Positions 1 to 49,182 of a stretch of 49,182 bases of DNA are shown here, piece by piece. Where the stretch lies: positions 1 through 49,182 of the forward strand of contig JAJDVT010000013.1 in NCBI GenBank assembly GCA_022826005.1. The letters are read 5' to 3'. Within the stretch, counting starts at the first letter, position 1; each line of letters begins with the position of its first letter. Source of the DNA: Gemmatimonadota bacterium (lineage in GTDB: Bacteria; Gemmatimonadota; Gemmatimonadetes; Longimicrobiales; Gaopeijiaceae). Under the pieces are notes generated by a model. That model was not told the DNA's origin. It was given only the letters and a program-made list of their open reading frames with translations, and did not search any database. Made by a program: the position numbers and the translations under genes.

Positions 1-44
1 ATGGTCCGTACGAACGCCGCGCTCAGTTGTCTCGGTCGCTTCAT
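1..44 (-). CDS. Partial tyrosine-type integrase, N-terminus only
   Basis: An ATG at 44 on the minus strand opens a frame reading MKRPRQLSAAFVRT before leaving the window. The pattern K-x-P-R-x-L-S-A-x-F-V-x-T is typical of the first residues of phage-type tyrosine recombinases with an Arm-type (DUF4102-like) DNA-binding domain, where it is usually followed by PGRYGDG. A GGAG sits about 8 bases upstream. The DNA from here to about 205 is AT-richer than the neighbouring genes and separates this start from a truncated BNR gene, which fits the end of an integrated element. Only 14 residues are visible and no catalytic residue can be checked, so the call rests on this short match plus context. Confidence 0.5.
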   Translation of the reverse strand, partial: MKRPRQLSAAFVRT

Positions 45-205
45 GTTGGTCTCCAGTCAGAAATCGGTTATCACCTACCGTTATCACTTTCTGAATGAGA
101 CTACATAAGACAGGATGATACGTCAAGAGACGCTAAATTCATTACCTACATGGAGTTGACGATGCTCCTGCGCTCGCATGCGACCCCATGAGACACCGTT
201 TTCCG
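45..205. mobile_element. Probable terminal segment of an integrated element (attachment and integrase promoter region)
   Basis: This stretch is clearly AT-richer than the flanking coding DNA and contains no gene. On the minus strand it holds a possible promoter for the integrase (TTGACG at 121-126, 17-base spacer, TAGTCT at 98-103). It also has a direct repeat GTTATCAC at 67-74 and 80-87, spaced 13 bases, of the kind that could bind an integrase or excisionase. At about 206 the BNR/VPS10 reading frame stops resembling its family. The insertion is inferred; the other end of the element and the core repeat lie outside the window. Confidence 0.4.
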
Positions 206-1582
206 GGTGCCGTTGTCCTGCAGCCCGCCGTAGACGTTGTAGGGCCGCGCCATGTCCACCGACACCCGGTAGTACTGGCTCACCGGCAGATCGGAGATGT
301 AGAGCCAGTTCAGCCCCCGGTCGTAGGAGATGCCTAGACCGCCGTCGTCGGCCTTCATCACGTGGCGGGAGTCGGCGGGGTTCACCCACACCATCCGGTC
401 GTCGCCGTGCAGGCTTTGCGGCGGAGAGGTGAAGGTCCGGCCCCCGTCATCCGAGAAGGAGTAGCTGTTCATCATGTAGACGCGCTGGTCGTCGCTGGGG
501 TCGACCAGGGGCTGGCTGGCGTACATGGGGCGCGGGTTCCAGTCGCTCATCAGCTCCCAGCTCTCGCCGCGGTCGTCGGAGCGGTAGATGCCGGCCCGGC
601 GCTCGGTGTACGCGGTCGACGCGTTGTAGCGGTACCCCTGCTCGACGCTGACGTAGACGATGCGCGGGTCGCTCCGGTAGATCGAGATGCCGATGCGGCC
701 CAGGACGCCCTCCGGCAACCCGCGGGTGACGCCCGGTCCGGCCAGCCGCTCCCAGCTGTCCCCGCCGTCCGTGCTGCGGTACAGTGCGCTCCCCGGCCCG
801 CCGCCGTGGAACCCCCAGGCCCGCCGCTCCCGCTGATAGGTCGCCGCGTAGACGATGTTCGGATTCGACGGATCGAGCGCGACGTCCACGGCGCCGGTGT
901 GCTCGTCGACCTGCAGGATGGGCTGCCAGGTCGTGCCGCCGTCGCGGCTGCGGTACAGCCCCCGCTCCTCGTTCGGTCCCCAGAGGTGGCCCATCGCGGC
1001 CACGTAGACCAGCTCCGTGTCGTCGGGGTGCAGCGCGATGCGCCCGATATGCTTGCTGTCGCGCAGCCCCATGTTGGTCCAGGTGGCGCCGCCGTCGGTG
1101 CTCTTGTAGACGCCGTCCCCCCACGACGAACTCTGCCGGTTCGCGCGCTCCCCGGTCCCCACCCATACGATCGACGTGTCGCGCTGGTGGAGCGCGATCG
1201 CCCCGACCGAGTGGGTGCCCTCGTGCTCGAAAACGGCCGTCAGCGTGATCCCGTTGTCGCTCGTCTTGAAGACACCCCCGGTCGAGGACGCGACGTAGAA
1301 CTTGATCGGGTCCGCCTCCGCGACGGCCAGGTCCACGATCCTGCCGCTCATCACGGCCGGGCCGATGTTGCGGGGGCGCAGCGCGTCGAGCTGGGCGGTA
1401 GTGGCCTGGGCGTGCGCGGGGGTGGGGGCGAGCGGCGCGAGCAGTGCGATAAGGGGGGCAGCGCGGAGGCCGTTGCGGAAACTCGCGCGAAGGCCGGCGG
1501 CGATGCCGGCGCTGTGCGCGGCGCGGGGCCGGGCCGGGTGCCGGAACCGGCAGGGAAGCAGAGAACTGAGTTGCCTGGTCAT
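146..1582 (-). pseudogene. Truncated BNR/VPS10-type repeat (sortilin-like propeller) secreted protein
   Basis: The 478-residue frame starts at ATG 1582 with a long, Arg-rich N-terminus and a hydrophobic segment ending AHAQA, which fits a signal peptide. It then carries repeated Asp-box-like motifs (KSTDGGATW, RSRDGGTTW, RSTDGGDSW, RSDDRGESW) of the BNR/VPS10 propeller class often annotated as glycosyl hydrolase. About 459 residues align with the paralogue at 46573, up to GGLQDNGT. There the paralogue continues WCGPS, whereas this frame reads 19 unrelated residues and stops. The family normally runs past 900 residues, so the C-terminal half is missing. The break coincides with the AT-rich integrase-bearing segment. 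The remnant is probably non-functional. The start is uncertain because no ribosome binding site is obvious. Confidence 0.75.
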
Positions 1583-1690
1583 GGGAATCCGTGACTGAAT
1601 GGGAATGGCGTCGCTGGCGACCTGAAACTCGGTCGGGCCGGCGGGGGTATCAAGCATGCGCTCGAATAGTGGGAGCGGAAAGGAAGCGGG

Positions 1691-2905
1691 ATGACGAAAA
1701 CGCTGCGTACTTCGGCCGGCAGGCGATTGCGGACCCTTCTGCTTGCCGCGGTCCCGGCCTTTGCGGCCTGCGAAGTCGCCGAGCACAACGCGACGGGGGC
1801 ACCCACCTGGACCGTCGGTGCCGAGCCGGTCTCGATCTACGGATCCGCCGGTGACGACCCGGACACCGGATTCGGCTATGTCGCCGATGTCGTACGAGGA
1901 CCGGACGGGACCATCGCCGCTGCCGATGGCCTGTTGAACTCGCTGAGCTTCTTCTCTGCCGAGGGCGAGTTGCTGGCCAGGGCCGGCCGCACGGGAGAGG
2001 GACCCGGTGAGTTCGGCGAAATCGCCGGGCTCGTGAGCACCCCCGGGGGCCGCCTCATCGTGTTCGACCGGGGTCTTCAGCGGCTCTCCGAATGGACCTT
2101 CGGCGGCGGGTATGCGGGGGACACGAGGCTGACGCGGCAGGGGGCGTACCGGCCGATCGGCGAAGTTGGGCTTTTCGAGGACGGGGGCTGGTACGCGCGG
2201 GAAGAGGATCAGTTCGTGGCGGTGGAAAACGACGGGAGGGGCCGGGACACGGTGGGGCTCCACGCGCTCACGGGCGGCGAGGTCGGACAGCGGTTGGCGC
2301 AGGCGCCGGGCACGATCACGGCGTCGTTCGAAATGATGGGCCCCGGCGTTCGCGAGGCTCTTCTCTCGCCGCGGGCGGTGGGTGTTGCACGGGGCACGTG
2401 CCTGCTTGTCGGAGCCACCGACAACCCGGTACTCGGCGTCGTCGACGCGGCGGGCAACCGGGTGGGCGAGGTGCGCCTGGACGTCGAGGTCGAGAACGCG
2501 ACCCGCCAACACCGGCACGACTGGCTTGCCGGAGCCTTCGAGACGGCCGAAGTCGAACTCGGCCCCGACGAGAGGACAATGCTCGAGCGGCTCGCCACGG
2601 CGGTTCCGATGGCGGACCGGGTCCCGTTCGGGTCCGATGTCCTGGTGGACGACCTCGGGTACATCTGGGTGGAGCGCTATCAGCTGCCGGATGGCTACCC
2701 CAGTTCCGATTGGCGGGTCTTCACGGAGACGGGGGCAGCGGCCGGAACGGTCGTGCTGCCGGAGGGTCTCCGTCCCGTCGAGATATCGGCCGACGCGATC
2801 CTTGGCGTGTTCACTCACGAGATGGGCGTGGAGGATGTGCGGGTGTACGCGCTGGACCGGGGCGCGGATGCGGAGCGGCGGCCGGCGTTGCCGGGGTGCG
2901 GTTGA
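1691..2905 (+). CDS. Six-bladed beta-propeller lipoprotein
   Basis: This 404-residue protein begins with an Arg-containing n-region, a hydrophobic stretch and a lipobox-like AFAAC near residue 27, so it is probably a lipoprotein. The mature part has repeated strand patterns of NHL/6-bladed propellers (GPDGTIAAAD, TPGGRLIVFD, DLGYIWVER) and the GRTGEGPGEF signature seen in the other propeller proteins of this window. Start ATG 1691 has AGGAAG upstream. It is transcribed divergently from the truncated BNR gene, with about 108 bases between them. No catalytic motif is visible. A binding or sensing role in the envelope is likely but unproven. Confidence 0.8.
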   Translation: MTKTLRTSAGRRLRTLLLAAVPAFAACEVAEHNATGAPTWTVGAEPVSIYGSAGDDPDTGFGYVADVVRGPDGTIAAADGLLNSLSFFSAEGELLARAGRTGEGPGEFGEIAGLVSTPGGRLIVFDRGLQRLSEWTFGGGYAGDTRLTRQGAYRPIGEVGLFEDGGWYAREEDQFVAVENDGRGRDTVGLHALTGGEVGQRLAQAPGTITASFEMMGPGVREALLSPRAVGVARGTCLLVGATDNPVLGVVDAAGNRVGEVRLDVEVENATRQHRHDWLAGAFETAEVELGPDERTMLERLATAVPMADRVPFGSDVLVDDLGYIWVERYQLPDGYPSSDWRVFTETGAAAGTVVLPEGLRPVEISADAILGVFTHEMGVEDVRVYALDRGADAERRPALPGCG

Positions 2906-2939
2906 GGGCCGGCGCCAGTCCTCCGTCGTGAGCTGATCC

Positions 2940-2963
2940 GGGGCGGTTGGAGTACCGCGCCCC
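2940..2963. terminator. GC-rich hairpin between convergent genes
   Basis: GGGGCGGT and ACCGcGCCCC can pair across a short loop, with one bulged G, in the gap between the converging propeller and ATPase genes. There is no clear T-tract, so function as an intrinsic terminator is only suggested by position. Confidence 0.3.
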
Positions 2964-2966
2964 CCC

Positions 2967-4175
2967 TCACGGTCCCACCCAGTACTCCACCGGCACCGAC
3001 AGAAAGTCTTCCACCGAAACCCCGTCGTCCCCCACCAGCAGCGTGCGGTCCGGGTTGAACATCCTGGTGAAGGCGAGCATTCCCGGCAGGGTCGCGCTTG
3101 CCCGGCCGCTCTTGACCTCGATGGCGGTGAGACGGCCTCCGGCACGCACGACGAAGTCCACCTCGCGGTTGCGGCCACGCCAGTAGTAGACTTCGCACCG
3201 GCCTGCCGCCGCGGCGTTCACCAGGTGTGCCCCGACGGCCGATTCGACCAGCCGCCCCCAGAAGGTGCGGTCCTCAACCGCCTGCTCCAGCGTCAACGGA
3301 GACAGGGCAGCCATCAGGGCGGTGTTGAAGACCTGGAGCTTCGGGCTGGATCCCCGCCTCCTGACCGTTCCCCCCGAGTACTTCTGAAGTCCGGTCACCA
3401 TGCCCGCAGCGGAGAGCAGGTCCAGGTAGTGCGCGAGCGTCGTGGTGTTGCCGGCTTCCTGCAGCTGTCCGAGCATCTTCGTGTACGACAGGATCCGGCC
3501 GGAGTAGTCACAGGCCAGTTCGAAAAGGCGGCGCAGCAGCACCGGCTTGTCCACCCGGGAGCGCAGCAGCACGTCTCGGGAGATGACGGTTTCGATCAGC
3601 GAGTCGCGGATGTAGCGCGACCAGCGGTCCGGCTGCTTCACCAGCGGCGCCGACCCGGGGTACGCGCCATGGAACAGATACTCGTGGAGCGACCAGCCGA
3701 ACACGCTGCGCATCTCCCGGTAGCTCCAGTGCGGCAGGTGCACGACCTCGAACCTTCCGGCAAGGCTCTCCGTCAGTCCCCGCCCCATCGGGAGTTGTGC
3801 GGATTCCGAAAGCACGACTCTCAACTCGCGGCCGGCGAGCGTGTCCTCGTCCCAGAGTCGCTTGACCGACTCCGCCCAGCCCGACGCCTTCCGGACCTCG
3901 TCGAGGATGAGCAGGGCACCGCCGGCACCGGCTCGGTCCGCTTCGATCCTGGCGATGTCCCACTGTTGCGCGATCCAACCGGGGCCTCGCAGCGTCGGTT
4001 CGTCCGCGCTGGCGTAGCGATGCGGCAGCCCCGCCCGCTCCGCGACCTGGTTGACAAGCGTGGTCTTGCCCACCTGTCTCGCCCCGGTGACGATCTGGAT
4101 GAAGCGCCGCGGCTCCCGGAGTCGCTCCAGCAGTTCCGCCGCCTGAGGGCGAGTGTATGACGGATTACTCAGCAT
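2967..4175 (-). CDS. AAA_14/DUF4143-type ATPase
   Basis: The protein is 402 residues from ATG 4175; a TTG three codons upstream is the alternative start. Walker A is GARQVGKTT at residues 31-39 and Walker B is LLILDEV near 88-94, followed by the C-terminal DUF4143 part, which ends in a nuclease-like element (REVDFVVR, then IEVKSG about 15 residues on). This is the usual architecture of the AAA_14 plus DUF4143 family, whose cellular role is poorly known; some members contain restriction-like D-ExK residues, as seen here. It has no operon partner: the flanking genes are convergent (propeller) and downstream in order (hydrolase). An inverted repeat lies just upstream of its start. Confidence 0.88.
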   Translation of the reverse strand: MLSNPSYTRPQAAELLERLREPRRFIQIVTGARQVGKTTLVNQVAERAGLPHRYASADEPTLRGPGWIAQQWDIARIEADRAGAGGALLILDEVRKASGWAESVKRLWDEDTLAGRELRVVLSESAQLPMGRGLTESLAGRFEVVHLPHWSYREMRSVFGWSLHEYLFHGAYPGSAPLVKQPDRWSRYIRDSLIETVISRDVLLRSRVDKPVLLRRLFELACDYSGRILSYTKMLGQLQEAGNTTTLAHYLDLLSAAGMVTGLQKYSGGTVRRRGSSPKLQVFNTALMAALSPLTLEQAVEDRTFWGRLVESAVGAHLVNAAAAGRCEVYYWRGRNREVDFVVRAGGRLTAIEVKSGRASATLPGMLAFTRMFNPDRTLLVGDDGVSVEDFLSVPVEYWVGP

Positions 4176-4187
4176 AATAAGCAAATG

Positions 4188-4205
4188 TACTCAAACGACT
4201 GAGTA
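4188..4205. promoter_or_regulatory. Inverted repeat TACTCA-N6-TGAGTA upstream of the ATPase
   Basis: A perfect 6-bp inverted repeat separated by 6 bases lies 13-30 bases upstream of ATG 4175. A third TACTCA copy is at 4166-4171, inside the first codons. The AT-rich setting suggests a promoter with an operator, possibly autoregulatory. No regulator is identified. Confidence 0.35.
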
Positions 4206-4245
4206 AATGGGATAGTGCATCAGCGCCAGCCCCAGTCGGTGCCGT

Positions 4246-4294
4246 GGCCAGGCGTGCAGGCCAGGCTTGCAGGCCAGTGCAGGCCAGGCGTGCG
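4246..4294. repeat. Imperfect 13-bp tandem repeat
   Basis: Four units of GGCCAGGCGTGCA (4246-4258, 4259-4271, a 10-base version at 4272-4281, and 4282-4294) lie between the ATPase and the 3' end of the hydrolase. The segment from 4206 to 4339 contains no gene. Confidence 0.7.
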
Positions 4295-4339
4295 ATTGCC
4301 CTGGCGGTTGCCATACGGTTGTGCTTCGCCGTGTTGTCG

Positions 4340-5380
4340 CTACCCGCCGTCCAGCGCCAGCGCCCCGCGGATCGCGCCCAGAAACCGGGCCGCCTCGCCC
4401 GGCCGCACCACCCTCCTCCCCGACCCCCTGGAGTGGGCGAAGAGATCCGTGACGTTGGTGACCACGTCGGCGCGTTTCCGGAGGAAGCGTTCCAGCGCGA
4501 GGGTCTCGGTGAAGGGGATGAGGTGGTCGTGGCGGCCGTGGATCAGGCGCACCGGAGGGAGCGCATCGGTGGGCAGGGAGTCGGGCAGCTCCAGCCCTGG
4601 ATGCGTGGCGCGGCCGGCCTCGGCGAGAAGGGGAGCCATTTCGCCCGCCAGAACCGGGTCGGGCTCTCGAGCCGCCACCGGAGCGAAGAGACGGAAGAGC
4701 CCCCGGTTGCCCGGGGACACCGTGGCCATGACGCGTTCCTTGAACGGATCGCTGCCCGGTTCCCACGACATGATCCCGTGTTGCCCGGCCAACGTCGCGA
4801 GTTCGCCCAGCGCGCGCGAGACATCCTCGGCCTCCTCGTATCCGGGAATCCGGTGCAGGTAGTTCGACGCCACCACCCAGCGCCCGTATGGATCGGGGCG
4901 GAGGTATTCGGTTCGCCCCTGCCATCGGAACTGCCCGGTGAGTCCGAAACGAACGGTTTCGGCGAGGTTGTGGTAGGTGCCGAACCCCAGCACGCCCCGG
5001 ACGCGGTCCCGCAGGGCCGGATCCGCGGCCGCGACCAGCACCTGTGGACAGCCGAAGGACGTTCCCACCAGGACGACACCGCCGGAACGGACGCCGGGAT
5101 CGTCCGCCATGTGTTCGATGGCCAGTCGCAGGGCCTTGAGTGCCGGGGCCGGGTCGAGCCGCAATCTGCGCCATTCGCGCACCTCGGGGACCAGGACATC
5201 GGCGCCGGCGGCGGCCAACGCTGCAGCCAGGCGTGCAATGGCCAGGTGGTCGGGCCCGGGGATGGTCGCGCCGTGGAGGATCACCCATCCCGGCCGCGGG
5301 GTCCGTCCGCCCGCCGGGCGATGACGCCGCGCACGGATGGCCTCCTCACCGCTCCCGATCCGGACGTTTTCGCTCAGCAT
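4340..5380 (-). CDS. Alpha/beta hydrolase family protein
   Basis: The protein is about 346 residues from ATG 5380; a GTG at 5443 would add 21 basic residues with no clear ribosome binding site. It has the alpha/beta-hydrolase layout: oxyanion-region HGATIPG, nucleophile elbow VGTSFG, and a late HGRHDHLIPF that probably supplies the acidic residue, with a histidine in AHSRG near the end. No signal peptide is seen, so it is probably cytoplasmic. Substrate is unknown. The upstream gap holds palindromes resembling LacI-family operators, suggesting sugar- or metabolite-dependent control, though no LacI gene is in view. Confidence 0.78.
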   Translation of the reverse strand: MLSENVRIGSGEEAIRARRHRPAGGRTPRPGWVILHGATIPGPDHLAIARLAAALAAAGADVLVPEVREWRRLRLDPAPALKALRLAIEHMADDPGVRSGGVVLVGTSFGCPQVLVAAADPALRDRVRGVLGFGTYHNLAETVRFGLTGQFRWQGRTEYLRPDPYGRWVVASNYLHRIPGYEEAEDVSRALGELATLAGQHGIMSWEPGSDPFKERVMATVSPGNRGLFRLFAPVAAREPDPVLAGEMAPLLAEAGRATHPGLELPDSLPTDALPPVRLIHGRHDHLIPFTETLALERFLRKRADVVTNVTDLFAHSRGSGRRVVRPGEAARFLGAIRGALALDGG

Positions 5381-5457
5381 CCCGCGGAACGGCTTCCCGG
5401 GTTTGGCCCTGGCCCAGGTCGTCACCCAGCGAAGCGTCCTCACCTGCGGGAACGCCC

Positions 5458-5489
5458 TTCCCTGGGGTCAGCATTCCCTGGGGCCAGCG
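5458..5489. repeat. 16-bp tandem direct repeat
   Basis: TTCCCTGGGGTCAGCA at 5458-5473 is followed directly by TTCCCTGGGGCCAGCG at 5474-5489. The second copy can also pair with CCCAGGG just downstream. It lies in the leader region of the hydrolase gene. Confidence 0.6.
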
Positions 5490-5527
5490 TCGTTCCCAGG
5501 GCCGGCTGTGCGCTGGAACCTGGTGCA

Positions 5528-5596
5528 ACGTTTCCTGTGAAACGTCCCATCCGGCCATGAAAACGCCCCCGGGGACGTTTCAGCTGAAACGTTTCA
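5528..5596. promoter_or_regulatory. Cluster of LacI-like operator palindromes
   Basis: There are two related dyads, ACGTTTCcTGTGAAACGT (5528-5545) and the perfect palindrome ACGTTTCAGCTGAAACGT (5575-5592), with centres 47 bp apart. The second overlaps TGAAACGTTTCA (5585-5596), also a perfect palindrome and close to known LacI-family operators, which are AT-rich arms around a central CG. The cluster lies upstream of the minus-strand hydrolase and just past the stop of the propeller gene at 5663. Regulation of the hydrolase is inferred from position. Confidence 0.5.
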
Positions 5597-5662
5597 CGGG
5601 TTGGGGAACCCTGGCGGCCCGAATCCTGTCTTGCCACTCGGTCCGGTTCGGTCCGCGCCCGG

Positions 5663-6988
5663 TCAGCGCAGTGCAGCCGGAAGTCTCCGCACGATCACGG
5701 TCGCGACGTCCAGCTCGTCGAGTTCGATGAATGCGACGAGACCCTCGGGGCCAAATGCGGCCGGCCTGCCCGGCGTGCCCGTGGGGAAGGTGCCGATGTA
5801 GTCGCCGTCGGCGGTGAGCACGTCGATCGGGCCTTCGCTGTCCGGCCAGGGGCCGCGGCGCTGAACCCAGATGTGGCCGTCCCAAGTGGTGGCGAGGGCG
5901 TGGATCACGGAAAGCTCGGGATAGAAGGCGGGCTCGGGAAGGTCGATGGTAACGGTCTGCGGTGTTCCGTCGCTACCCGGGAGCTGGAGCATTCTCTGTC
6001 CTGCGGCCGGAGCGCCCAGAGCCGCCCGCAGCGAATCCCGGCGTTCCATCTCGGCCCTCTCGATCGCGGGCGTCACGGGCTCGGGATCGAGCGGCCGCGT
6101 AATGATGTGCGTCACCCCCGGGTCACCGTCGCCGGTCACCTTGAGCGCGTAGCCTGACGAGTCCGAAAACACGACCCGGCCATCCGGCAGGACGCCCGTC
6201 AGGACCTCCGGCTCGAAGATCATCGTCTGACCCATGCCAAGCTCGGCGTAGGTGACCCGCCGGCCCTGGACGACTACGCCCTCCACCTCTCCATCGGCGG
6301 TCACGGGAGGAGGCGGCAACCACCCCTTCGCCACCGTGTCGACATTCAGGGCGTCGCTCCCGAGATCCAGTCGCAGGACCGGCCTCGAGTCCGCCGGGGC
6401 GCGCCCCATGGCGGGGCCGGCGCGCGTCGGCAGGGCATACACCCCGGAGCCGCGCGGGTCGGGATGGAGGGCGCTGGCGTACAGGATCGAAAGCTCCGCA
6501 GGCCCGACGCGGACCGCGCGCACGAACGCACCGGATTCGTCGAAGAGCTGGTACGCCCTGTGGCCAATGTCGCTGATTACGGACGTACCGTCCCGCAGAA
6601 CGGTCATCGCCATCGGCACATTGAATTCGCCGGGTCCCTGTCCGGCGCTGCCGAACCCGTGCACGAACTCGCCGGAGGAGTCGAACACCAGGACCCGAAC
6701 GTCAGTCCAACGGCCGGTCGGGCCGCCCGATCCGTCGAAGACATAGAGGTTGCCGCGGGCATCGAAGGCGGCGGTGCGCACGGTGCCGAACATCTCCCAC
6801 GGCTCGCCATCCAGCGTGCCCACACGGAAGACCTCTTCGAAGGCGGTGTCGAGGTGGCGGTCCTGGCCGGTCACCTCGATTACCTGCTGGGCCCGGAGTG
6901 CGTGGTCGTGGGTGCCGAGCAGGAGGCACAGGAGCGCGAGGGTGGCGGTGGATCGGAGGGTCATGAGGCTGCCTGTTGGGGGCAGCAT
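5663..6988 (-). CDS. Secreted six-bladed beta-propeller protein, last gene of the M56 operon
   Basis: The protein is about 441 residues. Possible starts are GTG 6991, ATG 6988 (GAAGAAG just upstream) and ATG 6964; all precede the hydrophobic signal [10 protein letters not shown] ending ALRAQQ. The mature part has propeller strands ([20 protein letters not shown]) and the family signature [10 protein letters not shown]. The start overlaps the stop of the upstream M56 gene, so the two are probably translationally coupled. As the last gene after four M56 peptidase genes it may be an output or partner of that system. That is inference from gene order; no enzyme motif is visible. Confidence 0.82.
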
Positions 6989-8463
6989 CACTTCTTCACA
7001 GGCATGAATACCGCCCGAAGTCGCCCGATCTCATCGCCTCGGATCTTCCGCCACACCAGTCCGTTCTCGAATTCCGGACTCGGCCCGAAGAGCCTGTTGA
7101 GGTCCGCCAGTTCCGTCATCCTCTTTCCCCCGGTTTCCGTGATCCAGTCTTCGCGGGAGTGCATAAACAGGACACCGGTGGAGTAAGCGTAACGTGAGCG
7201 CTCCGCACGTGTTGCCTTCCGGAGTGAACCGTTCTCGTAGATGAAGAGATCCGGGATTCCGTCTCTGTCGGTTGTCAGCTCAATGCCCCCGCCCTCTTTC
7301 GCGGGGCGGCCCCTCATGACCTCGACCCGGAACGTTCTGTAGGCACCATCCCGGCTTTCCGGGGACTCCAGGTAGAGCTCGATGGCCCGGTCAAGAAACC
7401 TGCCTGCCGTGGGTTCCATCTCCCACGTTTGTTCGCCGTCCAGCAGGACCAGGGTGGTGACCTCCATGGTCGTCGGCGGAGCCGCGACTTCCGAATCTCC
7501 TTCTCGCAACTCGCGTCCCTCGGTCCTCACCTCATCGATCGCCGAGTCGAGTTGCGTGGGGGCGGGGAGGTCGCAGGCGATGCCGAATGCGGCCAGGGCC
7601 GCGGCTCCCAGCGCCACACAGTGGGCCGCGTTCAGTCTCTTCGTCTTCTCGTTCATCGTTCTCAGTCTCCGTTCCAGAGTGCTTGTGGGTCGGCTCATCG
7701 CCGGGACGAGCACCCAGCGTCCGCGCGACCGGGCGCCCAACTGCAGGAGCAGCGCGCCGTAGTCGTCGGCACCGATTCCGCCGGCGATGACCCGCTGGTC
7801 ACAATCGATCTCGATGGCGGCCCGCAGTCGCCGGCACATCCACCATACGGCCGGGCTCCAGGGGAAAGCGGCTGCGACCATTCCGGCGTATAGCAGGGCC
7901 AGGTGGTCACGGGCCCGGGCGTGTTCCAGCTCGTGGCGCAGGATGGTGGCTCGTGTTACTGGCTCCTGCTGCAGGACCCACGAAGGTATGACGGGCCTGG
8001 GCGAAAAGACCCCCACCAGGGCGGGACCGAAGCGGTGGGACAGATGGACGTCGGTGCCGTCAACGCGGCGGCGTGGCCAGCGGCGGCGGGCACAGGCCAT
8101 GGCTACCAGGACGGCGGACAGGGCGGCCACCACCACAGCTGATCCGGCTCCCCAAGCGAAGCCGGCGGTCCGCGCGGCCGTCCGACTGGCCGGGATGGGT
8201 AGTGAGGGGATGAAGCTCTGCCGGGGCTTCACTGCCACCAACGTCGGCGGAGACGCCTCTGGGACTTCCACCGCAGGCGAGCCTGCCGGCAGCGGAGACT
8301 CCTGCCGGCCACCCAGCAAGGGAACAACCACGGCCAGAATCAGCGCCGCCAGCCACACGAGCCGTCGCGGCCGTCCCCACGACGCCACCAGGCGCTCAAG
8401 CGCCAGAGCGCCCGTCGCAATCAGGGTCGCGGTGAGCGCCGCGTACAGCATCCAGGGAATCAT
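6988..8463 (-). CDS. M56 (BlaR1-type) membrane metallopeptidase, copy 4, divergent C-terminus
   Basis: The protein has 491 residues. The N-terminal half has the BlaR1/MecR1 pattern: a first membrane segment, [11 protein letters not shown], a second membrane segment, the zinc motif [11 protein letters not shown], then [17 protein letters not shown] and the downstream EIDCDQ. After [11 protein letters not shown] there is another hydrophobic segment with a conserved [12 protein letters not shown]. The C-terminal domain begins TLVLLDGEQ and keeps only a degenerate plug-like strand ([16 protein letters not shown]). It overlaps the preceding M56 stop by ATGA. It is probably a membrane peptidase that senses an envelope signal and inactivates the BlaI repressor of the operon; the ligand is unknown. 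Confidence 0.88.
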
Positions 8464-10070
8464 CCCTCGTCATCCCTTATGACCGCGATCCTGCTCAGGA
8501 TCTCGCCGTCGGAAAACAGGATGGAGCCGCGCAGTACCTCCGGCGACTCCAGCAGGTCATGTACCAGGGCCACCACCGGGTTGTTCTGCTGTCCGCCCGC
8601 GTCCGGCGATTCCCCGCGGGTTGCTTTTGCCAACCAGTTCCCGCGCCCGGCAGATTCGTAGCGGAGGGATTCTCCAGGGTTGGTGGTGAAGATGGACTCT
8701 CCCAACCTGGCCGCGAGGGGCGGACGCTTCGCAGTGAACCCCGACGGTGTGAAGGACACACTCGTCACAGTGAACCCTGACGATGTCAAGGACGCGTCTT
8801 TTGCAATGAGCCCCCCTGGCGTGTTAGTCAACCCATCCATCGTAAGCGTGGCACCACTTCCGTGGGCTTCCCACCTCGTGGTGAAATTGATGACGCCGTT
8901 GGCCGCCTCTTCGCCGTAAGTCGCGGTCAACTCCAGGCCCTTGATGACCTGGACGCTGCGAATCTGTCTTCCAAGGATTTCGAGAGCCTCGACGACCCGG
9001 GTCAGATCCATGGGACGCAGCTCGGTGCCTGGTTCCGCGAGTATCAAGTGCACCCCATCCACCAACACCAGGGGAGGCGGATCCACAGCACCCGAACCGA
9101 TGTCGCCGATGTCGGAGGCTTGATCGCCGGCCATGACTTCGTCAATCGCCTCGTCCAATTGCGTCGGGGCTGGCAGGTCGCAGGCGATGCCGACCGCGAG
9201 CAAAGCCGCGCTGGCGAGCAGCGCGCCGTGCGCCGCATTCAGTTTCTTTCTCTTCTCGTTCATCGTTCTCAATCTCTGTTCCAGAATGCTTGCGGGTTGG
9301 CTCATCGCCGGGGCGAGTCCCCAGCGGCCGTGCGACCGGGATCCCGTCTGCAGGAGCAGCGCGCCGTAGTCGGCGGCTCCGATCCCGCTGGCGATGACCC
9401 GCCGGTCGCAGTCGATCTCGATGGCGGCCCGCAGCCTCCGGCACATCCACCAGATCGCCGGGCTCCAGGGGAAGGCGGCCGCGACGATTGCGGCGTAGAG
9501 CAGGGCCAGATGATCGCGGGCCCGGGCGTGTTCCAGTTCGTGGCGCAGGATGGCGGCCCGCGCGGAGGGCCCCGCCCGCTGGACCCACGCGGGTATGACG
9601 GGTTTGGGCGAAAAGATCCCCACCAGGGCCGGGCCGAAGCGGCGGGACAGGTAGACGTCGGTGCCGTCGAGGCGGCGGCGTGGCCAGCGGCGACGGGCGC
9701 ATGCTACTGCCACCAGGACGGTGGAAAGGGCGGCCAGCGCTGCCGCGGATCCCGCGCCCCAGGCGATGCCCGCGGTTCTCGCTGCCGTCCGGCTGGGCGG
9801 GATGGGCAACGGAAGGACGAAGCCCTGGGTGCGCTCCACCGCCACCATTGCTGGCGCAACGGCCTCTGCTGTTTCCCCCGTCGGAACGCTTGCGGTTGGC
9901 GGAGGCTCCCTCGGGTCACCCAGCAGCGGAACAACCACGGCCAGCGTCAGCGCCGCCAGCCACACGTACCGGCGGGGCCGACCCCGCGACGCCACCAGTC
10001 GCTCGACGGCCAGCGCGCCCGCCGCGATCAGCACCGCGGTGAGCGCCGCGTACACCATCCAGGGAATCAT
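8460..10070 (-). CDS. M56 (BlaR1-type) metallopeptidase with TonB-plug-like C-terminus, copy 3
   Basis: This 536-residue paralogue has the same layout: an N-terminal membrane segment, [31 protein letters not shown], then [11 protein letters not shown] and a hydrophobic [12 protein letters not shown]. The C-terminal domain contains PLVLVDGVHL and IRSVQVIKGLELTATYGEEA followed by ANGVINFTTR. This matches the VDG...EV-KG-xA-YG-xAA-GVI motif of plug domains in SusC/TonB-dependent receptors. A Thr/Ser-rich extension with repeated SGFTVTS/SGFTAK strands follows. ATGA overlaps on both sides imply coupled translation with its neighbours. Confidence 0.88.
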   Translation of the reverse strand: MIPWMVYAALTAVLIAAGALAVERLVASRGRPRRYVWLAALTLAVVVPLLGDPREPPPTASVPTGETAEAVAPAMVAVERTQGFVLPLPIPPSRTAARTAGIAWGAGSAAALAALSTVLVAVACARRRWPRRRLDGTDVYLSRRFGPALVGIFSPKPVIPAWVQRAGPSARAAILRHELEHARARDHLALLYAAIVAAAFPWSPAIWWMCRRLRAAIEIDCDRRVIASGIGAADYGALLLQTGSRSHGRWGLAPAMSQPASILEQRLRTMNEKRKKLNAAHGALLASAALLAVGIACDLPAPTQLDEAIDEVMAGDQASDIGDIGSGAVDPPPLVLVDGVHLILAEPGTELRPMDLTRVVEALEILGRQIRSVQVIKGLELTATYGEEAANGVINFTTRWEAHGSGATLTMDGLTNTPGGLIAKDASLTSSGFTVTSVSFTPSGFTAKRPPLAARLGESIFTTNPGESLRYESAGRGNWLAKATRGESPDAGGQQNNPVVALVHDLLESPEVLRGSILFSDGEILSRIAVIRDDEG

Positions 10071-11518
10071 CGCCGTCCGCTCAGGATGGCGAGTTCGTAC
10101 TCGGGGCTTTCATAACCCGTTACGGAGTAGAACCAGGTCAGCACCCCGGGATTCGCGCCCTTTTCCTGGACCTCGGCGAGAACATGCTCGATCCCCAGGC
10201 CAGCTGGTTGAGCGGTGTTGGGGCTTCCAGTCGGATCGCTCCAGTCGGCGAGGGTCGTCGTGACGGGACCGGAATCGGCAGTGAAGATCCGGACCACTCC
10301 TCCCGGGACCTCTTCGCCCAGAAGCCGCTGAGCTGCCGAGTGCTTGAGGACCTCGACCCTCATGATGCTTACGGGACCGGTCGGCAGCCCCGCGGTGCGG
10401 AAGCCGGAATCAGTCGGCCCAGGCGCACCGGTGGGACCGGACAGGCGCTGGCCGTCCACGAATACGATCGGCGGCGGGGTTCCCGCCGGATGGCCCCTGT
10501 GGAAGGCGTCGGCGATGCGCTGGTAGGGGTCGGCGAGGCGTGCGGTGACTTCGGACTCCGGGCTGTCCCGACCGTCGGCCATCACCTGGTACATGGCCTC
10601 GTCCAGTCGCGTCGGTGCGGGCACTTCACAGGCGATCCCAAGGGTGACCAGTGCCGCTGCCGCCAGCAGCGCGCCATGCGCCGCGCTCAATCTCAATCTC
10701 TCTTCCATCATTGTTTTCAACCTCCGTTCGAGCAGGCTCCTGGGCTGGCCCATCGCGGGGACGAGTCCCCAGCGGCCGTGTGACCGTCTCCAGGCTTGCA
10801 GCAGCACCCTTCCGTAGTCGGCGGTAGCAATTCCACCGGCGATCACCCGCTGGTCACAGTCGATCTCGATGGCGGCACGCAGCCGCCGGCACATCCACCA
10901 GATCGGCGGGCTCCAGGGGAACACGACTGCGACGATTGCGGCGTAGAGCAAAGCCAGATGGTCGCGGGCCCGGGCGTGCTCCAGTTCGTGGAGCAGGATG
11001 GCGGCTCGCGCGGAGGGTTCCGCCCGCAGGACCCACGCCGGGATGACGGGCTTCGGCGCCACGATGCCGACCAGAGCTGGGCCGAAGCGGCGGGAGAGGT
11101 AGACCTCCGTGCCGTCGACCCGGACTCGTGGCCAGCGGCGGCGGGCCCACGCTACGGCCACGAGGACGGAACACAGGACGGCCAGCGCCGCCGTGGATCC
11201 GGCGACCCAGGCGATGCCGGCGGTCCGCGCGGTCACCGGGCTTGAGGGACCGGGAAGTGGCGAGCCGAAGCGTGCGATGCCTTCGACCCTGGCCGTCCCG
11301 GGCGCCGCGGGCTCCGCCGGTCCCGCTGCGCGAATCACCTCGGTCGAAAGAGGCTCGCGCAAGCCACCCACCAGTGGGACGACGACTGCCAGCCCCAGCG
11401 CCGCCAGCCACACGAACCGGCGCGGCTTCCCTTGCGACGCCACCAGTCGCTCGACCGCGAATGCACCCGCCGCGATCAGCGTTCCGACCAACGCCGCGTA
11501 CAGCATCCAGGTAATCAC
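10067..11518 (-). CDS. M56 (BlaR1-type) metallopeptidase with plug-like C-terminus, copy 2
   Basis: The protein has 483 residues. Zinc motif [25 protein letters not shown] and EIDCDQ place it in family M56. The segment LERRLKTMMEE is followed by a hydrophobic stretch with GIACEVPAPTRL. The C-terminal part has IVFVDGQRL and RVEVLKHSAAQRLLGEE followed by GGVVRIF, a plug-like motif in which the usual KG is KH. It ends with a short unique tail. It overlaps copy 3 by ATGA and lies 19 bases after the orphan module gene. Confidence 0.88.
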   Translation of the reverse strand: MITWMLYAALVGTLIAAGAFAVERLVASQGKPRRFVWLAALGLAVVVPLVGGLREPLSTEVIRAAGPAEPAAPGTARVEGIARFGSPLPGPSSPVTARTAGIAWVAGSTAALAVLCSVLVAVAWARRRWPRVRVDGTEVYLSRRFGPALVGIVAPKPVIPAWVLRAEPSARAAILLHELEHARARDHLALLYAAIVAVVFPWSPPIWWMCRRLRAAIEIDCDQRVIAGGIATADYGRVLLQAWRRSHGRWGLVPAMGQPRSLLERRLKTMMEERLRLSAAHGALLAAAALVTLGIACEVPAPTRLDEAMYQVMADGRDSPESEVTARLADPYQRIADAFHRGHPAGTPPPIVFVDGQRLSGPTGAPGPTDSGFRTAGLPTGPVSIMRVEVLKHSAAQRLLGEEVPGGVVRIFTADSGPVTTTLADWSDPTGSPNTAQPAGLGIEHVLAEVQEKGANPGVLTWFYSVTGYESPEYELAILSGRR

Positions 11519-11537
11519 TCGTCAGATCCTCCGCGCG

Positions 11538-12281
11538 CTACCGGCCGGAGCCCGAGTCCTTCGTGATGATCTCGACCACCCCGCCCGAGGCCTCTTCGCC
11601 GTACAGCGTCCTTGCATCCGCACCCCGGAGGATTTCGAAGCTCTCGATATCCAGGTTCGCGATGTCCTGCCAGTAGGCGGCTTTGATGAATGCCTTTGCC
11701 CGTCGGACTGGATAGAGGGTCAGGTGCGACGGGATTTCAGGGTACGGAATTCGCTGTCCGTCCAAGAGCAAGAGCGGCAGCGGCACGCTTGCCGGCTGGG
11801 CCGGAACCGCACGCGGGTCGATGTCCGGCCCTTCCCGGCCCGTGAAGATCAGGATCGCTCCGTTCGCGACGGCGCCCCCCTGGATCCCGGTGCCCTCGAC
11901 CACCTCGACGTGTGCAACGAGGTCAGAGTCACGAAGGCCTCCCTCGACCCACTGCCGGACCGTCTGGGGAAGGTCCTCGCGAGTTTCGATGCGGAAATCG
12001 TCTACGAATACAATTGGAGCGGTGCCCGAATCGAACCACTTCGCCAGCGTCGATTCCCCGCGCAGATTCGCCGGGCCCGGATCGGCGGCTTCCGCGGCGT
12101 CGTTGGCGGCTGCCCGCTCGATCGGCTCCCGAAGCTCCGTTGGCGTCGGCGCATCACACGCGACAACCATAGCCCCGACGGCCACACCCACAAGCCAGGC
12201 CGCGCGGCCCTCAGCCGGTCTCATTCGTTTCTCGCTCATCGTCTTCAGCCTCCGTTCAAGCAGATTCCCTGGTGGACGCAT
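11538..12281 (-). CDS. Orphan plug-like lipoprotein module derived from an M56 paralogue
   Basis: The 247-residue frame begins FVPAM-RPPGNLLERRLKTMSEKRMR, matching the stretch after the peptidase domain in neighbouring M56 proteins, but no membrane or HExxH part precedes it. If translation begins at the inner ATG 12239, which has GGAGG 9 bases upstream, the product starts MSEKRMR with a hydrophobic stretch and a lipobox-like VVACD, i.e. a secreted lipoprotein. It carries two plug-like units (VFVDDFRI with VEVVEG; LLLDGQRI with FEILRGADARTLYGEEA and GGVVEIITK). It is either a partial duplication or an M56 copy that lost its 5' half. Homology extends a few codons upstream of ATG 12281, which favours loss. 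Confidence 0.7.
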   Translation of the reverse strand: MRPPGNLLERRLKTMSEKRMRPAEGRAAWLVGVAVGAMVVACDAPTPTELREPIERAAANDAAEAADPGPANLRGESTLAKWFDSGTAPIVFVDDFRIETREDLPQTVRQWVEGGLRDSDLVAHVEVVEGTGIQGGAVANGAILIFTGREGPDIDPRAVPAQPASVPLPLLLLDGQRIPYPEIPSHLTLYPVRRAKAFIKAAYWQDIANLDIESFEILRGADARTLYGEEASGGVVEIITKDSGSGR

Positions 12282-12318
12282 CGCCGGGACGAATCCCGGA
12301 TTCGTTCCGTTCCGCGGA

Positions 12319-13854
12319 TCATTTCTTCGTGATTATCTGGATCACCCCGTGGGCCGCCTCTTCCCCGTAGATCCGGATCGCAGCTGCGCCCTTCACGATC
12401 TCGAAGCTCTCGATGTCCTCGTCCTTGAGGAACTCGCGGAGTCCATCGAAGCCCGCCGGGAAACCAACGCGCGCACCGTCGATCACGATGAGCGGCACCG
12501 GTTGCGGACCGGCCATTCGCATGAACTTGTCTCCCCAGTGGTTCTCGGCGCCCTCGGCCGCGCGGTGCGACCCGTCGCCCGGGTTCGGCTGCGCCGGCTC
12601 GTCGCCCGGAGGCTCGACATCGCTCTCTTCCACGGGCCCGCCGCTCATGAAGATCCGGATTGCGCCGTGAGCGCCGTCCTCCCCCCAAAGCTCCCTGGCG
12701 GCCCCACCCTGCATCACCTCGACGCGGTCGACCAGCCCGTCCTCCCGGAGGCCGCTCTCCGACCAGCGGCGGGCGGGCTCGGGCAGGTCCTCGTAACGCG
12801 CGACGCGAACATCGTCCACGAACACGAGCGGAGCCGGGTCCGATGCGAACCACCTGGCCAGGTAGGAACCTCCGGCCCCACCCGATGGCGATCCATCCCG
12901 GTTTTCGGGGGCCTCGGCAGCTCTCACCTCCTCGATCGCGTCTGCCAGCTCAGTTGGCATCGGGACATCGCATGCGGCGACGAGTGCCCCGGCCGCCACA
13001 CCCGCAAGCGCGACCGCGCGGCCCACACTCAGTCTCATTCGTTTCTCGCTCATCGTCTTCAGCCTCCGTTCAAGCAGACTCTCAGGGTGTCCCATCGCCG
13101 GGGCGAGTCCCCACCAGCGACGGGAGCGGGCTCCGGCTTCCAGGAGGACGCCGCCGTAGTCGGCAACCCCGATCCCCGAGGCCAGGACCCTTTCATCACA
13201 GTCGAGTTCCACGGCGGTGCGAAGCCGCCGGCACATCCACCAGATCGCCGGGCTCCACGGGAACAGCGCCGCAACGATGCCGCCGCAGAGCAGTGCGAGG
13301 TGGTCCCGCGCCCGCGCATGTTCCTCCTCGTGGCGGATGATCGCGTCCCGGGCAACCGGCTCCAGCTCCAGCACCCAAGCGGGGATGACGACCTTCGGTC
13401 TGGCGACGCCGACGAGGGTGGGGCCGAAGCGGCGGGAGATGTAGACCGGCGTTCCAGCCACCCTTCTGCGGTCCCAGCGCCTCCTCCTCCAGGCCACGGC
13501 CAGCAGCACGCAGCCCAGAACGAAAAAGGCCGTCAGGGACGCGGCGCCCCATGCCAGAGCCGCGATTCTGCCCTGGTTCACCCCGTCGGGCACGGGCAGC
13601 CCGGGAAGCGCGCTCCAGCTGTCCGCCGGAGCCCCGTTGACCAACGATGAGACAGCCGATGTGGCCTCCTGCACCGCAGGCGCGGCCGGCGCGGGAGTTC
13701 GTCCCGCCAGGGGGATTGCCACCGCGAGCGCCAGCGCCGTCATCCACACGAAGCGGCGTGGCCGGCCCGCCGAGGCCATAAGCCGCTCAACCGCGAAAGC
13801 GCCTGACGCGATCAGCACCGCGACCAACGCCGCGTACACCACCCAGGCGATCAT
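12319..13854 (-). CDS. M56 (BlaR1-type) metallopeptidase with two plug-like C-terminal units, copy 1
   Basis: The protein has 511 residues. Membrane segments are near residues 5-22, 37-51 and 98-121. The zinc motif is HEEEH at 175-179 within [11 protein letters not shown], with a third-ligand region ELDCDE at 216-221 and WSPAIWWMCRRL between. After LERRLKTMSEKRMR comes a hydrophobic stretch with VAACDVPMPTEL, a lipobox-like sequence. The C-terminal region contains two plug-like units, VFVDDVRV...VEVMQGGAARELWGEDGA and VIDGARV...FEIVKGAAAIRIYGEEAA followed by HGVIQIITKK. It is the first M56 gene after blaI, 67 bases downstream, and most probably the cognate sensor-peptidase of that repressor. 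Confidence 0.88.
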   Translation of the reverse strand: MIAWVVYAALVAVLIASGAFAVERLMASAGRPRRFVWMTALALAVAIPLAGRTPAPAAPAVQEATSAVSSLVNGAPADSWSALPGLPVPDGVNQGRIAALAWGAASLTAFFVLGCVLLAVAWRRRRWDRRRVAGTPVYISRRFGPTLVGVARPKVVIPAWVLELEPVARDAIIRHEEEHARARDHLALLCGGIVAALFPWSPAIWWMCRRLRTAVELDCDERVLASGIGVADYGGVLLEAGARSRRWWGLAPAMGHPESLLERRLKTMSEKRMRLSVGRAVALAGVAAGALVAACDVPMPTELADAIEEVRAAEAPENRDGSPSGGAGGSYLARWFASDPAPLVFVDDVRVARYEDLPEPARRWSESGLREDGLVDRVEVMQGGAARELWGEDGAHGAIRIFMSGGPVEESDVEPPGDEPAQPNPGDGSHRAAEGAENHWGDKFMRMAGPQPVPLIVIDGARVGFPAGFDGLREFLKDEDIESFEIVKGAAAIRIYGEEAAHGVIQIITKK

Positions 13855-13921
13855 CTTCGATCCCTCCGAAGTCGCGTCCGGCGGACCATCCTCCGTCCCT
13901 CCCGGGTCCGGCGCATGTTCA

Positions 13922-14320
13922 TCACTCCTCCCCCCTCCCTTCCGCCCGGTCCAGCACGGCCCTCATGCGGCGGAGCTCCTCCTCGGTGAACTCGCGGCCC
14001 TCCACCAGCGTCGCGAGCAGCATCTCGGCGGAGCCGTGGAAGATCTTGTTCACGATCCGGCTGAGCGCCCGTCCCCCCGCCCGCTCCGACTCCACGAGCG
14101 GGAAGTAGCGGTAGGCGCGGCCCTCCTGTTCGTGGCCGACGGCGCCCTTTTCCTCGAGGATCTGGAGCATCTTGAGGACGGTCGTGTAGCCGACGTCCTT
14201 GCCGAGCACCTCGCGCACCTCCGCCACGGTGCCAGACCCCTCCCGCCACAGCACGCTCATGATGTCGAGCTCGCGGTCGGTGAAGCCCTTCGGTTCCCGC
14301 TTGCGCTGCTCGCCGCTCAT
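13922..14320 (-). CDS. blaI: BlaI/MecI/CopY-family transcriptional repressor
   Basis: This 132-residue protein has the usual family length. A winged helix-turn-helix lies at about residues 12-75 (FTDRELDIMSVLWREGSG, TVAEVREVL, YTTVLKMLQILEEKG, RAYRYFP) followed by a C-terminal dimerisation region (FTEEELRRMRAVLD). Family members bind TACA/TGTA-type dyads and are cleaved when an M56 sensor is activated. The start ATG overlaps the amidohydrolase stop (ATGA), and the M56 gene follows after 67 bases, so repressor and sensors share an operon. The operator is not certain; candidate shared promoter elements lie upstream of the amidohydrolase. Confidence 0.92.
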   Translation of the reverse strand: MSGEQRKREPKGFTDRELDIMSVLWREGSGTVAEVREVLGKDVGYTTVLKMLQILEEKGAVGHEQEGRAYRYFPLVESERAGGRALSRIVNKIFHGSAEMLLATLVEGREFTEEELRRMRAVLDRAEGRGEE

Positions 14321-15765
14321 CGCCCGCCTCCTTCCGCCACCTCGGCCATGACTTCCCGGACCCGGTCCCCGAACCCGCGCGCGCGTTCCATCACCTCCTC
14401 CTCGTCGACGGTGAGGATTTCGCGGTCGCGCACCACCACCCGGCCGTTCACGATCACGGTGGTCACGTCGCTGCCGCGGGCCGCGTAGACCAGGTGCGAA
14501 TAGACGCGGTAGAGCGGGGTCAGCCCGGGGCGCCGCACGTCCACCAGCACGATGTCGGCGCGCTTGCCCACCTCCAGCGACCCGATCTCGTCGTGCAGAT
14601 TGAGCACCCGCGCGCCGCCCATCGTGGCCATGCGGAAGACCGTCTCCGCCGGGAGGACCGCCGGGTCGCCCAGCATGTACTTCTGGATCTTCGCGGCGGC
14701 ATCCATCTCGTCGAAGAGGTCGAGGTCGTTGTTGCTGGCGGGGCCGTCCGTCCCGATCCCCACCGGGATCCCCGCCTCCAGCGCGGCCGCCACCGGCGCC
14801 GCCCGCGCCACGCCCAGCTTCATGTTGCTCTGGGGATTGTGGGCGATCCCGGCGCCCCCCGCCGCGATGCGCCCGATGTCCTCGTCCGACAGGTAGATCG
14901 AGTGCGCGAGGACCGTCCCGGGCCGGAGCGCCCCGATCGACTCGAGGGCCTCGATCACGCCCATCCCGGTCATCTCGCGGGCGGTCACGTCCTCCGACGG
15001 GTCCTCGACGGCGTGAATCTGGAAGGGCGCGTCGAAGCGCTCGGCGAGCCGGAACGCGGCCTCGACCGCTTCCAGCGGGGTGGTGTAGAGCGCGTGGGCG
15101 GCGACCGCGGGCACCACCGTGGGATGATCCTGATAGCGCTCCATGTACTCCGCCGCGTCGGCAAGCGATTCCTCGGGCGTGGCGAAGTCGGGAGTGGGGA
15201 AGCCGATCACGTGGGGACCGGTGACCGCACGGATGCCGGCGTCGACGGTCGCGCGCGCCACCTCGTCGCGGAAGTAGTACATGTCCGCGAAGGTGGTCGT
15301 GCCGCCCTTCAGCATCTCGACCGATGAGAGCAGCGTGCCCCAGTAAACGAAGTCGGGAGCGACGAGCGCGGCCTCGGCGGGGAAGATGTGGTCGTTGAGC
15401 CAGGTCATCAGCGGGAGGTCGTCGGCGAGGCCGCGCAGCAGCGACATCGCAGCGTGGCCGTGCGTGTTGACCAGCCCCGGGATGACGAGGTGGCCGGTGG
15501 CGTCGATGACCGTGGCGCCGGTGGGGCGGGGATCGTCCGGAGCGAGGACCGCGGCGATGCGGTCGCCCTCGACGAGAACCGCGCCGCCCTCGTGGATGGT
15601 CCCCGCGTCGTCCATCACCACGACCGTGCCGCCGTCGACGAGGAGCGGGCCGTCCAGGTCGGAGGGCCCGGCGTCGCCGGCGCAAGCCGCGAGCAGCAGT
15701 AGGGGCAGGGAAGCCGTCACCGTTGTCCGAAGTCTGAGGGATAGGGCACGAAGGATTTCGTACAT
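14317..15765 (-). CDS. Lipoprotein amidohydrolase of the TRZ/ATZ (MtaD-like) family
   Basis: The protein has 482 residues. An N-terminal signal with lipobox LLLLAAC near residue 28 predicts export and lipidation, unusual for a family that is mostly cytoplasmic. Metal and catalytic motifs of the amidohydrolase superfamily are present: NTHGHAAMSLLRG, QIHAVEDPSE, LAHSIYLSD, HNPQSNMKLG and GTDGPASNNDLD. The set is closest to methylthioadenosine/S-adenosylhomocysteine deaminases and related aminohydrolases; the substrate is not determined. It is the first gene of the blaI-M56 operon and overlaps blaI by 4 bases. It has a recognisable promoter just upstream. Confidence 0.85.
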   Translation of the reverse strand: MYEILRALSLRLRTTVTASLPLLLLAACAGDAGPSDLDGPLLVDGGTVVVMDDAGTIHEGGAVLVEGDRIAAVLAPDDPRPTGATVIDATGHLVIPGLVNTHGHAAMSLLRGLADDLPLMTWLNDHIFPAEAALVAPDFVYWGTLLSSVEMLKGGTTTFADMYYFRDEVARATVDAGIRAVTGPHVIGFPTPDFATPEESLADAAEYMERYQDHPTVVPAVAAHALYTTPLEAVEAAFRLAERFDAPFQIHAVEDPSEDVTAREMTGMGVIEALESIGALRPGTVLAHSIYLSDEDIGRIAAGGAGIAHNPQSNMKLGVARAAPVAAALEAGIPVGIGTDGPASNNDLDLFDEMDAAAKIQKYMLGDPAVLPAETVFRMATMGGARVLNLHDEIGSLEVGKRADIVLVDVRRPGLTPLYRVYSHLVYAARGSDVTTVIVNGRVVVRDREILTVDEEEVMERARGFGDRVREVMAEVAEGGGR

Positions 15766-15777
15766 AACCTTGGATAC

Positions 15778-15820
15778 ACCTTAACTGGCAGCAGGTTCCG
15801 TGTCAACGACAATCTTCGTA
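15778..15820 (-). promoter_or_regulatory. Promoter of the amidohydrolase-blaI-M56 operon
   Basis: On the minus strand TTGACA (15801-15806) and TAAGGT (15778-15783) are separated by 17 bases, a sigma-70-like arrangement ending 12 bases before the start codon. TACGAAGA (15813-15820) lies 6 bases upstream of the -35 box. The same TACGAAGA-N6-TTGACA arrangement precedes the triple-propeller operon at 29811. The -10 match is weak (3 of 6). Confidence 0.5.
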
Positions 15821-15898
15821 AGGACGCCGGGGCCAGCCGCTGCCAGAGGTCGCGCCACAGCGCCGTTCAGCGGCCTCCGCAACCCCTTGCGCGGCCGC

Positions 15899-16987
15899 TC
15901 AACGGCTCAATGGTACCCAGTCGCAGTCGTCGGTTTCAACCTGGATCCGCCGGACGACGGTCTCGGCGTCGCCCCCGCGGATCACCTGATCCAGCACCAG
16001 CAGCAGGTCACCCTCGAAGCCGATGGCGGGGTGCGATCCTTCCTCCAGCGCTACCAATCCGTCCGGGCAGGCGCGGGAGCGGGACGGATCGATGACGCTG
16101 ACCCACAGCGCCTCGGTGCTTACGGGCGGGCCGTCGGTGCCCAGGTCGAAGTGCACCACGAGGAAGGTGCCGTCCGGCCTGCGGTGAATCCCCCGGGTCG
16201 ACGAGAAGACGCCGAAGACATCCGGATACCGGCCGCCCCCGAGCGCCTCCATGACCGCTGCTTCGGGATCCTCGGGGTGTCCCCGCCGGCGCACCGCCGG
16301 GACCTCGAAGCGATCGATCTCTGCACCGTCCGTATCCGTGACGATCAGATAGGGAAGGGGCATGAACCCGACGAGCAGCGTGTCGGCCCACTTCGCAAAG
16401 GGGATCTCGGGGAAGATGCCGCCGACAGGACCGCCCTCCTCGAATTCCTCCGGGAGTCCGACGACGGGCCGGGCTGCGTCATCGCCGAGCTTCATCCGCC
16501 TGATCGCGCTGCGGTGCGTATACTCCGCGCCGCTGAGCCACACTTCCCCCGAGTCGATCACCACGTGGTCGAACACCGTCCTCAGGAGATGGCGCTCCAC
16601 GAACTGGCCGTCGTGCCGCCGAAAGGCGTGAGCCGCGGGCGGGTCCCAGGAAAACACCATGATCCGGTCGTCCCCCCAGGGCAGCGCTATCGCGGCTTCC
16701 TTCCACTCTCCCGGGCCCTCGCCCCCGCGTCCGTAGCGCTGTATGAGGCGTCCCTCCCGGTCGTAGTGAAGCACCCGGGGCTGATCGAAGTCCGCAACGA
16801 GGTAGCCGCCGGTGCCGTCGGGGATGACGGGGGCCGGAAGCACAAGATAGTTGTCACCGGACTCCTCCAGCACGATGGAGTCGAGCACGGTGACGGTAGG
16901 TTGCGCAGAGAGGTGGCCGGCCCGGGCCAGACCGAGGGCGCCCAGCCCGAATGTAAAGGCGACTTTACAAAATGTCGTGTTTTCCAT
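15899..16987 (-). CDS. Secreted six-bladed beta-propeller protein
   Basis: This 362-residue protein starts at ATG 16987, chosen because GGGAG lies just upstream and a signal peptide follows (MENTTFCKVAFTFGLG...HLSAQ). The mature part contains propeller strands (GTGGYLVADFD, RPDGTFLVVHFD) and the GRGGEGPGEW signature. The reading frame extends far upstream but that part shows no homology to anything recognisable. The first codons overlap a tandem dyad element repeated elsewhere in the window. It is a single gene, divergent from the flavin-binding protein at 17215. Function unknown; probably an envelope binding protein. Confidence 0.8.
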   Translation of the reverse strand: MENTTFCKVAFTFGLGALGLARAGHLSAQPTVTVLDSIVLEESGDNYLVLPAPVIPDGTGGYLVADFDQPRVLHYDREGRLIQRYGRGGEGPGEWKEAAIALPWGDDRIMVFSWDPPAAHAFRRHDGQFVERHLLRTVFDHVVIDSGEVWLSGAEYTHRSAIRRMKLGDDAARPVVGLPEEFEEGGPVGGIFPEIPFAKWADTLLVGFMPLPYLIVTDTDGAEIDRFEVPAVRRRGHPEDPEAAVMEALGGGRYPDVFGVFSSTRGIHRRPDGTFLVVHFDLGTDGPPVSTEALWVSVIDPSRSRACPDGLVALEEGSHPAIGFEGDLLLVLDQVIRGGDAETVVRRIQVETDDCDWVPLSR

Positions 16988-16990
16988 ACA
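16952..16990. promoter_or_regulatory. Tandem dyad element, copy A
   Basis: TGTAAAGGCGACTTTACA (16952-16969) and TGTCGTGTTTTCCATACA (16973-16990) have centres exactly 21 bp apart. Both fit TGTMA-N8-TKACA, the first perfectly. The element covers the start codon and first codons of the minus-strand propeller gene. Confidence 0.6.
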
Positions 16991-17214
16991 TGTCTCCCGG
17001 TCCTTCCGCGTGGGCACGCGGGTTCCGCCGACAATCGCCGAGCGAAGACGATAGCTTTTCTGTGCGAGATGACACCATGGGTGCCGGAAGGGTTGCCGGG
17101 AGAAGTGGAACGGGAGCTGGACCGCCCACGCCCCCTTCGGAGTGATGGGCGATCCGGGGCTGTAAGCCACTCGCAACCGGCAATTCGGCGACGCTCCATT
17201 CACAGCTCGGAGAA

Positions 17215-17859
17215 ATGATGACCACGACCGAACGCGCGAAGATCGGCGCCACCAACGCCGGCTTCGACGACCCACGCACCACGCTCCGCCGCCGGGACCG
17301 CGGCAAGGACGACGAATGGGTCGCCGCCTTCCTGGCCCGCGCCAGCTACGGATTCCTGGCGACGGTGGGGCAGGGAGGACAGCCGTTCCTGAACTCGAAC
17401 CTGTTCGTCTACGACGACTCCGGTGGCCGCCGCCGCATCTATCTGCACACGCACCGGACCGGGCGTACGCGCGACAACATCGAGACCGCCGAAAAGGTCG
17501 CGTTCAGTACCGTGGCTATGGGCCGCCTGCTACCGGCTCCGGAAGCCCTCGAGTTCTCGGTGGAGTACGCGGGCGTGGTCGCATTCGGGACCGGGCGGGT
17601 GGTCGAGGACCAGGAGGAGGCGCGCTCCGCCCTGCAGATGCTCCTCGACAAATACGCCCCGCACCTCCGGCCCGGCGTCCACTACCGTCCCACCACCGAC
17701 GACGAGCTCAGGCGCACCGCGGTCTACCGGATCGACATCGAGACCTGGAGCGGCAAGCAGAAGGAGGTGGAGGAGGACTTCCCCGGCGCGTTTGCGCTGG
17801 CGCCTCCGCATGTTCCGTTTCCCGGGCGGGATCCGGGACGGAAGATCACAGTACCCTGA
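17215..17859 (+). CDS. Pyridoxamine 5'-phosphate oxidase-like flavin-binding protein
   Basis: This 214-residue protein begins at ATG-ATG with CGGAGA upstream. The split-barrel pattern of the PNPOx-like superfamily is visible: FLARASYGFLATVGQGGQPFLNS, then RIYLHTHRTGRTRDNI (the H-G-x-x-R-x-x-N region typical of FMN contacts) and EKVAFSTVAMG. The protein resembles the flavin-nucleotide-binding/NimA-like branch more than true PdxH. Substrate unknown. It lies between a propeller gene and a convergent VapC-like toxin, whose last 14 bases overlap its 3' end. Confidence 0.82.
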   Translation: MMTTTERAKIGATNAGFDDPRTTLRRRDRGKDDEWVAAFLARASYGFLATVGQGGQPFLNSNLFVYDDSGGRRRIYLHTHRTGRTRDNIETAEKVAFSTVAMGRLLPAPEALEFSVEYAGVVAFGTGRVVEDQEEARSALQMLLDKYAPHLRPGVHYRPTTDDELRRTAVYRIDIETWSGKQKEVEEDFPGAFALAPPHVPFPGRDPGRKITVP

Positions 17860-18265
17860 ACCCCTCGCGGCGCGCTGCCGCAGAGAGACGATCGTCGCTG
17901 CTCACCATGTCCAGCCGCTGCGGGTCTTCGCCCGCAGCCGTCAGCGCCGCCGCCAGCTGCAGCGCATCGGCCGCGCGCAGCGGATGAAGCCGCAGCAACC
18001 TGATCGCGCGCCGGCGCACCTGCTCCAGAGGCTCGATCTCGACCCAACTCGCAGCCAACAGGCCCAGCTGGTCCATCGACCGGTCAAAGCCGTCCCCCTC
18101 GAAACGGTGGTTTCGCTCCAGGCGGTTCAGAGCCGACGCGCATTCGATCCGGCTTCCCCACCAGGTCACGATCACGGAATCCCGGCGTATGGTCGCGCGG
18201 CGCTCGACGCTACGCGGCTCGTCCACTACGAGTGCCACCAGAGCCGATGAGTCCCAGTACTTCAA
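17846..18265 (-). CDS. vapC: PIN-domain toxin, VapC-like
   Basis: The protein has 139 residues. The N-terminal MKYWDSSALVALVVDEP contains the first PIN aspartate, followed by IECASALNRLE (conserved Glu), LRAADALQLAAAL (conserved Asp) and VSSDDRLSAAARREG (C-terminal Asp), so the RNase active-site set is complete. It starts with TTG at 18265, overlapping the antitoxin stop by TTGA, the normal coupling in such pairs. It runs convergently into the PNPOx-like gene with a 14-base overlap. Likely a sequence-specific RNase held inactive by the upstream antitoxin. Confidence 0.88.
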   Translation of the reverse strand: MKYWDSSALVALVVDEPRSVERRATIRRDSVIVTWWGSRIECASALNRLERNHRFEGDGFDRSMDQLGLLAASWVEIEPLEQVRRRAIRLLRLHPLRAADALQLAAALTAAGEDPQRLDMVSSDDRLSAAARREGFRVL

Positions 18266-18561
18266 TCGCGCGCCGCCCGCTCGGCCACGATGATCTCGCT
18301 GGCCCTCGCGCCCTTCGTCAGCCGAGCCACGGGCCGACCCAGGAACCGCTCGACATCAAGCGGCGCACGAGGTGGAACGGCCACGCCGCGGCGCACGATC
18401 TCGGCCATCGCGGGCTCGGCGTCGGGGCCGTCGACATCACAGGGTTCGATCCGCGCGACGGGCCGTCCGCGGTGCGTTATCAAAACCGCTTCGCCGCGCC
18501 GAACCTCGCTCAGCAATCCGCTGAGTCCGTTTTTCGCTTCACTTACACTGGCCCGTTTCAT
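18262..18561 (-). CDS. Phd/YefM-type antitoxin of the VapC-like toxin
   Basis: This 99-residue protein starts at ATG 18561. The start MKRASVSEAKNGLSGLLSEV with VLITHRGRPVARIEP matches the Phd/YefM DNA-binding fold. The C-terminal tail (FLGRPVARLTKG...) is expected to wrap the toxin. A longer upstream frame exists but has no antitoxin homology. The pair with the PIN toxin downstream is sufficient for a type II module, probably autoregulated. The long leader upstream holds a dispersed repeat and a tandem dyad element. Confidence 0.87.
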   Translation of the reverse strand: MKRASVSEAKNGLSGLLSEVRRGEAVLITHRGRPVARIEPCDVDGPDAEPAMAEIVRRGVAVPPRAPLDVERFLGRPVARLTKGARASEIIVAERAARD

Positions 18562-18634
18562 CTGGCCATTATGGTCATGTGGAAGTAGCCTGTCAAGCGT
18601 CCGCCTCCGCACGCACGGCGGAACCAAACAGGCC

Positions 18635-18714
18635 GTGGATAAGCCCAGCGGCGCACCGAGGGCCGCGAGGCGCCAGGCTGGCAAGGCGCGACGAAGGGCG
18701 AATAGCAGGGCTAC
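18635..18714. repeat. Dispersed ~80-bp repeat, copy 1
   Basis: This stretch aligns without large gaps to 35110-35190, sharing blocks such as AAGCCC, GCACCG, GGCTGGCA, GGCGC and CGAATAG; about three quarters of bases agree by eye. Both copies are in the same orientation and lie at or just beyond gene ends. Confidence 0.55.
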
Positions 18715-18757
18715 TTGCACGAGGAGCAACGCAGAGCGGCGCTCTGGACGCCCCGAA

Positions 18758-18796
18758 TGTAAAGAAAACACGACAGATTGTAATGTTGTCATGACA
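18758..18796. promoter_or_regulatory. Tandem dyad element, copy B
   Basis: TGTAAAGAAAACACGACA (18758-18775) and TGTAATGTTGTCATGACA (18779-18796) have centres 21 bp apart. The second fits TGTMA-N8-TKACA exactly; the first has CGACA in its right arm. It lies about 200 bp upstream of the antitoxin start, in otherwise gene-free DNA. Confidence 0.55.
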
Positions 18797-18873
18797 GTGC
18801 GAAGTGAATGAGCGCCGCGGCCAGCGTGGATGCATCGCCGCCCGAATGCAGCGGGGACTTATTCCACGGCCTG

Positions 18874-20289
18874 CTACCCCGCGTGTTTTGCCGCCAGCGC
18901 CTCCAGCCCGGCGTCGATCTCCTCGCGGCTGACCCACCGCCCCCGCACCATCACCCCCACGCGGTCGACCAGGTTGCCCAGGTCGTCGAGAGGATTGGAC
19001 CCCAGCAGCACCAGATCGGCGCGCTGTCCCGGCACGATCGTCCCGAAGCTGCCGTCGAGCCCCAGGTGTGACGCGACGTATTCGCCCACCGTGGCCGTTC
19101 CGCTCTTCAGGATCTCGTAGCTGGACATCCCCGTTTCCGACATCACCGCGAGCTCCCGGTGGAGCGCGAACCCCGGCACGTTGAAGAGCTGCGGCGAATC
19201 GGTTCCCATCAGGATCCCGGCGCCCGCGTCCGAAAGCTCCTTCAGGACGCGCATCCGCAGCGCGAGGTACACGTCGGCTCCCTCCCGGCCCGAGCCGGCC
19301 CGACGCCGCCAGCTGTCGCGGGTCCGGGGTGAGACGTACTTCATCTCGGGCTGCTGAAGGAAGCGGTCCGCGTCCGGCCCGCCGTACAGGTTTTCCCAGA
19401 GGTACATCGTCGGCACCACGTAGACATTGTGGTCGATCGTGAGCTGGATGATGTCGGCCAGCTTGGCTTCGTCCACTCCGCGCGCCAGGCCGGCCAGGCT
19501 GATCTGGCCGACGCTCACCTGGGCCTGCACGTCATCGGAGGCGATCGCCTGGATGTAGCCGTCCAGGTGGTCGACGGTCGACATGCCGGTTTCGATCGCG
19601 TGCACCAGCCCGACATCCTGCGGGACGTGGCCCCCGAAGGTGAGGCCCTCCTCCCGGGCGACCTCCGCCATCCGGTCCCACGCCGCGCGCGGCACCCCCG
19701 GGTGGATCTTCTGCAGATCGTAGCCGGCTTCCACGTGGGCGCGGATCAGCGCTTCCGCCGCCTCCGGCGTGCGTGCGGTGTTGCCGTTGAGCGACGGGGC
19801 GCCGACGTAGAAGTTCGGGCCGAGCACTTCGCCGCGCTCGAGTTCGTCCGCGAGCGGGATCTGGTAGGCGGATCCCAGCATGCCCCGGATGGTGGTGATC
19901 CCGTTGGCGACGTAGAGGAAGAGGATGTCCTCCACATCTTCGCGGGGCGGATTGGCCCCCGGCGGGACGTGCGCGTGCATCTCGGCGAGGCCCGGCATGA
20001 GGTACCGGCCTTCGCCGTCGATGACGGTGGCACCGCGGGGGACGCGGGTCTCGCCCGCCGGCCCGGCCGCGATGATCACTCCGTCCCGCACCACGACGGT
20101 CTGGCCGGGCAGCACGGCGTCCGACGTCATCGGCAGCACGCTCACGTTGGTGAACGCCGTCAGGCCCGGCACGGGGGTCGGCGCGGGCCATCCGGTGGCG
20201 CAACCCGTGACGGCCGGCACGACCGCCAGCGCTGCGAACGCCCCGGCGCGCGCCTTCAATCCGATTGGTACCCTCTTCATTCCAGTCAT
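18874..20289 (-). CDS. Lipoprotein amidohydrolase, imidazolonepropionase-like
   Basis: The protein is 471 residues, or 468 if it starts at the fourth codon (MKRVPIG). The N-terminal signal ends in VTGC, a lipobox-like site, so it is probably exported. Superfamily motifs are in order: EMHAHVPPG (HxH), YDLQKIHPG (Lys), TFGGHVPQDVGL (His), STVDHLDGY (His) and ILMGTDSPQLF (Asp), then the closing GQRADLVLLGSNPL. These fit the secreted HutI-like group whose members include peptidase-like and lactonase-like enzymes; the true substrate cannot be told. It stands alone, transcribed away from the DUF418 gene. Confidence 0.87.
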   Translation of the reverse strand: MTGMKRVPIGLKARAGAFAALAVVPAVTGCATGWPAPTPVPGLTAFTNVSVLPMTSDAVLPGQTVVVRDGVIIAAGPAGETRVPRGATVIDGEGRYLMPGLAEMHAHVPPGANPPREDVEDILFLYVANGITTIRGMLGSAYQIPLADELERGEVLGPNFYVGAPSLNGNTARTPEAAEALIRAHVEAGYDLQKIHPGVPRAAWDRMAEVAREEGLTFGGHVPQDVGLVHAIETGMSTVDHLDGYIQAIASDDVQAQVSVGQISLAGLARGVDEAKLADIIQLTIDHNVYVVPTMYLWENLYGGPDADRFLQQPEMKYVSPRTRDSWRRRAGSGREGADVYLALRMRVLKELSDAGAGILMGTDSPQLFNVPGFALHRELAVMSETGMSSYEILKSGTATVGEYVASHLGLDGSFGTIVPGQRADLVLLGSNPLDDLGNLVDRVGVMVRGRWVSREEIDAGLEALAAKHAG

Positions 20290-20568
20290 TTCGGTCCCCC
20301 TTCGACTCCAAGGAGCGCGGTTCCCCTGCCGTCCGGCCCATTCACGTGTGCTCCAAACATGATACGGCCTCGCGATGCCGCCTGCCTCCCCGAGGATGCG
20401 CCGGCCTCAGACTGCGCCCGCTACAAGGATGCGCCGGCCCCACACTGCACCGGTCTTCCGAGTCTGGCCCCGCCGGCCGTCCCGGACGTACACTGAACTG
20501 CCCGGCCGACTGCCCCCTTTGCAGCCGCCCTCCCATCGGCCCGCCCAACCCCCAACCCCGGAGCCGTC
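20290..20568. other. Divergent intergenic region with a 22-bp direct repeat
   Basis: The gap between the divergent amidohydrolase and DUF418 genes contains an imperfect direct repeat GGATGCGCCGGCC...ACTGC at 20394-20415 and 20427-20448, a 33-bp period. No clear promoter or gene is seen. Confidence 0.5.
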
Positions 20569-20613
20569 ATCACCACCCCCGTCGCCAAATCCGAACGGAT
20601 CGCCGCCATCGAT

Positions 20614-21780
20614 GTGCTCCGCGGCTTCGCCGTGCTGGGCATTCTCATGGTCAATGTCCAGGGCTTCGCGCGAATCTCGTCCGCGTACTCGAACCCCGCC
20701 GCGGGCCGCGTCCTGGAAGCCGCCGACCAGTGGACGTGGGCCCCGATCTACCTCTTCTTCGACACGAAGTTCATCTCCATCTTCTCGCTGCTCTTCGGCG
20801 TCGGCATCGCGATCATGAGCGAACGCATGGCCGGCCGCGGCCTCTCCGGTACCGGCCTCCACTACCGCCGCCAGCTCTGGCTCCTGGTGATCGGCCTGTT
20901 GCACGCCTTCCTGATCTGGCACGGCGACATCCTCGTCTCCTACGCGCTGTGCGGCTTCCTGCTCTACCCGCTGCGCAACCTCGCGCCCCGGCGGCAGCTC
21001 TGGATCGGCGGGGCGGCGGTCTCGGTGGTGGCCATTTTGCTCGGCCTGATTGCGCTTGCCATCCCCTACATGCCGGAGGCGGAGCGGGCCGCGCTCATGG
21101 CGGAATGGGCGCCTCCGCAGGAGGAAATCGACGCCGAGATTGCCGCCTTTCGGGGTTCGTGGACCGACCAGCTGCCTGAGCGGGCGTCGCTCTACGGGCT
21201 CTTTATGGGCGGCGTCTTCCCATTCTTTGTGTTTTGGCGCGCCGGAGGCCTGATGCTGGTCGGCATGGCGCTCTACCGGCTGGGTGTCGTCACGGGTGCG
21301 CGCTCGGCCGCATTCTACCGCAGGATGGCCGTGCTCGGCCTGGCACTCGGCCTCCCTCTGTCCGGGTGGGGAGCGTCCATCATGCTGCGGCCCGGCGTCG
21401 AGGCGGACCAGGCGATGTTCCCCCCGCTCCTGCTCAACTACATCGGATCGGCCGGAGTCTTCCTGGGGTACGTGGCGCTGGTCATGCTGATGGTGAAGGG
21501 CGGCTGGCTGACCTCGCTTCGGCGGCGTCTGGAGGCGGCGGGCCGCATGGCGCTGACCAACTACATCACACAGAGCATCCTCTGCTCGCTGGTCTTCTAC
21601 GGGCATGGGCTCGGCCTCTTCGAGCGGGTGAGCGCGCCGGGCCAGGCCGGGATCGTGGTCGCCATCTGGGTGCTGCAGCTCGCGTGGTCTCCCTGGTGGC
21701 TGGCTCGCTTCCGCTTCGGGCCGCTGGAATGGATCTGGCGGTCGGCTACGTACATGGAATGGCAGCCGCTGAGGGTGTGA
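20614..21780 (+). CDS. DUF418 family polytopic membrane protein
   Basis: At least 388 residues with about eight or more hydrophobic segments. The N-terminal LRGFAVLGILMVNVQGF and the C-terminal half (GRMALTNYITQSILCSLVFYGHGLGL, then LAWSPWWLARFRFGPLEWIWRS) are the hallmark of DUF418 proteins. The first standard start in frame is GTG 20614, but the family normally begins about 10 residues earlier with R-I-x-x-x-D. Here those residues (SERIAAID) are encoded upstream, from about 20569, without an ATG, GTG or TTG. A non-standard start or a sequence error is possible. Function of the family is unknown; a transport role has been suggested. Confidence 0.85.
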   Translation: MLRGFAVLGILMVNVQGFARISSAYSNPAAGRVLEAADQWTWAPIYLFFDTKFISIFSLLFGVGIAIMSERMAGRGLSGTGLHYRRQLWLLVIGLLHAFLIWHGDILVSYALCGFLLYPLRNLAPRRQLWIGGAAVSVVAILLGLIALAIPYMPEAERAALMAEWAPPQEEIDAEIAAFRGSWTDQLPERASLYGLFMGGVFPFFVFWRAGGLMLVGMALYRLGVVTGARSAAFYRRMAVLGLALGLPLSGWGASIMLRPGVEADQAMFPPLLLNYIGSAGVFLGYVALVMLMVKGGWLTSLRRRLEAAGRMALTNYITQSILCSLVFYGHGLGLFERVSAPGQAGIVVAIWVLQLAWSPWWLARFRFGPLEWIWRSATYMEWQPLRV

Positions 21781-21871
21781 CGCCGAGCGGTCCGGAGGGA
21801 TCGCCTCCGGCAGGCGCCCGCGGCCCCCAAGAGGCGCAACCGAACCGAGGATTGACAGACGCAAGGGACCA

Positions 21872-23095
21872 ATGAACAAGCCGCAACGATTGCTGGACCC
21901 GAAGGAAGTGCTGCGCGTCATGGACGCCGCGCAGGTCATCCACGAGCGGCAGGCGGCGCTGGAAGAGCACGAAGCGCTCGACCGCGACGCAACCGTCCGC
22001 GAAATCCAGGTCATGTACGAGGAGCTGGGAGACCTCGTTGATGCAAGGGTGATCGAAGACGCGCTCGACGAGTATCTCGCCCAGCGCTACGCCTTCACTC
22101 CTGGGCGGCCCGGTCTCAAGCGCGGGCTGGCGCTCCTCTACATCCGGCGCGGTTGGGTGGCGAAGCGGTTTCTTGCGCCGGCCGCGGTACTGGCCGCGCT
22201 CGTCTGGGGTGGGTTCGCGCTCACCGACGCCATGCGGACGAACGCGCTCGAGCGTGACGCCGGGCGGCTGCAGGCGGAAGTGGCGCGCCTTGAGGCGGCC
22301 ATCGATTCCGATCTGGGCGAGATCCGGGCGCTCCGCGCGCAGGGCGTCCCTGACGACCTCCCCGCCGACGAGATCGAAGCCTTCGCGGCCGGTCTCGCGT
22401 CGGCCGAGAGCCAGTTGGCCCAGATCGGCGCGACGTTGGCGCCGATCGCCGAAGAGGCCGGCCGGGACGGGCTCACCCGCGCCACGATCACCGGCCTGAA
22501 CCAGAGGGCGGAAGCCGTCGCGGACAGTCGTGCGTTCGCCCGCAGCGACATCATGGGTGCCGATTTTCTGGTCGAACGCCACGCTCGCCTGGGCGCTCTG
22601 GACGCGGAGGTAGCGGGGCTGCACGCCGCCGTGCTGGCGGAGGCGGTCGAGGAGTTGGGGCGCGAACGGGCCGCCGAGCTCGGGCGGAGCGCCGACGCGC
22701 AGCTGGCCGGCCGGGATCTCGACGGGCTCGAATCGACCGCCGAGAGCTACCGCCAGCTACACGCGCTGATCGGCTCGGAGTACGAGATCGTGATCGTCGG
22801 GGGAGTCTGGCGCTACCACAACGAACTCGACGGCGTGCGCAACTACTACCTGCGCGTTCAGGCAGTCGCCGGGGACGGGCAGCAGCTGCCGGTCACGATC
22901 CGCAACGAGGAGGACGGGAGCACCGCCCGGGTGATGGAGTGGGGGGAGCGGGTCCCGAAGGAGGTGTACGACCGGATCGCCAGCGATCGGCAGGACAACG
23001 GCATCATCGACGACGACGATTTCGGCTTCAAGCGGCGGGGCTTCATGACCGCGGAGCGGAACTACGAGGACCTTGGCCAGATCACGAGGTGGTAG
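21872..23095 (+). CDS. Coiled-coil single-pass membrane protein, DUF6384-like
   Basis: This 407-residue protein starts at ATG 21872. The N-terminal ~90 residues are soluble (PKEVLRVMDAAQVIHERQAALEEHE... ARVIEDALDEYLAQRYAF) and resemble DUF6384. One membrane segment (RFLAPAAVLAALVWGGFAL) lies near 107-125, then a long helical region rich in Ala, Glu and Arg, and a C-terminal folded part (YEIVIVGGVWRYHNELDGVRNYYLRVQAV). The next gene starts 2 bases after its stop, so the two form an operon and probably one complex. Function unknown; the DUF assignment is from memory of the N-terminal pattern. Confidence 0.72.
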   Translation: MNKPQRLLDPKEVLRVMDAAQVIHERQAALEEHEALDRDATVREIQVMYEELGDLVDARVIEDALDEYLAQRYAFTPGRPGLKRGLALLYIRRGWVAKRFLAPAAVLAALVWGGFALTDAMRTNALERDAGRLQAEVARLEAAIDSDLGEIRALRAQGVPDDLPADEIEAFAAGLASAESQLAQIGATLAPIAEEAGRDGLTRATITGLNQRAEAVADSRAFARSDIMGADFLVERHARLGALDAEVAGLHAAVLAEAVEELGRERAAELGRSADAQLAGRDLDGLESTAESYRQLHALIGSEYEIVIVGGVWRYHNELDGVRNYYLRVQAVAGDGQQLPVTIRNEEDGSTARVMEWGERVPKEVYDRIASDRQDNGIIDDDDFGFKRRGFMTAERNYEDLGQITRW

Positions 23096-23097
23096 CC

Positions 23098-24501
23098 ATG
23101 CATACGGGGAGAGACGTGCACCGCGACTTGGTGAAGCGGATCCGGAAGGTGCGGCGGGCGGTGGCCCGTGAGGAGGAGGGGATCCAGGAGCTGCAGCGCC
23201 AGGTGGCGGAGAGCGGCGAGCGCAGGGCGGCGACGGTGCGGGCGCTGGCCGAGTTCCACCTGCCGGGGATGAACGAGGCGTCGGTCGAGGGGACGCTCGC
23301 CGAGATGGAGGGGGGCATCCGCGCGATCTACGAGGAGAAGAAGGACCGCCTGGACGTGGTCGAGCGGTCGATTCCGGAGCAGCGCGAGGTGGTGGAAGGG
23401 GCGGAAGCCGCGCTGGAGACGGTGACCGATGCGCTGAACGAGACCGGGAGGGAGCGGGCGCGCCTGGCGCGGGTCGTGTACGCGGAGTTGCAGGGGATGC
23501 CAAGGTGGAAGCGCCTCTTCGAGCAGGTGCGGAAGCTGGAGGCCCGGGTCCTGGCGTCGGAGAAGCGGCGCGAGGCCGCCGTGCGGGAGCAGCGGGAGAA
23601 GACGCCCGCGTACGAGCGCGACCCGTTCTTCGGGTACCTGTCGCGCCGCGGGCATGGGACGAAGGCCGCCGCAGGGAACGCGCTTACACGGCGACTCGAT
23701 CGGTGGGTGGCGGCGGTGACGGACTACGAAGCCGTGCGTGCGAAGTACGACCTGCTCAATGCGCTTCCCGGCCAAGCGGAGTCCGCCCTCGAGAAGGACC
23801 GCAATGCGCTTGCGGTTGCCAGCCCGCCGTTGGAGAGGCTGGAGGCGCAGGTGATCGACCGCAACGGCATGACACCGGTGCTCGAGCGGGGTGACCGGCT
23901 GTACGCGGAGCGCGAGGAGGCGCGCGAGGCTCTCCGGGATGCGGAGGGCGCGCTGCGGGGGCTTACCGAGGAACTGGCCGCGCTCCACGACGAGCGGGGA
24001 TCGTACTACGAGGAGGCGATCGACGGGATCGAGGCGTACCTGGAGGGGCGCTCGCTGGATGAACTCGTAGTCATGGCCCGAGAGACCGGCGACCTCCGCG
24101 ACGATGCGCTCGTGGCGGAGCTGTACGAAGTCGGCGAGCGCCTCGTCCACCTCCGCGACCGGCTCGCCGCATGCAGGGAGGAGCGTTCCCGCATCGCGTC
24201 CCGCCTCAGCGAACTGGAGGACCTCCGCGACCGCTTCGAGGCGGAGGACTGGAACGGGCGCCGCTCGCAGTTCGACGACTCGCTCGACGTGAATGCGCTC
24301 CTGCTGGGATTCATGGCCGGGAGACACTCGTCCGGCCGACTCTACCGGACGCTGCGCCGACACCAGCATTTCCGGACCCTCGGGGACAGCGGGTTGGGCG
24401 GCAGCGGGTTCCGGTCAGGCGGAGGCTTCGGCGGCGGCGGTTTCAGCACCGGAGGAGGGTTTGGAGGCGGCGGGGGGTTCAGTACGGGAGGCGGGTTCTA
24501 A
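23098..24501 (+). CDS. Coiled-coil protein with Gly/Phe-rich C-terminal tail
   Basis: This 467-residue protein starts at ATG 23098, two bases after the preceding stop. It is almost entirely charged heptad-like helix (REEEGIQELQRQVAESGERRAA, EEAREALRDAEGALRGL and similar), with no signal peptide or membrane segment. The last ~45 residues are a low-complexity tail of G-G-G-F and F-S-T-G-G-G repeats. Such tails recall TPM/YgcG-type proteins and other anchoring or phase-separating tails. No known domain is recognised with confidence. Pairing with the membrane coiled-coil protein upstream suggests a structural or envelope-associated complex. Confidence 0.75.
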   Translation: MHTGRDVHRDLVKRIRKVRRAVAREEEGIQELQRQVAESGERRAATVRALAEFHLPGMNEASVEGTLAEMEGGIRAIYEEKKDRLDVVERSIPEQREVVEGAEAALETVTDALNETGRERARLARVVYAELQGMPRWKRLFEQVRKLEARVLASEKRREAAVREQREKTPAYERDPFFGYLSRRGHGTKAAAGNALTRRLDRWVAAVTDYEAVRAKYDLLNALPGQAESALEKDRNALAVASPPLERLEAQVIDRNGMTPVLERGDRLYAEREEAREALRDAEGALRGLTEELAALHDERGSYYEEAIDGIEAYLEGRSLDELVVMARETGDLRDDALVAELYEVGERLVHLRDRLAACREERSRIASRLSELEDLRDRFEAEDWNGRRSQFDDSLDVNALLLGFMAGRHSSGRLYRTLRRHQHFRTLGDSGLGGSGFRSGGGFGGGGFSTGGGFGGGGGFSTGGGF

Positions 24502-24590
24502 GGTCACGCTCTCCCTGAACATCGCCGATCGGTGCGCGGTCCTTCAAATCGGTCGTGCAGACGCGCCGGGCAGCTTTCGTTTGCCTGAGA

Positions 24591-24629
24591 TGTAAAGACA
24601 ACCTTACATTCTGTCATGTCCAGTATACA
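24591..24629. promoter_or_regulatory. Tandem dyad element, copy C
   Basis: TGTAAAGACAACCTTACA (24591-24608) and TGTCATGTCCAGTATACA (24612-24629) have centres 21 bp apart. The second dyad contains the ATG (24616) of the following propeller gene. The first fits TGTMA-N8-TKACA exactly. Confidence 0.6.
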
Positions 24630-25884
24630 TTCTGCCGTTCGAGGGCCTCGCCCTGCGGTGCGTGCTGGGCGATCTGCGCTGCGCCGCGTGGGCCATGCCG
24701 CCATCGTCCTGCTCTGCGCGGGCTGCGGCGTTTCCGACCGGAGCGACGTGGCCGGGCCGAGCCGTACAGACAGCGCGGGAGTGGAGATCGTCCGGAACGC
24801 GGATGAGCCGCTCCGTCGCGGGGAACTGGTTCAGCCCGCCCGGCGCGTCTTCGGTTCCGAGGAAGAGGGCCCGGAACTGTTCGGCAGCGTCGGCACCACT
24901 CGATTACACGCGAACGGATCACTGTGGATCGCGGATGCGCAGGCCCAGGAGATCCGGGTATTCGACCCCGGCTCCGGGGCGCATCTGTTCACGATCGGTG
25001 GGAAAGGCGACGGCCCCGGTGAGTTCCGGCGGAGCGGCTTCCTCGGTTTCGATGGCGAAGGAAACGCTTACGTGTACGACTATGAGCACCGGCGGCTATC
25101 GGTGTTCTCCGGGAGCGGCGAGTTCCAGCGCGGCCACCTGTTGCCTGCGTCCCTCGGCATCTCGCCGCTGCCGCTTCATGTGACCCGGACGGGAACTCTC
25201 TTTGGTCAGATACCGCAAGGGCTGGAGCGCCGCCCGGTCGACGGCTCACTACGGAGGGACACGGTCAAGATCTGGACCATGCCGGTGGAAGGGACAGCCC
25301 CGACCCTGGTGTCGAAGACCCTGGGCGCACTGTGGTACTTCCACGATGGAACACAGGTCACCGTACCGTTCGCCAGCGGTTCACGACCGGGCTTCCGGGA
25401 CGACCGGGTCTACGCGATCGATGCCGTCGGGGAAGCGTCGTACTCCGTCTACGGCCCGGCGGGTCTCGAGCGCAGGGTCGAGATCGACCGGCCGCCCCGG
25501 CGGATCGATGACCACGCCGTGACGATGTTCCTTGAGGGTATGCGACGCAGCCCCGTGCCCGACTCCCAGCTGCGAATCTACGAAGAGCACCTGTCCGACA
25601 TGCCGATCCCGGAGGCGCGACGCTATTGGGATGGCCTGGTCTTCCCGGATCAGGGTGACGCGTGGCTGTTGCGGGCCGGCGACCCCTTTGCGGCGCCCGC
25701 TGGCGACCCCGCGGACGGTCAGGTCTGGGACATCTTCGACGCCGAGGGCGTCTTCATCGGCCATGTGTCCCTGCCCGCCAACGTCGAGCTGATGCAGGTG
25801 ACGGGAGACACCGCGCTGACGATCGTGTCTGACGAGATGGGCCGCGCCACGGTGGCCATCCATGACATTCGCTGGATCGGGTAA
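24616..25884 (+). CDS. Six-bladed beta-propeller lipoprotein
   Basis: The protein has 422 residues from ATG 24616. A basic n-region, hydrophobic HAAIVLLCAGC and a lipobox near residue 36 predict a lipoprotein. Propeller strands (ANGSLWIADAQ, GEGNAYVYDYE) and the signature GGKGDGPGEF identify the family. No ribosome binding site precedes this ATG, which lies inside a tandem dyad element, so a downstream GTG is a possible alternative. It converges on the triple-propeller operon with an 8-base gap. Role unknown. Confidence 0.8.
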   Translation: MSSIHSAVRGPRPAVRAGRSALRRVGHAAIVLLCAGCGVSDRSDVAGPSRTDSAGVEIVRNADEPLRRGELVQPARRVFGSEEEGPELFGSVGTTRLHANGSLWIADAQAQEIRVFDPGSGAHLFTIGGKGDGPGEFRRSGFLGFDGEGNAYVYDYEHRRLSVFSGSGEFQRGHLLPASLGISPLPLHVTRTGTLFGQIPQGLERRPVDGSLRRDTVKIWTMPVEGTAPTLVSKTLGALWYFHDGTQVTVPFASGSRPGFRDDRVYAIDAVGEASYSVYGPAGLERRVEIDRPPRRIDDHAVTMFLEGMRRSPVPDSQLRIYEEHLSDMPIPEARRYWDGLVFPDQGDAWLLRAGDPFAAPAGDPADGQVWDIFDAEGVFIGHVSLPANVELMQVTGDTALTIVSDEMGRATVAIHDIRWIG

Positions 25885-25892
25885 GGGTTCGC

Positions 25893-27170
25893 CTACCCCC
25901 CGCCCACCACGATCCGGTAGCGCACGATCCGCTCGACGCCGATTTCGTCCTGGCTCACCGCCCAGACATGATCGCCATCGAAGACCGGGCGCCGCGCGCC
26001 GGCAAAGCCCTCGGGCGGGACGACGGTCCCGAGGTAGGTTCCGTCGGGCTCGAAGACATCGTACCGCAGCGGCGACCGCCACAAGACCGGCTCCGAGTTG
26101 GGAACCTGCGGGTCGTAGAACTCGTTGTCGACGGGCTGTGCCTCTGTCGACAACGTGACCCAGATGCGTCCATCCCGGCCGGCGGCGAGCCCCCGAAAAG
26201 GTGGCCTGGTTGTTGGAATCGGCGGCCCGTTCCAACGCCAGTCGGGCTGGGTGACCCTCATGCTGCGGATGATATCCTCGCGGTGATAGCTGCGTTCCTC
26301 TGCCGATACAGCAACCGGAACAACGACGCGTTCCATTCGCAGCACCCCACTGTCGAGCTCCAGGTGAATGCGGTAGTCGGATGATATCCCCGTCACGAAA
26401 TGGCCGCTGGGGTGCAGGGCCCAGTAGTGGCGGGCCGTCAAAGGGATGGGGACCAACCTCTTGGAGGTGAAGGGGCCCAAGGTAGGCTGGAGTTCCAGCG
26501 AAGGTGGCTCAAAACCGCCCCCGGGGGGGAGTTGCGTGCCCAGTTGCGTGCCATCCGGGCCGATGGCGATCAATGGAAGGCCGATTCGGCCGCTCGGATC
26601 CCTCTGAATCCCCACGACGAATGTTCGGCCGCGCCGGTCGACCTCCACCGGCCTTGCGGGCGTCGGTGCGCCGTCGGTGCTGTACCGCCATTGCTGCGTC
26701 TCACGCGGCCCGGGACCGTACACCTGAATACGCAGTGCGCGTGATTCGTGCACCACAACACGGCCGTCGGGCAAGGTGGCGACAGAGGTCCCGAAGCTCA
26801 GCTCACCCGGCCCTTCCCCTCGCCCGCCGAGCGTCCTCACATAGGTGCCGGTCGAATCGAAGACCTGGACATGTTGAGCCTGTGTGTCCAACACGTACAC
26901 GTTCCGGTCGTCGTCCACCGCGAAAGAGCCCATTCTCCCGAACAGGTACTCCTCCGGCCCGTCCAGCTCGCCGATTGCGAACTCCGGCACGAGGGTAGCT
27001 TCCGCGCCCCAAACGCTACCCGACAGCGTGCGCACCACCGTGGTGTCGCCACGTATTTCGACAACCTGTTCGTGCTGCTCCGCACTTGCATCGTACGGCA
27101 CTGGGTCATCCGAGGTGCAAGCGGTCAGGACAGCCGTGGCCAATGCGGTTACCGTGGTCCTCGTTGACAT
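25893..27170 (-). CDS. Six-bladed beta-propeller lipoprotein, third gene of a tandem triplet
   Basis: The 425-residue protein starts at ATG 27170 with GGAG upstream; the frame continues further upstream but only as the antisense-like overlap of its neighbour. A short signal with AVLTAC predicts lipidation near residue 18. It shares with the next two genes the blocks GDTTVVRTLSGSVWGAEATLVPE, LDGPEEYLFGRM, GGRGEGPGEL, HPSGHFVTGISSDYRIHLE, WNGPPIP and the C-terminal VRYRIVVGGG. It lies about 90 bases after the middle paralogue and is probably co-transcribed. No catalytic residues are evident. Confidence 0.85.
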   Translation of the reverse strand: MSTRTTVTALATAVLTACTSDDPVPYDASAEQHEQVVEIRGDTTVVRTLSGSVWGAEATLVPEFAIGELDGPEEYLFGRMGSFAVDDDRNVYVLDTQAQHVQVFDSTGTYVRTLGGRGEGPGELSFGTSVATLPDGRVVVHESRALRIQVYGPGPRETQQWRYSTDGAPTPARPVEVDRRGRTFVVGIQRDPSGRIGLPLIAIGPDGTQLGTQLPPGGGFEPPSLELQPTLGPFTSKRLVPIPLTARHYWALHPSGHFVTGISSDYRIHLELDSGVLRMERVVVPVAVSAEERSYHREDIIRSMRVTQPDWRWNGPPIPTTRPPFRGLAAGRDGRIWVTLSTEAQPVDNEFYDPQVPNSEPVLWRSPLRYDVFEPDGTYLGTVVPPEGFAGARRPVFDGDHVWAVSQDEIGVERIVRYRIVVGGG

Positions 27171-27262
27171 TCGATCTCCGTCGCTCGCGCGTTGCCGAGT
27201 CAGCCGAGGATAGGGAGTGGGTCCGTTGCTGTCAAAACGGAGAGCGCAGCTGTTGGTTCCCG

Positions 27263-28558
27263 TTACCCCCCGCCCACCACGATCCGGTAGCGCACCACCC
27301 GCTGGACCTCCATTTCGTCCCGGCTTACCGCCCACACATGCTCGCCGTCGAAGATCGGCACTGCCGGCGAGGCGAGGAAGCCTTCGGGGGCGGCGAGTGC
27401 ACCCAGGTACGTGCCGTCCGGCTCGAACGCGTCGTAGCGGACCGGTGACTCCCACGAGACCGGCTGCGAGCTCGGGTCGTCCGGGTCGTGATCCTCGTTG
27501 ACGACCGGGTAGGCCTCCGTCCAGAGCTGGACCCAGATGCGTCCGTCGTTGCCGGCCACGATACCGCGGAAGGGCGGCTTCGTCTCGGGGACCGGCGGTC
27601 CGTTCCAGCTCCAGTCGGGCTGGGTGCGCCGCAGTCCCTCGGTGACGACTTCGCGATGGTAGCCGCGTTCGGCCTCCGATACGGGGACCGGCTCCCAGTT
27701 GCGCTCGATGCGCAACACTCCATCGTCGGTTTGCAGGTCGACGCGGTAGTCGCTCGAAATCCCCGTCACAAAACCACCGTTCGGATGCACGGTCCAGTAG
27801 TGACGGGCCGTGAGCGGGACGAATCGTGATGCCGTGGTCCGGCCGTTCATCACAAAGGGAAGGCGGACCTCCACGAAGGGCGGCTCGAAGCCGGCGCCCG
27901 GGGGGGAGAGCGAGTCCAGGAGTTCGCCGTCCGGGCCCATCACCCTGACGTACTCGATGACGTCCCCGGCCAAGCTTCCGGCGGATGCCACGAGGATGCG
28001 GCCGTTGCGGTCGATGCGCAGCGGCTTGACGGGGATGACGAAGGCGCCCGCCGGGAACGCCCAGTGCTCCCGGTCCGCGGTCGACGGCCCCACGACCTTG
28101 ACGAACATGTCCCCGACGTCGTGGGCGATGATGCGCCCGTCGGGCAGGACCGCGACCGACACGGCGTTGTTGAGCTCACCCGGCCCTTCTCCCCGCCTCG
28201 TCATCGTCTCCAGGTAGGTGCCCTCCGAGTCGTAGACACGGAGGTCCCGGGCCTGTCCGTCCAGGACGTACACCCGCCCGTCTTCGTCCACCGTGATGGC
28301 GTATATGCTGCCGAAGAGGTATTCGTCGGGGCCGTCCAGCTGGCCGATCGCGACCTCCGGGACCAGAGTGGCCTCCCCGCCCCACACGCTGCCGGACAGT
28401 GTGCGTACCACGGTGGTGTCGCCAATGGTCTCGACAACGACATCGGGTGCAGTCCCGGCCGGATCCGCGTCGGCGCCACAGGCGGTGGCCCCGGCCAGGA
28501 ACAGGAGGCGCGACGCGATTCTGGCAGCCATGTTCCCTAGGCAATGCATCGCGTTCAT
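27263..28558 (-). CDS. Six-bladed beta-propeller lipoprotein, second gene of a tandem triplet
   Basis: The protein has up to 431 residues; starts at codons 1, 4 and 10 are all possible, with ATG 28558 overlapping the upstream stop (ATGA). The hydrophobic segment RLLFLAGATAC suggests a lipoprotein although the lipobox is imperfect. The paralogous blocks of the triplet are all present (GDTTVVRTLSGSVWGGEATL, LDGPDEYLFGS, RRGEGPGELNNA, GGFVTGISSDYRVDLQ, WNGPPVPETKPPF). The ATGA overlap indicates coupled translation with the first paralogue. Confidence 0.85.
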   Translation of the reverse strand: MNAMHCLGNMAARIASRLLFLAGATACGADADPAGTAPDVVVETIGDTTVVRTLSGSVWGGEATLVPEVAIGQLDGPDEYLFGSIYAITVDEDGRVYVLDGQARDLRVYDSEGTYLETMTRRGEGPGELNNAVSVAVLPDGRIIAHDVGDMFVKVVGPSTADREHWAFPAGAFVIPVKPLRIDRNGRILVASAGSLAGDVIEYVRVMGPDGELLDSLSPPGAGFEPPFVEVRLPFVMNGRTTASRFVPLTARHYWTVHPNGGFVTGISSDYRVDLQTDDGVLRIERNWEPVPVSEAERGYHREVVTEGLRRTQPDWSWNGPPVPETKPPFRGIVAGNDGRIWVQLWTEAYPVVNEDHDPDDPSSQPVSWESPVRYDAFEPDGTYLGALAAPEGFLASPAVPIFDGEHVWAVSRDEMEVQRVVRYRIVVGGG

Positions 28559-29811
28559 TCCGGGTCGCCCACCACGATCCGATACCGGACCACCCGCTCT
28601 ACGCCGAACTCATCGGTGGTCACCGCCCAGACGTGGTCGCCGTCGAAGACCGGGAGCGGCTGGTTGCCGAAGTCTTCCGGGGGGACCACCACCCCCAGGT
28701 AGCTGCCATCGGGCTCGAAAACATCGTAGCGGAGCGCTTCGCGCCAGAACACGGGGGCCGACCGGGGATTGTCCGGATCGTGGTTCTCGTTCTCGATGGC
28801 CTGCCCCTCGGTGGACAGCATCGCCCAGATGCGTCCGTTCCTGCCTGCGAGCAGCGCCTTGAAGAACGGCTTGTGATCGGGGATCGGCGGGCCGTTCCAG
28901 CTCCAGTTCGGCTGGGTGTTCCGCATGCTTCGGGTGATGCGACCGCGTTGGTGGTCGCGCTCGCCCTCCGACACCGCCACCGGATCGTAGGCGCGCTCGA
29001 TTCGCAGCACGCCGTTGTCGTGCGGAAGGTGGATGCGGTAGTCCGACGAAATGCCCGTCAGAAAGTGACCGCTTGGATGAACCGTCCACATGAGCCTTGG
29101 TGAGAAGGGGACGATCGCACTCGACCAACCGGTTCCCCCCTCGCTCGTGTACTCGGCCGTCAGGGTCGCCTGTTCATACCGGCTCGAGGGCTGCGGAATC
29201 GTGTCGACGGGCGTTCCGTCCGGCCCCAGGACGATGAGTTGAATGACGAAGTCCGTGCGGGACATGTCCCGGGCCAACACGAAGGTGCGACCGAGCCCGT
29301 CGGTATACAGGGGCTCCGTCGAACCGTAGTTGCCGGAGTTATATCCCCATTCGTCCAGTTCGCCCCGGCCGGGGCCGAACACCTGGACCCGCATGTTGCC
29401 TGGATCCCGGACGACCAGCCGTCCGTCCGGCAACAGTGCGATCGCCTCCGGGTACATGAATTTGCCCGGCCCCTCTCCTCGTCCGCCCAGCGTCTCGACG
29501 TACGTCCCTGCCGAGTCGTAAACCTGGACGTGATAGGCCTGGTCGTCGAACACGTACACGGTCCAGTCGTCGTCCACGGCGATCGACCCGATCCGCCCGA
29601 AGATGTACTCCTCCGGGCCGTCGAGCCTGCCGATTGTGGTCTCGGGAACGAGGGTGGCCTCCGCGCCCCAGACGCTGCCCGCAAGCGTGCGGACCACGGT
29701 GGTGTCACCGATGGTTTCGGTGACAACATCCGGCGCGGTCCCAGCCGGGACCCGGTCGGTGCAGGCGGCGGCCCCGGCAAGGATGAACAGGAGAGCGGGG
29801 GTTCTGGTCAT
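28555..29811 (-). CDS. Six-bladed beta-propeller lipoprotein, first gene of a tandem triplet
   Basis: The 418-residue protein starts with MTRTPALLFILAGAAAC, a short signal peptide with a lipobox-like end. It carries the same conserved blocks as the two downstream paralogues, with GGRGEGPGKF as a variant of the family signature. A GAAGAAAG lies before the ATG. A sigma-70-like promoter with an upstream TACGAAGA element is found at 29863-29905, the same arrangement as at the blaI-M56 operon. The triplet probably arose by tandem duplication. Confidence 0.85.
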   Translation of the reverse strand: MTRTPALLFILAGAAACTDRVPAGTAPDVVTETIGDTTVVRTLAGSVWGAEATLVPETTIGRLDGPEEYIFGRIGSIAVDDDWTVYVFDDQAYHVQVYDSAGTYVETLGGRGEGPGKFMYPEAIALLPDGRLVVRDPGNMRVQVFGPGRGELDEWGYNSGNYGSTEPLYTDGLGRTFVLARDMSRTDFVIQLIVLGPDGTPVDTIPQPSSRYEQATLTAEYTSEGGTGWSSAIVPFSPRLMWTVHPSGHFLTGISSDYRIHLPHDNGVLRIERAYDPVAVSEGERDHQRGRITRSMRNTQPNWSWNGPPIPDHKPFFKALLAGRNGRIWAMLSTEGQAIENENHDPDNPRSAPVFWREALRYDVFEPDGSYLGVVVPPEDFGNQPLPVFDGDHVWAVTTDEFGVERVVRYRIVVGDPE

Positions 29812-29851
29812 TGCTTTCTTCGTTTGTCCGACGAATTGATTATCACGAGAA

Positions 29852-29905
29852 TCTTCGTATCAACAATACGGTCCGGCTCGGGAGATGTCAACTATGTTCT
29901 TCGTA
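29852..29905 (-). promoter_or_regulatory. Promoter of the triple-propeller operon with TACGAAGA elements
   Basis: On the minus strand TTGACA (29886-29891) and TATTGT (29863-29868) are 17 bases apart. TACGAAGA at 29898-29905 lies 6 bases upstream of the -35 box, exactly as at 15801-15820. A second TACGAAGA at 29852-29859 overlaps the expected transcription start, a position suited to repression. A second, weaker promoter (TTGTTG 29861-29866, 16-base spacer, GATAAT 29839-29844) overlaps it. Confidence 0.55.
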
Positions 29906-30047
29906 TTATCATGCTGGAACCCCGCTCCGAGCACCAGCGTAGGTGCGGCGTTACAGTATCTGGAACCGTGAACGGGCGCGCGGGTTGCCGGACGAGAACC
30001 CGGGTGGCCAACGGGCTCTACCCGTCCCTCGTGATTTGGAGAGCACA

Positions 30048-30734
30048 TTGAAGCGAATCCGCTTGATCATGTCCTTCACGTTGCCGCTTCTGGCAGCGGC
30101 GCAGTCCGCTCACGCCCTGCAGGGCGGCATCTCGGTGGGTGGCCGCATCGGCACGCTGGGGATCGGACCGGAGGTTGCCCTGCCCGTGGGAAGCGGCATC
30201 ACCGTCCGGGGCGGGGCCGGCCTGCTCGGCGTCGACCTCGACATGACCGGCCGGTTCGGTCTCGCGGACCACAGAACCGCCAGGCTGTTCTTCCCAAAGG
30301 CCTTCTACACCCTCGGCGCGGACATCTCCCTGGGGGGGCTGCGCGCCGGTGCGGGCCTGCTGATCAAGTCGGAGGACCCCTCCTACCGGATCACCCTCGA
30401 CCAGGGCGCGAGCATCGACATCGGCGCGAGCGCCTACACCGAGCCGCAGGTCGCCACCCTCACCACCGAATTCTCGTGGACAGGCACCGCGCCGTACCTG
30501 CTGCTCGGCTTCGGGTCGCACTCCGGGCTCGGGCTCGGCTTCTTCGCAGACATCGGGGCGGTGATCCTCCCCGACGCCGGCTTCTCGATGACCGCAACGG
30601 GCGACGACGCTCTGATCGCCTCACAGCCGTTCCTGGACGACCTTGAGCTTGAGGAACGGGAGGTGCGGGACGACGCTGGCGCGTGGATCAACTACTGGCC
30701 CATCGTAAGCATCGGCTTGCGATTCGGCCTGTGA
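30048..30734 (+). CDS. Outer-membrane beta-barrel-like protein, paralogue 1
   Basis: The 228-residue protein starts at TTG 30048, chosen because GGAGAG lies at the right distance; ATG 30069 is the alternative. A signal peptide (IRLIMSFTLPLLAAAQSAHALQ) is followed by alternating hydrophobic and polar strands with many Gly and aromatic residues, and it ends in SIGLRFGL, a typical barrel-closing C-terminus with a hydrophobic last residue. It is clearly paralogous to the next gene (GRIGTLGIG, GLADHRTARL, YTLGADIS, NYWPIVSIG). Probably an outer-membrane protein of unknown function. Confidence 0.75.
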   Translation: MKRIRLIMSFTLPLLAAAQSAHALQGGISVGGRIGTLGIGPEVALPVGSGITVRGGAGLLGVDLDMTGRFGLADHRTARLFFPKAFYTLGADISLGGLRAGAGLLIKSEDPSYRITLDQGASIDIGASAYTEPQVATLTTEFSWTGTAPYLLLGFGSHSGLGLGFFADIGAVILPDAGFSMTATGDDALIASQPFLDDLELEEREVRDDAGAWINYWPIVSIGLRFGL

Positions 30735-30776
30735 CGAAAAGGCTGAAATACTCACCACCATCCCTACGGAGGTCCG

Positions 30777-31499
30777 ATGAAACGACGCACAATCCTCTTC
30801 GCTCTCGTGGCGGTTGCCGCTGCGAACGCCACCCGGCCTTCTCCTGTGCACGCACTACAGGACCTCACGATCGGCGCACGCACCGGCACGCTCGGCCATG
30901 GCGCCGAGATCGTTCTGATTACCAACGACGTGTTCTCGCTTCGCGCGGGCGCGGGCCTGGTGGGCATTGACGCCGATATCACGAACGTTTCGGGGCTGGC
31001 CGACAACCGGACGGGCACGTTGGCGGTTCCCAGGTCGGTGTACACCCTGGGTGGCGACCTGGCGGTGGGCAACTTCCGGATCGGCGGCGGGGTCCTATAC
31101 AAGAAGCGCGACCCCGTGTACGCGGTCACGTTCGGGGACGGCGCCGAGATCGACATCGGAAATGGCACATACACCGCGCCGGAGGTGACCAGGCTGTCGA
31201 CTACCCTCGTTTCCGAATCGTGGGCACCGTATGTGCTGGTGGGCCTGGGACAGCACGTGGGCAGGGGTGTCGGACTCTTCCTGGACGCGGGCGTGGCCTT
31301 CCTGGACGAGCCGGGGCTCGCAATGAGCGCCACCGGAGACGGGCGTGTGCTCGCGTCGCGCCGTTTCCGCCGCGATCTGCGGGCCGAGGAGGATGAGATG
31401 CGGAGCGACGTGGGAGACCTCGTCAACTACTGGCCGATTCTGAGCGTGGGTGTGCAGTTCGGTTTCGGGGAAGGCAGGAGACGCGGTGGCAGGTGGTGA
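30777..31499 (+). CDS. Outer-membrane beta-barrel-like protein, paralogue 2
   Basis: This 240-residue protein starts at ATG 30777 with a strong ACGGAGG. A signal peptide ends PVHALQ. It shares with the preceding gene GARTGTLGHG, GLADNRTGTL, YTLGGDLAVG, APYVLVGLGQH, SATGDGRVLAS and NYWPILSVGVQFGFG, then has a basic Arg/Gly tail that overlaps the start of the next gene by 14 bases. The tandem pair probably arose by duplication. Confidence 0.78.
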   Translation: MKRRTILFALVAVAAANATRPSPVHALQDLTIGARTGTLGHGAEIVLITNDVFSLRAGAGLVGIDADITNVSGLADNRTGTLAVPRSVYTLGGDLAVGNFRIGGGVLYKKRDPVYAVTFGDGAEIDIGNGTYTAPEVTRLSTTLVSESWAPYVLVGLGQHVGRGVGLFLDAGVAFLDEPGLAMSATGDGRVLASRRFRRDLRAEEDEMRSDVGDLVNYWPILSVGVQFGFGEGRRRGGRW

Positions 31500-32628
31500 C
31501 GGCGCCGGGTCGCTGACCCGGGAGGAACTGGCCCGCTACGCCCGCCATCTGGTCTTGCCGGAGGTGGGCCGGGAGGGCCAGGAACGGCTCAAGGGCGCCC
31601 GCGTGCTGCTGGTCGGGGCCGGGGGACTCGGCTCGCCGGCAGCGCTCTACCTGGCGGCGGCCGGTGTCGGCACGCTGGGGATCGTGGATCCGGACGTGGT
31701 CGACGTGACCAACCTGCAGCGCCAGATCCTGCACGGCACCGCGGGGCTGGGAACGCCCAAGGTCGCCTCTGCGAGCGCCCGCCTGCACGACGTCAACCCG
31801 CATGTGAGGATCGAGACCGGGGCGTTGCGGCTGACCTCGGACAACGCGCTCGAGATCGTGTCGCGCTTCGACGTCGTGGTGGACGGGAGCGACAACTTCC
31901 CGACGCGCTACCTCGTCAACGACGCCTGCGTGCTGACCGGGAAGCCGAACGTCTACGGGTCGGTCTACCGCTGGGAGGGACAACTCGCGGTCTTCGCGAC
32001 CGGGGGCGGGCCGTGCTACCGCTGCCTCTTCCGCGAACCCCCGCCGCCGGGGCTGATCCCCAACTGCGCGGAAGCGGGGGTGTTCGGCGCGCTGCCCGGG
32101 GTGATCGGTGCGGCCCAGGCAATGGAGGCGATCAAGCTGATCCTGGGCGTGGGAAAGCCGATGATCGGCCGGCTCCAGATCTTCGACGCGCTTGCCTACC
32201 AGTGGCGGGAGCTGGAGATTCGCCGGGACCCCGATTGCGCAGTCTGCGGGGCCCACCCGACCCAGAAGGGGCTCATTGACTACGAGGTATTCTGCGGGGC
32301 GGAGCCCGGGCGGGCCGGGACCGGCGAGGGCGTCGGGGTTGTCGTTGCGGAGGAGCTGGACGACGTGCTGGGGGGCTCGCCGCGCCCCTTCCTCCTCGAC
32401 GTGCGCGAGCCGACGGAGTGGAACACGATGAATCTGGCGCACATGGGCGCCGTTCTGGTCCCGATGCGCGAGGTGCCCGGCCGCCTCGAGGAGATCCCGC
32501 GCGACCGCCCCGTGGTGGTATACTGCCACACCGGAGTCAGAAGCCTGGAGGTCGCGAGGCTGCTCGCCGCGGAAGGCTACGGGGACGTGCGCAACCTCGA
32601 CGGGGGGATCGCGGGGGTGGTGGGATGA
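31486..32628 (+). CDS. moeZ: MoeB/ThiF-type adenylyltransferase fused to a rhodanese domain
   Basis: The 380-residue protein starts at GTG 31486 with GGAG upstream. The E1-like domain has the nucleotide loop GAGGLGSP (about 44-51), NLQRQILH, DGSDNFPTRYLVND, and zinc cysteines in CYRC and CAVC. The C-terminal ~110 residues form a rhodanese domain (FLLDVREPTEWN, then the catalytic Cys near 347 in VVYCHTGVRS). Such fusions adenylate and sulphurate small sulphur-carrier proteins in molybdopterin, thiamine or tRNA thiolation pathways; which carrier is used here is not shown. The start overlaps the barrel gene and its stop overlaps the next start (ATGA). Confidence 0.93.
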   Translation: MAGGDGAGSLTREELARYARHLVLPEVGREGQERLKGARVLLVGAGGLGSPAALYLAAAGVGTLGIVDPDVVDVTNLQRQILHGTAGLGTPKVASASARLHDVNPHVRIETGALRLTSDNALEIVSRFDVVVDGSDNFPTRYLVNDACVLTGKPNVYGSVYRWEGQLAVFATGGGPCYRCLFREPPPPGLIPNCAEAGVFGALPGVIGAAQAMEAIKLILGVGKPMIGRLQIFDALAYQWRELEIRRDPDCAVCGAHPTQKGLIDYEVFCGAEPGRAGTGEGVGVVVAEELDDVLGGSPRPFLLDVREPTEWNTMNLAHMGAVLVPMREVPGRLEEIPRDRPVVVYCHTGVRSLEVARLLAAEGYGDVRNLDGGIAGVVG

Positions 32629-33506
32629 CCGGGATGCGGCTTTCCGGGTCGCTGGACGACCTCGCGCGCAACTGCTTCGAGCATGAGATGCGGGAGGGCG
32701 GGTCGGAGATCTGGATCGCCGTGTTCGCCGCGACGGTGATCCTGGGTTCGGTGCTTTCCATCTTGACCACGCCTCTGGCTGCGTTCCCGCTGATTGCGGC
32801 GGGTGCCATCGGCTGGATGTACGGGCGCAAGATACAGGTATCCTCCCGGCTGCGGGCCTACCGGGAAGGCGACACTGAGGCGCTGCAGACCGTCCACCAG
32901 TTTGCGGTCCGGCAGTTTCGCGAAGCCATCGAATCGCACCGGGCCAAGACGCTCGGGAGCGATACGGATTGGGGGAAGGCCCGCGAGTCGCTCACGCGCG
33001 CGCTGGACCAGGCCGGCCGGTCGGTCGCGTACTGGAAGGTCCGCGTGGAGCAGAGCCCTGACAACGAGCTGGCCAAGGGGCAGTTCGATGTCGCCAACGA
33101 ACTCCGTGCAAAGCTCCGGCTCGCGCTGGGGAAGCTCAACCGCCGGGCCGACGTGCTCCTCAACTTCTACAACGAGTGCGAAGCGCGCCTGACCGTGATG
33201 AACCGCTACAACCGCGACATGGAGGAGACCCGCAGGCTGGAAGAGCTATCCGGCCGGGCCGACATGGTGATCGCCGGTGCGCAGGGGGCCCTGGCCGCTA
33301 TCGGGCAGGAGTTCGTGCGAGAGGCCCAGGCGGTCGGAAGGGCGCTGAGCGGATTGGCTGAGGTGCAGATCAAGTCTCTGGCCGGCGAGGCGCCGCTCGA
33401 CAACATCGAGTACCTGGCCGACCGCGTGATCGAGAACTCCGAATCGGAGGAACGGGCGATCGGGGCGCTGGACGAGGTATGGACCCAAGAGGGAAGACAT
33501 GTGTAA
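32625..33506 (+). CDS. Membrane-anchored coiled-coil protein of unknown function
   Basis: The 293-residue protein starts at ATG 32625, overlapping the moeZ stop. Two hydrophobic segments near residues 27-60 (WIAVFAATVILGSVLSILTT and AAFPLIAAGAIGWMYG) form a hairpin anchor. The remainder is a long charged helical region (YREGDTEALQTVHQFAVRQF... DMEETRRLEELSGRADMV) with a periodic pattern. No known domain is recognised. Translational coupling to moeZ suggests co-expression but gives no function. The 3' end overlaps the next gene by 8 bases. Confidence 0.75.
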   Translation: MTGMRLSGSLDDLARNCFEHEMREGGSEIWIAVFAATVILGSVLSILTTPLAAFPLIAAGAIGWMYGRKIQVSSRLRAYREGDTEALQTVHQFAVRQFREAIESHRAKTLGSDTDWGKARESLTRALDQAGRSVAYWKVRVEQSPDNELAKGQFDVANELRAKLRLALGKLNRRADVLLNFYNECEARLTVMNRYNRDMEETRRLEELSGRADMVIAGAQGALAAIGQEFVREAQAVGRALSGLAEVQIKSLAGEAPLDNIEYLADRVIENSESEERAIGALDEVWTQEGRHV

Positions 33507-34662
33507 AGTTTGCAAGACATTCTGTAAGGTTATATTGACATTTGTGGCTCTGACAACAATCGTTGTCCGGCCCGCATCCGCTCAGATCACGCCGGCCGAC
33601 TCGGCGGCGGTGCTACTTGGCGCGGCCGAAAACTTCGACCTCCGCGGCCAGGACGACATCGCGCTCGCCCTCTACCGCCACATCGCGCGGAGCTACCCGG
33701 GCACGCCCGCCGCCCAGGCCGCGCTGGAGCGGCTGGGCGAGGTGGGGGCCGGTGCGGCCGGCATCGGATCGAGGCGTCCCGAGCCCCCGGGAGACACCGA
33801 ACTGAAGGTCTTCTCCACGCTGTACGGCCTCTGGCTCGGCGTCCTGGTGCCGGATGCGCTGGATCTGCAGGGCGACGCGCCGAATGGTGCCGGACTGCTG
33901 GTCGGGGGACCCGCAGGGTATTTCGCCGGCCGGGCCTTCGTCCACTCGCGCCCGGTCTCGCTGGGACAGGCGCGCGCGATCATCTGGGGAGGCACCTGGG
34001 GCACCTGGCAGGGGCTGGCGTTGGCTTCGGCCCGCAACGAGTACCCATCAGACCGGGCCGTTGCCGCATCGATGATTGTCGGGGGAACCCTCGGAGTCGT
34101 CGGAGGCGCGGTTGCCTCGGGACACGAAATCAGTTCGGGGACGGCCATGTCGGCCGCTTTGGGCACTGTGTGGGGCGCATGGTTCGGAGCGGCCTCGTCG
34201 GTCCTGTTCGACCTCAGCTATCGCCCTACGCTGGCGACCATGGTGGTCGCGGGGAATGCTGGATTGGCAACAGGCGCGGTCGCCGGAAACCGGTGGTCGA
34301 TTTCCAGCAGGCGCGCCCGCCTGGTCACCCTGTCGGGGATGATCGGGGGGTTCGCGGGGGCTGGCTGGGCCCTTATCACACTGCCGGAATCCGACAGATA
34401 CCTGATTGCGGCGCCGCTGGCCGGAAGCATCCTGGGGCTCGCGTTCGGGGCCGCAACGATCAAGGAGGATCGTGCAGACCCGCCCGTGCCCGCGAACGGC
34501 CCAGCCGCGGCCCTCTCGCCGACCGGCGCGCTTCTCAGCCGGACGGGGGGAAGCTGGTCGCTGTCCGCGCCGTCACCGTCACCGTTCCGGGTACCGCCGC
34601 CCCGGGACGGCGGTAGGCGCGCCCTGGCATGGAAGGTGCCGCTGCTGGAGATTCGCTTCTAG
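33499..34662 (+). CDS. Secreted TPR-like protein with Gly-rich hydrophobic domain
   Basis: The protein has 387 residues from ATG 33499. A signal peptide (MCKVCKTFCKVILTFVALTT...ASAQ) has an n-region containing Cys and Lys. Next is a TPR-like helix pair (AAENFDLRGQDDIALALYRHIARSYPGTPAAQAALERLG), then about 200 residues of Gly/Ala-rich hydrophobic helices resembling glycine-zipper membrane proteins, and a Pro/Arg-rich tail. The codons 2-14 coincide with a tandem dyad element. Function unknown; probably envelope-associated. Confidence 0.75.
   Translation: MCKVCKTFCKVILTFVALTTIVVRPASAQITPADSAAVLLGAAENFDLRGQDDIALALYRHIARSYPGTPAAQAALERLGEVGAGAAGIGSRRPEPPGDTELKVFSTLYGLWLGVLVPDALDLQGDAPNGAGLLVGGPAGYFAGRAFVHSRPVSLGQARAIIWGGTWGTWQGLALASARNEYPSDRAVAASMIVGGTLGVVGGAVASGHEISSGTAMSAALGTVWGAWFGAASSVLFDLSYRPTLATMVVAGNAGLATGAVAGNRWSISSRRARLVTLSGMIGGFAGAGWALITLPESDRYLIAAPLAGSILGLAFGAATIKEDRADPPVPANGPAAALSPTGALLSRTGGSWSLSAPSPSPFRVPPPRDGGRRALAWKVPLLEIRF
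33502..33540. promoter_or_regulatory. Tandem dyad element, copy D
   Basis: TGTAAAGTTTGCAAGACA (33502-33519) and TGTAAGGTTATATTGACA (33523-33540) have centres 21 bp apart. They start 3 bases after the A of the start codon, so the element is inside the coding sequence of the signal peptide. The second dyad fits TGTMA-N8-TKACA exactly. Confidence 0.6.
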
Positions 34663-34752
34663 CAGCGGGTGGCGCGTGCGTGCCGCGAAGGGCCGTGCTG
34701 GTAGTGCGTTGCCCAGCGTGGGAAGCGCTCGGGAACCGGAAAGGCGGGAATC

Positions 34753-35169
34753 ATGAAGACCTGGACGGATACGCTGACCCTGTCCGCGCTGGCCGCCGTA
34801 CTCCTGCTGGGTGGCTGCACATCGGGTGACGGCAGCGTCAGCCTCGAGGTTGACGAAGAAGCCGTTGCGGAAGTGCTTGCGGAACTCGATGAAATGCGGG
34901 TTGCGCGTCTTTCGCTCGTGCGGCCCGGACTTCCGCAGCCTCCCCCGGGCAAACCGCGAAAGCTCGACCCCGATCAGGACGATAAATGGATCCGGGCATA
35001 TGCCAAGGGCGCAAAGATGGCATCGGAATCCGGCAGTCCGGTCATCCTGAACGAGGCCGAGACCGACCTTCTGCTGGATCTGATGAAGGCGCCAAGGGAG
35101 CAGCAGTCCGCGGACAAGCCCCCGAGAGCACCGGGAGCGGCGAGACGCCGGGCTGGCAGGGCGCCTTGA
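34753..35169 (+). CDS. Small lipoprotein of unknown function
   Basis: The 138-residue protein starts MKTWTDTLTLSALAAVLLLGGC, a clear signal with a lipobox at residue 22. The mature part is acidic then Pro-rich (PGLPQPPPGKPRKLDPDQDDKW) and ends in a basic Arg/Ala tail. That tail is encoded by a copy of a dispersed repeat (35110-35190), so the original stop may have been replaced. No domain recognised. It is the last plus-strand gene of this run and converges on the E1 gene. Confidence 0.68.
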   Translation: MKTWTDTLTLSALAAVLLLGGCTSGDGSVSLEVDEEAVAEVLAELDEMRVARLSLVRPGLPQPPPGKPRKLDPDQDDKWIRAYAKGAKMASESGSPVILNEAETDLLLDLMKAPREQQSADKPPRAPGAARRRAGRAP

Positions 35170-35190
35170 AGGACGAATAGAACCCGGCTC
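35110..35190. repeat. Dispersed ~80-bp repeat, copy 2
   Basis: Same-orientation copy of 18635-18714, with blocks AAGCCC, GCACCG, GGCTGGCA, GGCGC and CGAATAG in register. It overlaps the 3' end of the small lipoprotein gene and the converging E1 stop at 35189. Confidence 0.55.
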
Positions 35191-37321
35191 AGTATCCCGC
35201 CAGCCTGAGGATCGCGTCCAGAACGTCGTCGGGCTGGGGCAGGATCGCCTTCTCGAGCTGTGGCGAGAACGCCACCCAGGTGTCGAGCGCGGCCACGCGG
35301 CGGACCGGGCCGTCCAGCCACGCGAAGAGTTCGTCGGCGATTCGGGCGGCCACCTCGGCGCCGATCCCGAAGGAGAGCGCGTCCTCGTGCGCGACGATCA
35401 CCTTGTTGGTGCGGCGCACCGAGTCGGCCACCGTCTCCATGTCCAGCGGCGACAGGGTCCGGAGGTCGATCACCTCGGTGCTGATGCCGTGCCGGTCCTC
35501 CGCGACCCGCGCCGCGTCCATGGTGCGCTTCACCAGCGCGCCGCAGGTCACCACCGTCAGGTCGCGTCCCCTGCGTACCACCTTCGCCTTGCCGAAGGGA
35601 ATCATGAAGTCCGGACCCGGATCCGGGCTCTTGTTGTGGACCTGCCGGTAGAGGTGCTTGTGTTCCAGGAACATGACGGGGTCGTCGCAGCGGATGGCAG
35701 TGCGGAGCAGGCCACTGGCGTCGAGCGCGGTCGACGGCAGGACGACGCGCAGACCGGGCGTGTGCGTGAAGAGCGTCGCCCCGGTCTGGGAGTGGTAGAT
35801 CCCGCCCTTGATGTAGCCGCCGTAGGTGGTCCGCACCACGACCGGCGCCGACCACTTCCCGGCCGAGCGGTAGTGCATGGTGGCCAGCTCGTTGCGCAAC
35901 TGCATCATTGCGGGCCAGATGTAGTCGAAGAACTGGATCTCCACGACCGGCCTGAGCCCACGAGTGGCCATCCCCACCGCCCGACCGATGATGTTGGCCT
36001 CCGCGAGCGGCGCATTGTAGACGCGGTTGCCGCCAAACCGTGTCTGCAGGCCGTGGGTCACCTTGAAGACGCCGCCCTTGCCCTTGACCTCGTCGGCCGC
36101 CTCCTCGCGCGACACGTCGGCCACGTCCTGGCCGAAGACCACGATGCGCGGATCCCGCTCCATCTCGTCGCGCAGGCAGCGGTTGAGCAGGTCGACCATG
36201 GTGAGCGGGCGGTCGTCCGCGAAGGCGGGGCGGTCCTCGGTGTCGAACTGGCGGCCGGCGGGGTCGACGGTCTCCGAGTAGAGCCACTTCGTGGCCGTGT
36301 CCGCCGCCGGCTGCGGGTGCTCGAGCGCCTGGTCCGCGGCCGCAGCCACGGCCGCCTTGACATCCGCCTCCATGCGGTCGAGCTCGGCGGGCGTGGCGAC
36401 TTCCAGTTCGATCAGCAGCCGGCGGGCCTTCGGGATGGGGTCGCGGCGGTCCTGTTCGGCGCGCTCGGCGGGAGAGCGGTAGAGGGTCTCGTCGTCGGAA
36501 GCGGAGTGGGAATAGGGGCGGGTCGTGTGCGCGTGCAGGAGTGCCGGGCCGCGGCGCCGGCGGCACCACGCGATCGCCTCGCTCGATGCGCGGTAGCTCT
36601 CGCGCAGATCGGTGCCGTCGCACTCCACGATCTTGAGGTCCGGGAAACCGGTGAGCAGCCGCGACACGTTGCCGCCGGCGGTCTGCACCTCGACGGGGAC
36701 GGAGATCGCGTATTCGTTGTCCTCGATGACGAAGAGGACCGGCAGCTTCAGGTTGCAGGCGGTGTTCAGCGCCTCCCAGAACTCGCCCTCGGAGGTGGTG
36801 CCGTCGCCCGCGGTGCAGACGACGATCTCGTCTTCGGCGAAGGAGGTGACATGGTGGCGCAGCTCGGGCGCGACGGTCGCGCGCAGCCCTGCCTCGGCGG
36901 TGCCGACCGCGTGCAGGAATTGCGTGCCGGTGGGAGAGGAGGCCGACACGATGTTGTAACGCGTGTCGGCGAAGTGGGCCGGCATCTGGCGCCCGCCGCT
37001 CGCCGGGTCGGCTTCGGCGCCCATCCCCTGCAGGAGCTGCTCCACCGGGGTGACGCCGAGCGCCAGCGCCAGCGCCCGGTCGCGGTAGTAGAGGCAGAAC
37101 CAGTCGGACCCCGGCCTCAGCCGGTGGGCAAGCGCCACCTGGATCGCCTCGTGGCCGGCGCCCGCAATCTGGAAGAAGACCTTGCCCTGCCTGTACAGCT
37201 GGCCCTCCCGGTCGTCGATGGCGCGGGCGGTGACCATGGTCCGGTACCAGGCCAGCAGCGTTTTGGGGCCTGGAAGCTCCGATTCGATGTCGGCACCCAG
37301 GTCGCGTTCGAGTGTTGCCAT
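35189..37321 (-). CDS. Fused alpha-beta 2-oxoacid dehydrogenase E1 component
   Basis: The 710-residue protein starts at ATG 37321 with GGAG upstream. The N-terminal alpha half has the thiamine diphosphate motif [15 protein letters not shown]...NEYAIS and [14 protein letters not shown]; the C-terminal beta half has [38 protein letters not shown] and the transketolase C-domain VVTCGALV...[11 protein letters not shown]. Fusion of alpha and beta chains is common for branched-chain or acetoin-type E1 in several phyla. It probably decarboxylates branched-chain 2-oxoacids; E2 and E3 are not in the window. A 41-base gap separates it from the DUF255 gene upstream. Confidence 0.92.
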
Positions 37322-37362
37322 ATTCTCCGTTGTTGCGGCGTCCCGCGGACCGCGGCGGGCGC

Positions 37363-39438
37363 TCAGGGTTCCAGAATAACAGATTGGGCACGGCGGAGCG
37401 CCGCGTCCAGTTGCCCGTGCGAGTCCGCTGGCTCGTAGCAGGTCGAGCCCACGCACACGAAGGCGCTTCCCGCCGAGGCGAGGCGGCCTTCCATCGCGGG
37501 GAGGGCCGCCACCGCGGGGTCCTCCGGGTCGCCGCCGGCGATGGTGCGGTTGGGCAGCGGGCAGCGGTGGGCCCCAAGGAGCATGTCCGCGACCCGCTCC
37601 GAGTCCCCCACCACCGTTACCTCCACGTGCGGCGTTTCGCGCAGCAGCGCCACCGTGAGCAGCCGCCCCATCCCTGCCGGGTAGCGCTCCATGGCGCCGC
37701 GCTCGCGGTCGACCACCGCGTCGGCGACCTCGGCGTGCTCCGCCGATCCGGTCAGTACCGCCGAGCGGGCCAGGAGTTCCGCCGCCAGCGAGTTCCCGGA
37801 GGGCGTGGCGTTGTCCATAATGTCCCGCGGCCGCAGGACGAGGGGGTCCGCGTCGGCGTCGGTGTCGTGGAAGAGCCTCCCTTCGGGGGACCAGAAGCGG
37901 GCGATGGTCTGGTCGGCCAGCCAGGTAGTCTCGGAGAGCCAGCGCGGGTCGAGGGTGGCTTCGTAGAGGGACAGGCAGGCGTTGCCGAGGGCGCCGTAGT
38001 CCTCGAGGAAGCCCTCGATGTGGACGCGGCCGGCGGCGAGGACGCGGAAGAGGCGCCCGTCGCGCCGCACGGTGTCCAGGAGAAAGCTCGCGGCCCGCTC
38101 CGCCGCGCGGGTGTAGTCGGGCCGTACCAGCGCCGGGCCGGCTTCGGCGAGCGCGCGGATGGCGAGGCCGTTCCATGAGGTGAGGATCTTCTCGTCGCGG
38201 AGCGGCTCCGGGCGGGCGGCGCGGTGGGCCTTCAGCGTGGCGAGCGATTCGCCCAGCATCCGGCCCAGCTCGTCGCGCGCGATTCCCTCCTGGCGGGCGA
38301 CCGCGTCGAGGTCGTGCGGCAGGTGCAGGATGTTCCGCCCCTCGAAGTTGCCGGCATCGCTGACGTCGTAGACGCGCGACAGGAGCCGGGCCTCATCCGG
38401 GCCGAGCAGCTTCTGGATCTGCGCCGGGGTCCAGAGGTAGAAGGCGCCTTCCTCGTGCGCGCCGTCCTCACCCTCCGAGTCGGCGTCGCGGGCCGAATGG
38501 AAGGCGCCTTCCGGGGACGTGAGGTCCTCAAGCACATGGTCCAGCGTCTCTTGCGCGACCGGGCCGAGGTGGGTGGCGCCGAGGAGGTGGGCCCGGGTCA
38601 GCGCCCGCGCGATGAGCGCGTTGTCGTACAGCATCTTCTCGAAGTGGGGGACGAGCCAGCGCGCATCGACGGAGTAGCGGTGGAAGCCGCCCCCGGCGTG
38701 GTCGCGAATCCCGCCGGCGGCCATCCGCGTGAGCGTGTGCACCGCCATCGAGACGCCGTGCGACTGCGGTCCGCCCGTCCGCAGGAGGAAGTCCAGGAAG
38801 ACGGGCTGGGGGAACTTGGGCGCTCCGCCGAATCCGCCGTTTGCGGCGTCAAAGCCCCGTCCGGCGGCGCCGACCGCGTGCTCGATCAGTCGGCGGCCCG
38901 ACGTGCCCTCCGAGCCGATCGGAGGATGGGCTTCGGTCGTGCTGCGCTTCAGGGCTCCGGTCAGCTGCACTCCCGCCCGCGCCACCTCGTCGCGGCGGTT
39001 CCGGTACGCCTCGCTGACGCCGGTCAGCACCTGCCGGAAGGAAGGCATTCCATGGCGTGGTTCCGGCGGGAAATAGGTCCCCCCGTAGAAGGGGACACCC
39101 TCGGGAGTGAGGAAAGCGGTCAGCGGCCATCCCCCATGTCCCGTCAGCGCCTGCACCGCGCTCATGTAGATCGAGTCGATGTCGGGCCGCTCCTCCCGGT
39201 CCACCTTGATGTTGACGAAGGCTTCGTTCATCAGGCGCGCGGTCGCCGGGTCCTCGAACGATTCCCGCTCCATCACATGGCACCAGTGGCACGCCGAATA
39301 GCCGATCGACAGCAGGATGGGGCGGTCGTGTTTCCGCGCGAGGGCCACCGCCTCGTCGCCCCACGGGTACCAGTCCACGGGGTTGTCGGCGTGCTGCAGC
39401 AGGTAGGGACTGGTCTCGGAGGCGAGGCGGTTGGGCAT
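37363..39438 (-). CDS. DUF255 / thioredoxin-domain protein, YyaL-like
   Basis: The 691-residue protein starts at ATG 39438 ([26 protein letters not shown]), the standard beginning of this family; a longer frame starting at 39498 adds 20 unconserved residues. The thioredoxin-like domain has SACHWCHVM with the CxxC at residues 50-53, and [10 protein letters not shown]. The rest is an (alpha/alpha)-barrel related to N-acylglucosamine epimerase ([41 protein letters not shown]). Biochemical role is unclear for the family. It precedes the E1 gene in the same direction. Confidence 0.93.
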
Positions 39439-39888
39439 GGGGGGAAGATAAGAAAGGTGATGGGACCGGGCGAGATGGGAGCGGTGAACGTTTTTCACGG
39501 ATCAGGACAAGTTTGAACTGTTTTCGCGAATGGTGAAGGGTTTTCGCAGAGGTGAGCCGCGAGCGGAGCGGTCCATTCGCGGATGCACCGCCGCTCGAAA
39601 GCCGCGCAGGTTTGTCCACGGGCTTGCCAGGACATCGGGGGCGAGTCCGGGCAAAGGCGGGCGAGAGTGACCGGACTGGCAAGGAACGCCCGGCAACGAA
39701 CCCTTGACCGGGCGGGTCTGATCGGTGACCGTAGAATCGGTGATAGATTTTCACAAAATAACAAAATAGTGACTATTATTCGCTAGTTCTTACTTCGATC
39801 CCCTACCTGCACTGGAAGTGAATGTTTTTCGCACGTCCGCCGGCGCGGTGGCCAGTGCGGCAACGAGGCGACACCAAAGGGCCAACCA
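39439..39888. other. 450-base divergent intergenic region, AT-rich near the Fic gene
   Basis: No gene is seen. The right part is strongly AT-rich: a palindrome AATAGT-G-ACTATT at 39765-39777 and a direct repeat ATCGGTGA at 39721-39728 and 39736-39743 lie about 110-170 bases upstream of the Fic start. These are plausible promoter and operator sequences for the Fic gene, but no regulator is known. Confidence 0.5.
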
Positions 39889-41514
39889 ATGCCTGAGCGA
39901 TACTGGAGGCTCCTGGGCCGATCCGTTCCCGAACCCGGAAACCCCGCGGGGTATGCGGCTCTCGCGGCCCGGTACGACCTGAGGGTTCCATTGCCGTCCC
40001 GCCTGGCGGCCATCGCCGAGCGGCATCATCCGGACTCCACGCCTGAATGGCTGATGCTGACGCCGAGGCACGCCGTCGAAGACACTCTGCAGGCCCACCT
40101 GGAATTCGCGCTCAAGTGGGAAGGCGTCGGCCTCGGCGTGCTGGCGGCTCTCTTCCGCGTGGTCGATCCCGGGGAACTCGCGAGGATGGTCAGGGACAAA
40201 CCCACCGGCGCCTACGCGCGGCGCATCTGGTTCCTCTATGAATGGCTCACCGGCGATCGCCTGGACGTTCCGAATGCGGGGAAGGTGAGATCCGTTCTGG
40301 CCGTGGATCCCGAGCGCCAGTTCGCGGCGCCGACCGGGGAGATCTCCAGTCGTCACCGCGTCCGGGACAACCTGCCGGGCACGCGGAGGTTCTGCCCGCT
40401 CGTCAGGCGAACCGGGGAACTTGACCGCTACGTGTCGCTGAGACTGGGCGAGAGGGCGCGGGAGGTCGTCGGGCGGACGCATCCCGACGTGATCCGGCGG
40501 GCGGCGGCGTTCCTCGTGCTTCAGGACAGCAGGGCCTCGTTCGACATCGAGGGCGAACGACCCCCGCAACACCGCGCGGTTCGCTGGGGCTGGGCAATCG
40601 GCGCGGCGGGCCGAAGTCCGCTGACGACCGACCGGCTCCGCACGCTTCAGGAAGGCCTCATCGGCGATGCAAGGTTCATCCGGCTCGGATTCCGCACGGA
40701 AGGCGGATGGGTCGGGAGGCGGGACCGGCACACGGGAGCACCCATTCCGGAGCACATCAGCGCTCGTCACGTTGACCTGCCGGATCTCGTCCGCGGCGTC
40801 GTCGAATACGCGGCGGCCGCCGAGCGATCCGGGGTGGACGCCATCGTGTCCGCGGCCGCCGTCGCCTTCGGATTCGTGTACATCCATCCCTTCGAAGACG
40901 GGAACGCCCGCATCCACCGCTGGCTTGTGCATCACGTGCTCGCGCGGGCCGGGCTCGGTCCGCCGGGCCTGGTGTTCCCGGTCAGCGTCGCGATGCTGGA
41001 CCGGGTGGGCGAGTACCGCGATGTGCTCGCGAGCCATTCGTCGCGGCTGCTCCCGCTCGTCAACTGGCGGGCGACGGACCGCGGCAACATCGAGGTGTTG
41101 AACGAGACGGCCGACCACTATCGCTTCTTCGACGCCACGCGGCACGCCGAGTTCCTCTACCGGTGCGTCGAGCAGACCCTCGTCCACGACCTTCCCGCCG
41201 AAGTCGGCTACCTTGAGAGGTACGACGAATTCGCGGCCCGCGTGCAGGCGGAGATCGCGGATATGCCGGAGGCGACCCTGGACCTGCTCACCCGGTTTCT
41301 GCGCCAGAATCAGGGCACCCTTTCCAGGCGTGCGCGCCGACGGGAATTCAAACTGCTGACGACCGACGAGGTGGAGCGCGTGGAGACGATCTACGGCGAG
41401 TGCTTCGCGGGGGATCCGCCCGCGGCGGGGACCGATTCCGGAAGGCGGGTCAGGCCCGATCCTCACACCCGGAAGCGCCGCAGTCCCGGGAAGCGGTCCC
41501 GGGGCATCTACTGA
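39889..41514 (+). CDS. Fic domain protein with N-terminal inhibitory motif
   Basis: The 541-residue protein starts at ATG 39889. The catalytic motif HPFEDGNARIHR has its His at residue 333, matching HPFxxGNxRxxR, so AMP-transfer activity is likely. Upstream, S217-F-D-I-E221-G222 fits the (S/T)xxxE(G/N) inhibitory helix of class II Fic proteins, which blocks ATP gamma-phosphate binding. The N-terminal ~200 residues and the C-terminal ~120 residues are not recognised with confidence; the C-terminus may be a winged-helix region (TLDLLTRFLRQNQGTLSRRARRREF). Target unknown. It could be a toxin-like or regulatory AMPylator. Confidence 0.9.
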   Translation: MPERYWRLLGRSVPEPGNPAGYAALAARYDLRVPLPSRLAAIAERHHPDSTPEWLMLTPRHAVEDTLQAHLEFALKWEGVGLGVLAALFRVVDPGELARMVRDKPTGAYARRIWFLYEWLTGDRLDVPNAGKVRSVLAVDPERQFAAPTGEISSRHRVRDNLPGTRRFCPLVRRTGELDRYVSLRLGERAREVVGRTHPDVIRRAAAFLVLQDSRASFDIEGERPPQHRAVRWGWAIGAAGRSPLTTDRLRTLQEGLIGDARFIRLGFRTEGGWVGRRDRHTGAPIPEHISARHVDLPDLVRGVVEYAAAAERSGVDAIVSAAAVAFGFVYIHPFEDGNARIHRWLVHHVLARAGLGPPGLVFPVSVAMLDRVGEYRDVLASHSSRLLPLVNWRATDRGNIEVLNETADHYRFFDATRHAEFLYRCVEQTLVHDLPAEVGYLERYDEFAARVQAEIADMPEATLDLLTRFLRQNQGTLSRRARRREFKLLTTDEVERVETIYGECFAGDPPAAGTDSGRRVRPDPHTRKRRSPGKRSRGIY

Positions 41515-41519
41515 ACAGC

Positions 41520-42326
41520 ATGCTTCGCCCCTTCCTCCTCCTGGCGCTGCGGCGCCCCTGGCTCTGGCCCGCCCTCCTCTCGGCGGCGTGGGCCTTCCGG
41601 CCCCGGGGCTGGTACCGCCGTCCCCCCTTCCTGCCACTGCCGTCGAAGGCGTACATGCGGTGGCGGCTGGAGACGGCATACGGCGAGCCGGACGCGGTGC
41701 CCCCGGCCGATGAGATCGCGCGCTTCGTGACCTGGTCGGTGGAGATGCGGCGGCGGATGGGGCCGCGGCGGCGGGTGCCGGTCGTCGTCAAGCTGGTGGC
41801 GATCGCCGGGCTGCTCGCATTCATGGGCTGGGTGAACCTGCGGGCGGGCGACATCGAGGGGGCCCGGAACGCCGCGGCTGCGGCGGGGTATCCCGGGCTC
41901 CTCCTGGCCTCGGTGGTGAGCGGCTTCAATCTGGTCTGGCCGGTGCCGATCGCGGCCTTCTACCCGTTCTTCATCGAGTCGGGCTTCCAGCCGGTGCCCA
42001 CCCTGGCCACGATCGCGCTGGGGATGACCGGTGGCGACCTGCTGGGATACCTGATCGGCGACGCAACCCGTCACCTGGCTGACCAACGGCTGGCACGCTT
42101 TCGGGCCCGCGCGGAGGCACTGCACGACCGTCATCGGCTGCTGCCGCTCGGAGTGCTGTTCCTCTACGCGGCCTTCATGCCGCTCCCCAACGAACTCCTG
42201 GTGATCCCGATGGCCTTCATGCGGTACTCGCTGGCCGCAGTCATGACGGCGGTGCTCTTCGGGAACGTGATCTTCAACACGGGACTGGCCTTTGGGGTGT
42301 CGCTGGTCTTCGGGGGCGGGGGCTGA
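41520..42326 (+). CDS. Polytopic membrane protein, DedA/VTT-like
   Basis: The 268-residue protein starts at ATG 41520, five bases after the Fic stop. A basic soluble N-terminal part is followed by at least four hydrophobic segments, including VVKLVAIAGLLAFMGWVNL, GLLLASVVSGFNLVWPVPIAAFYPFF and LLPLGVLFLYAAFMPLPNELLVIPMAFM. The arrangement GGDLLGYLIGDATR with a late P-x-P-x-E region recalls DedA/VTT or YqaA proteins, possibly lipid or small-molecule transport. The coaE start follows within 2 bases. Confidence 0.68.
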   Translation: MLRPFLLLALRRPWLWPALLSAAWAFRPRGWYRRPPFLPLPSKAYMRWRLETAYGEPDAVPPADEIARFVTWSVEMRRRMGPRRRVPVVVKLVAIAGLLAFMGWVNLRAGDIEGARNAAAAAGYPGLLLASVVSGFNLVWPVPIAAFYPFFIESGFQPVPTLATIALGMTGGDLLGYLIGDATRHLADQRLARFRARAEALHDRHRLLPLGVLFLYAAFMPLPNELLVIPMAFMRYSLAAVMTAVLFGNVIFNTGLAFGVSLVFGGGG

Positions 42327-42327
42327 G

Positions 42328-42930
42328 GTGCTCGTTGTCGGCCTGACCGGGAACGTGGCGGCGGGGAAGTCTGCCGTCGCGGAGCTGTGGCGCGGAGCGG
42401 GGGTGCCGGTGGTGTCGGCGGACGAGCTGGCGCGCGCGGCGGTGGCGCCGGGGACCGGGGCGCTGGCGGGGATCGCGGAGCTGTTCGGGCCGGGGGTGAT
42501 CCGGGACGACGGCATGCTCGACCGGGCCGCGGTGCGGGGGATCGTCTTCCGCGACGAGGAGGCGCTGCGCGCGCTGGAGGCGATCGTGCATCCCGAGGTG
42601 AGGCGCCTGCGGGATGAATGGACCGCGGAGCAGCGCGAGGCGGGTGCGGAGGTGGTGGTGTGGGAGATTCCGCTGCTCTTCGAGACGGGGATGGAGGGCG
42701 AGGTGGACGTGGTGGTTGTGGTGGACGCGCCGGCCGGCGTGCGGCGGCGGCGGATCGTGGAGACGCGGGGGCTGACCGAGGCGGAGGCCGAGGCGGTCAT
42801 GGGGGCCCAGCTGGCGGCGGACGAGAAGCGCCGGCGGGCGGATGTGGTCGTGGAGAACGCGGGGACGCGCGAGGAGCTGGCGGCGCGGGCGGCGGAGGTG
42901 GTGGGGGTGCTGGAGGGGTGGGGGGTGTGA
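42328..42930 (+). CDS. coaE: Dephospho-CoA kinase
   Basis: The 200-residue protein has the normal CoaE length. The start is GTG 42328; an in-frame upstream codon would overlap the membrane protein. The P-loop GNVAAGKS is at residues 8-15, followed by DELARAAVAPGTGAL, HPEVRRLRDEW, WEIPLLFETGME and RRRRIVETRGL, as in CoaE. It phosphorylates the 3'-hydroxyl of dephospho-CoA in the last step of CoA synthesis. It sits in a run with the membrane protein and the DHH phosphoesterase. Confidence 0.93.
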   Translation: MLVVGLTGNVAAGKSAVAELWRGAGVPVVSADELARAAVAPGTGALAGIAELFGPGVIRDDGMLDRAAVRGIVFRDEEALRALEAIVHPEVRRLRDEWTAEQREAGAEVVVWEIPLLFETGMEGEVDVVVVVDAPAGVRRRRIVETRGLTEAEAEAVMGAQLAADEKRRRADVVVENAGTREELAARAAEVVGVLEGWGV

Positions 42931-42950
42931 CGGTGGTGGGCGCTGGGCAG

Positions 42951-43010
42951 GCGGGCGTGAGGGAGGCGGGCGCGAGGGAGGCGGGCGCAAGGGACGGGCG
43001 CGCGAGGGAG
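42951..43010. repeat. 15-bp tandem repeat between coaE and the DHH gene
   Basis: About four imperfect units of GCGGGCGCGAGGGAG (42951-42965, 42966-42980, 42981-42995, 42996-43010) directly precede the ribosome binding site of the next gene. Copy number could vary between strains. Confidence 0.65.
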
Positions 43011-43018
43011 GAGAGGGC

Positions 43019-44047
43019 GTGAGCGAACCGGCCGTGGGCGACGGGGGCGCCGACCGCGCGGCGATCCTCGACCGCATTCTGGAGATGCTCGGCCGGGCGG
43101 GGTCGGTGGTCATTACCACGCACGCGAACGCGGATGGGGACGGGGCGGGGTCGGGGGTGGCGCTCGCGGCGTGGCTGCGGGCGAGGGGGACGGAGGCGTG
43201 GATCGTCAATCCGACTCCGTTTCCGGCGCCGTACGCCTTTCTGCTGCCGGATCCCGGTTGGGTTCTCGGGGCGAAGAGTGACGAGGCTGTGCGGCGCTGC
43301 CGTGAGGCCGGTCTGGCGGTGGTGGTGGACACGGCCGAGGTCCCGCGCATCGGGCGGGTGAAGTCGCTGATCCGCGACCTTCCCACGGTGGTGATCGACC
43401 ACCACCCGGGCGGGAAGCGGCCCATCGAGGGGGTTGTCCTGCGCGACCGGGAGGCATGCGCGGCGGGCGCGCTCGTCTTCGAGCTGATCGACCGGGCGGG
43501 CGGGCCGTGGAACGCCGCCATCGCGAGCGCGCTGTACATGGCCGTGCTGACCGACACCGGGGGCTTCCGCTTCCCGAACACGAACCCTGCGTGTCTGCGG
43601 GTCGCCGCGCGGCTGGTCGAACTGGGGGCCGTGCCGGAGGAGCTCTACCGGGCCGCGTACGGGCGGTTCCACCCGCGCCGCTTCGAGCTGCTGCGCGAGT
43701 CGCTTGCCACCCTGACGGTGCATGAGAGCGGCCGCATCGCGTGGATCACGGTGCCGAAGGACGCGTACGACCGCCTGGGCGCGACGGTAGAGGACCTGGA
43801 GGGGTTCGTGGATGTGCCGCGGAGCGTCGCCGGGGTCGAGGTCGCTATCCTCTTCCGCACCACCGCGGACCGGCGGATCAAGGTCTCGCTGCGCTCGCTG
43901 CCGCCGGTGGACGTGCGTGGGATCGCGGTCGAGCTGGGAGGCGGTGGCCATGTGCGGGCGGCGGCGGCGGTGGTGAAGGGACCGCTGGAGGCCGCGATGG
44001 ATCGCGTGATCGGGAGGGTGGAGGGGGTGGTTGGGGGGGAGCCGTAA
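43019..44047 (+). CDS. nrnA: DHH/DHHA1 phosphoesterase, NrnA-like
   Basis: The 342-residue protein starts at GTG 43019 with AGGAGAGG upstream. DHH-family metal motifs are present: ITTHANADGDGAGSG, VVVDTAEVPRIG, VVIDHHPGG and the DTGGFRFPNTN region. The C-terminal DHHA1 domain ends with GGGGHVRAAAA. These proteins degrade nanoRNA and/or dephosphorylate pAp. It follows coaE across a 15-bp tandem repeat. Confidence 0.92.
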   Translation: MSEPAVGDGGADRAAILDRILEMLGRAGSVVITTHANADGDGAGSGVALAAWLRARGTEAWIVNPTPFPAPYAFLLPDPGWVLGAKSDEAVRRCREAGLAVVVDTAEVPRIGRVKSLIRDLPTVVIDHHPGGKRPIEGVVLRDREACAAGALVFELIDRAGGPWNAAIASALYMAVLTDTGGFRFPNTNPACLRVAARLVELGAVPEELYRAAYGRFHPRRFELLRESLATLTVHESGRIAWITVPKDAYDRLGATVEDLEGFVDVPRSVAGVEVAILFRTTADRRIKVSLRSLPPVDVRGIAVELGGGGHVRAAAAVVKGPLEAAMDRVIGRVEGVVGGEP

Positions 44048-44178
44048 GGGCGTCGAACTCCCTTGAACCCGGGTTGGCCGGACCTGCGAGACGCGGACGC
44101 CACATGTTAAATTGGGCATTGTGACCGCAAAAGGCGCGGACCATCCGCACCTGGCCCGCAGGGAAGGCTTCAGCGACC

Positions 44179-44649
44179 ATGCACAGAGCGCCAATCAGAC
44201 CCGCCCCGGCTGTTGAGGCCGAAGCGGATCCAGGGGTCCCCGAGGCCCTTCCCCGGGCTGTGCGCAAGATGGCCGGCCGCCTGGGCCACGCCGCTATCGA
44301 TTGCCTCTGGATCTTCCCGCCGATGGTCCTTGGGCGGCGGGAGTGGGGCCTGGTCGCGGCCAGTTGCTTCGATCAGGGAGGGAGCCGCAGGGTGGTGACG
44401 GCACGCTACTCGGCGGAGAGAACCGGCCGAGGCCTCTACCTCGATACCCGACTGCTCGATGAGGGGGTGGCGCCGGCCGACCGTCTCCCCCGGGTGATGG
44501 AGGGGGTGGTCCGGCGCGGGCCGCAGCCACTGGGGAGCCCTCGCCTGGTGGAGCTGGGCGGTTGCGAGGACGCATTCGAATCGTTGATGGCGGACTATCC
44601 GGCGGAACTCTTCGAAGAGAACGTCGCCGGGCCGCGGGCACCGGATTGA
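44179..44649 (+). CDS. Hypothetical protein upstream of fur
   Basis: A 156-residue frame from ATG 44179 in the same direction as its neighbours, ending 13 bases before the Fur start. It has no signal peptide. A central region (LGHAAIDCLWIFPPMVLGRREWGLVAASCF, then RRVVTARYSAERTGRGLYLDTRL) looks like a compact folded domain. No family is recognised. The upstream gap (44048-44178) holds AT-rich ATGTTAAATT at about 44104-44113. Close spacing suggests co-transcription with fur. Confidence 0.65.
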   Translation: MHRAPIRPAPAVEAEADPGVPEALPRAVRKMAGRLGHAAIDCLWIFPPMVLGRREWGLVAASCFDQGGSRRVVTARYSAERTGRGLYLDTRLLDEGVAPADRLPRVMEGVVRRGPQPLGSPRLVELGGCEDAFESLMADYPAELFEENVAGPRAPD

Positions 44650-44662
44650 GGCGGTCGCAATC

Positions 44663-45220
44663 ATGAGATTCGGACCCGCAAACGTCGAGCCTTACCTGGC
44701 GATCTTCGGCCGGTACCTGCGCGAGCAGGGCCTTCCGGTCACGCAGCAGCGGAGGGCGGTGGCGAAGGCCGTCTTCACTTCGGCCAGGCACCAGTCGGTG
44801 GAGGATCTGGACAGGGTGCTGCGCGAGAACGACGTGCAACTTGGCAAGGCGACCATTTACCGCACACTGGACCTTCTGGTGCGCAGCGGGCTGGTCGAGG
44901 AGCACGATTTCGGGGAGGGCTTCAAGCGCTACGAGCACCGCCTTTCGCGGGATCCCGTCCACCATCACCTGGTGTGCATCGAGAGCGGCGAGGTGATCGA
45001 GTTCCGCAGCGAAGAGGTGCAGCGCATCGTCGAGGAGACCGCCTCCCGGCACGGCTTCCGCCCCACGCACCACAAGCTGGTGATCTTCGGCCTGAGCCGC
45101 GCCAGCCAGGAATCCGGTGCGGAGGTGCCCTACCGCGGCATCACCTGTCCCATCGAGGCGACCGGGTCCGGCGAGGCCGGCGCACGCCACGAAGCCAGCG
45201 GATCCGCCGACAACACCTGA
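44663..45220 (+). CDS. fur: Fur family transcriptional regulator
   Basis: The 185-residue protein has a winged-helix domain (YLREQGLPVTQQRRAVAKAVF, HQSVEDLDRVLRE, KATIYRTLDLLVRSGLVEEHDF) and the Fur dimerisation domain with its His-rich metal-binding site (RLSRDPVHHHLVCIESGEVIEF). The zinc CxxC pairs typical of classical Fur are not evident, since only single cysteines are seen, so it may be a Per-, Zur- or Fur-like member. A ~30-residue polar tail is extra. Confidence 0.9.
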   Translation: MRFGPANVEPYLAIFGRYLREQGLPVTQQRRAVAKAVFTSARHQSVEDLDRVLRENDVQLGKATIYRTLDLLVRSGLVEEHDFGEGFKRYEHRLSRDPVHHHLVCIESGEVIEFRSEEVQRIVEETASRHGFRPTHHKLVIFGLSRASQESGAEVPYRGITCPIEATGSGEAGARHEASGSADNT

Positions 45221-45230
45221 CCGCGCCTCC

Positions 45231-46346
45231 ATGCCCAACCGCCGGGACCCCACCACCGCCGCGCGCGCGGCCGAACGCACCATCCACCTGCTTCCTGGCG
45301 GGTCACGCGGCGCCGGAGTTGGCGGGTCGCCCGGCGCGCTGGACGGGCTGCCCTGGGAGCTCCCGCGCGTCTTCCTTGGACTCGACGGCGAGCGCGCCAC
45401 CCCGGAGGGCGCGGCCACCTGGATCCTGCCGGTCCCCTACGAGGCCACCACCAGCTGGGGATCCGGCACGCGGCTCGGCCCCCGCGCGATCATCGACGCG
45501 TCCCGCTACATCGAGCTCTACGATCACGAACTGGGCCGCGATCCGTCGCTCGACGGCGCGTACACCTTCCCCGCGCTGGAGCTCGCGCGCGGCGACGCGG
45601 CCCGCGCCATGGCCGAGCTGGAAGACGCCTGCAACCGCATCCTCGACGCGGCCGCGGGACGGCGCGTGATCATGATCGGGGGCGAGCATTCGGTCTCGGC
45701 GCCCGCGATCCTGGCCCACGCCAACCGCTCCCCGGAACGGCTCACGGTCCTCCAGTTCGACGCCCACCTCGACCTGCGCGAGAGCCTGGACGGCAGCCCG
45801 TTCTCCCACGCCTGCGCGATGGGGCGCGTCATCGACCGGGTCGATCTCGTCACGGTCGGCGCCCGCGGGATCAGCGGCGAGGAGTGGGCGGCCGCGTCGG
45901 CACGCGACAACGTCACCGTGATCACCGGCGAGGAGCTTGCGGGCGGCGTCGGGATGCCAGGGCACGGCGGCCCGGTGGGGCGGGTCCAGGACTCGTCGGG
46001 ACACGCCACCGGCACGCCCGCGCGAACGAAGGGCACACAGCGACGAACCGCCTCGGCCGTCCCTGGCGAGTTCTGGCTGGACCGCGCCATGGCCGCGCTC
46101 GGCGACCCGGTGTACATCACCTTCGACGTCGACTTCCTGGATCCTTCCCTCATGCCCTCCACCGGCACGCCCGAACCCGGCGGCGGCACCTGGCACCAGG
46201 CGCTGGCGCTGCTGCGGCGGGTCTTTGCGGAGCGGCGCGTCGTGGGAGCCGACGTGGTCGAATTCGCGCCGCTCCCTGGGCTCACCGCGCCAGACTTCAC
46301 GACCGCGAAGCTGATCTACAAGATGATCGGATATTGGAGCGGCTGA
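45231..46346 (+). CDS. speB: Agmatinase/arginase family ureohydrolase
   Basis: The 371-residue protein starts at ATG 45231, ten bases after the fur stop. Ureohydrolase metal motifs are present: IGGEHSVSAPAI, FDAHLDLRESL, and TFDVDFLDPSLMPSTGTPEPGG. It is longer than usual (about 300) because of a ~45-residue N-terminal extension and a ~40-residue low-complexity insert (GMPGHGGPVGRVQDSSGHATGT and on) before the last metal site. Likely agmatine or a related guanidino compound is hydrolysed to yield urea; the substrate is not certain. Confidence 0.87.
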   Translation: MPNRRDPTTAARAAERTIHLLPGGSRGAGVGGSPGALDGLPWELPRVFLGLDGERATPEGAATWILPVPYEATTSWGSGTRLGPRAIIDASRYIELYDHELGRDPSLDGAYTFPALELARGDAARAMAELEDACNRILDAAAGRRVIMIGGEHSVSAPAILAHANRSPERLTVLQFDAHLDLRESLDGSPFSHACAMGRVIDRVDLVTVGARGISGEEWAAASARDNVTVITGEELAGGVGMPGHGGPVGRVQDSSGHATGTPARTKGTQRRTASAVPGEFWLDRAMAALGDPVYITFDVDFLDPSLMPSTGTPEPGGGTWHQALALLRRVFAERRVVGADVVEFAPLPGLTAPDFTTAKLIYKMIGYWSG

Positions 46347-46371
46347 CGGGACGGAGTTCACCAGGCCATAC

Positions 46372-46410
46372 CGTAATGTACGCTTTACTATTTGTCATGT
46401 TTTCTTGACA
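46372..46410. promoter_or_regulatory. Tandem dyad element, copy E
   Basis: CGTAATGTACGCTTTACT (46372-46389) and TGTCATGTTTTCTTGACA (46393-46410) have centres 21 bp apart. The second fits TGTMA-N8-TKACA exactly; the first keeps GTAA/TTAC inner arms. It lies 26 bases after the ureohydrolase stop and 163 bases before the BNR gene. Confidence 0.55.
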
Positions 46411-46520
46411 TCTGGCGTCCGCGCGGCTCCGCCGCTGGCGCTCTTCGACCGTATCACCCGCGGCCGGCCACCCCAACGTCCCCCCGTCCCCCGGTGTCTA
46501 CTCTGGTACAAGTCGCGTCT

Positions 46521-46549
46521 GCGTGAACGGCACACGCGCGTGAACGGCA
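46521..46549. repeat. 12-bp direct repeat upstream of the BNR gene
   Basis: GCGTGAACGGCA occurs at 46521-46532 and 46538-46549, a 17-bp period, about 25 bases before the start codon of the BNR/VPS10-type gene. Confidence 0.5.
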
Positions 46550-46572
46550 TCCGCACGTCTCTGGAGCACCCA

Positions 46573-49182
46573 ATGAAACACCCGTCGCACCGCCTCCGCC
46601 TCCCGTCCCTCCTCGCGCTGCCCCTCGCCTGGCTCTGCATCGGCCTGGTCGGCGCCCCCCGCGCCACCGCCCAGCTCACCGCACAGGTCCCCGATGCCAT
46701 CTGGGAGACCTTCCGCTGGCGGTCCATCGGCCCCGTCAACATGGGCGGCCGGATCACCGACGTCGAAGGGCTGCCCCACCCGTCCAAGACCTTCTACGCG
46801 GCCGCGGCCGCGGGCGGGATCTGGAAGACCACGAACAACGGGATCACCTTCAAGTCCGTCTTCAACGATCCCCGCGTTGTGGCGATGGGCGACCTGGCGA
46901 TCGCGCCGAGCGACCCGGACCAGATCTGGGCGGGCACCGGCGAGGAGGACTCGCGCAACTCGATCTCGGCGGGAGGCGGCATCTTCAAGTCGACCGACGG
47001 CGGCGAGAGCTGGGAGTTCAAGGGGCTCCGCGAGACGCAGGTCATCGGGCGCATCGTGGTGAACCCGCTCGACCCGAACATCGTGTATGTGGCGGCGCTC
47101 GGGCACATCTGGGGCTCGAACCCGGAGCGCGGGCTCTACCGCACGACCGACGGCGGCGACAGCTGGGAGCTGGTCAAGTTCATCAGCGACAAGGCCGGCT
47201 TCGTCGACGTGGCGCTGCGTCCCGGCGAACCCGATGTCGTCTTCGCGGCCAGCTGGGAGCGAGTGCGCGGCCCCTGGTTCCTGAACAGCGGCGGCCCCGG
47301 AAGCGCCCTCTGGAAGTCGACCGACGGGGGCGACAGCTGGACGGAGGTCAGCGGCAACGGATTTCCGACCGCGACGAAGGGCCGGATCGGGCTCTCCATC
47401 AGCCAGAGCAACCCGGACGTCATGTACGCGATGGTCGAGGCCGAGGAGGACGAAGACGGCTCCGGCGGCAACGGGCTCTACCGCAGCGCGGACGGCGGCG
47501 ACAGCTGGGAGAAGGTGAACGACGCCAACACGCGGCCCTTCTACTACTCGCAGGTGCGCGTCGACCCGCTCGATCCGGACCGCGTCTATTTCTCGTCCAC
47601 GCCCGTCCTGTATTCGAATGACGGGGGACGGACGGCGGGCAACACCACCAACGGGATCCACGTCGACCATCACGCCATGTGGATCGACCCCGCCGACCCC
47701 GAGCGGATCGTGGTCGGCAACGACGGCGGCGTGGCGATCACCTACGACAAGGGGGGCAACTGGCGCTACCTGAATACGATGGCGCTGGGGCAGTTCTACG
47801 ACATCTCATACAACATGGACAAGCCGTACCGCGTCTGCGGCGGGCTGCAGGACAACGGGACCTGGTGCGGACCGAGCCGGCTCGCGTCGGGGCAGATCTC
47901 GAAATACCACTGGGCGACGATCAGCGGGGGCGACGGCTTCGTGACCGCGCAGGATCCCGAGGACCACAATCTGGTGTGGGCCGAGTCGCAGGGCGGGAAC
48001 ATGCGGCGGCTCAACCTGGCGACGCGGCAGAGCAACGGGCTGCGCCGGCCCAACTGGGAGGATGGATGGCGGCCGCTGCAGGACTCGATCGCGCTGCTGC
48101 TCGACGCCGGGGCCGCGGAGGACGATCCGCGGGTGGTGGCGTTCCGGGAGCAGGCGTCGGCGGACTCCGCGAACAGCATCATGCGCTGGAACTGGAACAC
48201 GCCCTTCTTCCAGTCGGTGCACGACCGCACCCACTTCTACGCGGCCGGCAACCGGGTGCTGAAGAGCACGAACCTGGGAGATGATCTCGAGATTATCTCG
48301 CCGGACCTGTCGTACGCGGACCCCGAGAAGATCGACGTGAGCACGCGCACGACGGGCGGGATCACCCGGGACGTGACCGGCGCGGAGACGCACGCCACGA
48401 TCACGGTGCTGGCCGAATCGCCGCTCGTGCAGGGGCGCCTGTACGCGGGGACCGACGACGGGCGCGTGTGGACCTCGCCGGACGACGGCGGCGAGTGGAT
48501 CGAGCTGACGGGCAACATCTCCGGCGTCCCCGAAGGCACGTACGTGAGCCGCGTCGAACCCTCCCGGCACGATCCGGACCGCGTCTACGTGTCCTTCGAC
48601 GGGCACCGCACGAATGACTTCACTCCGTACGTCCAGGTGTCGGACGACGGGGGCGAGACCTTCCGCTCCATCGCGGCGGGGCTGCCGACCGGCGCGCTCG
48701 ACTTCGTGCACGTGGTGCGCGAGGACCCGCGCAACGAAAACCTGCTCTTCGTGGGGACGGATCTGGCCGTGTACGCCTCGCTGGACCGGGGCGCGTCGTG
48801 GCGCCGCTTCATGGAGAGCATGCCGACGGTGCCGGTGCACGACCTGCGCATCCATCCCCGGGACCGGGAACTGATCGCCGGGACGCACGGGCGCTCGATC
48901 TGGATCGTGGACATCGCGCCGCTGCAGGACCTCACCATGCAGGTGCTGGCGGACGGGGCGGGGGCCTTCGAGCCCGCGCCGGCGTACAGCTTTGCCGAGG
49001 CGGCACGGGGTGGGGAGTCGTACGGGCAGGCGTGGTTCTCGCGGCCGACGCCGGGGGTGGGCGGCCGGATCAGTTATTACGTCGGGGAAGAGGTGGCTGA
49101 GGAGCTGGCTGCCGCGGCTGAAGCGGAGGCGGGGGATGAGGAGGCGGGTGGAGCGGGGGCGCAGGCGGCGCGGGCGGTGGCG
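46573..49182 (+). CDS. BNR/VPS10-type repeat (sortilin-like propeller) secreted protein, partial
   Basis: At least 870 residues from ATG 46573 (GGAG upstream) to the window edge. A signal peptide ends RATAQ. Many Asp-box motifs follow (KSTDGGESW, RTTDGGDSW, KSTDGGDSW, RSADGGDSW, TSPDDGGEW), forming two propellers typical of the VPS10/'glycosyl hydrolase' BNR family. It has the continuous GGLQDNGTWCGPS where the left-edge paralogue breaks off. The last ~30 residues visible are low-complexity Ala/Glu/Gly. Substrate unknown; some relatives are annotated as glycosyl hydrolases without experimental support. Confidence 0.9.
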   Translation, partial: MKHPSHRLRLPSLLALPLAWLCIGLVGAPRATAQLTAQVPDAIWETFRWRSIGPVNMGGRITDVEGLPHPSKTFYAAAAAGGIWKTTNNGITFKSVFNDPRVVAMGDLAIAPSDPDQIWAGTGEEDSRNSISAGGGIFKSTDGGESWEFKGLRETQVIGRIVVNPLDPNIVYVAALGHIWGSNPERGLYRTTDGGDSWELVKFISDKAGFVDVALRPGEPDVVFAASWERVRGPWFLNSGGPGSALWKSTDGGDSWTEVSGNGFPTATKGRIGLSISQSNPDVMYAMVEAEEDEDGSGGNGLYRSADGGDSWEKVNDANTRPFYYSQVRVDPLDPDRVYFSSTPVLYSNDGGRTAGNTTNGIHVDHHAMWIDPADPERIVVGNDGGVAITYDKGGNWRYLNTMALGQFYDISYNMDKPYRVCGGLQDNGTWCGPSRLASGQISKYHWATISGGDGFVTAQDPEDHNLVWAESQGGNMRRLNLATRQSNGLRRPNWEDGWRPLQDSIALLLDAGAAEDDPRVVAFREQASADSANSIMRWNWNTPFFQSVHDRTHFYAAGNRVLKSTNLGDDLEIISPDLSYADPEKIDVSTRTTGGITRDVTGAETHATITVLAESPLVQGRLYAGTDDGRVWTSPDDGGEWIELTGNISGVPEGTYVSRVEPSRHDPDRVYVSFDGHRTNDFTPYVQVSDDGGETFRSIAAGLPTGALDFVHVVREDPRNENLLFVGTDLAVYASLDRGASWRRFMESMPTVPVHDLRIHPRDRELIAGTHGRSIWIVDIAPLQDLTMQVLADGAGAFEPAPAYSFAEAARGGESYGQAWFSRPTPGVGGRISYYVGEEVAEELAAAAEAEAGDEEAGGAGAQAARAVA

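Follow-up and report, generated by a model that had tools for sequence, protein, structure and literature searches.

Gene content and promoters of the two operons

The window, that is, the whole 49,182-nucleotide stretch of Gemmatimonadota DNA analysed here, carries on its minus strand two operons with promoters of the same design, designated P1 and P2. The first operon apparently spans 15765 to 5663; several of its genes overlap by 4 bp, and a propeller gene stands at its end.

14317 to 15765, minus strand: amidohydrolase lipoprotein, TRZ/ATZ, nucleoside/SAH-deaminase-like group, first gene of operon 1 (PF01979, 232 bits; NCBIfam TRZ/ATZ below cut-off)
13922 to 14320, minus strand: blaI, Penicillinase_R winged-helix repressor, 132 aa (PF03965, 99.2 bits against a cut-off of 22.6; MecI/BlaI structures, E 2e-9)
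12319 to 13854, minus strand: M56 sensor-protease (HEEEH, ExxxD) whose C-terminal part is a TonB-plug-like domain, and which carries the invariant Ala-Cys, an internal motif resembling a lipobox (PF05569, PF07715, alignment, PDB matches to BlaR1 and plug)
11538 to 12281, minus strand: orphan C-terminal half of an M56 protein, TM/lipobox and plug-like domain, predicted lipoprotein (Pfam, sequence)
10067 to 11518, minus strand: M56 sensor-protease, HELEH (PF05569, 57.7 bits)
8460 to 10070, minus strand: M56 sensor-protease, HELEH, 4-bp overlap with the previous gene (PF05569, 52.2 bits)
6988 to 8463, minus strand: M56 sensor-protease, HELEH, 4-bp overlap (PF05569, 52.9 bits)
5663 to 6991, minus strand: six-bladed propeller protein, secreted, which probably closes operon 1; overlaps the preceding gene by 4 bp (PF17170, 21.8 bits, narrowly below the cut-off)

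BlaI has the winged-helix Penicillinase_R domain of the BlaI/MecI family over its whole length, and its recognition helix, GYTTVLKMLQILE, carries Lys50 and Gln53. A frame in the list of open reading frames, 13851 to 14249, was rejected as BlaI, being another frame with no Pfam match; the real gene is the one given above. The second operon encodes three propeller lipoproteins.

28555 to 29811, minus strand: propeller lipoprotein 1, 6-bladed beta-propeller/NHL (PF17170, PF01436; lipobox AAC)
27263 to 28558, minus strand: propeller lipoprotein 2, 4-bp overlap with propeller 1 (PF17170, 28.7 bits)
25893 to 27170, minus strand: propeller lipoprotein 3, start taken at MSTRTTVTALATAVLTAC (PF17170, 28.4 bits)

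Another propeller-like lipoprotein gene (24616 to 25884, plus strand) is convergent on this operon. Matches of L145, L147 and L148 to the window frames o23062, o20407 and o21746 were left out, since these frames look like opposite-strand shadows of genes.

The original prediction held that both operons share the architecture TACGAAGA-N6-TTGACA-N17-TAnnnT, and this proved exact in every coordinate and spacing on the minus strand: TACGAAGA lies at 15820-15813 in P1 and 29905-29898 in P2, with the further copy that had been placed over the expected transcription start of P2 indeed present at 29859-29852. The similar continuation of the copies (ATTGTCG, ATTCTCG) was also seen, but the unit is larger than supposed, as TACGAAGA is one half of a 16-bp dyad, TACGA-N6-TCGT, and the continuation is its second arm, TCGT. 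The copies named earlier are real, although the inventory had overlooked the downstream dyad of P1. Each promoter thus has two dyads, O1, which overlaps the -35 box (TACGAAGAnnnTCGTTGACA) so that its right arm runs into that box, and O2, 46-58 bp downstream.

15805 to 15820, minus strand: O1 of P1, TACGAAGATTGTCGTT, a TACGA-N6-TCGT dyad sharing bases with the -35 box; kept in front of blaI operons in the genus
15778 to 15806, minus strand: P1 core, TTGACA 15806-15801, 17-bp spacer, TAAGGT 15783-15778 (sequence)
15747 to 15762, minus strand: O2 of P1, TACGAAATCCTTCGTG, 58 bp beyond O1 and immediately behind the amidohydrolase ATG, encoding YEILR
29890 to 29905, minus strand: O1 of P2, TACGAAGAACATAGTT, one TACGA half and one TAGTT half; identical O1 in the relative G005
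29863 to 29891, minus strand: P2 core, TTGACA 29891-29886, 17-bp spacer, TATTGT 29868-29863 (sequence)
29844 to 29859, minus strand: O2 of P2, TACGAAGATTCTCGTG, 46 bp beyond O1 and covering the place where transcription is expected to start

The window holds four copies of TACGAAGA against 0.23 expected from shuffles; the fourth (25579-25586, plus strand), inside a propeller gene where it forms Tyr-Glu-Glu codons, is incidental. The O2 of P1 lies within the reading frame and fixes the amidohydrolase N-terminus as MYE..R, and amidohydrolase orthologues without an operator directly before them have different starts.

Distribution of the operator in genome, genus and family

As a bare dyad (TACGA-N6-TCGTA, one mismatch) the site occurs at 36 places in the window's own genome against 25 for the reversed control, and is therefore too loose, unlike the form anchored on the -35 box, which is specific. 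A search for TACGAAGA-N6-TTGACA, as had been proposed, gave 3 occurrences in 4.85 Mb and none for the reversed control, and TACGAAGANNNTCGTTGACA with at most one mismatch gave four matches: P1, P2 and two further sites, C119 and C51, both of which also have the dyad pair. The C119 site precedes an M56 gene without blaI, and the C51 site an in-frame M56 remnant followed by a propeller lipoprotein. P1 and P2 are therefore half of a four-promoter regulon of blaI, M56, propellers and one amidohydrolase. The C51 remnant (L178 1651-1938, reversed orientation; G000:C51) retains residues 1-46 and then 437-485 of the same M56 as at C119, its deletion sitting between an intact operator pair and the propeller gene; this may be an intermediate on the way to the window's propeller operon, which has no M56. 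The gene order operators, M56, propeller 1, propeller 2 is found in G005, G020 and G022, and judged by this order the P2 operon is the relatives' operon with its M56 gene lost. The M56 gene standing between the same operator pair and the propellers in the relatives supports the earlier proposal that M56 sensing is linked to propeller output.

The close relatives are metagenome-assembled genomes of Gemmatimonadota/Longimicrobiales, which we take, from sample names and from Palauibacter, to be sponge-associated. In the 23 genus genomes compared, each of the 32 close matches stands in front of a blaI operon (17), an M56 or M56 C-terminal gene (13) or, directly, a propeller gene (2), so that the motif is not scattered over many unrelated promoters, the outcome that the original prediction had named as damaging to it. 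Ten of the 15 matches outside blaI operons have, by our count, a propeller-related gene among the following genes. BlaI orthologues (77-97% identity) are present in 21 of the 23 genomes, the window's own included, and in 17 of these 21 O1 precedes the blaI operon, nearly always with O2 and whatever the gene order. G002, G004 and G009, with BlaI 77-79% identical, have kept O2 with a degraded O1, and in G006 the locus is cut off by the contig end.

Orthologues of the amidohydrolase occur in 22 of the 23 genomes, and the gene order around them varies. The operator pair lies between amidohydrolase and blaI in G016, G017 and G019; G020 and G022 have a further M56 between these genes, with the pair before that M56, and G022 has a second pair directly before blaI. 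No operator precedes any of 17 amidohydrolase homologues (60-83% identity) that have no BlaI nearby and come from Palauibacter, Rhodothermales, Acidobacteria or cyanobacterial records, and the amidohydrolase was therefore rejected as the owner of the operator. Since the pair moves with blaI and is absent from the blaI-less loci, the operator belongs to blaI. Six amidohydrolase homologues without blaI nearby (L236, L242, L243, L248, L252, L255) are 79-83% identical and come from records labelled cyanobacteria or Rhodothermaceae, possibly through gene transfer among sponge symbionts or through mis-binning.

The site (at most one mismatch) was found in 36 of the 121 genomes of the family scan, 35 of them with a BlaI orthologue (E<=1e-40), against 17 of the 85 site-less genomes (Fisher p=2e-16, which overstates independence because genomes of one genus share ancestry); the reversed control pattern was found in one genome among the 121. 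G097 has the site and no BlaI match at the threshold used. G014 has the propeller operator and lacks the BlaI orthologue, but its BlaI locus may simply be missing, as the assembly is also without the amidohydrolase. In a second genus O1 is present in 10 of 10 BlaI-bearing genomes, and for more distant BlaIs a dyad lies within 300 bp upstream in 18 of 19 (exact TACGA-N6-TCGTA in 13), the nineteenth being on a contig with only 140 bp upstream. Inverted-repeat operators over the promoter of the repressor's own operon, as in the BlaI family, are hence found in the genus, the second genus and distant genera. Across the 51 O1 copies compared, the central bases vary and the arms hardly change; an O2 accompanies 48 of them, at a distance of 44-50 or 57-59 bp. 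The longer spacing exceeds the shorter by about one helical turn, a difference compatible with two dimers bound to the same face of the helix.

An element of the generic promoter or UP type, with no relation to BlaI, would also overlap a canonical TTGACA -35 box at fixed spacing, as this motif does. Such an element is hardly credible here given that the 4.85-Mb genome has only four close matches, that every match in the genus precedes genes of the three kinds, that a second dyad follows the promoter, and that the site is nearly absent from genera without a BlaI orthologue.

Operator recognition and the candidate regulator

Lys50 and Gln53 are invariant in 49 BlaIs of the TACGA type, in a recognition helix region of the form YTTVLKxLQIL. 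A paralogous group of BlaIs, about 50% identical (11 read), has Thr or Ser at position 50 and Arg at 53, and where a site was detected their promoters carry TACTA/TCCTA-N6-TAGTTGACA. This covariation between operator base and recognition helix is expected from base-specific contact by BlaI and is the strongest sequence argument for BlaI as the binder; it points to a specificity switch, base 4 against residue 50, between paralogous BlaI regulons. The TACTA operator also stands on two propeller genes paralogous to that of C51, L159 in the same genome and L146 in G010. The genome encodes 15 BlaI-family genes, so cross-talk is possible. In the stretches L040, L041, L042, L045 and L037, upstream of other blaI paralogues, the TTGACA promoters of another BlaI group of this genome are surrounded by TACGACAT/ATGTCGTA-like repeats; TACTAT/ATAGTA-like dyads occur at the C47 BlaI paralogue.

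Position by itself does not separate autoregulation from regulation by a linked factor, and some other co-occurring transcription factor might bind the dyad, with blaI merely one of the regulated genes. We consider this improbable: where gene order changed, no further candidate regulator was seen to accompany the site, operator base and BlaI recognition residues change together between paralogues, and in its 16-bp length and paired arrangement the operator agrees with the BlaI/CopY family (PMC7253601, PMC8457756).

A somewhat more serious alternative, still with a small share of the probability, leaves operon 1 under its own BlaI and places P2 mainly under, or shared with, a paralogous BlaI. 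The O1 of P2 is a hybrid of TACGA and TAGTT halves, a form that recurs in G005 (C105), G010 (C87:258069) and G014 (C127), and the paralogous BlaIs, two of which are in this genome (C33, C67), use TACTA-N6-TAGTT. Because the right arm is imperfect, affinity could be lower, or the site could be shared with a paralogue. Against control by the paralogue, the O2 of P2 is a clean TACGA-N6-TCGT dyad, and in G020 and G022 the corresponding propeller promoters show TCGTT arms. Hybrid O1 sites of this kind, found at some propeller and M56 promoters, look as if readable by two BlaI paralogues.

Control of both operons by the one BlaI encoded in operon 1, as originally predicted, is strongly supported by co-occurrence, gene-order changes and covariation, and is the best-supported reading of these sequences. 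We put at roughly 0.87 the probability that P1 and P2 belong to one BlaI regulon, in which BlaI would repress through O1 and O2 and M56 proteolysis would relieve the repression. The paired dyads, their overlap with the promoters, their conservation, the co-occurrence with BlaI, the covariation and the operon contents are all read from the DNA itself, and from them we infer binding, repression, relief and a signal. A BlaI dimer would bind O1 and cover the -35 box, and the second dyad, at or just after the transcription start, would also be bound. BlaI would in this way repress its own operon (amidohydrolase, blaI, four M56 sensor-proteases, the orphan M56 C-terminal half and the propeller protein) as well as the three-propeller lipoprotein operon. 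An M56 protein activated through its extracytoplasmic C-terminal domain, TonB-plug-like in several, would then inactivate BlaI by its cytoplasmic zinc protease, by analogy with staphylococcal BlaR1, and all operons with the paired operator would be induced together.

The sensors and relation to known systems

In an alignment of 18 M56 proteins of the regulon H175, E176, H179, E216 and D220 are invariant, as in the HExxH and ExxxD motifs of BlaR1, and the M56 profile matches BlaR1 structures over its protease part, with 8exp aligned at profile positions 173-288 (E 4e-4). The extracytoplasmic part of the first M56 in the window (12319-13854) matches TonB plug domains, as does the orphan half (11538-12281); by Pfam, no plug domain was found in the other three M56s of the window, and no penicillin-binding (transpeptidase-like) domain in the four window M56s or that of C119. 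As several sensors are plug-like and none has a detectable penicillin-binding domain, their signal is probably not a beta-lactam. Neither a beta-lactamase nor an alternative PBP was found among the scanned genes of the operons, unlike in a beta-lactam resistance operon; an amidohydrolase and propellers take their place. In all 18 aligned proteins a hydrophobic segment ends in an invariant Ala-Cys, after which Asp or Glu comes in most cases (LVAACDVPMPT, for example); this resembles a lipobox placed internally. That 11538-12281 encodes such a C-terminal half by itself, as a predicted lipoprotein, suggests that the sensor half may undergo processing or exchange.

Taken together, the sequences most likely describe a relative of the penicillin switch that controls membrane sensor-proteases and surface propeller lipoproteins rather than a beta-lactamase. 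Pairs of BlaI and M56 occur widely, and annotations generally assign them to penicillin sensing; a regulon defined by its operator, target operons, co-varying recognition residues and sensors in which no penicillin-binding domain was detected would give the BlaI/M56 set a concrete non-antibiotic role in sponge-associated Gemmatimonadota. It is tempting to speculate further, though we hold this as somewhat less than an even chance, that M56 proteins of growing number, with diverse and often plug-like extracytoplasmic domains, all feed one BlaI switch, and that their genes spread through the genome together with an operator pair and a propeller lipoprotein, alongside at least one paralogous BlaI regulon of the same design recoded at base 4 (TACTA), the hybrid operator of P2 joining both. 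No precedent for M56 with plug, or M56 with propeller, together with BlaI was found in the literature searched, and the titles and abstracts found for Gemmatimonadota and BlaI concern other matters, mostly community ecology.

Of the known systems, the copper repressors CopY/CopR are homologous and likewise use a 16-base operator, two per promoter, but theirs is RNYKACANNTGTMRNY, they have no M56 partner, and their copper-sensing C-terminal Cys-X-Cys motifs are absent from this BlaI sequence (PMC7253601). The BlaI regulons of Clostridium thermocellum, defined by DAP-seq, are small and self-including, with two dyads per promoter; that of BlaI_0696 comprises three operons with two dyads each, covering blaI, two blaR1 genes and an output gene of unknown function, although its dyad has GTCTAT arms five apart and no propeller lipoproteins are reported (PMC8457756). 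The staphylococcal and Bacillus BlaI-BlaR1 and MecI-MecR1 systems share with the present one a BlaI-family repressor with an adjacent M56 sensor-protease (HExxH, ExxxD) and more than one dyad operator over the repressor's own promoter, and BlaR1 inactivates BlaI proteolytically on signal (PMC9834060). In the present operons, by contrast, no penicillin-binding sensor domain, beta-lactamase or PBP2a was found, TonB-plug-like domains form the end of several sensors, one repressor goes with several M56 genes, TACGA serves as the operator arm, and the outputs are propeller lipoproteins and an amidohydrolase. The comparison of sequences supports a BlaI/BlaR1-like system with differing sensors and outputs.
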